Of a stretch of 37,273 nucleotides of DNA, positions 1 through 37,273 are shown piece by piece. The translations under genes and the position numbers were made by a program. How positions within the stretch are numbered: position 1 is the stretch's first letter; each line of letters opens with the position of its first letter. Source of the stretch: a virus. The notes under the pieces are model-generated. The model was not told the origin of the DNA, did no database searches, and was given only the letters and a program-made list of their open reading frames with translations. The stretch spans positions 1-37,273 of IMG/VR virus record IMGVR_UViG_3300021961_000267; one strand, 5' to 3'.

Positions 1-2
1 AT

Positions 3-323
3 ATTGCAAAAGGTGATCGAGGGGATGGTGTTCCTAATGTATTATCAGCTGATGATACGTTTGTAAAACCTAACGGAAGACAAAAGCCATTGCGGAATAC
101 TATGCTAAATAACTTCATGCATGAGGCCTCAGTTCCTGATCAATATAAAGCTAATTACATGCGTAACAAAAGGCTTGTTGATCTAGGAATGATTCCTAAG
201 CATATTACTGATCAAGTCATTGAGGCTTATAATGAAGATAATGATAAGTCGCGTGATCAGATCTTTAATTATTTCGTTAAACATAAGATGAAGAATCTAA
301 TTGAACATATAGGTGAATTCTAA
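3..323 (+). CDS. rnh: RNase H / 5'-3' exonuclease (T4 Rnh-like), C-terminal part
   Basis: The frame is open from base 3, so the start lies left of the window and 106 residues remain. It begins with a KGDRGDGVPNVLS stretch, the metal-site and helix-hairpin-helix region of FEN-1/T4 RNase H enzymes. The C-terminal part (YKANYMRNKRLVDL, then a run to IGEF) follows the layout of the T4 protein, which ends in NEF. In T4 this enzyme removes RNA primers and a few adjacent deoxynucleotides from Okazaki fragments during lagging-strand synthesis. An in-frame TTG at base 90 is internal, not the start. The next gene starts at the last base of the stop codon. Family call is from remembered similarity; confidence is high because the GDxxDxxP motif and tail both agree. 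Confidence 0.82.
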   Translation: MAKGDRGDGVPNVLSADDTFVKPNGRQKPLRNTMLNNFMHEASVPDQYKANYMRNKRLVDLGMIPKHITDQVIEAYNEDNDKSRDQIFNYFVKHKMKNLIEHIGEF

Positions 324-754
324 TGGCATATACTAAAGGCCTCTATGAGATTATCGAAGAGTGTCGTAAAACAAAGAATGTTACAATTAAAGCTGAGATT
401 CTACAAAAGAACCAATCAACAGCATTAATTGATCTTTTCCAATTAACATACAATCCTACAATTCAATGGCTGCTCCCTGAAGGTGACCCGCCTTACAGGC
501 CAGCACAAGAAACAGATCTCGAAGGAGCTCTAATAGGAAAAATGCGTATGATGAAATATTTCATCAGCGTTAATGGTGAAATACGTGAGAATGTACAACC
601 AGCGAAGCGTGAGGTTATATTCATTCAACTTTTAGAATCAATTTCAGCGCAAGATGCTAAACTTGTACTAGAAATGAAATCTAGAAATATAAAAGGGGTT
701 AGCAAGACTGTTGTAAAACAAGCATTCCCCCAGATTAATACAGGAGAAGAATAA
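323..754 (+). CDS. DUF6433 family phage protein
   Basis: A 143-residue protein resembling the DUF6433 family of T4-like marine phages, whose members share an N-terminal LYEIIEE-type helix, a central 'WLLPEGDPPY' motif (here near residue 50) and a C-terminal FIQLLES...AKLVLEMK region; all three are visible. Function is unknown. The start overlaps the rnh stop as TAATG and the end overlaps the next gene the same way, so translation of this early replication-type block is probably coupled. There is no signal peptide, membrane segment or nucleotide-binding motif. A role near replication is only suggested by its neighbour rnh. Confidence 0.75.
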   Translation: MAYTKGLYEIIEECRKTKNVTIKAEILQKNQSTALIDLFQLTYNPTIQWLLPEGDPPYRPAQETDLEGALIGKMRMMKYFISVNGEIRENVQPAKREVIFIQLLESISAQDAKLVLEMKSRNIKGVSKTVVKQAFPQINTGEE

Positions 755-939
755 TGGGTAAGAAATACTCGAATCGTAAACGCGACGAGTACGATTATGA
801 CGAGTACGATGATTATGAAGTCAGAGAAAGTCATCGACAAAAAGAAAAAAACAGACAGCGTCGAATGCATAAACAGATGAAGACTGCTCTTAAAACTAAA
901 GATCTGGATAGATACAGTCAAATATTTGAGGATTATTAA
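754..939 (+). CDS. Small charged hypothetical protein
   Basis: A 61-residue protein with an N-terminal half dominated by Asp, Tyr, Arg and Lys (KRDEYDYDEYDDYEV) and a basic helix-forming C-terminal half (QKEKNRQRRMHKQMKTALKTKD). It starts on the stop codon of the DUF6433 gene (TAATG) and ends on the start of the next gene in the same way, which strongly supports translation. Similar short Asp/Tyr-rich proteins sit beside DUF6433 genes in marine T4-like phages, as far as I recall. The alternation of acidic and basic blocks suggests a partly disordered nucleic-acid or protein binding peptide, but no function can be assigned. Confidence 0.65.
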   Translation: MGKKYSNRKRDEYDYDEYDDYEVRESHRQKEKNRQRRMHKQMKTALKTKDLDRYSQIFEDY

Positions 940-1175
940 TGCCTACTTATACCTTCCTTAATCTAGATTCTGGTATTTTATATGATGTTGAGATGAGAAT
1001 ATCAGAGTTAGATGCATACAAATTAAAACACCCTAATTGCCAACAGCAACTATCAACGCCTGCGATTATAGGAGGTGTGCAAGGTATATCAAGACAAACA
1101 GATAGTGGTTTTAATGATGTACTTAAAAAAATTAAGAGTGGGGCAGGTAGGGGAAATAAGATTGAACCGCGCTAA
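939..1175 (+). CDS. FmdB-like small conserved phage protein
   Basis: A 78-residue protein beginning MPTYTFLNLDSG, the typical N-terminus of FmdB-like zinc-ribbon and related phage proteins; a short insert is followed by the conserved tail GFNDVLKKIKSGAGRGNKI seen in marine T4-like phages. Only one cysteine is present, so unlike true FmdB zinc ribbons it cannot form the Cys4 site. The start overlaps the preceding stop (TAATG). The last residues overlap the PhoH-like gene by about 14 bases. Function unknown; possibly a DNA- or protein-binding accessory protein. Confidence 0.7.
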   Translation: MPTYTFLNLDSGILYDVEMRISELDAYKLKHPNCQQQLSTPAIIGGVQGISRQTDSGFNDVLKKIKSGAGRGNKIEPR

Positions 1176-1914
1176 TACTAGATTAACTAAAAGACAAAAA
1201 AGATTGCTTAGAGAAGAAGGTGTTCTTGATAAAAAGAACAATGTCAACCAACAAAAATTTGGAATGGTTGATGTTCCTAAAAAATATCATTTAAATGATC
1301 TCCAAAATGAAGTCATTGAAAAATGGGATGATGGCAATCATTTAATTCTGCATGGTCTTGCTGGAACAGGCAAGACTTTTCTTTCTGTTTATCTTGCACT
1401 CAGCGACATTCTCGACATGCAAGAACAGAATAAACTGTATATTGTAAGATCTGTTGTACCTACAAGAGATATTGGATTTCTTCCTGGCAATGTAAAAGAA
1501 AAAGCAAAAGTTTATGAAGACCCTTACAGATCTATATGCAATGAGCTGTTTTCAAGAGGGGATGCTTACGATATACTAAAAACAAAAAATATGGTAGAGT
1601 TTCTCACCACAAGTTACATTAGAGGTATTACTCTAAAGGATTGTATTGTAATAGTTGATGAAATTAATAATATGACATTTCATGAGCTAGATAGTATTGT
1701 TACAAGGCTTGGTAGAAATACTAGAATCATATTTTGTGGAGATTACAGACAATCTGATCTTGGAGAAAAAGAAAGATCTGGTCTAAAAGATTTCTTAAAC
1801 ATACTAAATAGAATAGACGACTTCTCTCACTTTGAGTTTGGTGTCGAGCATATTGTCAGGTCAAAACTGGTAAAAGATTACATCATTGCAAAGAGTAAAT
1901 TAGGATATGTTTAA
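1162..1914 (+). CDS. phoH: PhoH-like P-loop ATPase
   Basis: A cytoplasmic P-loop ATPase of the PhoH family (the C-terminal ATPase half of PhoH and of RNase-linked PhoH2), very common in marine T4-like phages. With the TTG at 1162 the product is 250 residues: Walker A GLAGTGKT at about 65-72, Walker B IVIVDE near 170, and a sensor-like IIFCGD strand further on. The frame is open back to a GTG at 1075, but that start would overlap the previous gene by 101 bases; TTG 1162 has a purine-rich GGTAGGGG stretch about 7-10 bases upstream and GTG 1138 is the other option. The family was named for phosphate starvation in E. coli; in phages its role is unproven and may involve RNA metabolism. The end overlaps the nuclease gene by 8 bases. 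Confidence 0.85.
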   Translation: MNRANTRLTKRQKRLLREEGVLDKKNNVNQQKFGMVDVPKKYHLNDLQNEVIEKWDDGNHLILHGLAGTGKTFLSVYLALSDILDMQEQNKLYIVRSVVPTRDIGFLPGNVKEKAKVYEDPYRSICNELFSRGDAYDILKTKNMVEFLTTSYIRGITLKDCIVIVDEINNMTFHELDSIVTRLGRNTRIIFCGDYRQSDLGEKERSGLKDFLNILNRIDDFSHFEFGVEHIVRSKLVKDYIIAKSKLGYV

Positions 1915-2569
1915 ACATAATTTACAACCCCTACGAAAATTGGAGAGAAAGAATGTCGACGGGGCAAGACTGTACCTCACAGAAACTGGACAAGCCTATC
2001 CATCCGTTACGACGGTCACAGGCCTTGCGAAGGTTGAAGCAATTAAAGCCTGGAGAGATAGAGTTGGCGCTGAAGAAGCGAACAAAATCAGCTCACAAGC
2101 GAGTAGGATGGGGACGAAGGTCCATAAATTATTTGAGGACTATGTTGGGAATGTCGACATCGACTACAAAAAAGTAGATCCTATTCAGTTATTCATGTTT
2201 AAACAAATTAAACCTATATTGGATGAATACTTAGATGAGGTATACGCAATAGAGGCTCCTCTGTATAGTGACTTTCTGCAGTCAGCTGGAACAGTAGACC
2301 TCATTGGTGTGTTTGCAGGTAAGCCCTCTATAATTGATTTTAAAACTTCAGCTAAAAAGAAAAAGAGAAGTTACATCGACAACTACTTTATGCAGGAAGC
2401 TGCATATGCTACTATGTTCAGAGAAAGAACAGGAATTCAAGTTGATCAATTAATCACACTAATCTGTACTAAAGATTCTGAATACCAAATTTTCGTAGAA
2501 CAACGAAAAGATCACATCGATGCTTTCCTAATGTACAGACAAGACTACAAGGAGAAGTACGGTGTCTAA
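1907..2569 (+). CDS. RecB/MGME1-like PD-(D/E)XK exonuclease
   Basis: A 220-residue nuclease of the RecB/Cas4/MGME1 branch of the PD-(D/E)XK superfamily. The motifs come in order: RMGTKVH (residues 68-73, motif I with His), E116, GTVD (128-131), the catalytic D144-F-K146, and the Q163-x3-Y167 motif of RecB-type enzymes. The family degrades ssDNA or processes DNA ends, and T4-like marine phages carry it among replication genes, fitting its position after rnh and phoH. It begins within the last codons of phoH and ends inside the start of the secreted-protein gene, implying one transcript. All metal-binding residues are present, so it should be active. Confidence 0.8.
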   Translation: MFKHNLQPLRKLERKNVDGARLYLTETGQAYPSVTTVTGLAKVEAIKAWRDRVGAEEANKISSQASRMGTKVHKLFEDYVGNVDIDYKKVDPIQLFMFKQIKPILDEYLDEVYAIEAPLYSDFLQSAGTVDLIGVFAGKPSIIDFKTSAKKKKRSYIDNYFMQEAAYATMFRERTGIQVDQLITLICTKDSEYQIFVEQRKDHIDAFLMYRQDYKEKYGV

Positions 2570-2897
2570 AAAACTTTTAATAGCAGCTTTGCTATTATTA
2601 TCAATTCCAGCCAGTGCTGAAGAGTTTCTTTTAAAAAAACCTGTAGTATGTAATACCTTGGAAGAATTAGATTACACAGTAAGACAATATGGTGAAATAA
2701 TTCTTTTTAAAGCTCATCGCAACGTGTCAATGAGAGCACCTGGTGAAATATTTAATTCGACGCTTACAGTTTATATGACCCCTAATATGGATTCATATAC
2801 TATCATAGAACATCTTGATGATGAGACTGGATGTATTTTAGGAATGGGAGAAAATCTTACTTTTGGTGAAGAACCATCAAAAGGACTTGCCCACTAG
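2562..2897 (+). CDS. Small secreted (periplasmic) hypothetical protein
   Basis: A 111-residue protein with a clear signal peptide: KK, a hydrophobic LLIAALLLLSIP core, and an ASA cleavage site before EEF, typical of signal peptidase I rather than a lipobox. The mature part holds two cysteines (CNTLEEL and ETGCILG) that could form a disulfide in the periplasm, and several beta-strand-like stretches. It starts inside the nuclease gene and its last 21 bases overlap, tail to tail, the leftward gene ending at 2877. Function is not recognised; a role in altering the host envelope or in superinfection exclusion is possible but unsupported. Confidence 0.65.
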   Translation: MSKKLLIAALLLLSIPASAEEFLLKKPVVCNTLEELDYTVRQYGEIILFKAHRNVSMRAPGEIFNSTLTVYMTPNMDSYTIIEHLDDETGCILGMGENLTFGEEPSKGLAH

Positions 2898-3509
2898 TTT
2901 TGGATTACCAAATTTGGTTTTCCATTGATCCCTCGTTAAAAATTCTAAAGGGAATGGCTCATCAGATAATCTAATAACTGAACAATTTTGCCATGCCTGC
3001 CAATCGCTTTCTTTGTCATATGTTTTGTACATATGAGGAAGTAGCTCGTAGTTGCAATCAAAGGTTCTATTAAAATATTTTGTTATGGTGTTTAATGGAC
3101 CTCTTCTATTAGAATGCTCCATTGTCATTATTACAAACTTACAATCTTTGTTACTTTTGCACCAGTTCAATTGCAAAGGAAACAAATATGTAGAGGGTGT
3201 CACCACTCCTACGGCTCCGTCTTTATATGACATTTCCTGCAAACTCCTAAAATTAGGATTTATATAAAGCCTAGACATTGCTCTATACACTCCTGCAGGA
3301 AAATTATGTTTTTGTAAAATAGCAAACGAATAAAAATCTCCATCTGGCCACAAGCAATAAGTGACCAGAGGATAATCTTTTTGATTTATTCTTTTTTTAA
3401 TCTCATCAAACCAGCCAATGTTTCTGTCTCTTGTATTTGTTTTTTGTTGGTGATCGATTATATCTAAAAATTCTTTTTTATTTTGTTCATCACATATTTT
3501 AACTATCAT
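2877..3509 (-). CDS. GNAT-like hypothetical protein
   Basis: A 210-residue soluble protein, the last gene of the long leftward block. The alternation of strands and helices (YPLVTYCLWPDGDFYSFAIL, AGVYRAMSRLYINPNFR, then a KFVIMTMEHSNRRG stretch) resembles a GNAT acyltransferase fold, and 'SRLYINPNFRS' resembles the beta4-loop region that binds acyl-CoA, but the classical Q/RxxGxG/A motif is not clear. The call is therefore tentative. It lies 6 bases after the small gene at 3516-3737 and downstream of a glycosyltransferase, so acylation of a sugar or protein is a reasonable guess. The start is the ATG at 3509 behind a weak AAGAAGTAG site. Confidence 0.55.
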   Translation of the reverse strand: MIVKICDEQNKKEFLDIIDHQQKTNTRDRNIGWFDEIKKRINQKDYPLVTYCLWPDGDFYSFAILQKHNFPAGVYRAMSRLYINPNFRSLQEMSYKDGAVGVVTPSTYLFPLQLNWCKSNKDCKFVIMTMEHSNRRGPLNTITKYFNRTFDCNYELLPHMYKTYDKESDWQAWQNCSVIRLSDEPFPLEFLTRDQWKTKFGNPKLVGKSF

Positions 3510-3515
3510 AAAATA

Positions 3516-3737
3516 CTACTTCTTGGTTAAGAATATCTTACGTATAGTTATAGACAAACTGTCAGCCATTTGTCTTTGTTTCCTAGTCATTGCTACATCC
3601 TCTAAAGATTTAAAAAACTCATCCAAGTCACCAAACATTCTATTAATGTCATACTTTGACCATGTGCTCATATTACTCATAATCAAGTCAGATTGTTTTT
3701 CTATAGTATCTTTTTTAATCCAATCATACGGGTCCAT
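3516..3737 (-). CDS. Small hypothetical protein
   Basis: A 73-residue, mostly helical protein (DPYDWIKKDTIEKQSDLIMSNM at the start, a basic IRKIFLTKK tail). It starts 14 bases inside the end of the glycosyltransferase gene and is followed 6 bases later by the GNAT-like gene, so it is part of the same operon. No known domain is recognised. Its size and amphipathic helices would suit a small regulatory or adaptor protein. Confidence 0.6.
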   Translation of the reverse strand: MDPYDWIKKDTIEKQSDLIMSNMSTWSKYDINRMFGDLDEFFKSLEDVAMTRKQRQMADSLSITIRKIFLTKK

Positions 3738-4725
3738 TACAAAGTTCCTTTAATAAGTTATCCCATTGCATTGCTCTAACGTCCCAATTATAAAAAGAAT
3801 TTGCATACATCGATTGAAGTCTTAACCTCTCGTTTAATGAGCCAGTCTCTTGTAGTCTAACTGCATTGTATAAATTTTGAGCGAAGACGTTAGCATGATC
3901 ACTATTGTTTTCAGTCATAGGATACATAAGTGTCCAATTTGATGCTGTTTCAGGAAGTGCAGCAAAACTAGAATGTACACAAATCAATCCTGCTGACATA
4001 GCTTCCATTAGAACAATACAAGAAGTTTCTGGCCATATACAAGGATAAGCCAGAATATGCATTTTCTTCAAATCTTCATGTATTTGTTGATTAGACACAG
4101 CACCGTGGTAATGGATATTAGGATGGTTCTTACACCTCTCAAAAAGTTCTAGATAAGGTTTATCTCTAGCTTCCCATCCATATAATTTAAAGCTAGAGTA
4201 TACATGCAAATGAACTTCTTTGTTTAAAGTCTTAAAATTATTTTCATGTAAATGTTCAAATACAGGAACTAGAATTTCAAGACCTCTATGAGGCGTACTA
4301 AAATAAACCAAGTTAATAACATCATCTGGCTTATCATGTGATTCGATAGGATCGATTGCATTTAGCATTACTGTACCCTTTGAATAGGGTACACCTAGTA
4401 TAGTATTGTATTGCTGTTGTTGCCAATGTGATACAAAAACTATCTTATCAAACACCGAATATCCATCATCTTTTAGAAACTGAACTTCGGTATCACCTGC
4501 AAGATCATGAGCCCATAAGATCTTAATTTTATCATTTTTAAGATCTCTTACTCTACTACAGATTATCTGAAAATTATCTAATAGTCCCTTATCAATGCGT
4601 TGGTACAGAGCATTTTGCATAAGCTCTGTACCACCCTTAGCATTAATATTTAATTCGTTAAGTTCGAGACCGCTATTCGACTCGTTCGAAAGGGATCGAT
4701 TGTTCGTAATTGTCAATTTCACCAT
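3724..4725 (-). CDS. Glycosyltransferase, GT-B fold, group 1 (GT4-like)
   Basis: A glycosyltransferase that would move a sugar from a nucleotide donor to an unknown acceptor. Visible landmarks are the N-terminal NAKGGTELM acceptor-domain loop, KIVFVSHWQQQQY (the usual 'V.S.w....' strand), LVYFSTPHRGLEIL at the start of the donor domain, and the donor-binding PETSCIVLMEAMSAG, the E-x7-E-type motif of GT4 enzymes. Length (333 residues) is usual for the family. The ATG at 4725 overlaps glutaredoxin by 53 bases; a TTG two codons earlier is the longest start, and a later start is possible because the overlap is long. Acceptor could be phage DNA, a host glycan or a virion protein; the sequence does not say. 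Confidence 0.8.
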   Translation of the reverse strand: MVKLTITNNRSLSNESNSGLELNELNINAKGGTELMQNALYQRIDKGLLDNFQIICSRVRDLKNDKIKILWAHDLAGDTEVQFLKDDGYSVFDKIVFVSHWQQQQYNTILGVPYSKGTVMLNAIDPIESHDKPDDVINLVYFSTPHRGLEILVPVFEHLHENNFKTLNKEVHLHVYSSFKLYGWEARDKPYLELFERCKNHPNIHYHGAVSNQQIHEDLKKMHILAYPCIWPETSCIVLMEAMSAGLICVHSSFAALPETASNWTLMYPMTENNSDHANVFAQNLYNAVRLQETGSLNERLRLQSMYANSFYNWDVRAMQWDNLLKELCNGPV

Positions 4726-4972
4726 TTTCAAAAATTGCCCTTAATTCAGTGTATCCGCCAATATGAACTTTGTTATGGAAAATTTGAGGAAATGTTGTTG
4801 GATTGATATATCCCATCATGCCAACACAAGCACCTAGATTATTTTCCTCAGTCGCATCAGACTCTGTATAGATGATTTTATTTTCTCTAAAGAGAGCCTT
4901 AGCTTGTTGACAATATTCACAATCTGGAATACTAAAAATATGCCATAATGGTTCTACCGTTACTTCAGCCAT
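4673..4972 (-). CDS. grx: Glutaredoxin
   Basis: A 99-residue thiol-disulfide oxidoreductase with thioredoxin fold. The redox centre is C18-E-Y-C21 following the strand WHIFSIPD; the cis-proline loop TTFPQIF and the GSH-binding GGYTEL stretch are in their expected places. In T4-like phages glutaredoxin (NrdC) reduces ribonucleotide reductase, whose genes lie about 28 kb away in this window. The CEYC centre differs from the CPYC of classical glutaredoxins (Pro replaced by Glu), which may alter redox potential. It overlaps the upstream gene by 8 bases and the glycosyltransferase by 53. Confidence 0.85.
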   Translation of the reverse strand: MAEVTVEPLWHIFSIPDCEYCQQAKALFRENKIIYTESDATEENNLGACVGMMGYINPTTFPQIFHNKVHIGGYTELRAIFENGEIDNYEQSIPFERVE

Positions 4973-5252
4973 CCGTTTCCTCCTTGTTAACTGCTCCCAT
5001 CATATAGAATGCTTTTTTGGGATCACCCCATGTATCGTTAGCTCTAACTTTAATAAATTTTTTGGCTGTCTGAGTTTTACTTGGATTTGCTATAGTTATC
5101 CAAGGATTTCTAAACTCTTTCCAGGCCTTTACCCTATTTAGGGCGTCATTAACTCCAGATCTTTCTCTTCTGAGTTCTTTACTTATTTGTTTATTCACAC
5201 CCACGATTCCTTTACTAACTCGGTGATCACGAGATTTTTTCTTCTTTGCCAT
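4965..5252 (-). CDS. Small basic hypothetical protein
   Basis: A 95-residue, lysine- and arginine-rich protein (MAKKKKSRDHR start; KELRRERSG and VKAWKEFRNPWITIANP in the middle). It appears conserved among marine T4-like phages, as far as I recall, without a known function. The basic N-terminus points to nucleic-acid binding. It follows the 32-codon gene at 5255-5353 by two bases and overlaps glutaredoxin by 8, so it is cotranslated with them. Confidence 0.65.
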   Translation of the reverse strand: MAKKKKSRDHRVSKGIVGVNKQISKELRRERSGVNDALNRVKAWKEFRNPWITIANPSKTQTAKKFIKVRANDTWGDPKKAFYMMGAVNKEETDG

Positions 5253-5254
5253 AT

Positions 5255-5353
5255 TTACTCCTGCTCATAAATGTAGGGATCAAGCGCTTTAAGTTTTTTT
5301 AGCCTTCTCCGTAGTTTCCAAATTTGTATTTGTTTTTTAAACCATTTAATCAT
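5255..5353 (-). CDS. 32-residue conserved micro-protein
   Basis: A 32-codon gene starting with ATG at 5353 that overlaps the stop of the radical SAM gene as ATGA and ends TAA two bases before the next start. The product starts MIKWFKKQIQIWKLRRRLK and ends in DPYIYEQE: a strongly amphipathic basic helix with regularly placed Trp/Ile and a short acidic tail. Micro-proteins with this W-K-L-R-R-L pattern and a D-P-x-I-Y-E end occur in other T4-like marine phages, to my memory. The pattern would suit membrane-surface or nucleic-acid association. Function unknown. Confidence 0.6.
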   Translation of the reverse strand: MIKWFKKQIQIWKLRRRLKKLKALDPYIYEQE

Positions 5354-6936
5354 TTTTCTACAACAATCCTTTCTTCCCTCCACCCGGTCCATTCTTTAGA
5401 ATATGTTTTGCATAATTTGTAAAAATCTTCGTACTCAGGAAAAACTTCTAAGAACTTTGTATTTCGTCTTCTATCTAATTCATCAACATATTGAGCGAAA
5501 TAGCTTCTATATCTATGATCAGTATGCTTAGGTGTATTTTTAAATACTTTATAGCATCTATCAAATTTCTGTCTCTCAATATCCGAAAACCAAATTTCAT
5601 CATTTAAGTATTCCTGACACTCTTTAAAATACTTCTCAAAATCATCAGTTAATATCAATATAGATAACCAGTTAGGATATCTTAAATATGGAACATCAAA
5701 TGAAAATAATCTTGAACCAGCAAAATGTTCTGGTCCTCCATTAGTAATCATATGAGGGGTACCTTTAGACACCTCACTTCTCATTGCCCTTTCACAGCTT
5801 TCAAGAACAGTATCTGAATACTTTATAGATTTTTTAATTTTTACTACATCTTCTAACATTTCTTTAAAAGAAGATACACTTAATAAATTAAAGGCACACA
5901 TAATATTTACACCAGATGCCTTTTTATATTGTCGTCTTGAGTTATGGTGTCTATTAACCTGTGTAGTTTGAAGATCTGCTGACAATTGTAAGTATTGTTT
6001 TATTCTATCTAAAAATAAATTATAATCCAATCCATACCTAATATATTCAGCTTTCGCACCTTTAGCTTCACAGCTAGTATGTAGCTGAATTCCAGAAACC
6101 ATATCTTCTTTTTTTAGATAAGTATATTGATCTTTAAAATCATTCCAATTTTTTTCCGGAACACATAAATTACTATTTACAGATAATCTAAGCTCAGGAT
6201 TCAAGTTATGATTTTTAATGTAATCAAATACTTTAAACGTGTCCTTACTTAGTAATGGCTCGCCACCGGTAATAGCAAACGTATCTAAATTTTTATATAG
6301 CTCTGGCCACCACTTCCAAAATGCTTCCACGTATGGATTATGCTCTCTATGTGGAATAGGAATAGTGTCTTTTTTATATAACATGCCAAGATCATTGAAC
6401 TCTAATCCAAGCATCCTATTATCATCTGTTGTGAATTTAAATTTGTATCCACCGTGTTGTTTGACTTCTTCATTCCAAGTACTACTTGTCTGAGGTGCAC
6501 AGTAAATGCATTTCATTTGACAGACGTTGCTAAAACTTATTTCCAAGTAAGAAGGAAATGCACTATAATCATAATTATTATTAGCTACTTCGTCAAAATG
6601 ATCCTTGCCCCAATCTGATGCGCTTTTATATACTCTATCGCTTATAGAACCAGCGTCCTCTGCTCTCCAACAATAATCACACTCTCTAGGCCTAATACCT
6701 TCTTTCATTTCCTTTCTTGCTTCAAAAGACAATGGGGTATTATGAAGAACTGAAGGATCATCCTTTAATAAATCTAATGGTATTTTATGTGTATTTGGAT
6801 GATGACAACTATGTTTGTGACCTATATGCAAATGAAGTGTTGTTTGTTTCCATTTAGCTAAACAAAAGGAACGACTGACTGAATTTAATTTAGCAGACAT
6901 TTCGCTAATTCGATCGTCTAAAATTTCATCAGCCAT
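5350..6936 (-). CDS. Radical SAM enzyme with twitch/SPASM-like cysteine region
   Basis: A 528-residue radical SAM protein. The iron-sulfur motif is C139-QMK-C143-IY-C146 (CxxxCxxC) at the end of a first beta strand, and ITGGEPLL near residue 215 is the SAM-binding GGEP motif. Upstream, CDYCWRAEDAG (residues 86-96) is the hallmark of the 'twitch domain-containing radical SAM' family, which uses additional cysteines. These enzymes use a 5'-deoxyadenosyl radical on peptides or small molecules; the substrate of this branch is unknown. The gene starts 8 bases inside the carbamoyltransferase and is followed by coupled small genes, so it belongs to the accessory biosynthetic operon. Confidence 0.85.
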   Translation of the reverse strand: MADEILDDRISEMSAKLNSVSRSFCLAKWKQTTLHLHIGHKHSCHHPNTHKIPLDLLKDDPSVLHNTPLSFEARKEMKEGIRPRECDYCWRAEDAGSISDRVYKSASDWGKDHFDEVANNNYDYSAFPSYLEISFSNVCQMKCIYCAPQTSSTWNEEVKQHGGYKFKFTTDDNRMLGLEFNDLGMLYKKDTIPIPHREHNPYVEAFWKWWPELYKNLDTFAITGGEPLLSKDTFKVFDYIKNHNLNPELRLSVNSNLCVPEKNWNDFKDQYTYLKKEDMVSGIQLHTSCEAKGAKAEYIRYGLDYNLFLDRIKQYLQLSADLQTTQVNRHHNSRRQYKKASGVNIMCAFNLLSVSSFKEMLEDVVKIKKSIKYSDTVLESCERAMRSEVSKGTPHMITNGGPEHFAGSRLFSFDVPYLRYPNWLSILILTDDFEKYFKECQEYLNDEIWFSDIERQKFDRCYKVFKNTPKHTDHRYRSYFAQYVDELDRRRNTKFLEVFPEYEDFYKLCKTYSKEWTGWREERIVVEK

Positions 6937-8347
6937 GATAAACCTTTATCCCATATTCATTAGTAAATTCTTTAGCATGGTCAACTGTATTGACCATGGG
7001 CCTTCCTTTAATATTTAGACTTGTGTTTAATAAAGCTGGACACCCAGTTCTTTCAAACCAGCACTCTAATATATCTCTAATCCTACTATGAGTTTTGGCT
7101 GTATAACTTACTGTTTGTACTCTTGCTGTATTATCTACATGAGTAGTTGCAGGAAATGCGTCTGATATTACATCCACAGCATATTGCATAAACTTATAAT
7201 TATTTTTTGAATTTAATTTGAAATGAATATCTGCATGCTCTTCTAAAATAACTGGAGCAAACGGTCTATACATTTGCCTCTTTTTAATTTCATTGACCTT
7301 ATCTTTCATTTCAGGTGTTCTAGGATCTGCAAGAAGACTTCTATTACCTAAAGCTCTAGGACCAAATTCTGCACTACCTGAAGCTACACCAACAATATTA
7401 CCAGCTTCCAAATCATCCACAATTTGTTTTATTTGCTGAGTTGAAACATGCGGTATATGGTGTCCTAAGTAATTGTGAGAGAAATCTATTTGTTTTCCAT
7501 ACCTCAAAGCAGCAGCACCTAAACTACTACCCGCATCGCCTGGATTAGGAAATATAAAAGTATCTCTACCAGACAATAACTTACCATTAGCGAGACAGTT
7601 TAAAGCAACACCACCACCATAAACTAAAGGTATATCTTTAAACTTGTTGAATAACATTTCCAGTTTCTCTTCAAGCAACAACTGAACATTAAAAGCAATA
7701 TCTTCGTGACTGAATTCTAAATAATTATCCCACAATCCTTTGTGAAGATTATTGTGTAGTTCGTTTTCTAGTTTTCTGTAAAGAGGTGGATGGAACTTTC
7801 CATATGCTGACATACCCATTAAGATATACTCATCTTCATTTGGTTTTAAATTACACGTAGCTGTTGCTGCTGAGTAAAGTAAACCTAGAGACATAGGATA
7901 TTTAATAGAGTAAACCTTTTTGTACTTAACTTTACCATTTTTATTATAACTACAATTCCATATTGAAATAGTATCCCATTCGCCAATAGCATCTACTACT
8001 ACACCAATAGCCTCTTGATAAGGACTACATTGAAAAGCAGCTGCTAGATGTGACAGATGATGAAAATATGATCTGTCGGGATTCCAAGTTAATTTTCTTC
8101 CACCGAAAACTTGGTTGTATTGTCTTGAATATAATTGTCTTGACTTTTTTAATAATGTATTTTCATAGAATGCGATTGTATCGATGACGAAATTATTGTC
8201 AACATACTTCTTTAAATTTATATCAATATTTTTGTCGTTTTTCTTCTCACTGTATCTTTCACTATGACCTGCAAAAAGAATGTGACCGTCACTAAGGACG
8301 GTCACAGCTGCATCGTGGAAGCCTTCCGAGAAGCCTAAGATATTCAT
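6929..8347 (-). CDS. Carbamoyltransferase (NodU/TobZ/CmcH family)
   Basis: A 472-residue O-carbamoyltransferase of the NodU/CmcH/TobZ type: an N-terminal ASKHA-like Kae1 domain (ILGFSEGFHDAAV at the start, HHLSHLAAA near residue 90, and VYGGGVALNCLANGK near residue 245) and a C-terminal YrdC-like domain with GPRALGNRSLLADPR and RPFAPVILEE. The His-rich HHLSH segment binds the metal in the Kae1 domain. The family carbamoylates a sugar hydroxyl using carbamoyl phosphate and ATP. Length matches a slightly short member of the family (usually 500-600). The start overlaps the preceding small gene as ATGA. Together with the glycosyltransferase it suggests a carbamoylated sugar or nucleoside. Confidence 0.88.
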   Translation of the reverse strand: MNILGFSEGFHDAAVTVLSDGHILFAGHSERYSEKKNDKNIDINLKKYVDNNFVIDTIAFYENTLLKKSRQLYSRQYNQVFGGRKLTWNPDRSYFHHLSHLAAAFQCSPYQEAIGVVVDAIGEWDTISIWNCSYNKNGKVKYKKVYSIKYPMSLGLLYSAATATCNLKPNEDEYILMGMSAYGKFHPPLYRKLENELHNNLHKGLWDNYLEFSHEDIAFNVQLLLEEKLEMLFNKFKDIPLVYGGGVALNCLANGKLLSGRDTFIFPNPGDAGSSLGAAALRYGKQIDFSHNYLGHHIPHVSTQQIKQIVDDLEAGNIVGVASGSAEFGPRALGNRSLLADPRTPEMKDKVNEIKKRQMYRPFAPVILEEHADIHFKLNSKNNYKFMQYAVDVISDAFPATTHVDNTARVQTVSYTAKTHSRIRDILECWFERTGCPALLNTSLNIKGRPMVNTVDHAKEFTNEYGIKVYHG

Positions 8348-8505
8348 AGTGCCTCTTTTTTGTTCTTTTCATTCCACCACTTAAACATGAAAACAGGAAT
8401 GCCTGAGATATGCTCAGCCTTCTCGAACTTCTCCTCGATATTAAGGTCGGGAAAAAGCAGATTAACTTCTTTTAAAGCATACTCGATTTCGTTACTAAGC
8501 TGCAT
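8344..8505 (-). CDS. Small hypothetical protein
   Basis: The frame is open further upstream, but the ATG at 8505 is the best start because it gives a small overlap (11 bases) with the preceding gene and has a GAAGAA purine stretch upstream; the product is then 53 residues, beginning MQLSNEIEYALKEVNLLFP. It ends in a lysine-rich KWWNEKNKKEAL and its stop overlaps the carbamoyltransferase start (ATGA). No domain is recognised. Confidence 0.6.
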   Translation of the reverse strand: MQLSNEIEYALKEVNLLFPDLNIEEKFEKAEHISGIPVFMFKWWNEKNKKEAL

Positions 8506-8728
8506 CTGCCTGTTCTTCCCCACCTGGCTGAGGATCACGTTGACCAGTCTTTGTTGCAATAAGAGTAACCAAAAGAGGGTCACGTTCTTTCTTTAGCCAA
8601 ACATTGAGGTAGTTCATTTCCATTTCGTCGAGTTCAATATTATCGACGTGAAAACGAATCATAGTATCAAGCATTGCTGCCAATTTAAACATCTTTGCAT
8701 CTACATGCGTCATATCACTATCTGCCAT
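8495..8728 (-). CDS. Small acidic hypothetical protein, first gene of its operon
   Basis: A 77-residue acidic protein with helical periodicity (MFKLAAMLDTMIRFHVDNIELDEMEMNYLNVWLKK is covered by residues 13-47) and a loose tail ending in GEEQADAA. The ATG at 8728 is preceded by a good AGGAGTG ribosome site. A promoter-like pair lies 33-61 bases upstream, so this gene probably leads the carbamoyltransferase/radical SAM transcript. Function unknown. Confidence 0.6.
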   Translation of the reverse strand: MADSDMTHVDAKMFKLAAMLDTMIRFHVDNIELDEMEMNYLNVWLKKERDPLLVTLIATKTGQRDPQPGGEEQADAA

Positions 8729-8760
8729 TTTTCACTCCTTTATAACTAAGCAGTAATGTA

Positions 8761-8789
8761 AACATAATGTGTACATGTTATTTAGTCAA
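8761..8789 (-). promoter_or_regulatory. Sigma70-like promoter; also a CTAAATA late-type motif
   Basis: On the minus strand TTGACT (8789-8784) is separated by 17 bases from TATGTT (8766-8761), upstream of the gene starting at 8728. The same stretch contains CTAAATA (8785-8779), a motif reported for late promoters of some marine T4-like phages. Either reading puts a promoter in this 63-base gap, the only spacer of note between 8344 and 12503. Confidence 0.4.
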
Positions 8790-8791
8790 CA

Positions 8792-9415
8792 CTAATTTGA
8801 ACCAAAATCAATTAAATTATTTTCACTAAATCCCCACTGTCTCTCTTGACACTGCCAACACTCATTACATCTACCAGATGTCTTCTCGGTACAAGAGTGG
8901 GAATAATTTACAATGTAATCCAGTTTCAACTCACTAACCATTCTTACTGTATCTTTTTTAGTTAACCGTCCGAATGGTCTTTTATATTTTTGATCTCTTT
9001 TTTCTGCTATTTCCGAGCCAGATCTATCTGGCGATCTAGTAGTCCAAACACCATTGTATCTCGACTCAATTACTATAGGAGGGTTTGTTGTATTTCCACT
9101 ATACAACACATCAACTTTATCTATGTAATGTTCTTTGATCCATTTGTATGCTTCTCTACCAGAAACACCTAAATTAGTAATTTCATCATATTCATCTTTA
9201 TACGGAATCATAACCGACTCATATGTATTACTGTTAAAATTATTATTTGAAATTATACGCTTAACATTATCAACACTTCCATCTGGTTTATCCATCGTAA
9301 ACAAAATAAAATGACTATTATCATTTGCATTGCATAATAGGTGAAGCAACAATGCACTATCAAATCCACCTGACAATAGAAGCCCAATCGTTTTGTGTTT
9401 TTCAAATTCTATCAT
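8792..9415 (-). CDS. QueC-like PP-loop ATPase (copy 1, intact motif)
   Basis: A 207-residue member of the N-type ATP pyrophosphatase family, closest in layout to QueC (7-cyano-7-deazaguanine synthase). The PP-loop S15-GGFD-S20 is intact. The C-terminal zinc site C175-x7-C183-x2-C186-x2-C189 has the QueC spacing, followed by ERQWGF. QueC turns a carboxylate into an amide and nitrile using ATP and ammonia. The central part is not close to typical QueC, and no queD, queE or folE lies in this window, so the true substrate may differ. A paralogue with 45-50 percent-looking similarity by eye lies two genes upstream. The start ATG has a perfect GGAGG site. Confidence 0.75.
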   Translation of the reverse strand: MIEFEKHKTIGLLLSGGFDSALLLHLLCNANDNSHFILFTMDKPDGSVDNVKRIISNNNFNSNTYESVMIPYKDEYDEITNLGVSGREAYKWIKEHYIDKVDVLYSGNTTNPPIVIESRYNGVWTTRSPDRSGSEIAEKRDQKYKRPFGRLTKKDTVRMVSELKLDYIVNYSHSCTEKTSGRCNECWQCQERQWGFSENNLIDFGSN

Positions 9416-9424
9416 AGAAACCTC

Positions 9425-10357
9425 CTATGTTACAGTAATAGACAGATCAGGTTTTGTTCGTGCATCACCGTCAAAATTCCATTTTACGTTATAAACAATT
9501 TTTCCATTGTCTCTAACTACATTTTGTACTCTTTTAAAATCATCCCTGAAAAAAGTTCTATAAGGATATCCGTCTACTACTCCTCCATCATATCGTCTAA
9601 AAACTCCTCTGCCCCAATCAATGTGAAGATGTCTAAATCCATCCCAGAATCCTATATTAGATTTTGGAATATTTCTTTCGCTTACTTCAGGAAAATAATG
9701 ATCATATAATGCTTTTTTTCCTCCAGATCTTTCCCAGCTATCATTATCAGGAACTAAAGGTAAAGATTTTTCAATAAAATCATCTACAAAAAAAGCAGCC
9801 TCTATAAGAGGATTAGCCTGGAAAAAATTTATACATTCAGATCTGTACATATATGAAATTAAAATATTTGCACATGATTGATCGAATAGGAGTTTGCTAC
9901 CATGCGTTTTAATTGGAACTGTTTGACCAGCTCTAATGCACACATCATTAACCGGATCTACATCTGGGTAATGAGATTGGATAGCAAAAAAAGCAGAATA
10001 TGGTAATTTGTCAGTAACAAATTTATAATCATCAGATTTTTCATATTCTTCCATATCGACATCGTACATCACTACATCATCTTCAAAAATATTATTGCTT
10101 TCGTAATGATTTACTAACTTGCCTTTAAAAAAGTATCTAATGTGCACTCTTTTAACTGGGATGTTCATATGTCTGAATACCCAACTTATTATTTGACTAT
10201 CGGCTCCTCCGCTGTGAAGAAAAATAAGATTTTTATTAGTCGAGTCTCTAATTTGTTGCGCAGTGTAAAAACATGCCTCTCTAAGAGACCATTGTTTATA
10301 TTTTCCATTAATTGTAAGAGAAGCTCCTATGTGATCATATGTACAATCGAAGTTCAT
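9425..10357 (-). CDS. PP-loop ATPase, asparagine-synthase-like
   Basis: A 310-residue protein with one PP-loop (LHSGGADSQ, S49 to S54) after an N-terminal stretch that ends in WSLREACFYTAQQI. This adenylating motif is shared by asparagine synthetase, QueC, TilS and related enzymes that activate a carboxyl or carbonyl. It lacks the glutamine amidotransferase domain of asparagine synthetases and the zinc cysteines of QueC. It lies between two QueC-like genes, two bases after one and nine before the other, so the three probably act in one pathway. The specific reaction is unknown. Confidence 0.7.
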   Translation of the reverse strand: MNFDCTYDHIGASLTINGKYKQWSLREACFYTAQQIRDSTNKNLIFLHSGGADSQIISWVFRHMNIPVKRVHIRYFFKGKLVNHYESNNIFEDDVVMYDVDMEEYEKSDDYKFVTDKLPYSAFFAIQSHYPDVDPVNDVCIRAGQTVPIKTHGSKLLFDQSCANILISYMYRSECINFFQANPLIEAAFFVDDFIEKSLPLVPDNDSWERSGGKKALYDHYFPEVSERNIPKSNIGFWDGFRHLHIDWGRGVFRRYDGGVVDGYPYRTFFRDDFKRVQNVVRDNGKIVYNVKWNFDGDARTKPDLSITVT

Positions 10358-10359
10358 AG

Positions 10360-11037
10360 CTAATTAACACCCGTGTCAGTTAAATTGTTTTCGCTAAATG
10401 CCCATTCCCTTTCTTTACATTGCCAGCACTGATTACATCTACCAAAGTGTATCTGTGTGCAAGTATGGGAATAATTTACAATGTAATCAAGCAGTACATT
10501 GTTACGACCAACATAATCCACTAGAGACCCACTAATCGAATCAATTATATCTTTTTTAGTTGACTGTATAAAAGGCATTGTAAATTTAAACACATTTTTT
10601 TCAACTGTTTCTGAGCCAGATCTATCTGGAGCAGCAAAATGTGTCTGTAATGCAATAGGAGGGTTTTTTGTATTGCCACTATACAATACATCGACTTTAT
10701 CTAAGAAATTATCTGTTACCCACTGATATGATTTTTTGAAGGCTTCCAAATTAGCTTTAAATTTATCAGCAAGATTAATTATAGGCTGTCCGTTAATAAT
10801 AGGAGGTGTGTATTCGTTTTTAAAAGGTACAATGATTGATTCATAAGTATTGTTGTTGAAATTGGTATGAGATATTATTTTCTTCATATGTGGAATACAC
10901 CCATCACGTGTATCCAACGTAAGCAATATAAAATGACTTTGGTCATTTATTTCACATAATTGATGAAGTAGGAAAGCACTAACAATCCCACCCGACAACA
11001 AAAGTCCAATGGTCTTATGTCTTGCAAGTTCTACCAT
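10360..11037 (-). CDS. QueC-like PP-loop protein (copy 2, altered motif)
   Basis: A 225-residue paralogue of the protein at 8792-9415: the same KHKTIGLLLSGG-type start (here RHKTIGLLLSGG), the same LDYIVNYSH block, and the same zinc site C193-x7-C201-x2-C204-x2-C207. The PP-loop reads SGGIVS instead of SGGxDS: codon 19 is GTT (Val) where copy 1 has GAT (Asp), a single-base difference. That Asp is nearly invariant in ATP pyrophosphatases, so this copy may be inactive or regulatory, unless it is a sequencing error. It starts on the stop codon of the radical SAM gene (TAATG). About 20 residues longer than copy 1 in the middle. Confidence 0.72.
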   Translation of the reverse strand: MVELARHKTIGLLLSGGIVSAFLLHQLCEINDQSHFILLTLDTRDGCIPHMKKIISHTNFNNNTYESIIVPFKNEYTPPIINGQPIINLADKFKANLEAFKKSYQWVTDNFLDKVDVLYSGNTKNPPIALQTHFAAPDRSGSETVEKNVFKFTMPFIQSTKKDIIDSISGSLVDYVGRNNVLLDYIVNYSHTCTQIHFGRCNQCWQCKEREWAFSENNLTDTGVN

Positions 11038-12503
11038 TACAAATTAATCATCCTATTATAATATAGATCTTTTAATCTATATAGACGATCGATACTATCC
11101 TCTAAACTCCATGTTCCATTATCAAAATCTTCTAATTTATAACCTAAATTTTGCATTCTATTAAAGAAAGTAAATTGAAATCTTGTTCTTTTCTTTTTTA
11201 ACAACACATTGTACCAATGTTCTTTAACTATCTCTTCAGCTCTATATTCATTTAACCATTTGCTGTGCCACTTTCCATGTTCATCAAACCAATAACCATA
11301 CTTTTCTAAATCCATACCCATAGATGAATTTTTACTAAGTCTCAGAGGTGTGGGAGAAAAACTATCTAAAGGACAATCGTCTCTTGATAGCCAATCCAAT
11401 GTCTGCTGTATTGTGTCCTCAGTATCATAGGGTAACCCTATTATAAATCCAGATGTAGTAATTATATCTTTCCATCCAGGTACCTGTTTTAGTTGATACA
11501 AACCATCCTTTAGCTTTTCGGGATCCATTCCTTTACCAATTGTTTTTCCAGACTGATGGTTTAGTGTTTCTATACCAAAGAAAACACTTCTCATGCCACT
11601 TTCATAAAGTAAAGGAGCCGTATGCATCTTAGAAATAAGTATATCAGCTCGAGCATAGGTGCTAAAAGTAAGATCAAAAGGTAGTTTTGTAAATTCTTTA
11701 TGTAATGCTTGTACCTTTTCCACACTATCATTATACGTGTCATCTGCAAACATGAATCCTTCAGATCCATACAAGAAGTTTGCCTCTTTAAGATCATTTC
11801 CAATTACTTCAGGAGCTCTATTAAATTCCCACAGTTTTTTATTAAGTATTGGATAATTACAAAAAGCACATTTGAAGATACATCCTCTTGCTATTTCCAT
11901 AGGAAGATGTTCACCTTCGAAGATAAGATCGTTATTAGTAAATCTTATTCTACTGTTTGTAAAATTATTTACTTGATAATCCCTTTCTCTTACGATCTTC
12001 ACATTACCTGATTGTTCGTATTTTAAAGGTTCGCCATATTTTAAATTTTTATATAAATGAGATATTGACACATCACTCTGATTTATAAAAACATAATCTA
12101 CAAATTTATTCCAAGGATCAGCAAGAGCGTTTCCTGCTTTATGACCGCCTATAACAATTTTTGAATTTGAAACTGATTTAATCGTTTCAAAAATATCTAA
12201 AATATCTTCTCTTCCAAAAGTATCTTCCCAGCCAGAATTAGAAAGAAGGGATTGCTTTTCCAGTCTACTCTTTTTCAGAGCATTACTAATAAGAAAGGTA
12301 CAAGAAAAACCAACAAACAACGTTTTGCTGTTGATAAACTTATCAATTATAGCAGAGATTTCTGTTTTGTCCCACTTGGTGAAAAATTCTACTATCTGAA
12401 CATCAGCTCCTAACTGTCTTAATTCAGTAGCAACTCTATATGTTCCAGCGTATCTTCCAAATCCCCCATGTGACACATCTGTAAAAATTACTATTTCTGC
12501 CAA
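11037..12503 (-). CDS. Radical SAM enzyme with N-terminal B12-binding-like domain
   Basis: A 488-residue protein. Residues 1-150 look like a Rossmann-type cobalamin-binding domain (VATELRQLGADVQIVEF, then IVIGGHKAGN) but lack the DxHxxG cobalamin ligand motif. The radical SAM core starts at C208-IFK-C212-AF-C215, with FADDTYNDS and FFGIETLN as later strand motifs of B12-dependent radical SAM methylases. It begins with TTG at 12503, behind an AAAGG site. The stop overlaps the next gene (TAATG). It is the upstream gene of the three PP-loop genes; together they suggest a modification pathway. The substrate is unknown. Confidence 0.8.
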   Translation of the reverse strand: MAEIVIFTDVSHGGFGRYAGTYRVATELRQLGADVQIVEFFTKWDKTEISAIIDKFINSKTLFVGFSCTFLISNALKKSRLEKQSLLSNSGWEDTFGREDILDIFETIKSVSNSKIVIGGHKAGNALADPWNKFVDYVFINQSDVSISHLYKNLKYGEPLKYEQSGNVKIVRERDYQVNNFTNSRIRFTNNDLIFEGEHLPMEIARGCIFKCAFCNYPILNKKLWEFNRAPEVIGNDLKEANFLYGSEGFMFADDTYNDSVEKVQALHKEFTKLPFDLTFSTYARADILISKMHTAPLLYESGMRSVFFGIETLNHQSGKTIGKGMDPEKLKDGLYQLKQVPGWKDIITTSGFIIGLPYDTEDTIQQTLDWLSRDDCPLDSFSPTPLRLSKNSSMGMDLEKYGYWFDEHGKWHSKWLNEYRAEEIVKEHWYNVLLKKKRTRFQFTFFNRMQNLGYKLEDFDNGTWSLEDSIDRLYRLKDLYYNRMINL

Positions 12504-12525
12504 ATACCTTTACCTTATAAAAAAA

Positions 12526-12601
12526 TGGCGTCCCCTGCACGATTCGAACGTGCGACCCACAGCTTAGAAGGCTGTTGCTCTATCCACTGAGCTAAGGAGA
12601 C
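12526..12601 (-). tRNA. tRNA-Arg (anticodon TCT)
   Basis: A 76-base cloverleaf on the minus strand: acceptor stem GTCTCCT/AGGGGAC (one G-T pair), anticodon loop CTTCTAA with TCT, T-loop TTCGAAT, and an encoded CCA end. It reads AGA, a favoured arginine codon in A+T-rich genes. It lies between the radical SAM gene and the phosphoribosyltransferase gene on the same strand. Confidence 0.95.
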
Positions 12602-12635
12602 GAATAACATTAATCTTCTACCTTGATATATGTCG

Positions 12636-13100
12636 TCATTCTTGTGGCTCCCAAGGAAAAATAACCCATTCATCAGTTGTTAAATGGTTAACATTGTAGT
12701 CAGCCTTGAATTTTGATGAGTGTCGGTCGAACAAACATGCAAATCTAACGTGTTTTTCGACCTCTTCGAGGCTAAAATATATCCAATCCTCCCAAATCGA
12801 CTGAAAAGTCTTGCCAGAATCGTTAATATCATCGACAATTAGGATATTTTTGCCTTGTTTACCTATAAAATCATCAATTAAATCGTATCTATGATGATTT
12901 TCAGCGCCATCACGAGTCTGCCAAACCATCATATCACATGGAATACCGCTCATATGTGACAAATATACCGCTGGAACAGCACCTCCACGGACAATACCAA
13001 GAATTAAATCTGGATACCATTCGTCTTTTAGGTTAAGAAGGTCCCAGTATAGCATGTTTGTGTCGCGCAAAAATTGTTCATTTGTGTAAATTTTGGCCAT
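12636..13100 (-). CDS. Type I phosphoribosyltransferase (Gpt-like)
   Basis: A 154-residue phosphoribosyltransferase. The PRPP-binding loop ILIVDDINDSGKTF is textbook for type I enzymes, and DLILGIVRGGAVPAVYLSH is the first PRPP contact loop. Size and the WVIFPWE ending resemble xanthine-guanine phosphoribosyltransferase (Gpt), which also ends in FPWE. It would salvage a purine base with PRPP to a nucleotide. The active-site hood is not clear enough to name the base. It starts at ATG 13100, overlapping the HEXXH gene by 23 bases, and the tRNA-Arg lies just downstream. Confidence 0.82.
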   Translation of the reverse strand: MAKIYTNEQFLRDTNMLYWDLLNLKDEWYPDLILGIVRGGAVPAVYLSHMSGIPCDMMVWQTRDGAENHHRYDLIDDFIGKQGKNILIVDDINDSGKTFQSIWEDWIYFSLEEVEKHVRFACLFDRHSSKFKADYNVNHLTTDEWVIFPWEPQE

Positions 13101-13560
13101 TTTCTTTGTATTCCTTCAATAACAGTTCTTGCAACTCATATGCCTCATCTTCATGAGGTGCATCATCATAGTCTACATCTGTAACATCAACACCTTTAAA
13201 TGTTTTTGTGTATTTTCCTCTCGGGTATCTATCTTTCAATTCTTCAGTAGCAAACTGTTTGACATGAACCATCTCATGAAAAATAGTGAGCTCTAGCTCA
13301 TCTTCCCAATCATAGTGGTTAGAAGGCTCAAACACTCGATTACTTATTTCTATAGAGAAAGTTCTAGGACGAACATACTCGTCTTCCCATGTAGCAAACC
13401 CACCAGCATTACCATCTAATTGGTCATTGAATTCTACTAATATTTCACAGTTGTTCGCTAGACGCTTGTTCATCAGCCTGTAAGCTGCCCACTGAATTGC
13501 TTTATGTACTCTCTGCTCCATTTGTGGATTCGGAGCGTTCTCTATCTCGATGTAAGTCAT
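13078..13560 (-). CDS. HEXXH zinc metallopeptidase-like protein (SprT-like)
   Basis: A 160-residue protein with the zinc-binding motif H95-EMV-H99 in TIFHEMVHVKQF; a third ligand is probably a Glu or His further on. The single-domain size and 'HEMVH.KQ' form resemble phage SprT-like or minigluzincin proteins. I chose the ATG at 13560 because GAGGAG lies 8 bases upstream; the frame itself is open to 13602. The start lies inside the end of the YkgJ-like gene (59 base overlap). A processing peptidase for a phage or host protein is plausible; the target is not known. Confidence 0.68.
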   Translation of the reverse strand: MTYIEIENAPNPQMEQRVHKAIQWAAYRLMNKRLANNCEILVEFNDQLDGNAGGFATWEDEYVRPRTFSIEISNRVFEPSNHYDWEDELELTIFHEMVHVKQFATEELKDRYPRGKYTKTFKGVDVTDVDYDDAPHEDEAYELQELLLKEYKENGQNLHK

Positions 13561-13951
13561 CGTCGTTCTCCTCAGCGTATAAGGGGACCTTACCTTCACC
13601 AAACTTTTTTGTCAACAGAGAAAATACAAAATTAAAATATTCTGGCATTAATTTTTTAGAGTTTGACCACTCAAAACAATTGTACCTTGAACAAATTGAA
13701 GGTCTATTTTTATAGATTCTACATTTAAGATCTGGCATTAAGTTTGAACACCAATTAACAACTTTAAGAGACTTACGTTCAGGATTGGATTCAACAAAAG
13801 ATCTCGGAGACAATTCAAACATTGCCTCTAAATAATCCTTTTGCTCTGGACTATAACTATGATGCCAAGTAGTTTTACAACATCTTCCGCACTGAGTGCA
13901 TATATCACCAGTAATTAATTTAGGATCTAGATCCTTCCAATCATCGCTCAC
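13502..13951 (-). CDS. YkgJ-like zinc or iron-sulfur cysteine-cluster protein
   Basis: A 149-residue protein with the YkgJ/UPF0153 cysteine pattern: ICTQCGRCCKTTW near residue 18, WCSNL..LKCRIY near 70, and RPSICSRYNCFEW near 85. The family is proposed to bind zinc or a metal cluster via eight cysteines; seven to eight are seen here. Function is not established; members are often found with methyltransferases or oxidases. The C-terminal tail (DDDLHRDRERSESTNG) is charged and probably disordered. It ends 59 bases inside the next gene, an unusually long overlap. Confidence 0.72.
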   Translation of the reverse strand: MSDDWKDLDPKLITGDICTQCGRCCKTTWHHSYSPEQKDYLEAMFELSPRSFVESNPERKSLKVVNWCSNLMPDLKCRIYKNRPSICSRYNCFEWSNSKKLMPEYFNFVFSLLTKKFGEGKVPLYAEENDDDLHRDRERSESTNGAEST

Positions 13952-14186
13952 GTTTTTCCCTTATCTTTGTCATGGGTTCATACCATTCTATAATAAGACC
14001 GATTGCATCAATACAATCACTAACATAAATGTTGTCTGCTTGTTTATCTTCAAATCTAACCCTAGCAGCTGGGTCGTTATAATCTCGTTCTAAGAAATGT
14101 TTGAATGTCAGGAGCTCCTCTCTTACAACCTTGTCAATCTGATGTGATTCTAACTCTATAATTGACACTACAATCTCCTTGATCAA
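13941..14186 (-). CDS. Small hypothetical protein
   Basis: An 81-residue helical protein (EIVVSIIELESHQIDKVVREELLTFKHFLERDY occupies residues 4-36). The start ATG at 14186 overlaps the stop of the dehydrogenase gene (ATGA), and the end overlaps the YkgJ-like gene by 11 bases. Its first helix could form a coiled coil. No domain is recognised. Confidence 0.65.
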   Translation of the reverse strand: MIKEIVVSIIELESHQIDKVVREELLTFKHFLERDYNDPAARVRFEDKQADNIYVSDCIDAIGLIIEWYEPMTKIREKRER

Positions 14187-14968
14187 ATATCTTCGTACCT
14201 GTAATTTATACTATTGAACGAAACTGCTTCCTCTAACAATGAAAGATCAGACCGATTGTCACTTGCAAAAGAAAGTAGAGCTCTCGTATCTTTAGGAAAA
14301 CATGCTCCACCGAAACCTCTTTTTCCATCAGTTCCAGGAACCTTAGTATGAGAAGGTCCTATTCTTTTATCAGTAGCTACAACATCTCTAATATAATCAT
14401 AATCCATTCCACTAGAATCACATAGATCTCTCAATTGATTAAACCATGTAACCTTAGTAGCAAGAAAACTATTAATCGTATACTTAACCATACTTGCTTC
14501 TCTAATAGACATATAATAAGTAGTGCATGGTTGAACATTGCTATTGTTTATGTAAGCATTAGAAACCCACTTACACTTATCGTACTCACCACCAAAAACA
14601 TGAAATTGAGGATTTACAAAGTCGTAGTTAGCGTTATCTTGTGTCAAAAACTCAGGATTATAAACAAACTTTCTCGAATAGCATACATCGTAAGCTACAT
14701 CAGGGGTCATTGTAGATTTAACGACAGTAATTCCGCTATTAATATCTGCCAATTCATCTGCAACGGTATCTACAATTGATCTATCAACTCTACCATTTAA
14801 TGTAGGAGTAGGAACACATACAAATGTCAGTTCCGGTTTAAAATTTTTGACATCACTAACTTTTGTATCCAACTTAGGATCTATAAGCTGAAGTTCATTA
14901 TCCCCATGGGTGAACCCATGTGCAACTGCACTTCCAACGAACCCGCATCCTACAATAGAGATCCTCAT
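14183..14968 (-). CDS. UDP-sugar 6-dehydrogenase-like, lacking the C-terminal domain
   Basis: A 261-residue member of the UDP-glucose/GDP-mannose dehydrogenase family, which oxidises a sugar nucleotide to a uronate with NAD. Residues 7-12 are GCGFVG (Rossmann NAD site), YNPEFL and the catalytic-cysteine motif GFGGACFPKD are in place. Normal members have 390-450 residues; this one stops just after the central helical dimer domain and lacks the UDP-binding C-terminal domain. Short phage forms of this type are known to me, so it may not be a broken gene, but activity on UDP-sugar is uncertain. It would supply a uronate for the glycosyltransferase in the same block. Confidence 0.78.
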   Translation of the reverse strand: MRISIVGCGFVGSAVAHGFTHGDNELQLIDPKLDTKVSDVKNFKPELTFVCVPTPTLNGRVDRSIVDTVADELADINSGITVVKSTMTPDVAYDVCYSRKFVYNPEFLTQDNANYDFVNPQFHVFGGEYDKCKWVSNAYINNSNVQPCTTYYMSIREASMVKYTINSFLATKVTWFNQLRDLCDSSGMDYDYIRDVVATDKRIGPSHTKVPGTDGKRGFGGACFPKDTRALLSFASDNRSDLSLLEEAVSFNSINYRYEDI

Positions 14969-14981
14969 TATATAATCCTTT

Positions 14982-15128
14982 CTAGTCCGAAATCCCTCGA
15001 CCCTTCCAATACGTCCTAACTACCAATTCCATATTTTCTTTTATGAACTCGTCACTCCAATTCATTTCATTTCGAGCCCAAGCTAGAATCTCTTCCCATA
15101 CTTGAGATTCTAATAATGTTTGTGCCAT
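14982..15128 (-). CDS. 48-residue hypothetical protein
   Basis: A small gene missed at a 60-residue cutoff: ATG at 15128 with AGGAGAA six bases upstream and TAG at 14982, so 48 codons. It begins MAQTLLESQVWEEILAWARNE and contains four tryptophans and mixed charges. It is the first gene after tRNA-Thr on the leftward transcript. No domain is recognised. The strong ribosome site and lack of any other gene in the 170-base gap support it. Confidence 0.6.
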   Translation of the reverse strand: MAQTLLESQVWEEILAWARNEMNWSDEFIKENMELVVRTYWKGRGISD

Positions 15129-15140
15129 ATTATTCTCCTA

Positions 15141-15216
15141 TGGTGCCTGAAGAGAGACTCGAACTCCCGACCTGAGGTTTACAAAACCCCTGCTCTACCA
15201 ACTGAGCTATTCAGGC
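15141..15216 (-). tRNA. tRNA-Thr (anticodon TGT)
   Basis: A 76-base cloverleaf on the minus strand: acceptor GCCTGAA/TTCAGGC, anticodon loop TTTGTAA with TGT, T-loop TTCGAGT, D-arm AGCTCAGTTGGTAGAGC and an encoded CCA end. It reads ACA threonine codons. A promoter-like sequence lies 33-61 bases upstream. Confidence 0.95.
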
Positions 15217-15248
15217 TTTTTAAATAACCTAACTAGCAACAGTTTAAC

Positions 15249-15277
15249 AATATAATACACAAATGATATAATGTAAA
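15249..15277 (-). promoter_or_regulatory. Sigma70-like promoter upstream of tRNA-Thr
   Basis: On the minus strand TTTACA (15277-15272), within a T4-early-like GTTTACA, is 17 bases from TATATT (15254-15249). It would drive tRNA-Thr and the leftward genes below. The rest of the 228-base gap 15217-15444 is A+T rich, without a credible gene. Confidence 0.4.
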
Positions 15278-15406
15278 CAGTTTTAAGAATTAATTTTCCA
15301 AAAACTGTAAAGGGACATGGTATCACTATGACCTCATTGCTAAACAACTAGTAGTTATCATAACCAAGATTATAAACAATTTAATTACCATTAATCTTCC
15401 TTCTTT

Positions 15407-15414
15407 GATAAATA
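15407..15414 (+). promoter_or_regulatory. T4-type late promoter motif GATAAATA
   Basis: GATAAATA lies 31 bases before the ATG at 15445 and matches the NATAAATA form of the T4 late promoter (-10 only). It points to the lone rightward gene here, which would otherwise lack a promoter. Confidence 0.45.
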
Positions 15415-15444
15415 TATCTAGTAAAACGGTTTGTGAGATACTTA

Positions 15445-16122
15445 ATGACATATTTTGAAAAAATTAATATTAATGTAGACAAAAAAAGACTTGTAAAGTA
15501 TATAGATCAACTTAAAACGTTGCATCCAAACCCCCACTTCCCCTACAGACCAGGATATGGTGGATGGTCGTTACAGTCAACAGAAATAAATGGTAGTTAT
15601 GCTGACTGTTGGAAAGTTAGTCGTTATTTTAACACACCAACAGAGAACACCAGTCCTTCGATTGAACGTGAAGATATATTAAATCAGAAATACAGTACTG
15701 ATTGTAGGTTTGGTTATATATCTGAAATAATGGATCAATTGGAATCTTTAGGATTCCTTCTTAGAAGATCTAGAATTGCAATGATGCCTGGGAGGGATGG
15801 AACTAAAATTCATAGGGACTGTGACGATGACATATACCGAGTTAGAATTCATGTTCCTATAATTACAAATAACCATTGTTATCATATATGGTACAACAAC
15901 GAAGGCGATCAAGAATTACATAGAGAACATTTATCACCTGGAAATGTATATGCTATCAAAGTTAACAATGTTCACCAAGCGATTAATGATGGTTTGACGA
16001 CAAGGTATCATTTAGTAATGACTGCCTGGGATATCAATGGTTACACTGAAACTATGAAGTTCAAATCAGACGTCGCGACATTGTATGCTGGAGGAGCTGG
16101 TCAAAAACAATTAGGTCTTTAA
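15445..16122 (+). CDS. Aspartyl/asparaginyl beta-hydroxylase-like 2OG-Fe(II) protein (copy 1)
   Basis: A 225-residue cupin-fold dioxygenase resembling aspartyl/asparaginyl beta-hydroxylases. The iron ligands H123-R-D125 (in KIHRDCD) and H177 (NNVHQAIN) and the 2-oxoglutarate contact R187 (TTRYHLV) are all present. The family hydroxylates protein side chains or small molecules; the substrate here is unknown. I chose ATG 15445 over GTG 15433 because of the beginning MTYFEKI and the late promoter spacing. It is the only rightward gene among leftward neighbours and its TAA stop overlaps the opposing stop within TTAA. A second, longer paralogue lies at 26608-27378. Confidence 0.75.
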   Translation: MTYFEKININVDKKRLVKYIDQLKTLHPNPHFPYRPGYGGWSLQSTEINGSYADCWKVSRYFNTPTENTSPSIEREDILNQKYSTDCRFGYISEIMDQLESLGFLLRRSRIAMMPGRDGTKIHRDCDDDIYRVRIHVPIITNNHCYHIWYNNEGDQELHREHLSPGNVYAIKVNNVHQAINDGLTTRYHLVMTAWDINGYTETMKFKSDVATLYAGGAGQKQLGL

Positions 16123-16328
16123 CGGAGCCAAGAGTACTCATCCATATCATCTATTAGTGGGTATTTCCCTCTATTGACAAGGTATACCTTACCGTCATCT
16201 AAAACATAATCAATAGTATCGCCTTCTTTCCATCCTAATGATTTAAGCATCTCTTCTGGGAATGTGATTAGATACTCATCGAATTCTTTATCGTATTCTA
16301 CGACGCCTGACCATATGTTGTTTACCAT
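16119..16328 (-). CDS. AbrB/SpoVT-like small DNA-binding protein
   Basis: A 69-residue protein from ATG 16328 (the frame is open further, to 16412, but that would overlap the membrane-protein gene by 91 bases). The central FPEEMLKSLGWKEGDTIDYVLDDGKVYLVN matches the swapped-hairpin AbrB fold: P-x-E-x-L-x-x-L-G-W-x-x-G-D. Similar proteins are frequent in T4-like marine phages. It may be a small transcription regulator. The stop lies in a TTAA shared with the opposing gene. Confidence 0.7.
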   Translation of the reverse strand: MVNNIWSGVVEYDKEFDEYLITFPEEMLKSLGWKEGDTIDYVLDDGKVYLVNRGKYPLIDDMDEYSWLR

Positions 16329-16540
16329 CCTGGAAAGTATCCTGATTTTTGAAACATCTTCCAAACGAAAAATCCAAATATTGGTGAGCAACCTATTGTC
16401 CATGCCTGACATTTAACTTTGAGGACAAAGGGTGAATTGTTCCATCTATCATCAAGTGACACGCAAGCCCAGTATAACTTGAAGATAAAGAAGTACCCAA
16501 TTATCCAAGATGAATAAAATACAATTTCAGACAGTGACAT
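16322..16540 (-). CDS. Small membrane protein
   Basis: A 72-residue protein with two hydrophobic segments: IVFYSSWIIGYFFIFKLYWA (residues 6-25) and, after a hydrophilic loop with DDRWNN, WTIGCSPIFGFFVW (about 47-60). It likely spans the inner membrane twice. The gene begins 14 bases inside the previous one and ends 7 bases inside the next. Function not recognised; small phage membrane proteins often act in exclusion or lysis control, but nothing here proves that. Confidence 0.6.
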   Translation of the reverse strand: MSLSEIVFYSSWIIGYFFIFKLYWACVSLDDRWNNSPFVLKVKCQAWTIGCSPIFGFFVWKMFQKSGYFPGW

Positions 16541-17060
16541 GTTCTTTCCTCCATACTGTATCTACATAATCATTGACCCAAGAAGGACTATTGTTGTTCC
16601 TCCATCTAGCAAACCTCAGTTTATCTTGTGTGTAGTACTTTCTATATGCTGCGATAGTATCATCAATATCCTTATAAGGAGTTGCATTGACGAAAGGAGT
16701 CAGTCCAAGACTAGGGAGATGACAGTTATATGAATTAACCCATTGACTGAAGTATGTATAAGCATCACGTAGCTTGTCGCTTTCACGCTCTTTACCATAC
16801 CGCTTCTTGTACTCATTCATCTGACCGTCATGATGGTCTAGTAGCCACACGACATTTTGACGAGACTTAGCAAGCCATAATGTACAAGGATGTTTGAGGA
16901 CGCTCTTAGGATGACCCATATACTTCTCGCCAGTATATCCATCTAGCTCCATAACAGCAGATAGCATCTGACAGTTCTCTGTAGGCATCTTGACGATATG
17001 TTGATCACATAGGTCACGAGCTGATTGATAAGGATCGTTATTAACAACAAATATATTCAC
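16527..17060 (-). CDS. Pyr_excise-like protein (T4 endonuclease V-related family)
   Basis: A 177-residue protein starting MNIFVVNNDPYQSARDLCDQHIVKM, which has the 'MNIFv...dp..aA..LcDkHvvKM' N-terminus of the Pyr_excise-like family, with MPTENCQMLS, the HPCTLWLAKSRQNVVWLLDHH region and EYKKRYGKE following in order. T4 endonuclease V (DenV) of this superfamily cleaves pyrimidine dimers; many phage members of this branch have no tested activity and lack similarity to DenV elsewhere. It starts with GTG 17060 behind GAGGAA. A DNA repair or base-excision role is an inference. Confidence 0.6.
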   Translation of the reverse strand: MNIFVVNNDPYQSARDLCDQHIVKMPTENCQMLSAVMELDGYTGEKYMGHPKSVLKHPCTLWLAKSRQNVVWLLDHHDGQMNEYKKRYGKERESDKLRDAYTYFSQWVNSYNCHLPSLGLTPFVNATPYKDIDDTIAAYRKYYTQDKLRFARWRNNNSPSWVNDYVDTVWRKEHVTV

Positions 17061-17076
17061 GTCAGTTCCTCACAAT

Positions 17077-17104
17077 TGAATATACACTGTACACTGTTTT
17101 TCAA
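17077..17104 (-). promoter_or_regulatory. Possible sigma70-like promoter
   Basis: TTGAAA (17104-17099) is 16 bases from TATTCA (17082-17077) on the minus strand, 17 bases above the GTG start at 17060. The spacer holds the near palindrome GTGTACAGTGTA. Weak match to consensus. Confidence 0.3.
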
Positions 17105-17119
17105 CAAAAGCCAACACTA

Positions 17120-17905
17120 TTATCGCAACAAGATCGCTGGTTTGACTCTATCTTGGGTAATACGCTCTATCTTAATTCTTTCTGCACCAATTCTACCTAC
17201 TTCGAACACAGTACCATATCCTCTTCCACGCCTTTCATCGTTACTAATAAACAACATGCTATCAGTATACTGAGACGCAGCTCTACCATACTCTTTTTCT
17301 ATCTCTGCAAACTCTTTTGGCGCTGCCGTTCTGAGGCGATTCATCAGAGTCTTATTAAACTCCCCCTTTGATCTTGCAGTACTTACGATTTCATTTTCGT
17401 TAGCGAGTTTAAAGATAGCCTGAACATATTTGCTAGTCGCAAACTGACCAGAGAAGAAGAAGTCAACATAGCAACGGCTATTAGGAGGAAACACGCCAGT
17501 TCCTTCCGCGCCAAGATAACTTCCTATCTTTACACCCTTGACCTCATACCCTCGTCCATTGACGCGGAGATCTCGATCATCCCCTTGTCCTACAAGCTCT
17601 GATCCTTCCACTAACAGATATAGAAGGACTTCGCCAGGACCTATTTGTTTTAGACCTGTTGGCTTCATTACATAGTCGAAACGACTGTCACCCTGTAAGC
17701 TACTGATTGCAGCATTCAATGAGCTAGCTGTAACACTAGATATACTAGGGAGACGACTCGATAAGATATGCTGCTCAAAACAGTACCTCAGCGCTTCACG
17801 ATTGTCACTCTTAAAATCCTGTGGATACAGAAGTAAGTTGATAATCTTTCTGTTCTCTACCCGGCTGATCAGGTCGAGCTCGTCCTTATTGAAGTTGTTA
17901 GCCAT
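17120..17905 (-). CDS. PD-(D/E)XK-like protein of unknown role
   Basis: A 261-residue protein. Around residues 90-125 GPGEVLLYLLVEGSE is followed by DRDLRVNGRGYEVKGVKIG: an early Glu, an Asp and an E-x-K on adjacent strands, the arrangement of restriction-like nuclease cores, found here by eye and not confirmed. A helical N-terminus with IINLLLYPQDF and ALRYCFEQHIL precedes it and the C-terminal half carries KEYGRAASQYTDSMLF. Restriction-type nucleases occur in phages as homing, terminase or host-degrading enzymes. Promoter-like elements of two types lie directly upstream. Confidence 0.5.
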   Translation of the reverse strand: MANNFNKDELDLISRVENRKIINLLLYPQDFKSDNREALRYCFEQHILSSRLPSISSVTASSLNAAISSLQGDSRFDYVMKPTGLKQIGPGEVLLYLLVEGSELVGQGDDRDLRVNGRGYEVKGVKIGSYLGAEGTGVFPPNSRCYVDFFFSGQFATSKYVQAIFKLANENEIVSTARSKGEFNKTLMNRLRTAAPKEFAEIEKEYGRAASQYTDSMLFISNDERRGRGYGTVFEVGRIGAERIKIERITQDRVKPAILLR

Positions 17906-17923
17906 ATCTTATATCCTCTCACG

Positions 17924-17931
17924 TATTTATT
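17924..17931 (-). promoter_or_regulatory. T4-type late promoter motif AATAAATA
   Basis: On the minus strand AATAAATA (17931-17924) matches NATAAATA and lies 19 bases before the ATG at 17905. It overlaps the transcript start of the sigma70-like promoter just upstream, suggesting the gene is read both early and late. Confidence 0.45.
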
Positions 17932-17952
17932 CCCTGACCGGGCACAAACGTG

Positions 17953-17980
17953 AGTATACTGATATAATCTATAAAGTCAA
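17953..17980 (-). promoter_or_regulatory. Strong sigma70-like promoter
   Basis: TTGACT (17980-17975) then 16 bases then TATACT (17958-17953) on the minus strand: five of six bases of each consensus hexamer. It sits at the end of the preceding gene and drives the gene starting at 17905. Confidence 0.55.
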
Positions 17981-18372
17981 CGCGGTTTGTCATTAAATAA
18001 ATGTAGATCTTGTACGAGAGCTTTTGAAATAGCTCGATGAACTTCACCCTTTTTCTTTTTACCGTCTACTTCAATTCCTTTGCCAGCAGCAAACTCGAGC
18101 AGCGCCTTCTTAGTCATACTAGACAAGTCTGGAAGGTATTGCTTTACCTCAGCGGTCTTACGGTTACGCGTTCTCTTAGCCTTCTCTGGTACTTGCTGAA
18201 CAATAACAGTTCCCTGCTGCGCATCAGCGACCTTCTGTGCTGCTTGTAGAAATTTCTCAGCAGACCTGTCGTGACCTGTTAGATAACGAGGCGTGTAATC
18301 TGCAGCGTCCTGCGCGATCTGTTCGTATGTGATTCCAAGTATGTTTCGCTTTACCCAATCTATGATACCCAT
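17977..18372 (-). CDS. Hypothetical protein with a C-terminal SAP/HeH-like domain
   Basis: A 131-residue protein. The N-terminal part (MGIIDWVKRNILGITYEQIAQ) is helical; a basic linker EKAKRTRNRK follows; residues 85-120 carry LSSMTKKALLEFAAGKGIEVDG and a KKKKGEVHRAISKAL stretch, the helix-extension-helix pattern of SAP/HeH/Rho-N type DNA- or RNA-binding domains. It may bind DNA or RNA. The ATG has a TAGGAG site and lies 34 bases after a TATAAT box. The stop region overlaps a promoter for the next gene. Confidence 0.62.
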   Translation of the reverse strand: MGIIDWVKRNILGITYEQIAQDAADYTPRYLTGHDRSAEKFLQAAQKVADAQQGTVIVQQVPEKAKRTRNRKTAEVKQYLPDLSSMTKKALLEFAAGKGIEVDGKKKKGEVHRAISKALVQDLHLFNDKPR

Positions 18373-18405
18373 AGTGAACTCCTATAATGTAATGATGATA
18401 TCACT

Positions 18406-18411
18406 ATTATA
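18406..18411 (-). promoter_or_regulatory. TATAAT -10 element
   Basis: A perfect TATAAT in TATATAATAG on the minus strand, 34 bases above the start at 18372. No good -35 is seen; TTCCCC 16 bases upstream is the only candidate. Upstream is an AT-rich dyad around GCGCG (18431-18449). The terminator at 18507-18531 separates this gene from those above, which makes a promoter here likely. Confidence 0.4.
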
Positions 18412-18506
18412 TAGGCGAGTGTTTTTAGGGGAATTTTTTGCGCGAAAAAATTTTTGTAGTAACTTTATTTTTATCGCGGTCGAGGAGATCTGTATTATAT
18501 TTAAAC

Positions 18507-18531
18507 AAAAAAAGGGGGGTGATACCCCCCC
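18507..18531 (-). terminator. Intrinsic terminator of the leftward early genes
   Basis: On the minus strand GGGGGG, loop TATCA, CCCCCC, followed by seven T: a textbook Rho-independent terminator 12 bases after the stop of the gene at 18543-18806. Confidence 0.9.
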
Positions 18532-18542
18532 TGCCTGTTGAC

Positions 18543-18806
18543 TCAGACGTCCGTTTCCATTAGACTGACATGTCCATCCCACTCGTGCTGGTCTAGCGCA
18601 TCCAGTAGCGCTACAGCATCCTGGAGATTGTAGCAACCCTTAATCCACTCGACTTCAAATTCAGCACGCTTGACATCCATTTCTCGTATTGACCGGACTA
18701 GCGCTTTAAGCGATATTTTAAGACTCGCGAGCTTCTCGTGCATTTCAGCTTGATAGCTCACTTGCTCAGCTTCGTTAAATGCGTTCATGTAGTATTGCTT
18801 ATCCAT
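18543..18806 (-). CDS. Small hypothetical protein, helical
   Basis: About 87 residues, starting MDKQYYMNAFNEAEQVSYQ from ATG 18806 (GAGAG lies six bases upstream; an ATG two codons earlier is also possible). Long heptad-like helices (KLASLKISLKALVRSIREM, then AEFEVEWIKGCYNLQDAVALLDAL) suggest a coiled coil or helical hairpin. It is followed by a perfect intrinsic terminator and preceded by another, so it is a one-gene transcript. Function unknown. Confidence 0.65.
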   Translation of the reverse strand: MDKQYYMNAFNEAEQVSYQAEMHEKLASLKISLKALVRSIREMDVKRAEFEVEWIKGCYNLQDAVALLDALDQHEWDGHVSLMETDV

Positions 18807-18830
18807 TTGCATCTCTCGTTTAGTTGATAA

Positions 18831-18862
18831 TGTATAGTCGGGGAGAATGGGAGAATGGTCAA
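18831..18862 (-). promoter_or_regulatory. Possible promoter of the gene at 18543-18806
   Basis: On the minus strand TTGACC (18862-18857) and, 20 bases further, TATACA (18836-18831); GACTAT at 17-base spacing is an alternative -10. It lies in the 62-base gap between the terminator at 18875-18900 and the gene, so a promoter is needed here. The 20-base spacing is seen again at 24639-24670. Confidence 0.4.
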
Positions 18863-18874
18863 CACGAGAATGAT

Positions 18875-18900
18875 AAAAAAAGGGAGAATATTATCTCCCT
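18875..18900 (-). terminator. Intrinsic terminator overlapping a stop codon
   Basis: On the minus strand AGGGAGA, loop TAATAT, TCTCCCT, then a T-run of six or seven. The TAA stop of the gene at 18891-19187 lies in the loop, so the terminator stem begins inside the gene. Confidence 0.85.
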
Positions 18901-19187
18901 CTCTCCATCATGTATTTCTCCTTATACTCTTCCAGCTTCTTTCGATTGTACTCGCCAATCTGATACCGCTCTTCTATCTCGTTTTCAAACTCGACTGGAT
19001 CGATCGCGTATCCACCCTTTTGTACAAGATAGTCGAGAATGTTAGCTCGTTCTGTTTGAGAGTGCATACTAATGAGAGCCTCACACAACTCCTTATACCC
19101 TAACTTGTTCTCAAGCAGCTCGAATCCGATCTTGATCTTGTCACGATTGAAAAGAGTGTTACCAGCTACTGTTGTTTTCAAGTTCAT
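18891..19187 (-). CDS. Small hypothetical protein
   Basis: A 98-residue protein: a short N-terminal strand region (MNLKTTVAGNTLF), a central helical segment IKIGFELLENKLGYKELCEALIS, then ERANILDYLVQKGGYAIDPVEFE, and a basic, charged tail EYNRKKLEEYKEKYMMERGR. ATG 19187 has GGAGATTAGAG upstream. The stop sits in the loop of an intrinsic terminator, so it is the last gene of a leftward early transcript. No domain is recognised. Confidence 0.65.
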   Translation of the reverse strand: MNLKTTVAGNTLFNRDKIKIGFELLENKLGYKELCEALISMHSQTERANILDYLVQKGGYAIDPVEFENEIEERYQIGEYNRKKLEEYKEKYMMERGR

Positions 19188-19189
19188 CT

Positions 19190-19348
19190 CTAATCTCCTC
19201 TTATCAGCTCAACTTGAAAGTATTCATAATTGTCATCTAACATGATCTGTTCGACAACATCTGATACACCTTTTTTTGTACCCCTAATAGTCTGTTCGGT
19301 TGGACCGAACTTTCCAAAAGTTGTGATCTTGTATGTGTCAATAGACAT
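19190..19348 (-). CDS. 52-residue hypothetical protein
   Basis: A small gene below the usual cutoff: ATG 19348 with AGGTAAT upstream, TAG at 19190. The product starts MSIDTYKITTFGKFGPTEQ and has GTKKGVSDVVEQIMLDDNYEY in the middle; the pattern of two strands and one helix resembles a small ferredoxin-like or KOW-size domain, not identified. It ends 2 bases before the next ATG, whose ribosome site GGAGATTAG lies in its last codons, so the pair is coupled. Confidence 0.6.
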   Translation of the reverse strand: MSIDTYKITTFGKFGPTEQTIRGTKKGVSDVVEQIMLDDNYEYFQVELIRGD

Positions 19349-19353
19349 GTCTA

Positions 19354-19584
19354 TTACCTCCCTACCTTAACTAGAGTTGTCACTTTAGATTCAGCCCACC
19401 TTAACATGTTCTCTTTATTAGTCCAGCTGCCCTTAAACTCTCTACCGAACCAGATGTCCCACATGTCTCCATTCTTACCCCAATTCATGATAGTGACTTC
19501 TACTTCAGGTGTGTTAGTAGACACAAAAGCAGATTGCTTACCATTTACTGTAGTAGGAACTTGTTTGAACTGCATACCTAACAT
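19354..19584 (-). CDS. Small hypothetical beta-rich protein
   Basis: A 76-residue protein with beta-strand pattern and many aromatic residues: PEVEVTIMNWGKNGDMWDIWFG and FKGSWTNKENMLRWAE. ATG 19584 has GGAGAGAG upstream. It follows a promoter-like element at 19611-19639 and ends five bases before the next gene. Not recognised. Confidence 0.62.
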   Translation of the reverse strand: MLGMQFKQVPTTVNGKQSAFVSTNTPEVEVTIMNWGKNGDMWDIWFGREFKGSWTNKENMLRWAESKVTTLVKVGR

Positions 19585-19610
19585 TTACTCTCTCCTTCTG
19601 TTGTATCTAT

Positions 19611-19639
19611 AAGATAGGGTCAAACCCTATATTAGTCAA
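19611..19639 (-). promoter_or_regulatory. Sigma70-like promoter inside the end of a gene
   Basis: TTGACT (19639-19634), 17-base spacer, TATCTT (19616-19611) on the minus strand. The -35 overlaps the stop codon of the gene at 19632-19892, and the 47-base gap below leads to the ATG at 19584. Confidence 0.45.
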
Positions 19640-19892
19640 CAGGCTGATAGAGATTATTATAAGAAATTGCTACCAGTTCAGCATTCGCACTATCGAGCTG
19701 GTTTGGATACATCCTAAACACGAGAGTCTCAATAATCTGTTCTGCAGTCATCATCTCACTATCGAGCATGTCATTAATTGTCTCGAGCAGCTGCACACAT
19801 TCCATATCTAAATCGTCCTCTTGTGATTGATCATATGAAGCTTGAATTTCAGCTAGTCTCACATACTCGTCATATGGATCTTCATCATACAT
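19632..19892 (-). CDS. Small acidic hypothetical protein
   Basis: An 86-residue, very acidic protein (MYDEDPYDEYVRLAEIQASYDQ, DDLDMECVQLLETINDMLDSEMM) built mainly of helices. ATG 19892 has AGGAGAGAGAG upstream and the gene lies 9 bases after the micro-gene at 19902-19994. Small acidic early proteins of phages often inhibit host nucleic-acid enzymes by mimicking DNA; this is only a possibility here. Confidence 0.65.
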   Translation of the reverse strand: MYDEDPYDEYVRLAEIQASYDQSQEDDLDMECVQLLETINDMLDSEMMTAEQIIETLVFRMYPNQLDSANAELVAISYNNLYQPVD

Positions 19893-19901
19893 CTCTCTCT
19901 C

Positions 19902-19994
19902 CTACATCAACATGATTGCCCAAAATAGCCCACCTGCAGCCAAACCACAACAGACAGTCACGAAAATTTCGAGTGCTGTTTCTAGTTTTTTCAT
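19902..19994 (-). CDS. 30-residue membrane micro-protein
   Basis: A 30-codon gene: ATG 19994 with AGGAGAGCGAG upstream, TAG at 19902. The product is MKKLETALEIFVTV followed by CCGLAAGGLFWAIMLM, one membrane-spanning helix with a CC pair and small-residue GLAAGG motif that could mediate helix packing. The spacing to its neighbours (16 and 9 bases) fits the packed operon. A short inner-membrane protein of unknown role. Confidence 0.6.
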   Translation of the reverse strand: MKKLETALEIFVTVCCGLAAGGLFWAIMLM

Positions 19995-20010
19995 CTCGCT
20001 CTCCTGTTGT

Positions 20011-20184
20011 CTAAAGTCTTGTATATGTGTATTCTGAATCTTGATATTTGCCTTCTGCAATCTTCTGACTGAAGCTGCTCAACAGATATCCGCTCAAACT
20101 ACCATCATCCTCAACTTCATACCCCTTCCCATTAGAGAGAGACTCCATATACCACACACCCCCTACTTCAATCTCTTCACTCAT
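20011..20184 (-). CDS. 57-residue hypothetical protein
   Basis: A gene just under the usual cutoff: ATG 20184 overlaps the preceding stop (ATGA) and has GGAG upstream; TAG at 20011. It begins MSEEIEVGGVWYMESLSNGKG and ends QKIAEGKYQDSEYTYTRL. It has a short predicted beta-hairpin and an acidic centre (EVEDDGSLSG). No similarity is recognised; ATGA coupling and the ribosome site support that it is real. Confidence 0.62.
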   Translation of the reverse strand: MSEEIEVGGVWYMESLSNGKGYEVEDDGSLSGYLLSSFSQKIAEGKYQDSEYTYTRL

Positions 20185-20435
20185 ATCACCATCTCCTTAT
20201 GTATAGCCTCAATCTCATCCTCATCCTCATAATACCAGTCATGCTCTTCAGCAGGATCTGTTTCTTCATCAAACCGAATGTCCCAATTGTTAGAGATCCA
20301 CTCGACATTATCCTTCAGCTCGTCAGTACTCATACCCATAATAATCTCATCCAGCAGTCTCTCTTTACCCAACTGCTCCTCTATCACATCCATTTGAGCC
20401 ATCAGTTTGGTTCTCATGTCACTTAATACACTCAT
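20181..20435 (-). CDS. Small acidic hypothetical protein
   Basis: An 84-residue protein: N-terminal helix MSVLSDMRTKLMAQMDVIEEQLG (coiled-coil-like) and a strongly acidic C-terminal part with EETDPAEEHDWYYEDEDEIE. Start overlaps the preceding stop (TAATG) and the end overlaps the next start (ATGA). Like its neighbours it shows depletion of C on the coding strand. Function unknown. Confidence 0.63.
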   Translation of the reverse strand: MSVLSDMRTKLMAQMDVIEEQLGKERLLDEIIMGMSTDELKDNVEWISNNWDIRFDEETDPAEEHDWYYEDEDEIEAIHKEMVI

Positions 20436-20578
20436 TACTGTAACTCCTCTTTTAGTTCCTGCACCTTCTCAAGTGCCATATTAAAAGCATCCTCACAACT
20501 CATTCCTTCATCAAGAAATTCAACTTGTAAGTCCTGAAACTTGTTTTCTAACCACTCTTCAAAAAACATGTTACTCAT
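20435..20578 (-). CDS. 47-residue hypothetical protein
   Basis: ATG 20578 with GGTAGAGAG upstream; the TAA stop shares a base with the next ATG (TAATG). The product starts MSNMFFEEWLENKFQDLQVEF and ends MALEKVQELKEELQ, two acidic helices joined by LDEGMSCED. It was too short for a 60-residue cutoff. Probably a small helical regulator; no homologue recognised. Confidence 0.6.
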   Translation of the reverse strand: MSNMFFEEWLENKFQDLQVEFLDEGMSCEDAFNMALEKVQELKEELQ

Positions 20579-20592
20579 CTCTCTACCTCCTA

Positions 20593-20775
20593 TCAGTTAT
20601 CAAACACATTAGCCATTTCTAAAATATTTACAACACCACTCATACCACTCATACTCCTACCCTCTAGCTCATCAACAAAAGCCTCTAACATCTCAACAGC
20701 TTCATCCTCCTCAAGACCATATCTCTCCATAATCATCTCTACATCTACCTTCATCTTTATATTAAAAACTTTCAT
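20593..20775 (-). CDS. Small acidic hypothetical protein
   Basis: A 60-residue protein, MKVFNIKMKVDVEMIMERYG at the start, then LEEDEAVEMLEAFVDELEG and a Met/Ser-rich end. ATG 20775 has AAAGGAGATGAGAG upstream. It is rich in Met, Glu, Asp and Val, the amino acids whose codons can avoid C, in a region where the coding strand has almost none. Function unknown. Confidence 0.62.
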   Translation of the reverse strand: MKVFNIKMKVDVEMIMERYGLEEDEAVEMLEAFVDELEGRSMSGMSGVVNILEMANVFDN

Positions 20776-20858
20776 CTCTCATCTCCTTTTCTTTCCATAA
20801 CTTCATAATACACATTTCTAACAAACAAACAACAGTTTTTTTCAAAAAAACTTTTTTT

Positions 20859-21185
20859 TTATCTCCTCTCAACCCACAAATAATTCATCTCATAATCCTC
20901 ATTCACAATCACACTATAAACACCCTTATACTCTAAATCAAAACCCACACCCACAAACTCATCATCATCACTCAACCCATAATCATCAATCACCTCATAT
21001 TCACTACTAAACACCTCATCCTCTAACCCTAACCACTCAATATCATCCACCTCACCTCTACACCCTAAAGTAATTTTCCACAAACCATCTTTATCAATAT
21101 CCTCCTTCCATTCATCACCCACAATCTCCAACACATCTCTTACACTAAACACCTCATCAAAATTCTCTCTATTCAACTTTCTCAT
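20859..21185 (-). CDS. Acidic hypothetical protein, coding strand almost free of C
   Basis: A 108-residue protein, the first gene of the leftward early block. It is very acidic with two internally similar stretches (GDEWKEDIDKDGLWKITLGC and EYEVIDDYGLSDDDEFVGVGF) suggesting a beta-rich fold. The coding strand contains almost no C (the + strand has about one G in the 300 bases 20881-21180), so Ser, Leu, Thr and Pro are rare or use C-free codons. The ATG has AAGGAAAAGAGAG upstream. The bias is a property of the region, strongest here. Frame, ribosome site and absence of stops support a real gene. Confidence 0.65.
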   Translation of the reverse strand: MRKLNRENFDEVFSVRDVLEIVGDEWKEDIDKDGLWKITLGCRGEVDDIEWLGLEDEVFSSEYEVIDDYGLSDDDEFVGVGFDLEYKGVYSVIVNEDYEMNYLWVERR

Positions 21186-21445
21186 TTCTCTCTTTTCCTT
21201 CTCTCATTTAAATTTTCATTTAAACTACCTTACCACAAGTAAATACCCTATACAACAACTTTTTTAACTTTTTTTAAAAAAATATTCTCCTTTTTTTTAA
21301 CACACACACTCCCCCAGCTCAAACATCTCACACCTCTTATCTACAGTCAACATATAAAATAAAAAAAACTTTTTTTGTGTTTGGGTGTTGTGTTTGAATG
21401 TGGATGGTGAGATATTGAAGATTGTGTTTGTGAGAAGAGGAGGAG
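21186..21445. other. A/T-tract, skew-inversion region (origin candidate)
   Basis: No credible gene lies in 21186-21713. The left part contains long homopolymer tracts, including a T-run next to an A-run at 21274-21287 (14-base palindrome), eight T at 21291-21298 and A-run/C/T-run around 21361-21377. Strand composition inverts at about 21350: 20761-21360 has 5 G on the + strand, whereas 21361-21460 has 1 C and 34 G. Gene direction diverges here too. Easily melted tracts at a skew switch are the signature of a replication origin or a divergent transcription centre. It is separate from the repeat array at 21446-21565. Confidence 0.55.
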
Positions 21446-21565
21446 TTAATTAGGAGAGAGATAGTAACATAAGATACTATTTCACACGAAACTATATCGC
21501 TCGATACTATTAGGCTCGAGATAGTAACATATGTTACTATTAGGCTCGAAACTATTAAGATCGAA
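21446..21565. repeat. Array A: eight tandem 15-bp units with two ATAGTA-N8-TACTAT dyads
   Basis: Units of exactly 15 bases follow one another; from 21476 they read ACTATTTCACACGAA, ACTATATCGCTCGAT, ACTATTAGGCTCGAG, ATAGTAACATATGTT, ACTATTAGGCTCGAA, ACTATTAAGATCGAA. Upstream are ATAGTAACATAAGAT and a degenerate unit. Two dyads of the form ATAGTA-N8-TACTAT lie at 21461-21480 and 21521-21540; the second is a perfect 20-base palindrome. The layout suits cooperative binding by a dimeric DNA-binding protein (operator or iteron). Confidence 0.8.
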
Positions 21566-21604
21566 ATGATATGGATGTGTGGGGATGTGTGTGAGAGGGG
21601 CAGT

Positions 21605-21625
21605 GCGCCCAGGCGCGCGCCCAGG
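21605..21625. repeat. GC-rich 9-bp direct repeat
   Basis: GCGCCCAGG occurs at 21605-21613 and 21617-21625, 12 bases apart, with a GGCGCGCGCC palindrome at 21612-21621. This is a short GC-rich island inside very A+T-rich DNA, between array A and the first rightward gene. Confidence 0.6.
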
Positions 21626-21680
21626 AGTTCAAAAAAACTTCTATCTTGATGCAAAACCGTGTTGACCGGTGTATGGGTCT

Positions 21681-21705
21681 CGGTGATGTTACTATTAGAG
21701 ATATG
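21681..21705 (+). promoter_or_regulatory. Single copy of the repeat motif before the first rightward gene
   Basis: GATGTTACTATTAGAGATATG repeats the GTTACTATTAG core of array A, 9-23 bases before the ATG at 21714. A TTGACC box at 21662-21667 lies 22 bases before TACTAT. An operator or -10-like element here would control the rightward early transcript. Confidence 0.4.
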
Positions 21706-21713
21706 GAGTAGAT

Positions 21714-21938
21714 ATGCATCATTCACAAAACGCACAGCTAGCACTAGCAGAGATAGACGCTGCTATCAAAACCGGTGCTCTGTCTGCACACGAGATACTA
21801 AATGAGTTGACCGGTGCTCTAGATCCATGGACGTTGACTACGTCTTGGAAATTTGTTAAGATGTCCACTAGGCTTGACTCCCCGACCAAGAAAGGGGAGA
21901 ACAGAAAGAGAATCAATAGGGGAACAAAAGGGGAATAG
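21714..21938 (+). CDS. Small hypothetical protein, first rightward early gene
   Basis: A 74-residue protein: an alanine-rich helix MHHSQNAQLALAEIDAAIKTG, a GALSAHEILNELTGALDPWTL segment, and a basic tail SPTKKGENRKRINRGTKGE. ATG 21714 has TGGAG nine bases upstream and the stop is directly followed by the next gene's ribosome site. It lies next to the control region, so a DNA-binding regulator acting on the nearby dyads would fit its size and basic tail, but no helix-turn-helix is certain. Confidence 0.6.
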   Translation: MHHSQNAQLALAEIDAAIKTGALSAHEILNELTGALDPWTLTTSWKFVKMSTRLDSPTKKGENRKRINRGTKGE

Positions 21939-21939
21939 A

Positions 21940-22227
21940 ATGGAGAACGTTGGGGGAATAGATATGGGAACGGGAACGATCCGCAAGCCCATCATCAATA
22001 AGGTCACCGACTGGTGCTACAATATACTATTTGAGTTCGATGGGAGACTGCAGAACAACCAAAAGGGAGAAGCAGTAGTAGAACTGTCCACGGAGACAGC
22101 ATCGATATTCGTACATGTAGAGCGCAATGGTACTAAGATGCGCAGAAAGATGAAGCCATGCCTGCAGCGCGACCTAATCGCAGCAGCTTGCGTGGATGCA
22201 GTAAAGCAGCCTGATCTATTCCAGTAG
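21940..22227 (+). CDS. Small hypothetical protein
   Basis: A 95-residue protein from ATG 21940, two bases after the preceding stop and with AAAGGGG upstream; the frame is open further left (to 21853) but those starts lie in the previous gene. Features: MENVGGIDMGTGTIRKPIIN at the start, DWCYNILFEFDGRLQ, then strands EAVVELSTETASIFVHVERNG and a basic KMRRKMKPCLQRDLI helix. A strand-strand-helix arrangement with a basic surface may bind DNA or RNA. A strong hairpin follows the stop. Not recognised. Confidence 0.62.
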   Translation: MENVGGIDMGTGTIRKPIINKVTDWCYNILFEFDGRLQNNQKGEAVVELSTETASIFVHVERNGTKMRRKMKPCLQRDLIAAACVDAVKQPDLFQ

Positions 22228-22237
22228 ATCGGTGCTC

Positions 22238-22282
22238 TCCTGGGGCGGGAGTCTCTCTCCTCTCTCTCCTCCCGCTCCAGGA
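22238..22282 (+). terminator. Strong hairpin, possible terminator or attenuator
   Basis: TCCTGGGGCGGGAG (22238-22251) pairs with CTCCCGCTCCAGGA (22269-22282): 14 pairs with a single G-T, around a pyrimidine-rich 17-base loop. It begins 10 bases after the stop at 22227. Only a TCTTCTCT stretch, not a proper T-run, follows, so it may be an RNA-stability element rather than a terminator. Confidence 0.5.
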
Positions 22283-22368
22283 TCTTCTCTGAAACGTGTA
22301 GAGAGTGTCTGAAAATTCTTTTGACCAACCAACTAGTACCAACACCGAACCATATTTTTACATATATT

Positions 22369-22428
22369 TTAATTAGCTCCGAAATAGTATCGATAGTTAC
22401 TATTTACGGACTAACTATCTCTCTCCTA
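22369..22428. repeat. Array B: four 15-bp units with an ATAGTA-N8-TACTAT dyad
   Basis: Units TTAATTAGCTCCGAA, ATAGTATCGATAGTT, ACTATTTACGGACTA and ACTATCTCTCTCCTA follow in 15-base register from 22369. The dyad lies at 22384-22403. The family, spacing and register are those of array A 850 bases away. A gene starts at 22502. Between 22228 and 22501 no other gene is seen; the repeated ATAGGAGAACA stretches at 22437 and 22486 are ribosome-site-like. Confidence 0.78.
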
Positions 22429-22501
22429 CATACTCAATAGGAGAACATTACAGCAAATCAAACGTGTTCCGTAGGGGGAACGTATAGGAGAACAATATAA
22501 T

Positions 22502-22744
22502 ATGGGCGATTTAGCGTATGTTGATATCAGAGAAAGGATGTATAATGGTATTAGGGCTAGGATTAACGATTGTTTTGTCAGTGGTAGCGATGATGATCTC
22601 GTAAAGTTGTACATTCGTTATGGTGATGATTTAATTAACTACTTACTATGGGATATTGATGATCGTGTTGCTACAATCTGCAATATTAGAGTATGTGATA
22701 GCGAAATTGTTAATGTTGATAATATATCTAGTGATGATTGGTGA
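22502..22744 (+). CDS. Small acidic hypothetical protein
   Basis: An 80-residue acidic protein (MGDLAYVDIRERMYNGIRARI, then FVSGSDDDLVKLYIRYGDDLIN, ending in DNISSDDW). ATG 22502 follows AGGAGAACAATATAAT. It is the first gene behind array B, so probably controlled by whatever binds there. Similar acidic short proteins follow. No domain is recognised. Confidence 0.62.
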   Translation: MGDLAYVDIRERMYNGIRARINDCFVSGSDDDLVKLYIRYGDDLINYLLWDIDDRVATICNIRVCDSEIVNVDNISSDDW

Positions 22745-22760
22745 GAGGATGTTTGTTTAA

Positions 22761-22997
22761 ATGCTATTGACAGAGTATATGATTGGGGAGATGTATAGTA
22801 ATCTGTGTTATGAGTATACGGACTACTTCGTTAATATGACGTTATTGTACTTTCGTGTTTCCGATCTTAGTGATTTGAATGAAGATCAGATTAACGAGTT
22901 GATATTGTATAGTGATGAGATAAGCGATATGTACCCTTTCTTTGGTCAATGTGTAAGAGACGTCGTCCATATATGGGAAGGATATCATGATAGATGA
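22761..22997 (+). CDS. Small acidic hypothetical protein
   Basis: A 78-residue acidic protein rich in Tyr, Leu and Asp: YMIGEMYSNLCYEYTDYFVNM, then LSDLNEDQINELILYSDEISD and VRDVVHIWEGYHDR. The only purine-rich site, GAGAGGA, lies 12 bases before ATG 22761; the in-frame ATG at residue 7 is an alternative start. It may be an inhibitor or regulator; there is no recognised similarity. Helical throughout. Confidence 0.58.
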   Translation: MLLTEYMIGEMYSNLCYEYTDYFVNMTLLYFRVSDLSDLNEDQINELILYSDEISDMYPFFGQCVRDVVHIWEGYHDR

Positions 22998-23024
22998 TTG
23001 TGTTATACGAAGGGATTATAGTAT

Positions 23025-23324
23025 ATGGGTCCTCCTCTTATAAGTGAATTGATGGAAACTGTTGAATATCAGAGACGTATTCGTATTAAGTTGTCTATAG
23101 CTGCATATGGATATGAGTTTGATAGTAAGAGTATTATGTCTGACTCGGAGTATGATATGTTGAGTCGTGATGTTGATTCGAGTATATTGACTGGTCGGGA
23201 TGAGTTAGATCGTTTCTTTAAGGAAGAATTTGTACCTGATAGTGGTATGTGGATCCATAAACATCCCGAATTAGATAAGGTCAAGGCTCTGTATAACAAG
23301 TATAAGAGGTATCATAAGTTATGA
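23025..23324 (+). CDS. Protein like the Ia domain of NAD-dependent DNA ligase
   Basis: A 99-residue protein. Its centre, KLSIAAYGYEFDSKSIMSDSEYD, resembles the helical Ia domain of NAD-dependent DNA ligases (H/Y-NYxYYVxDxPxxSDxEYD), ending in HPELDKV like ligase HPEL. In ligase this domain binds nicotinamide mononucleotide. Small stand-alone phage proteins with this pattern are known to me without function. The next gene, an H protein, overlaps the stop by 4 bases (ATGA), so the two are translated together. No ligase core lies nearby, so it is not a ligase by itself. Confidence 0.55.
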   Translation: MGPPLISELMETVEYQRRIRIKLSIAAYGYEFDSKSIMSDSEYDMLSRDVDSSILTGRDELDRFFKEEFVPDSGMWIHKHPELDKVKALYNKYKRYHKL

Positions 23325-23701
23325 CTTTAATGTATTATACTAAGGAACATGAATGGGTACGTGCAGGGGAAGACGATGACGTAAACGTCGTCACTGTCGG
23401 AATTACTCGTTATGCTGCAGATCAACTAGGAGATGTAGTGTTCGTAGATGTCCCTGATATCGGCGCACATGGAAGTAAAGATACGGACTGCGCTGTCGTA
23501 GAGAGCGTCAAAGCTGCATCGGACGTATATTGGGCTCTTACGGGCGAGATCGTCGAAGTCAATCAAGATGTCGTCGATGATCCGTCAATCGTAAACGAAG
23601 ATCCCGAGGGTCGTGGATGGTTCTATAAGATGAAATGTACTGACTTGGCGGAATTAAATCAATTAATGAACGAAGAGCAATATAACGAATTTATTAGTTG
23701 A
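23321..23701 (+). CDS. gcvH: Glycine cleavage system H protein
   Basis: A full-length 126-residue H protein (E. coli GcvH has 129). Landmarks follow in order: YTKEHEWV at the start, VGITRYAADQLGDVVFVDVP, the lipoylation motif AVVESVKAASDVY with K64, and GWFYKMKCTD, ending in EEQYNEFI. H protein is the lipoylated shuttle of the glycine cleavage system, moving the aminomethyl group between P, T and L proteins; the other subunits are not in the window, so it must borrow them from the host. An in-frame ATG at 23330 is a second start. Codon choice differs from neighbours (more GTC, GAC and CGT codons), consistent with recent acquisition. Confidence 0.93.
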   Translation: MTLMYYTKEHEWVRAGEDDDVNVVTVGITRYAADQLGDVVFVDVPDIGAHGSKDTDCAVVESVKAASDVYWALTGEIVEVNQDVVDDPSIVNEDPEGRGWFYKMKCTDLAELNQLMNEEQYNEFIS

Positions 23702-23754
23702 CTTGTATCAAACTTTGATTGATTATCGTCTTATAAACAAAACGAGAGGATAAT

Positions 23755-24252
23755 ATGACGATATACTTAGATATGGATGGAGTGATAGCAGACTTCTTTA
23801 CGGAGTTCTGTAAAGTAGGCGGAGGGGTTGGCCACTGGAAGGAAGTCAAAGATATCGAGAGTACACTCGATAGTATGAAGAATACTGACTTCTTCTATAG
23901 GCTGAAACCGTATCCTAATACTTACGAATTCGTAGATGCAATTAAACAAGTCAGCGGAGGAGATTGGGGTATCTGTTCGTCTCCTCTACGTGGCGATCGC
24001 GATAATAGCTGCTACTGGAAACGGTTGTGGCTCGAAAAGTACGGTCTGATGCCTGATCACATCAGTAAGGTAATCTTTACCGCAAACAAACATCGATATG
24101 CTGTTCACAAGTGGGGTGGCAAGAACATCCTACTAGATGATAAGCAAAGTAACGTCGATAAATGGAATGCAGCAGGAGGTATCGGTATTCGATTCCAGGC
24201 TAATGAACATACAATTAATTATGCAATTCATCAAATAAGGAGCGTGATATAA
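23755..24252 (+). CDS. HAD-family 5'(3')-deoxyribonucleotidase
   Basis: A 165-residue HAD hydrolase of the NT5C type. Motif I is DMDGVIADF (residues 6-14, nucleophile D6 and acid/base D8), motif II is CSSPL near residue 75, motif III is the Lys of HKWGGK, and motif IV is LLDDKQSN near residue 127. The family dephosphorylates deoxyribonucleotides such as dUMP or dTMP. ATG 23755 follows GAGAGGATAA. Its stop overlaps the next gene (TAATG). It would help balance nucleotide pools beside ThyX and ribonucleotide reductase. Confidence 0.82.
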   Translation: MTIYLDMDGVIADFFTEFCKVGGGVGHWKEVKDIESTLDSMKNTDFFYRLKPYPNTYEFVDAIKQVSGGDWGICSSPLRGDRDNSCYWKRLWLEKYGLMPDHISKVIFTANKHRYAVHKWGGKNILLDDKQSNVDKWNAAGGIGIRFQANEHTINYAIHQIRSVI

Positions 24253-24431
24253 TGTCGAGAGCTGAGTTCACAAGTGGGTTGTTAAACAGATATGACTATA
24301 TCATCGAACTGATCGATAATCTCAAAGATCAGCTAGAACCTCACGATACTGGTCATATCCATACCGCAATCAATGTACTGTTGACCGAAAAAGAGAAATT
24401 AAGGAAACAGATAGAAGATGGGTTAGCGTAA
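24252..24431 (+). CDS. 59-residue hypothetical protein
   Basis: A small gene one residue short of the cutoff: ATG 24252 overlaps the preceding TAA (TAATG), stop at 24431. The product starts MSRAEFTSGLLNRYDYIIEL and continues IDNLKDQLEP, with a charged EKEKLRKQIEDGLA helix at the end. It is helical with heptad-like Leu spacing, perhaps a coiled-coil adaptor. The coupling to the nucleotidase supports its existence. No homologue recognised. Confidence 0.62.
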   Translation: MSRAEFTSGLLNRYDYIIELIDNLKDQLEPHDTGHIHTAINVLLTEKEKLRKQIEDGLA

Positions 24432-24432
24432 T

Positions 24433-24551
24433 CACTGGGATCCACCAGTGTACACACGTCGGGTGAGTAACACGGTTAAGCGAGATAGCGACGTTAAAGA
24501 AAGCATAGAAAATTCTCGTGGGAATGGAGCGCCCTCACTAGAAAGACTCCA
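24433..24551 (+). ncRNA. Candidate structured RNA upstream of tRNA-Trp
   Basis: Four possible stems in 119 bases: CACTGG/CCAGTG (24433-24450, 6-base loop), ACGTCG/CGACGT (24456-24494), ATTCT/GGAAT (24512-24525) and TGGAG/CTCCA (24525-24551, alternative to the third). No convincing gene is in the stretch. The position directly before tRNA-Trp suggests a leader, a degenerate tRNA or a regulatory RNA. CGGGTGAGTAACACG (24460-24474) is identical to a conserved 16S rRNA segment. Confidence 0.35.
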
Positions 24552-24554
24552 CAT

Positions 24555-24628
24555 AGACAACAAGTGTTACGGTAGCACGACTGGCTCCAACCCAGTAGGA
24601 CAGGGTTCAATTCCTTGGTTGTCTGCCA
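24555..24628 (+). tRNA. tRNA-Trp (anticodon CCA)
   Basis: A 74-base cloverleaf: acceptor AGACAAC/GTTGTCT (7 perfect pairs), D-stem GTGT/GCAC, anticodon stem ACTGG/CCAGT with loop CTCCAAC (CCA, tryptophan), T-stem CAGGG/CCTTG with loop TTCAATT, and an encoded CCA end. The D-arm is slightly unusual with a seven-base loop. Confidence 0.92.
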
Positions 24629-24638
24629 AAATCTTCTG

Positions 24639-24670
24639 TTGACCTAGAATCCGTTCTGAGCGATTATAAT
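24639..24670 (+). promoter_or_regulatory. Possible promoter of the gene at 24695
   Basis: TTGACC (24639-24644) and a perfect TATAAT (24665-24670) 20 bases later. Spacing is long for sigma70. It occurs in the 66-base gap before the ATG at 24695, as in the gap at 18831-18862. Confidence 0.4.
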
Positions 24671-24694
24671 TTATCAACTGAGAGAGAGTAAACG

Positions 24695-25030
24695 ATGTCA
24701 GAGTCATATGAACAAAAGTTTGCACAGAAGTATTATAACGACACTAGTGAGCAGTTCTTCTATAGAGTAGAACACGAGATCATAGTCAACGAAAACTTCG
24801 ATGCTAACGAAGCATGGTCAGCATATAACGAAATCCAAAATGACCTCCTGTCGATAGCTCACGAAAACTATCAGAAATCAATATCAAATAATTTTAAATA
24901 CTCCGTTGAGCTAGACTCTAAGCTCGACGATAATAAGCTAGGTATGATAAAGAATCTGATTGAGTACTACCTCAGTACTGATCAAGATTTCAAAGGCAAG
25001 ATTGTACGTCACTTCTCGGAGGACAAATAA
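24695..25030 (+). CDS. Hypothetical protein
   Basis: A 111-residue helical protein starting MSESYEQKFAQKYYNDTSE with NFDANEAWSAYNEIQND in the middle. It is mostly amphipathic helices with acidic residues and ends in DFKGKIVRHFSEDK. ATG 24695 follows GAGAGAGTAAACG. Its TAA overlaps the AAA+ gene start (TAATG), so it is coupled and may be a partner of that ATPase. No recognised domain. Confidence 0.65.
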   Translation: MSESYEQKFAQKYYNDTSEQFFYRVEHEIIVNENFDANEAWSAYNEIQNDLLSIAHENYQKSISNNFKYSVELDSKLDDNKLGMIKNLIEYYLSTDQDFKGKIVRHFSEDK

Positions 25031-25845
25031 TGTACAAAGCTATCAATCGTAAACCAGGCAGACCCTCTTCGAAGGGTAATACTCTACCAATGTATTCAGT
25101 CGACATACCTCGTGCAGAGCGTCGACAGCTCATTAGAGAGCGATACAAGGTACTGAATATTATGCTAGACAGTGTCAAGAATGGCACTTGTAGGTCTATG
25201 ATTGTCTACGGACCTCCAGGGTTAGGCAAGTCTTACTCCGTGTTTGACAAGCTGAAGGACCAAGAGATCACTACGGTCAAAGGTCACTGTACCCCTGGAG
25301 GTCTCGTTAAGACTCTATTCAAACATCGTGATGGTGGTGTTATCGTATTTGATGACACAGATAGTGTTCTTATGGATCCTAAGTCTCTTGCTCTCCTCAA
25401 GGCAGCTACAGACTCATCAAAGACTCGTGTAGTGTCATATAAATCTACTAGGACTATCGAAGCTGATGATGAGCTAGGCAAAGTTGAGTCATCATTCGAG
25501 TTCAAAGGGACAATCATATTCATAACTAACATGGACTTCAATAATGCTCCTAAAGCTATTTCTCCTCATACACAAGCTATTATTTCTCGTTCTACTTACG
25601 TTGATCTTGGGCTCCGCACTCGCGATGATTATATCGATCTTATAGAGCACGTAGTATCAACAACTGGTATCCTCGATGCATTAGACAAAGATGATCAAGA
25701 TGTGATCATGAACTACATCAAGGACAATAAGGAGAAGTGGATTGAACTGTCTCTCCGTACTGTAGTCCAACTTGCGGATCTATATACATCAGTAGACGAC
25801 TGGAAACTAGTCGCTAAACATACAAAAATGAGGTCCGTGATATGA
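25030..25845 (+). CDS. AAA+ ATPase
   Basis: A 271-residue AAA+ ATPase. Walker A is GPPGLGKS at 61-68, Walker B is GVIVFDDTD near 100-108, sensor I is TIIFITNMDF near 165, and the arginine-finger region follows with THTQAIISRS-like residues. The fold lies nearest to the clamp-loader/RuvB/DnaC type. A basic N-terminal extension (KAINRKPGRPSSKGN) may contact DNA. Such proteins occur in T4-like marine phages as ATPases of unknown role, perhaps helicase loading or remodelling. It is not the T4 clamp loader (gp44), which has a collar domain. Start TAATG-coupled; ends four bases into the SDR gene. Confidence 0.8.
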   Translation: MYKAINRKPGRPSSKGNTLPMYSVDIPRAERRQLIRERYKVLNIMLDSVKNGTCRSMIVYGPPGLGKSYSVFDKLKDQEITTVKGHCTPGGLVKTLFKHRDGGVIVFDDTDSVLMDPKSLALLKAATDSSKTRVVSYKSTRTIEADDELGKVESSFEFKGTIIFITNMDFNNAPKAISPHTQAIISRSTYVDLGLRTRDDYIDLIEHVVSTTGILDALDKDDQDVIMNYIKDNKEKWIELSLRTVVQLADLYTSVDDWKLVAKHTKMRSVI

Positions 25846-26597
25846 TTCATCTCCTAGTTACTGGTCATGAAGGTTACATTGGTAGTAACTTCATCAACTA
25901 CGTAGAAACAAATGCATTACCAATACAAACATATCGTTACGAGGGAGATATCATGGACTTTGATCTCCCTTGCGATGGATTCCTTGAACCATTCTACGGA
26001 CAGAGAGAGACTTGTATGGTCCTCCATCTAGCAGCTCTTGCTGGAGTCCGTAAATCATTGGAACAACCAGATCTGTACTGGCGTAACAATGTACTAGGTA
26101 CACGTCGTGTGTTTGCTAAGTGCCAACAGCATAATGTTAAGCTGCTGTTTGCATCATCGTCTAATGCTCATGATGTTACTAATCCATATGCAGAGACTAA
26201 GAAACAAAACGAGCTCGATCGTATTAGTGATTGTGTAGGGTTCAGACCTCATACTGTATATCCAGGTCGACCTGATATGCTATTCCAACGCCTTAGAAAC
26301 AAGGAAGTGACATATATCAATACAGGTCACACGAGAGACTTTACTCATATCTTCGACATATGCTCAGCACTATGGACTATCATGAAGAACTATCCTGCAC
26401 TTAAAGGCGAGGTAGTCGATATTGGTACAGGTGAAGCTGTACCTGTAACAGATGTAGCTCTAGGTATGGGGTTCACAGGTGAGATGGTAAATGATCCTAC
26501 ACCTAATGAAAGAACTCATACAGCTGCAGATATCTCTAGGTTGAAATCATTCGGTTGGGAACCTAAATATAAGATACTGGACGTCATTGATTGGTAG
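25842..26597 (+). CDS. NAD-dependent epimerase/dehydratase (extended SDR)
   Basis: A 251-residue extended short-chain dehydrogenase. The NAD motif is TGHEGYIGS at 7-15 (TGxxGxxG), the middle holds HLAALAGVRKS and WRNNVLGT, the catalytic YxxxK is YAETK near 130, with the Ser/Thr of SSSNAH just before. Later parts (GHTRDFTHIFD) match the substrate domain of UDP-glucose 4-epimerase-type enzymes, though it is short (usual 300-340). It would change a sugar nucleotide in the glycan pathway, with the dehydrogenase and glycosyltransferase of the leftward block. ATGA-coupled to the ATPase. Confidence 0.8.
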   Translation: MIHLLVTGHEGYIGSNFINYVETNALPIQTYRYEGDIMDFDLPCDGFLEPFYGQRETCMVLHLAALAGVRKSLEQPDLYWRNNVLGTRRVFAKCQQHNVKLLFASSSNAHDVTNPYAETKKQNELDRISDCVGFRPHTVYPGRPDMLFQRLRNKEVTYINTGHTRDFTHIFDICSALWTIMKNYPALKGEVVDIGTGEAVPVTDVALGMGFTGEMVNDPTPNERTHTAADISRLKSFGWEPKYKILDVIDW

Positions 26598-26607
26598 AGG
26601 ATAACTA

Positions 26608-27378
26608 ATGACAGAGAAATTAGGAAAGAAACTTAATGAGTTCACTCAAGAGCTAGAAATACCCTTAGATACTGATGAATTATCTAAATTGGTTCCTTGG
26701 CTTCATGAAACTCTTCCTAATCTTGCCAACCCTTACCAACATTATCAAATGCCAGACGGTCAAGGAGGTACTAAAGGAGGTTACGAGGGTTGGTCTCTAA
26801 CTAGTAGAGATGGATCGTATACAGATGGATGGCCTGGAAATGGCCCTAGAAATTTATCTTACGAACAAGACGTAGAAGATATGAGTAGAAGAGTCCGTGA
26901 CCTCAAAGTAAGAACTCCAGCTTGTAATCCATATGTTCATAAAATTATAGATCAATTAGAAATTTTAGGATTTAAACCTAGTAAAGGTAGAGTTGGTGTA
27001 CTAAGGCCAGGTAAGAATATCAGGATTCATAGTGATGCTGGTGCGCAGATTGATCATTTATATGTTGCTAGAGTACATATTCCTCTAATTACTAATCCAG
27101 ATGCATGGTTTGCTACATACAATCCTCCTAAAGAGTATATTAGAACTGACCTAGGAAGATTCTGCTATGAGCCTGGTGAATTTGATTCTGAGTTAAGAAG
27201 GAAATATGAATCAAGAATCCATATGGAGTTCGGTAAAGCATACTTTACAATGGTTAATTGCCTACACACAGCTTATAATGAGGGTACAACAGATAGATAT
27301 CATATGATGTTTGTTGTATGGGATACTAAAAATTTAACTCACTTCCCATTTAACAATCAGTATAGAATAGATGATTAA
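26608..27378 (+). CDS. Aspartyl/asparaginyl beta-hydroxylase-like 2OG-Fe(II) protein (copy 2)
   Basis: A 256-residue dioxygenase, a paralogue of the lone rightward gene at 15445-16122. Shared layout: YEGWSLTSRDGSYTDGW, then NPYVHKIIDQLEILGFKPSKGRVGVLRPGKNI, and the ligands HSD (in IRIHSDAG) and His (CLHTAYNEG) with the 2OG-binding Arg of TTDRYH. It hydroxylates an unknown Asp/Asn or other substrate. It is followed at TAATG by the B12-type radical SAM protein, so the two probably act in one pathway. ATG 26608 follows AGAGGATAAC. Confidence 0.78.
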   Translation: MTEKLGKKLNEFTQELEIPLDTDELSKLVPWLHETLPNLANPYQHYQMPDGQGGTKGGYEGWSLTSRDGSYTDGWPGNGPRNLSYEQDVEDMSRRVRDLKVRTPACNPYVHKIIDQLEILGFKPSKGRVGVLRPGKNIRIHSDAGAQIDHLYVARVHIPLITNPDAWFATYNPPKEYIRTDLGRFCYEPGEFDSELRRKYESRIHMEFGKAYFTMVNCLHTAYNEGTTDRYHMMFVVWDTKNLTHFPFNNQYRIDD

Positions 27379-29264
27379 TGAGACTGACAATCAGTTGTCC
27401 GCCAATTTCGGACGTTTTTGCGTATTACACATATATTGAATGCATTGTTCGTACTGCATTAAAGGATCACGAAGTACAATACAATGATCCTATATTTTAT
27501 AGATTCAACTACAACAACATAACTCAGTTTGAGGATACTCTGAATAACACAGATATCCTCATGCTATCATGTTACGTATGGAACTGGGAGCTACAACTAG
27601 CTCTTACTGATTATGCACGACAAGTCAATCCATCTATTAAAATAGTAGCAGGAGGACCTCAAGTTCATGAACCATACTATCATCTTTTCGATCATGTAGT
27701 CAAAGGTGAAGCTGAAGGTGCTGTTGTACAAATAGTTGAAGGTACAGCTCCTCACATTGTTACATCTATTAGAAAGACAGACTTCGAAGTATCTCCTTAT
27801 GTAGAGAACAAAGAGTTTTTATTATCACAAAAGAACGAAGCTGCTAAGAGAGGTATGACTTTAGGAGTAATCTTCGAAGCTAATAGAGGATGTCCATTCG
27901 CTTGTGCGTTTTGTGACTGGGGAAGTGCTACTCAATCTAAAGTACATTATTTTGATATGGATAGAGTTTTTAATGAAATAGATTTTATCACAGATACATT
28001 AGAACCTTCATTCTGGTTTCATGCTGATGCTAATTTTGGAATTACAGATAGAGATCTTGATATCTCTGATCATCTTGTCAAAGCAAAACAGAGATCAGGA
28101 TATCCAAAAGCATTCTTCTATAGTGTATCCAAGAACACATGGCAGAGAAATATACAGATAGCAGAGAAGTTGTGGGATGGTAAATTAATAGACTCATACA
28201 ATGTAGGAGTTCAACATACTGATCCAGAGGTTCTTAAAGTTAATAAAAGAGGTAACATCAAATCGACCTACAATAAAATAGTCGGACAAAGACTAAAAGA
28301 AAAGAACATACCAGTTAACACTCAAATGATATTAGGCATGCCTGGTGATACACCAGACAAGTGGTTTGATTCACTCTGTGAAACATTTGAATGGGGATTC
28401 CACAGTGAGCTAAAAGTGTACTGGTATAATCTACTTCCTAATGCTCCAGCATCTGAACCATCGTACAAACAATTATGGCAAATAAAGACTAAAAAAGTAA
28501 TATACGATCAGTCCAGACTACTTACAGATCCCAATGAATTAATTGATAGAGTTTCTGATATTATTGTATCTACCTCTACGTTTTCAGAAGATGATTGGGT
28601 GACGATGAACGTAGAAACTAGATGGCTCCAAGCATTACATAACTTTGCTTTGGTACGTCAAATTGCTATGTATAAGCGATTTATAGAGGGTGTACCTTAT
28701 AACGTCTTCTATAGAGGATTGATTGACTACATTTCTGAATCTTTAGGTAAACACTTCAATGATCAATATTCGAATTATCTAAGAGAATTGTTAGATCATG
28801 GAGATGGTAAAACTCATGTACGATTTATCTTTGACGATAAGATGGTCAGAGTTGAGCCAGAAGATGTGTTGTTTCTATATCTCCTTAACAACAAGGAAGA
28901 ATTCTATAGATTAGTAAACCAGTTCGTTGGAGATGACGATCTAGTAGAATATCAAAAGAACATTATGCTCGATCTTGATTATAATCCTACACAAGGAAGA
29001 ACTATTAAATTAAATTATGATTACATTAAATTGTTTAAAGATATTGAGAAGGCTTCGTATGTATCTAAACTTAACATACCAATTGAGTACCACACAAATC
29101 AAGATGTGATTGAAGGTTCTACTGAGTTCACTAAAAGTAGAATCATATGGCATAAAGCTAATAATAATGAGAGAAAACTTAATCTTTTTGTTAAATCTGT
29201 ATTAGGTATGATTGACTTTAGAGGAGAGCGTACTCAGTTAAAACATTGGACTAATGTTTCGTAA
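27378..29264 (+). CDS. Radical SAM enzyme with B12-binding-like domain
   Basis: A 628-residue protein. The N-terminal 150 residues look like a Rossmann/cobalamin-binding domain (LMLSCYVWNWELQLALTDYA, IVAGGPQVHE), but no DxHxxG His ligand is visible. The radical SAM cluster is C172-PFA-C176-AF-C179, with FWFHADANFGI and YNVGVQHTDPEVLK as later strand motifs. The long C-terminal extension (residues 350-628) is unusual and not recognised. The substrate may be a peptide or sugar; it follows the 2OG oxygenase at TAATG. The last 31 bases overlap, tail to tail, the opposing gene. Confidence 0.82.
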   Translation: MRLTISCPPISDVFAYYTYIECIVRTALKDHEVQYNDPIFYRFNYNNITQFEDTLNNTDILMLSCYVWNWELQLALTDYARQVNPSIKIVAGGPQVHEPYYHLFDHVVKGEAEGAVVQIVEGTAPHIVTSIRKTDFEVSPYVENKEFLLSQKNEAAKRGMTLGVIFEANRGCPFACAFCDWGSATQSKVHYFDMDRVFNEIDFITDTLEPSFWFHADANFGITDRDLDISDHLVKAKQRSGYPKAFFYSVSKNTWQRNIQIAEKLWDGKLIDSYNVGVQHTDPEVLKVNKRGNIKSTYNKIVGQRLKEKNIPVNTQMILGMPGDTPDKWFDSLCETFEWGFHSELKVYWYNLLPNAPASEPSYKQLWQIKTKKVIYDQSRLLTDPNELIDRVSDIIVSTSTFSEDDWVTMNVETRWLQALHNFALVRQIAMYKRFIEGVPYNVFYRGLIDYISESLGKHFNDQYSNYLRELLDHGDGKTHVRFIFDDKMVRVEPEDVLFLYLLNNKEEFYRLVNQFVGDDDLVEYQKNIMLDLDYNPTQGRTIKLNYDYIKLFKDIEKASYVSKLNIPIEYHTNQDVIEGSTEFTKSRIIWHKANNNERKLNLFVKSVLGMIDFRGERTQLKHWTNVS

Positions 29265-29725
29265 GGAGTCTCAAGATATGCTTTACGAAGTAGAATTCTT
29301 TCTCTACCGTCTCCAATAGCTTGATGTGGCATTTTAGAATTAGTTAATGCTATTTTGTATTTTACTGATTCCAATAATTGCTTTTCTTCATTATAAAAAC
29401 CTATAGACTGATCTCCCTCTATTACTACAGCAATCCATGCATGAGAGTCAGGATCTCTGTGAATAGGAAGTTTACTTTCACCAGGAAATACATGAATAGC
29501 AGGCAACCTGTGCTGCTCTGGCAATCCATATTTAAGATCTAATCTTTTGAACAAATCTTGACAAGGACCATACGGATGTCCAGCTAAATCATATCTAACT
29601 GTACCACCATACTTAGACCACAATTGTACACCTTCATTATTTTCTGTTATTTGTTTGCATTGCAATCTTAATTCAGATATATCATATTCTATAAACTCAT
29701 CAAGCAGTAATATATTCTTTATCAT
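29234..29725 (-). CDS. 2OG-Fe(II)-type hydroxylase-like protein (active-looking copy)
   Basis: A 163-residue protein from ATG 29725 (AGGAGAG upstream; the frame is open to 29764). Cupin ligands appear as H-R-D in LPIHRDPDSH and as the second His of SKMPHQAIGDG, with the Arg of RERILLRKAY. The fold resembles short aspartyl/asparaginyl-hydroxylase-like enzymes. It is the paralogue of the shorter, altered protein at 30469-30852. The start overlaps the resolvase gene by 26 bases; the stop overlaps the opposing radical SAM gene. Substrate unknown. Confidence 0.65.
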   Translation of the reverse strand: MIKNILLLDEFIEYDISELRLQCKQITENNEGVQLWSKYGGTVRYDLAGHPYGPCQDLFKRLDLKYGLPEQHRLPAIHVFPGESKLPIHRDPDSHAWIAVVIEGDQSIGFYNEEKQLLESVKYKIALTNSKMPHQAIGDGRERILLRKAYLETPYETLVQCFN

Positions 29726-30311
29726 TAAATCTCTCCTGTATGATAGGACAATCCACTTCGTCAAGATTATTTAAACCCCACTCTAATATATAGAAACTAT
29801 CTACAATATCACTAATAGGATTGTCACCTGTGTAGCTCATCACCTGTTGAACATCTACTCCAGTATAAGTCAAAAAATGGTCAAGCATCTTTTTCTTATT
29901 AGCATTACCTTTGCCAGTAGCATACTTTTTAATTACTGTAGGTGGAATTGTGTAGTAAGGTATGTCTCTTCGGTACAGAGATTGTTTAAGAATGCCTGTG
30001 TTTTCTCCAATATGAAAAACTCTACCTTGAGCTCCGAACGCATAGTCTTCCATGAATACACACTCGACATCATAACTTTTAATTATGTCCATAGCCCATC
30101 TACAGATATAATTATATCTCTGAATACCATATAGTTCTGGAAGATATCTACCGAAGAACAAGAATGGCTCGTGCCAATATTCTTCTGCAAGAGTCTTTTT
30201 TTGTGTTAGGAAGTGAACGTCATAATTGTCTTCAACCTTTATACAGATCGAAGGACTAGTTGTACTGTAATCTATACCAGCAAAATTAATCGTATTTGTT
30301 TTCCCAGTCAT
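29700..30311 (-). CDS. RuvC-like Holliday-junction resolvase
   Basis: A 203-residue RNase H-fold nuclease (ATG 30311; upstream in-frame ATGs exist within the zinc-ribbon gene). The acidic residues of the RuvC active site are at GIDYSTTSP near residue 12, MEDYAF near 87, and DIVDSFYILEW near 170, with TGKGNANKKKM as the lysine-rich DNA-binding segment. Phages use such enzymes to resolve recombination or packaging branches, as T4 endonuclease VII does. The gene overlaps the zinc-ribbon gene by 26 bases. Confidence 0.75.
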   Translation of the reverse strand: MTGKTNTINFAGIDYSTTSPSICIKVEDNYDVHFLTQKKTLAEEYWHEPFLFFGRYLPELYGIQRYNYICRWAMDIIKSYDVECVFMEDYAFGAQGRVFHIGENTGILKQSLYRRDIPYYTIPPTVIKKYATGKGNANKKKMLDHFLTYTGVDVQQVMSYTGDNPISDIVDSFYILEWGLNNLDEVDCPIIQERFNDKEYITA

Positions 30312-30468
30312 CATCGTAGTCATCTTCATCATCGTCTTCATCCTCTAATTCTGAGCCACAAAAAGGACAAAACCATACTTCATCGTTTCCTTTACTGGGA
30401 TACTCAAATGTAGTAATATCAAATTCTGCATCACACTTGGTGCATACGTAACCTTCTTCTTCGTCCAT
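30286..30468 (-). CDS. Small zinc-ribbon protein with acidic tail
   Basis: A 60-residue protein: C-x2-C (CTKCDAEF, residues 9-12) and C-x2-C (FCPFCGSEL, residues 34-37) form one zinc ribbon, followed by a tail ELEDEDDDEDDYDDDW of nearly pure acidic residues. Acidic tails often bind DNA-binding proteins or mimic DNA. It starts one base after the stop of the preceding gene, with AGGTT upstream. Confidence 0.68.
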   Translation of the reverse strand: MDEEEGYVCTKCDAEFDITTFEYPSKGNDEVWFCPFCGSELEDEDDDEDDYDDDWENKYD

Positions 30469-30852
30469 TTAACCTCCTAGTATAATACTTTTTGCTTTTT
30501 CATATGGAATATCATAATATTGTTTCAACAGAACTCTATCAGATCCTTGATGTCCTTCAACTACAATACCTACCCAAGTAGAATCCGATTGGTCTGGTGT
30601 TTGATCATCTTTATCAAATCTCCGATATATAGGTAATCTGTTACCATCCTCACAATATTTTTCTAGATTATACTTCTTTGTAAAGTCATTAAAAAGATTC
30701 CAACCATACATTCCTACTATAGCTGGAATTTGTTTTTCATCAGTAGACGGTTTGTATAGTCTTTTGGCTAGTTTATAATCTTGAATAAGACTATCTCTAT
30801 CATATTTAATATACTTATGAAGATTGTTAAGCCCAGACGTCTGACCAGTCAC
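30469..30852 (-). CDS. Degenerate paralogue of the 29234-29725 hydroxylase
   Basis: A 127-residue protein whose best start is GTG 30852 with AAAGGAG nine bases upstream (the frame runs on to 30918, inside nrdB). It aligns with the hydroxylase at 29234-29725: IPAI, LPIYRRFD against LPIHRDPD, WVGIVVEGHQ against WIAVVIEGDQ, then RVLLKQYYDIPYE against RILLRKAYLETPYE. It lacks about 40 residues between the last two and so loses the second His, and has Tyr and Arg where the first His and Asp were. It should not bind iron. It may be a decaying copy or a non-catalytic partner. Confidence 0.6.
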   Translation of the reverse strand: MTGQTSGLNNLHKYIKYDRDSLIQDYKLAKRLYKPSTDEKQIPAIVGMYGWNLFNDFTKKYNLEKYCEDGNRLPIYRRFDKDDQTPDQSDSTWVGIVVEGHQGSDRVLLKQYYDIPYEKAKSIILGG

Positions 30853-31792
30853 CTGTGAGAGCTCCTTTTGCGTAATCGGTTGCACGGTTCTCAAAAAAGT
30901 TAGTGTGCGTAGGAGCATTGATCATTTCTTCAACCCATGGTAATGGGTTCTTCTTGACCTTAAAGATTCCCCTCATACCCAAACTTATTAACCGTCTATC
31001 TGCTATATATCTAATATACTCTTTGACCTCATAATCACGCAAACCTTCTACTTTACCCATCTTAAATGCTAGGTCTACAAACTTATCTTCTAGCTCTACC
31101 ATCTTCTCTGCGATAGTATAAATCTCTGACTTTGTCTCATCGTTCCATATCTCTAGATTCTCTTCAACATATGTTCTGAATAGCTTGATGATCCCTTCAG
31201 CATGCTGAGTCTCATCTACAATAGACCAAGTTACTATCTGTCCCATACCCTTCATCTTACCATGACGAGGGAAGTTCAGTAGCATAATGAATGAAGAGAA
31301 CAACGCAAGTCCTTCAGTAAATGCACTAATAGCTGCCATCTTAACTGGTAGAGGAGCTCCGTTGTCTACTTTATTAAGGAAGTACTCATGCTTTTCTCTC
31401 ATAGCATCGTACTCTAAGAATTCGTTATATGTTGAGTCAGGCATACCTAGTGACTCAATAAGATGTGAGTATGCTGCAATGTGAAGAGCTTCACGAGCAG
31501 CGAAACCAGTAAGCATCATACGTACTTCTGGTTGAGGAAATTGTGGCAGGTAGTTTTTAACATACCCACCTGCCACGTCAATATCCGATTGTGTAAAGAA
31601 CCGGAAGATGTTTGTAAGAAAGTATTTCTCTTCTGTTGTCAGTCGAGTCTTCCAATCCTTAACATCTTCCAGCATCGGTACTTCTGTATGAAGCCAGTGA
31701 GACTGCTCATGCTTCAGCCACGCGTCATATGCCCAAGGGTAATGAAACGGTTTAAAATAATCTCGAGAGTCTTGTAGCTTCAATTTACTCAT
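30827..31792 (-). CDS. nrdB: Class I ribonucleotide reductase small subunit
   Basis: A 321-residue beta subunit that generates the radical for NrdA. ATG 31792 is the start (TAATG with the membrane gene); the frame is open to 31819. Metal ligands appear as the Asp of FTQSDIDVAGG, E and H of REALHIAAYSH and EDKF/VDETQHAEG further on; the Tyr of EALHIAAY corresponds to the radical tyrosine Y122 of E. coli. Compared with E. coli NrdB (376 aa) it is short. It is separated from nrdA by four genes, unlike the adjacent pair of many phages. Confidence 0.9.
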   Translation of the reverse strand: MSKLKLQDSRDYFKPFHYPWAYDAWLKHEQSHWLHTEVPMLEDVKDWKTRLTTEEKYFLTNIFRFFTQSDIDVAGGYVKNYLPQFPQPEVRMMLTGFAAREALHIAAYSHLIESLGMPDSTYNEFLEYDAMREKHEYFLNKVDNGAPLPVKMAAISAFTEGLALFSSFIMLLNFPRHGKMKGMGQIVTWSIVDETQHAEGIIKLFRTYVEENLEIWNDETKSEIYTIAEKMVELEDKFVDLAFKMGKVEGLRDYEVKEYIRYIADRRLISLGMRGIFKVKKNPLPWVEEMINAPTHTNFFENRATDYAKGALTGDWSDVWA

Positions 31793-31953
31793 TACTTTTC
31801 CTTTTTCCAGAGTGTCCATGCACCATACACGATGGCACCATAGGCTACGAATTTAGCTAGAGGGCCTAGAATAATAAACGCTCCTCCAGCTGCGATCAAC
31901 GCAATTCCGTCCCAGGACGTACGTTCTTTTACACGATCTTTTAACCAGCTCAT
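31792..31953 (-). CDS. 53-residue membrane protein
   Basis: ATG 31953 overlaps the preceding stop as ATGA and its TAA overlaps the nrdB start as TAATG. The product begins MSWLKDRVKERTSWDG and then has two short hydrophobic stretches: IALIAAGGAFIILGPLA and VAYGAIVYGAWTLW, with a KKEK tail. Small proteins with a WLKDR.KERTSWDG start occur in marine T4-like phages, as I recall. Membrane orientation with both basic ends inside is likely. Function unknown. Confidence 0.68.
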   Translation of the reverse strand: MSWLKDRVKERTSWDGIALIAAGGAFIILGPLAKFVAYGAIVYGAWTLWKKEK

Positions 31954-32213
31954 TTCTTTTCCTCAGCTGTAGCAGGAGCTGCTGGGGCAGCTGGTGCGGG
32001 AGCAGCTACAGGAGCTACTGGAGCAGGAGCAGGAGCTGCTGGGGCAGCTGGTGCTGGAGCGGTTGGTGTTGCAGCAGATGATGCAGATCCATCATTGTTC
32101 TCCAGTGTTGGAGCTTCAACTGTAAGAGTGCCTAGAATTGCACCTCTTCCGAGATACAAACCTACTGCTACAATCACAATTATAGCTGCAATGATTTTGT
32201 TACGCTTAGACAT
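31950..32213 (-). CDS. Membrane-anchored Pro/Ala-rich protein
   Basis: An 87-residue protein: cytoplasmic MSKRNK, one membrane helix IIAAIIVIVAVGLYLG, a short linker ending ENNDGSASSA, then a low-complexity tail of alternating Pro and Ala ending in EEKK. The repeat is made of GCTGGA/GCAGCT-type codons between 31966 and 32060. This resembles TolA/TonB-like or spanin-like extended spacers that reach across the periplasm. ATGA-coupled to the next gene. Confidence 0.65.
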   Translation of the reverse strand: MSKRNKIIAAIIVIVAVGLYLGRGAILGTLTVEAPTLENNDGSASSAATPTAPAPAAPAAPAPAPVAPVAAPAPAAPAAPATAEEKK

Positions 32214-32487
32214 TTTTTTCTAACTCCTTGATTCTGGACTCAAGCTCGTCAATTTTTTTGGTGATTTTTGGATACTTCTTTCTCCAAGAATCTTCTGGTT
32301 GCTCGAGCCAAGTCCATCCGAATTTAGCAACCAGAGTGTCTAAGAACTTATCCAATTGTGCATAAGCCCATAGACCCGCTTTGGTATCTTTGAAGTATGC
32401 CAAGAACGCAGCACCTACCAAAGAACCTAATATAGCTGTCCAGATCCACAATGTGTCTCCGAACATTCTGTCGATCATTTCCCACAT
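32206..32487 (-). CDS. Membrane protein with C-terminal coiled coil
   Basis: A 93-residue protein from ATG 32487, just after the lipase stop (TGATATG) with AGGAAC upstream; the frame is open to 32505. It has an N-terminal acidic helix (MWEMIDRMFGD), one hydrophobic helix TLWIWTAILGSLVGAAFLAYF, a tryptophan-rich middle (GWTWLEQPEDSWRKKYP) and a charged coiled-coil end KIDELESRIKELEKN. Similar proteins occur in T4-like marine phages. Holin-like topology is possible but unproven. Confidence 0.65.
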   Translation of the reverse strand: MWEMIDRMFGDTLWIWTAILGSLVGAAFLAYFKDTKAGLWAYAQLDKFLDTLVAKFGWTWLEQPEDSWRKKYPKITKKIDELESRIKELEKNV

Positions 32488-32488
32488 A

Positions 32489-33232
32489 TCAATAGTTCCT
32501 ATCATCTATTTTGGTACCATTGACATAGTTGACCATTGAATGATCGCCAAAACCATCAAATAATTTAAACTTTTTCCAAGAGGCTACTCTTCCTCTCCAC
32601 TTATCTTTTATTCTCTGCCATGTAGTCATCTTTCTGTACTGACCTCTGGCATTGATATAACATAGTTCACCATGATGTTTGTAGAATAAGAACGAAGGTG
32701 GTACTGTTGGTACTACATCATTGTTGTTTACAAACCTATAATGTTTTACTTCACCACAATTATTAAGGAATTTTCTTGTCCCTACTCTAGGTGAACCAAA
32801 CGTATACAATCCATCTACAGATTGTTTTAGTCTAGCTGCACATATAGTAGCCATTGCTCCCCCTAACGAGTGACCACAAATGAATAAGTCATGTTTAGAT
32901 GGGTCGTACAGATTTCTCATCCAATCTGTAATCTCATCCCACAACTTCTCTAACTCTCTCTGGAACCCCATGTGAACCAATCCACCAATTACAGATGGTC
33001 TTGGAAATGCATTAAGATCAGCTGCAAGATCAGAGATCTCTTTGGGTTCTGTTCCTCTAAATGCTATGACCACAGTGTTCTGATTCCATCCTATATGACA
33101 TTGAGCTCCATCGTCTTCAAAAAATTTGTGATTGTTATATCCAAACTTAGCAAAGACAGTCTTTGCTTCTTGATCGAGATATGCTGCTTGTGCAAGCTGA
33201 GCCATCTCGTGTGCTCTTTCGAAATGTGACAT
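32489..33232 (-). CDS. Class 3 lipase-like alpha/beta hydrolase
   Basis: A 247-residue lipase of the fungal lipase (class 3) family. The nucleophile is S122 in GHSLGG; the triad is completed by D172 (NNNDVVPTVPP) and H231 (FGDHSM). VVIAFRGTE (near 54-62) provides the oxyanion region. No signal peptide is visible, so it acts in the cytoplasm unless released by a holin. Its location with three membrane-type genes is suggestive of a lysis or membrane-remodelling group. Substrate is probably a phospholipid or glyceride ester (inference). Confidence 0.85.
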   Translation of the reverse strand: MSHFERAHEMAQLAQAAYLDQEAKTVFAKFGYNNHKFFEDDGAQCHIGWNQNTVVIAFRGTEPKEISDLAADLNAFPRPSVIGGLVHMGFQRELEKLWDEITDWMRNLYDPSKHDLFICGHSLGGAMATICAARLKQSVDGLYTFGSPRVGTRKFLNNCGEVKHYRFVNNNDVVPTVPPSFLFYKHHGELCYINARGQYRKMTTWQRIKDKWRGRVASWKKFKLFDGFGDHSMVNYVNGTKIDDRNY

Positions 33233-33247
33233 ACTGCCTCCGTGATA

Positions 33248-35038
33248 TTATCCTTCGCATGCCAAACACTCCTCACCTTGCGCAATTTGAACCATATCTA
33301 ATTGCTTAATAATTTCTCGTTCAATTTGTTTCGATACCTTATCAGCCTTTCCGATCTTCTCGCTTCTACAATAATACATTGTCTTCAAGCCTTGTTTCCA
33401 CGCCATGAAGTGAATGGCATGCAAATACTTTATATTGGCATTTGGACGAAAGAAAACGTTGAGTGATTGTGCCTGATCTATATATTCTTGTCGATCTGAA
33501 GCATGTTCAATCACCCAACGTTGATCTATCTCCATAGCTGTTTTATAGACATCCTTCTCATAATCATTAAGACATTTCAGATGTTGTACTGATCCATCAT
33601 TAGCTATGATCGTAGACCATATCTTATCATAATCTAAACTTGGATCTTCATCACATTTTTTCTTCAATAGAATATCTAAAAATTTATTTTTGTTGAGGTA
33701 CGACCCGCTGATCGTGTCTTGCCTGTATGCGTTCGCTCTCCATGGTTCAATCGAAGGACTCGTATTGCCCATGATGATAGACGATGACGCATTAGGAGCA
33801 ACAGCGATAACATGACTACAACGCACTCCATACCCTTGTGCGTCAGGAGCTTCCCCACGTACCTTAGCCAGCTCTCGGTTTGCATTGTCCAAACCTTCCC
33901 TAATATGTTTAAAGATGATTTTATTGCGTGACTTCGCAATAGCTGATTCCCATGGCAGGTTCCTTTTTTGTAGGTATGCATGGAAACCTAGCGCACCAAC
34001 TCCAACAGATCTTTCTCTCATGGCACTATATCGGGCACGTGAAATTGCATCTGGTGCGTGATTAATAAATGTCTGTAGTACATTATCTAACATCTCTAGT
34101 ACATCATGTAAGAACTGAGGATCTTGTGACCACTCATCATAGTACTCGAGATTCAAACTTGATAAGCAACAAACAGCTGTTCTGTCTCCGTTTGTTGGTA
34201 GAATAATTTCCGAACATAAGTTAGATTGATTTACTGTTAATCCTTGATCCTTTAACCACTGTGGTAGGTGTTTATTTGACGTATCAATGAAGTGTAGATA
34301 GGGTTCACCCGTTTGCATCCTCATCTCTATAATACGTTGCCATAGATCAATAGCGGACACAGTTTCTCTAACTTCGCCTGTGTGTGGATCTTTTAATTCC
34401 CATGAGTCTACTGCATTAGGATCTGTCATGCAGCTTTCAATGATTCTCATAAAGTCGTCGGTTATATTGATCCCGTGGTGCATGTTAAGACAGCGGAAGT
34501 TTTGGTCACCTGTTGGCTTTCGCATTTCGAGAAATAGAAGTATATCAGGATGATCAATATTAAGATATGCAGCATAACTGCCCCTACGAGTACGACCTTG
34601 ACGATAAGCCAAAGAGCTGGCATCATACATTTTAAGATGAGGCATAACCCCAGTAGACTTGTCATCAGCAGAGCGAATACCAAAACCGATACCAACACCA
34701 CCTCCCATCATAGATAACCAATTTGTTTCTGATAGGTTCTCAACTAGACCTTCAGCTGTATCATTTATATAATTTAAATAACAAGAGATAGGAAGACCAC
34801 GCTTAGACCGTCCATATGAAAGAACAGGAGTCGAATAGCTCAACCAATGTTTAGAGCTATACTCATACAACCTTTGTGCATGATCGGGATTACTACCAAA
34901 TGCCTTAGAGACATACGCAAATCGCTCTTGTGGACTGGTCTCGCCATCCATCATGTACGATTCTTTTAATCGTTTGATACCCAGCTGATCAAATAAACTG
35001 TCTCTGTTAGGATCTATAGTAATTCCGTGTGCTTCCAT
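33248..35038 (-). CDS. nrdA: Class I ribonucleotide reductase large subunit, no ATP-cone
   Basis: A 596-residue alpha subunit that reduces ribonucleotides to deoxyribonucleotides with NrdB. C86 (PISCYLN), the NLCSEI active-site motif (N-x-C-x-E), CCLSSLN with the paired cysteine, and TMYYCRSEK with the radical-transfer YY are all seen. The redox tail CLACEG ends the protein with its Cys pair. At 596 residues it lacks the N-terminal ATP-cone of E. coli NrdA (761 residues), so allosteric activity control by dATP should be missing. ATG 35038 has GGAGAC upstream; upstream is a P4H-like dioxygenase. Confidence 0.92.
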   Translation of the reverse strand: MEAHGITIDPNRDSLFDQLGIKRLKESYMMDGETSPQERFAYVSKAFGSNPDHAQRLYEYSSKHWLSYSTPVLSYGRSKRGLPISCYLNYINDTAEGLVENLSETNWLSMMGGGVGIGFGIRSADDKSTGVMPHLKMYDASSLAYRQGRTRRGSYAAYLNIDHPDILLFLEMRKPTGDQNFRCLNMHHGINITDDFMRIIESCMTDPNAVDSWELKDPHTGEVRETVSAIDLWQRIIEMRMQTGEPYLHFIDTSNKHLPQWLKDQGLTVNQSNLCSEIILPTNGDRTAVCCLSSLNLEYYDEWSQDPQFLHDVLEMLDNVLQTFINHAPDAISRARYSAMRERSVGVGALGFHAYLQKRNLPWESAIAKSRNKIIFKHIREGLDNANRELAKVRGEAPDAQGYGVRCSHVIAVAPNASSSIIMGNTSPSIEPWRANAYRQDTISGSYLNKNKFLDILLKKKCDEDPSLDYDKIWSTIIANDGSVQHLKCLNDYEKDVYKTAMEIDQRWVIEHASDRQEYIDQAQSLNVFFRPNANIKYLHAIHFMAWKQGLKTMYYCRSEKIGKADKVSKQIEREIIKQLDMVQIAQGEECLACEG

Positions 35039-35047
35039 TAATGTCTC

Positions 35048-35587
35048 CTACTCGTTCTTGTAATGCATATATGTGGATAGTAAGTATTTGGTTCCCTTAA
35101 ACAATTTGGTCCCTTCGTGAGGGAACATCCACATAGGTGGAAACATTACACACTTACCTGTTGTTGCTTGTATAACTTCATCAAATCTATTATGTTTAAA
35201 TCTGGTACTTCCGCCATCTGGCTCATTGAGATACCAAAATATTCCAAGCGCTCGAATCGCTGATGAATGACTATTAACATCTACATGCTTTTCGAACCAA
35301 TCACCTTGTTCCGCATCATATTTTTTGATTCGTGGATTCTCTACACCAGAACAATTATTTAATACATCTCTAAATAATGATACTTTTTCAGCATATAATT
35401 CTACCGCTTGAATAGTTTGGTCAATTACTTGTTTATGTAAATCTCCTTGTGGTATAACTAGTTGAGTAAACCTCGGTTTATCTTCATATCGTTCATGATT
35501 ATCTTTGTTATTTTCAAATAGATCAACTAGATCTTTGCATAATTCTTCACTTAAAAAATCTTTTACTGTTACTATAAATTCACTCAT
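35048..35587 (-). CDS. Prolyl 4-hydroxylase-like 2OG-Fe(II) oxygenase
   Basis: A 179-residue 2-oxoglutarate/Fe(II) dioxygenase of the prolyl 4-hydroxylase family, common in T4-like marine phages. The jelly-roll ligands are H-x-D in FEKHVDVNSH, His in MFPHEGTKLFKG, and Lys in the same segment for 2OG. GIFWYLNEPDGGSTRF is the typical middle strand. I chose ATG 35587; ATG 35596 is an alternative. It overlaps thyX by 8 bases. It may hydroxylate a phage or host protein. Confidence 0.82.
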   Translation of the reverse strand: MSEFIVTVKDFLSEELCKDLVDLFENNKDNHERYEDKPRFTQLVIPQGDLHKQVIDQTIQAVELYAEKVSLFRDVLNNCSGVENPRIKKYDAEQGDWFEKHVDVNSHSSAIRALGIFWYLNEPDGGSTRFKHNRFDEVIQATTGKCVMFPPMWMFPHEGTKLFKGTKYLLSTYMHYKNE

Positions 35588-36263
35588 CAGTAACATATTC
35601 CATAATCATTGGAAACTCTGGTTCAATAGCTTTTGCGCACATAAGGGCAATTTCCCTATGCTCTTTTTGTGTTCCATTTGCTGATCGTAATTGTATATAG
35701 TGCATCCAAGAACGCAAGGTTCCATTCATGTATAATACTGATTTAGTAATACCTTCTGGCAATACAGCTCTGGCTTGTTCCTTTGCAATACCATGTTCAA
35801 TCGCCCAGTCGTATGCAAATTTAGCTGTTTCTAATACAGCAAATTGTTTACTAGTCCACTGATCTTCTAGTTCCATATCTTCATTTTCAATACTATTCTG
35901 TCTGTTTTTAGTATCTTGTAGACGAGCTTCACGAATTTCATATTCCATATCCTTAGTCGGATCTGCATACCTTTGACTAAACTCTTGAAAAGAAAATGAA
36001 CGATGTCTAAGAATTTGTCTAGCAATGTCTCTTGTAGTTTCAATTTCAAGACATATTGAGACCATTTCGAATGGTGACCAATGCTTATGTTTTGCAAGGT
36101 ATCGTATAAGTTTCTCTGAAGTTTCAGAGTTAGCTTGGTTGGATGGATTAGATACACGAGCACAATACGCTACTTGATCTTGTAGCGTGGTTAGCTTAAT
36201 ACCTGATATCAGATAATGATGATCTGGTGCTTTACTGCTGCTAATTAACTTAACTCTTTGCAT
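35580..36263 (-). CDS. thyX: Flavin-dependent thymidylate synthase
   Basis: A 227-residue ThyX. The signature R86-H-R88-SFS-Q93-EFS-R98 (RHRxxSxQxxSxR) is intact, with ARVSNPSNQ and the WSPFEM FAD-binding loop upstream. ThyX makes dTMP from dUMP using methylene-THF and NADPH through FAD. It is a complete copy of usual length (210-250). The gene overlaps the P4H-like gene by 8 bases and the preceding one by 14. It would draw one-carbon units that H protein helps supply. Confidence 0.95.
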   Translation of the reverse strand: MQRVKLISSSKAPDHHYLISGIKLTTLQDQVAYCARVSNPSNQANSETSEKLIRYLAKHKHWSPFEMVSICLEIETTRDIARQILRHRSFSFQEFSQRYADPTKDMEYEIREARLQDTKNRQNSIENEDMELEDQWTSKQFAVLETAKFAYDWAIEHGIAKEQARAVLPEGITKSVLYMNGTLRSWMHYIQLRSANGTQKEHREIALMCAKAIEPEFPMIMEYVTDE

Positions 36264-36456
36264 CGTGGTACCATTCTCCCCATTTCATTACAAAATTTTC
36301 AGCACAATCTTCTGCATAGCTTTCTGAATGATCGTACAGAGGTCTAGTTTCATGAAACACATCTTTTATAAACATATTAACAAAGAAACCTAGCTTGTTC
36401 TTATGTACTTCAGCTCTTCTGTCGTCGTCACCCCAAAAAGTACTTACTAACGTCAT
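36250..36456 (-). CDS. Small hypothetical protein
   Basis: A 68-residue protein from ATG 36456 (ATGA-coupled to the primase stop, with GGAGGAAAG upstream; the frame is open to 36468). MTLVSTFWGDDDRRAEVHKNKLG, an aromatic FFVNMFIKDVFHE and a Glu-rich end AEDCAENFVMKWGEW. It appears conserved in T4-like marine phages, to my memory, without function. It links primase and thyX. Confidence 0.65.
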   Translation of the reverse strand: MTLVSTFWGDDDRRAEVHKNKLGFFVNMFIKDVFHETRPLYDHSESYAEDCAENFVMKWGEWYHDAKS

Positions 36457-37273
36457 ACTTTCCTCCATACACTCAATGCCATCTTAGCACTGAGTCCTTT
36501 GTGTGTGTTTTGATCAATAATTAACTTTAGGTCTGCTCTTGACATTCCTGTCATGATCATATCGTTAATGTCTTTCTCGTGTATTTTCGAAGGCCAGACA
36601 ACGACCTTTCTACCCATATCAATACTCTTCTCAATCTTTTTAATAATCTCTGCATTCCTTGGTTCATTATCATATACCATCACCACGTCGTCGAAATCAA
36701 GATTGGTGTCGGAACCAGCCATTGCGACACAATTACCCACAAACATACTATCAATAGGACCTTCCACAACATAGACAGTTTTGCTATCATCTATTGTATC
36801 TAACCCATATATCTTTGGTTTACGCTCATCGAGCATAATTGTAATGTATCTAAGATTGCTTTTGCTTGATAGTGCTCTACCTTGGTAGCCAAAGAAGTTC
36901 TGTTTATGATCGACGAATGGAATAATAAGTCTTGGTTCATCTTTCTCTACCTTTTCGAACTTACCTGGCAATAATAAATTTGTCCAAGCATAAAACTTAG
37001 GACAATAGAACAGCTTGTAATGATACTCGTTAGGAATAGACCTATCAAGTATATACTGCTTGACCGGATGGTCATGAGCCAATTGCGAAACTGATTTCAA
37101 CTTCCTAAGAGGACTACCAGCTCTCCTATATCCTGGAAATGCTTGCGTAGTAATTTTAGGCGTATCTTTACTTATCTCTTCTACATATGAAGTTTGACCA
37201 GAATCTGCTAATTTTTCTAATTTATATTGTCTATACAAATTCTGATCTTGGTCGTATAGAAACCCATCGAAGC
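36453..37273 (-). CDS. 61: DNA primase (T4 gp61-like), N-terminus outside the window
   Basis: The frame is open to the right edge, giving 272 visible residues; the TTG at 37238 is internal. It lacks its zinc-ribbon N-terminus because of the window edge. The toprim signatures are YVVEGPIDSMF (E for metal), MVYDNEPRNA (DxD-type acid) and EKDINDMIM. The region before (RRAGSPLRKLKSVSQLAHDHPVKQYI) matches the RNA polymerase domain of phage primases. In T4, gp61 makes pentaribonucleotide primers with gp41 helicase. Confident as a toprim primase; T4-type assignment is from the whole layout. Confidence 0.85.
   Translation of the reverse strand, partial: FDGFLYDQDQNLYRQYKLEKLADSGQTSYVEEISKDTPKITTQAFPGYRRAGSPLRKLKSVSQLAHDHPVKQYILDRSIPNEYHYKLFYCPKFYAWTNLLLPGKFEKVEKDEPRLIIPFVDHKQNFFGYQGRALSSKSNLRYITIMLDERKPKIYGLDTIDDSKTVYVVEGPIDSMFVGNCVAMAGSDTNLDFDDVVMVYDNEPRNAEIIKKIEKSIDMGRKVVVWPSKIHEKDINDMIMTGMSRADLKLIIDQNTHKGLSAKMALSVWRKV

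Follow-up and report, generated by a model that had tools for sequence, protein, structure and literature searches.

One locus in the window, which is the full length (37,273 bases) of a linear virus contig from IMG/VR, raises the question of why one DNA strand should be nearly free of C over about 630 bases and why this composition should flip where the genes diverge. The questions addressed here are what removed the C and whether the locus works in the expression of early genes or in the initiation of replication.

Phage and genome context

The right end of the window is overlapped by two sister contigs, identical to it at 100% according to the aligner, with small letter differences. Joining of the window with one sister contig gave 65.9 kb of DNA, and the genome is still incomplete. 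A DNA search of the central 5 kb of the window against phage records revealed no similar DNA. The DNA polymerase encoded in the extension showed 63-67% identity to IMG/VR contigs and had several hundred further relatives, many of them T4-like, and gp41-, UvsX- and primase-like ORFs were recognized there by eye from their translations. The extension also carries TATAAATA late-promoter-like sites, mostly on the coding strand, and the window encodes a ribonucleotide reductase, PhoH, an exonuclease, a RuvC-like resolvase, Thy1, tRNAs and sugar-modification genes. Judged from these T4-type replication genes, the TATAAATA late promoters and the gene content of the window, the phage with this contig is a T4-like (marine) phage.

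An Rfam search of the window returned tRNAs only. A glycine cleavage H protein (GcvH; 23321-23701, plus strand; PF01597, E 4.8e-42) is most similar, with about 52-58% identity, to proteins of Alphaproteobacteria, and no relatives were found in viral contigs; this affinity is a weak hint of an alphaproteobacterial host. Many radical-SAM, B12-radical-SAM, carbamoyltransferase, QueC-like, glycosyltransferase and nucleotide-sugar genes are located at 3724-14968 (minus strand) and 25842-29264 (plus strand) and represent a large surface- or DNA-modification set.

Extent and rarity of the C-free zone

The strand flip is sharp and is located at about 21341-21369. As the preliminary description had it, the 600 plus-strand bases 20761-21360 hold only 5 G (A205 C191 G5 T199), and 21361-21460 holds 1 C against 34 G (A29 C1 G34 T36); both counts are exact. 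The minimum lies slightly further left and is deeper than first described, since the lowest-G 600 nt of the plus strand begin at 20716 and contain 3 G. Within 20716-21345 the only plus-strand G are those at 20835, 21070, 21239 and 21317, and the 200 nt from 20836 have none.

On the minus strand, which is the RNA-like strand of the leftward genes, this corresponds to a C-free core at 20716-21360 with 5 C in 645 nt (G 32%, T 34%, A 34%, C 1%) and a G+C content near the genome value. All five remaining C precede T, four of the five stand in ACT and three in CTG, although these are small numbers. With distance from the flip, minus-strand C rises from 0-1% between 21.3 and 20.7 kb to 4-13% as far as 20.2 kb, and to about 15% farther on. 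The fading zone at 20100-20715 (minus strand) averages 7.8% C, and C returns to 15-18% beyond it. The non-coding stretches 21186-21360 and 20776-20858 are as C-poor as the core around them, with 2% and 1% C. The right arm is short (21361-21450, plus strand; 1 C in 90 nt) and is the G+T-richest 90 nt of the plus strand; it is followed by palindromic repeats and then by ordinary sequence. The second rightward gene group again has a C-poor start (22430-23330, plus strand; 10% C). A near-C-free strand of about 630 bases looks selected rather than accidental.

Comparison with other sequences showed how unusual this is. G-free runs of 148 nt matched 108 times, overlaps included, and not once in 100 dinucleotide shuffles. 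The absolute GC skew over 600 nt reaches 0.97 at the locus and at most 0.48 elsewhere, whether in the roughly 65.9 kb assembled for this phage, in T4 and HTVC008M or in a dozen related contigs; in T4 it is at most 0.38. C-free 100-mers occurred in two of 18 phage records, namely this window and one gene of P-SSM2. In the latter (NC_006883), a 107-nt C-free run lies at 41275-41381 within gene PSSM2_038. One of the 47 contigs carrying a related DNA polymerase had C-free 90-mers, in an AT-rich stretch, and C-free 144-mers were present in 4 of 190 genomes from the class of a Pelagibacteraceae MAG, nearly all of them AT-only or simple repeats. A search of viral contigs for an A/T tract joined to a long G-free run gave 0 matches.

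The pattern could be an assembly or sequencing artefact, as the 21 kb locus is present in one contig only, the sister contigs spanning 28-37 kb and beyond. However, ORFs with codon-position periodicity and start signals traverse the locus and the composition of the neighbouring DNA shifts gradually, and we regard such an artefact as very improbable.

Genes in the zone and cause of the C loss

The core includes an ORF for a very acidic protein of 108 aa (20859-21185, minus strand; 32 D/E, 11 K/R) with a single C in 327 nt. The protein has no Pro, His, Gln or Ala and one Thr, and the codon-position pattern of the ORF supports coding. No relatives were found in viral contigs or phage records, solved structures gave one insignificant match only, and the AlphaFold model, with a pLDDT of 48, was not usable. 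The zone also contains an ORF of 60 aa (20593-20775, minus strand; 3% C), with weak PHROG and Pfam matches only, and an ORF of 84 aa (20181-20435, minus strand; 10% C), in which third-position G is raised. For a 95-aa protein no relatives were detected in viral contigs. About 2.6 Mb of retrieved loci were also searched by local tblastn with the neighbouring genes. The small ones that surround the C-free zone had no relatives there; because none can be detected, the locus is not comparable across phages.

The preliminary description had allowed that the skew might come from the amino-acid choice of the flanking genes only. This was calculated for the 108-aa gene, and amino-acid choice as the sole cause was rejected: the gene has 1 C, whereas about 26 are expected for its own protein in genome codon usage and the lowest count among 2000 simulations of the recoded protein was 15. 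For an average protein of this length 52 C are expected, so that about half of the loss lies in the amino acids and the rest is synonymous.

The mechanism first put forward for the skew, C-to-T change on an exposed strand, does not agree with the four-fold sites of the same gene (T.39, G.57, A.04, C.00; n=23). Most other genes have roughly T.45, G.10, A.35 and C.09 at such sites; G thus replaces both C and A while T is not raised, and simple C-to-T change was rejected on these sites. A broader form of this idea is strand-specific mutation, in which C (and A) would be deaminated on a strand frequently left single-stranded by transcription or replication. The restriction to one strand and the gradient can be counted for it, and the T and G of the four-fold sites would fit C-to-T combined with A-to-G change. 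Yet T does not rise at these sites, the G+C content is unchanged, and the effect ends within about 1 kb, unlike replication skew. The non-coding stretches of the zone moreover retain A at 38-41%, so that a general A-to-G process does not fit. Strand-specific mutation is accordingly considered quite improbable.

Near-total rather than partial loss suggests a cost for each C, and this is best explained by a C-specific activity that attacks every C on an exposed strand or in early RNA and so would have freed the promoter-proximal strand of C. T4 endonuclease IV (DenB), a dC-specific single-strand endonuclease, is an example of such an activity. The limitation of the loss to one strand and its weakening away from the promoter were also counted for it, as was the context of C in the fading zone (TCA 2 against 5.3 expected, GCT 10 against 4.1), although these counts are small. 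On the other hand, the model has no enzyme behind it, since neither a DenB homologue nor another C-specific activity was noticed in the incomplete genome outside a dedicated search, and C-specific attack alone does not explain the rise of G at synonymous sites. It seems unlikely that such an attack makes every C costly and that the phage for this reason writes the beginning of an early transcription unit, with one whole protein gene in it, in an A/G/T alphabet; C-specific attack in general is likewise judged improbable. As for modified G or modified C in the DNA as the cause, two weak partial QueC-like matches were obtained and no established base-modification pathway.

Promoter-like sequences and repeats at the flip

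At the flip the genes diverge and the DNA has A/T tracts, with palindromic repeats close by, in agreement with the preliminary description. An A8-C-T7 tract is situated directly at the flip (21361-21376) and may be a shared UP-like or AT element of divergent promoters; the 65.9 kb contain only two tracts of the A5+CT5+ type, both at this locus. To its left lies a putative leftward promoter, TTGACT-N17-GATGTT (21322-21350, minus strand), and to its right a putative rightward one, TTGTGT-N17-GATATT (21388-21416, plus strand), both read from the sequence, with TGA before a weak -10. A consensus scan at the flip found no strong sigma-70 promoter and reported neither of the two. Should both be correct, some of the C-free DNA would be promoter and not message, which would favour a cause at the DNA level. 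An alternative -10, TATAAAAT at 21353, would place the rightward start at the flip itself.

Three 20-bp palindromes of the form ATAGTAAC-N4-GTTACTAT lie unevenly spaced within 1 kb: ATAGTAACATAAGATACTAT at 21461-21480, the perfect palindrome ATAGTAACATATGTTACTAT at 21521-21540 and ATAGTATCGATAGTTACTAT at 22384-22403. No further copies with up to 5 mismatches were found in the 65.9 kb. The palindromes flank two ORFs (21714-21938 and 21940-22227) and look like operator or initiator sites. A strong hairpin is predicted at 22238-22282 (plus strand), with a 14-bp stem, a 17-nt C-rich loop, -27.9 kcal/mol, a z of -5.7 and no U-run after it. It is possibly a terminator or a small RNA, and base pairing of its pyrimidine loop with GGAGAGAG-type sequence, for instance that at 21452-21459, is conceivable.

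Possible replication origin

These features could also belong to a T4-type replication initiation site resembling oriE or oriF. A leftward transcript would form an R-loop in the A/T-rich zone and prime leading-strand synthesis, and the displaced minus strand, C-free, unstructured and G/T-rich, would load helicase and primase. The preliminary description knew of no such skew at T4 origins, which has to be corrected: oriE, oriF and oriG are found close to points of divergent transcription and to shifts in composition, and oriE has iterons (PMC3016281). At oriF and oriG a promoter is needed as well as an A+T-rich unwinding element, and the R-loop at oriF leaves the non-template strand exposed (PMC3016281). 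Like these three origins, the locus combines divergent transcription, a local compositional shift and A/T-rich, unwinding-type DNA, with repeats as at oriE (PMC3016281). The locus has spaced palindromes, whereas the repeats of oriE are regular 12-nt direct repeats.

The divergence, the three palindromes and the A/T tracts are thus what the origin reading expects, together with a promoter that is itself putative. The highest 200-nt G density of the minus strand (0.41) and its highest G+T content are found in the core, and the highest 90-nt G+T content of the plus strand at the flip. GTT and GCT are the T4 primase sites, and plus-strand positions 20835-21317 form the longest stretch free of both on either strand of the 65.9 kb (482 nt, the next being 263 nt). 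If the plus strand were the lagging template, this stretch would offer few T4-type primase sites. However, GTT is not enriched beyond composition, and the RNA:DNA hybrid energy, calculated with nearest-neighbour parameters, is unexceptional, the 600-nt windows that cover the core having rank fractions of 0.15-0.34. QmRLFS-like rules gave no R-loop initiation motif at the flip, and the annotated oriE (79355) and oriF (115321) of T4 are not at its sharpest flips.

A global extreme of cumulative skew at 21.35 kb, which the preliminary description expected of an origin, is not supported within the 65.9 kb of the incomplete genome: there is only a local minimum, near -1160 at 21-22.5 kb, against -2571 at the far end of the contig. 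Elsewhere the sign of the skew tracks gene direction. Strong skew is confined to about 1.2 kb left and 0.1 kb right of the flip, without the long-range, direction-independent skew of a leading-strand origin. An origin of the T4 type is considered less likely than not, though a close rival of the transcription reading set out below.

Proposed role in early transcription

The zone, with its extent, single strand and gradient, its independence from amino-acid choice and G as the synonymous replacement, is read here, tentatively, as the promoter-proximal zone of a divergent early (host-takeover) cluster, from which nucleotide-level selection purged C and favoured G on the RNA-like strand, with avoidance of Rho as the likeliest mechanism. 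We infer a leftward transcription start near 21315, from a promoter in which the A/T tract acts as UP element, and an early timing for the genes; the small genes without relatives around the locus were counted for an early cluster. The first 1.2 kb or so of the leftward message would be kept unstructured and without C-rich, G-poor Rho-loading sequence, as would the first 0.9 kb or so of the second rightward gene group. Host polymerase would in this way escape termination before the takeover proteins are made.

A rut sequence is C-rich and G-poor, and its opposite is therefore exactly C-poor and G-rich. As a proxy for rut, 78-nt windows with C>=G were counted, a measure adapted from the C>G-bubble descriptor for rut sites (PMC9160355). 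Such windows make up 0% of 20100-21360 (minus strand) and of 22430-23330 (plus strand), compared with 21-36% elsewhere. In T4, Rho added in vitro limits transcription to immediate-early RNA (PMC2988021). The RNA of the zone has a folding energy of about -0.10 kcal/mol per nt, where 124 control windows have -0.208 +/- 0.043, and is among the least structured tested. Against the Rho reading, avoidance of Rho should not need near-total removal of C. To our knowledge all phages meet Rho, and no other phage examined has comparable C loss. Also counted against it is that NusG can assist Rho on C-less RNA (PMC7819879). A crude scan of average composition downstream of T4 promoter-like sites showed no C depletion.

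The sharpest skew flip of T4 (NC_000866), at 41660, is in the same kind of place as the locus, just upstream of the early small-gene cluster 55.6-55.2 with its C-poor first gene; its skew is -0.39 over 400 nt, against -0.96 at the locus, and it is a single T4 example. Antitermination by lambda N and in T4 delayed early transcription attains the end that the locus would serve, namely early transcription past host Rho. Those systems use proteins or structured RNA sites, while at this locus composition alone is proposed to do it.

Transcription and origin models fit the data about equally, with selection in early transcription slightly more likely. Under either reading the locus is compact and lends itself to direct tests. 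A protein gene and leader nearly without C, where genome-like coding would give about 50, are a very strong sign of nucleotide selection at the level of the strand. If the locus is an origin, it bears on a question that the T4 review leaves open, namely what governs R-loop formation at origins (PMC3016281). If it serves transcription, composition alone may shield the early messages of this phage from termination by the host.
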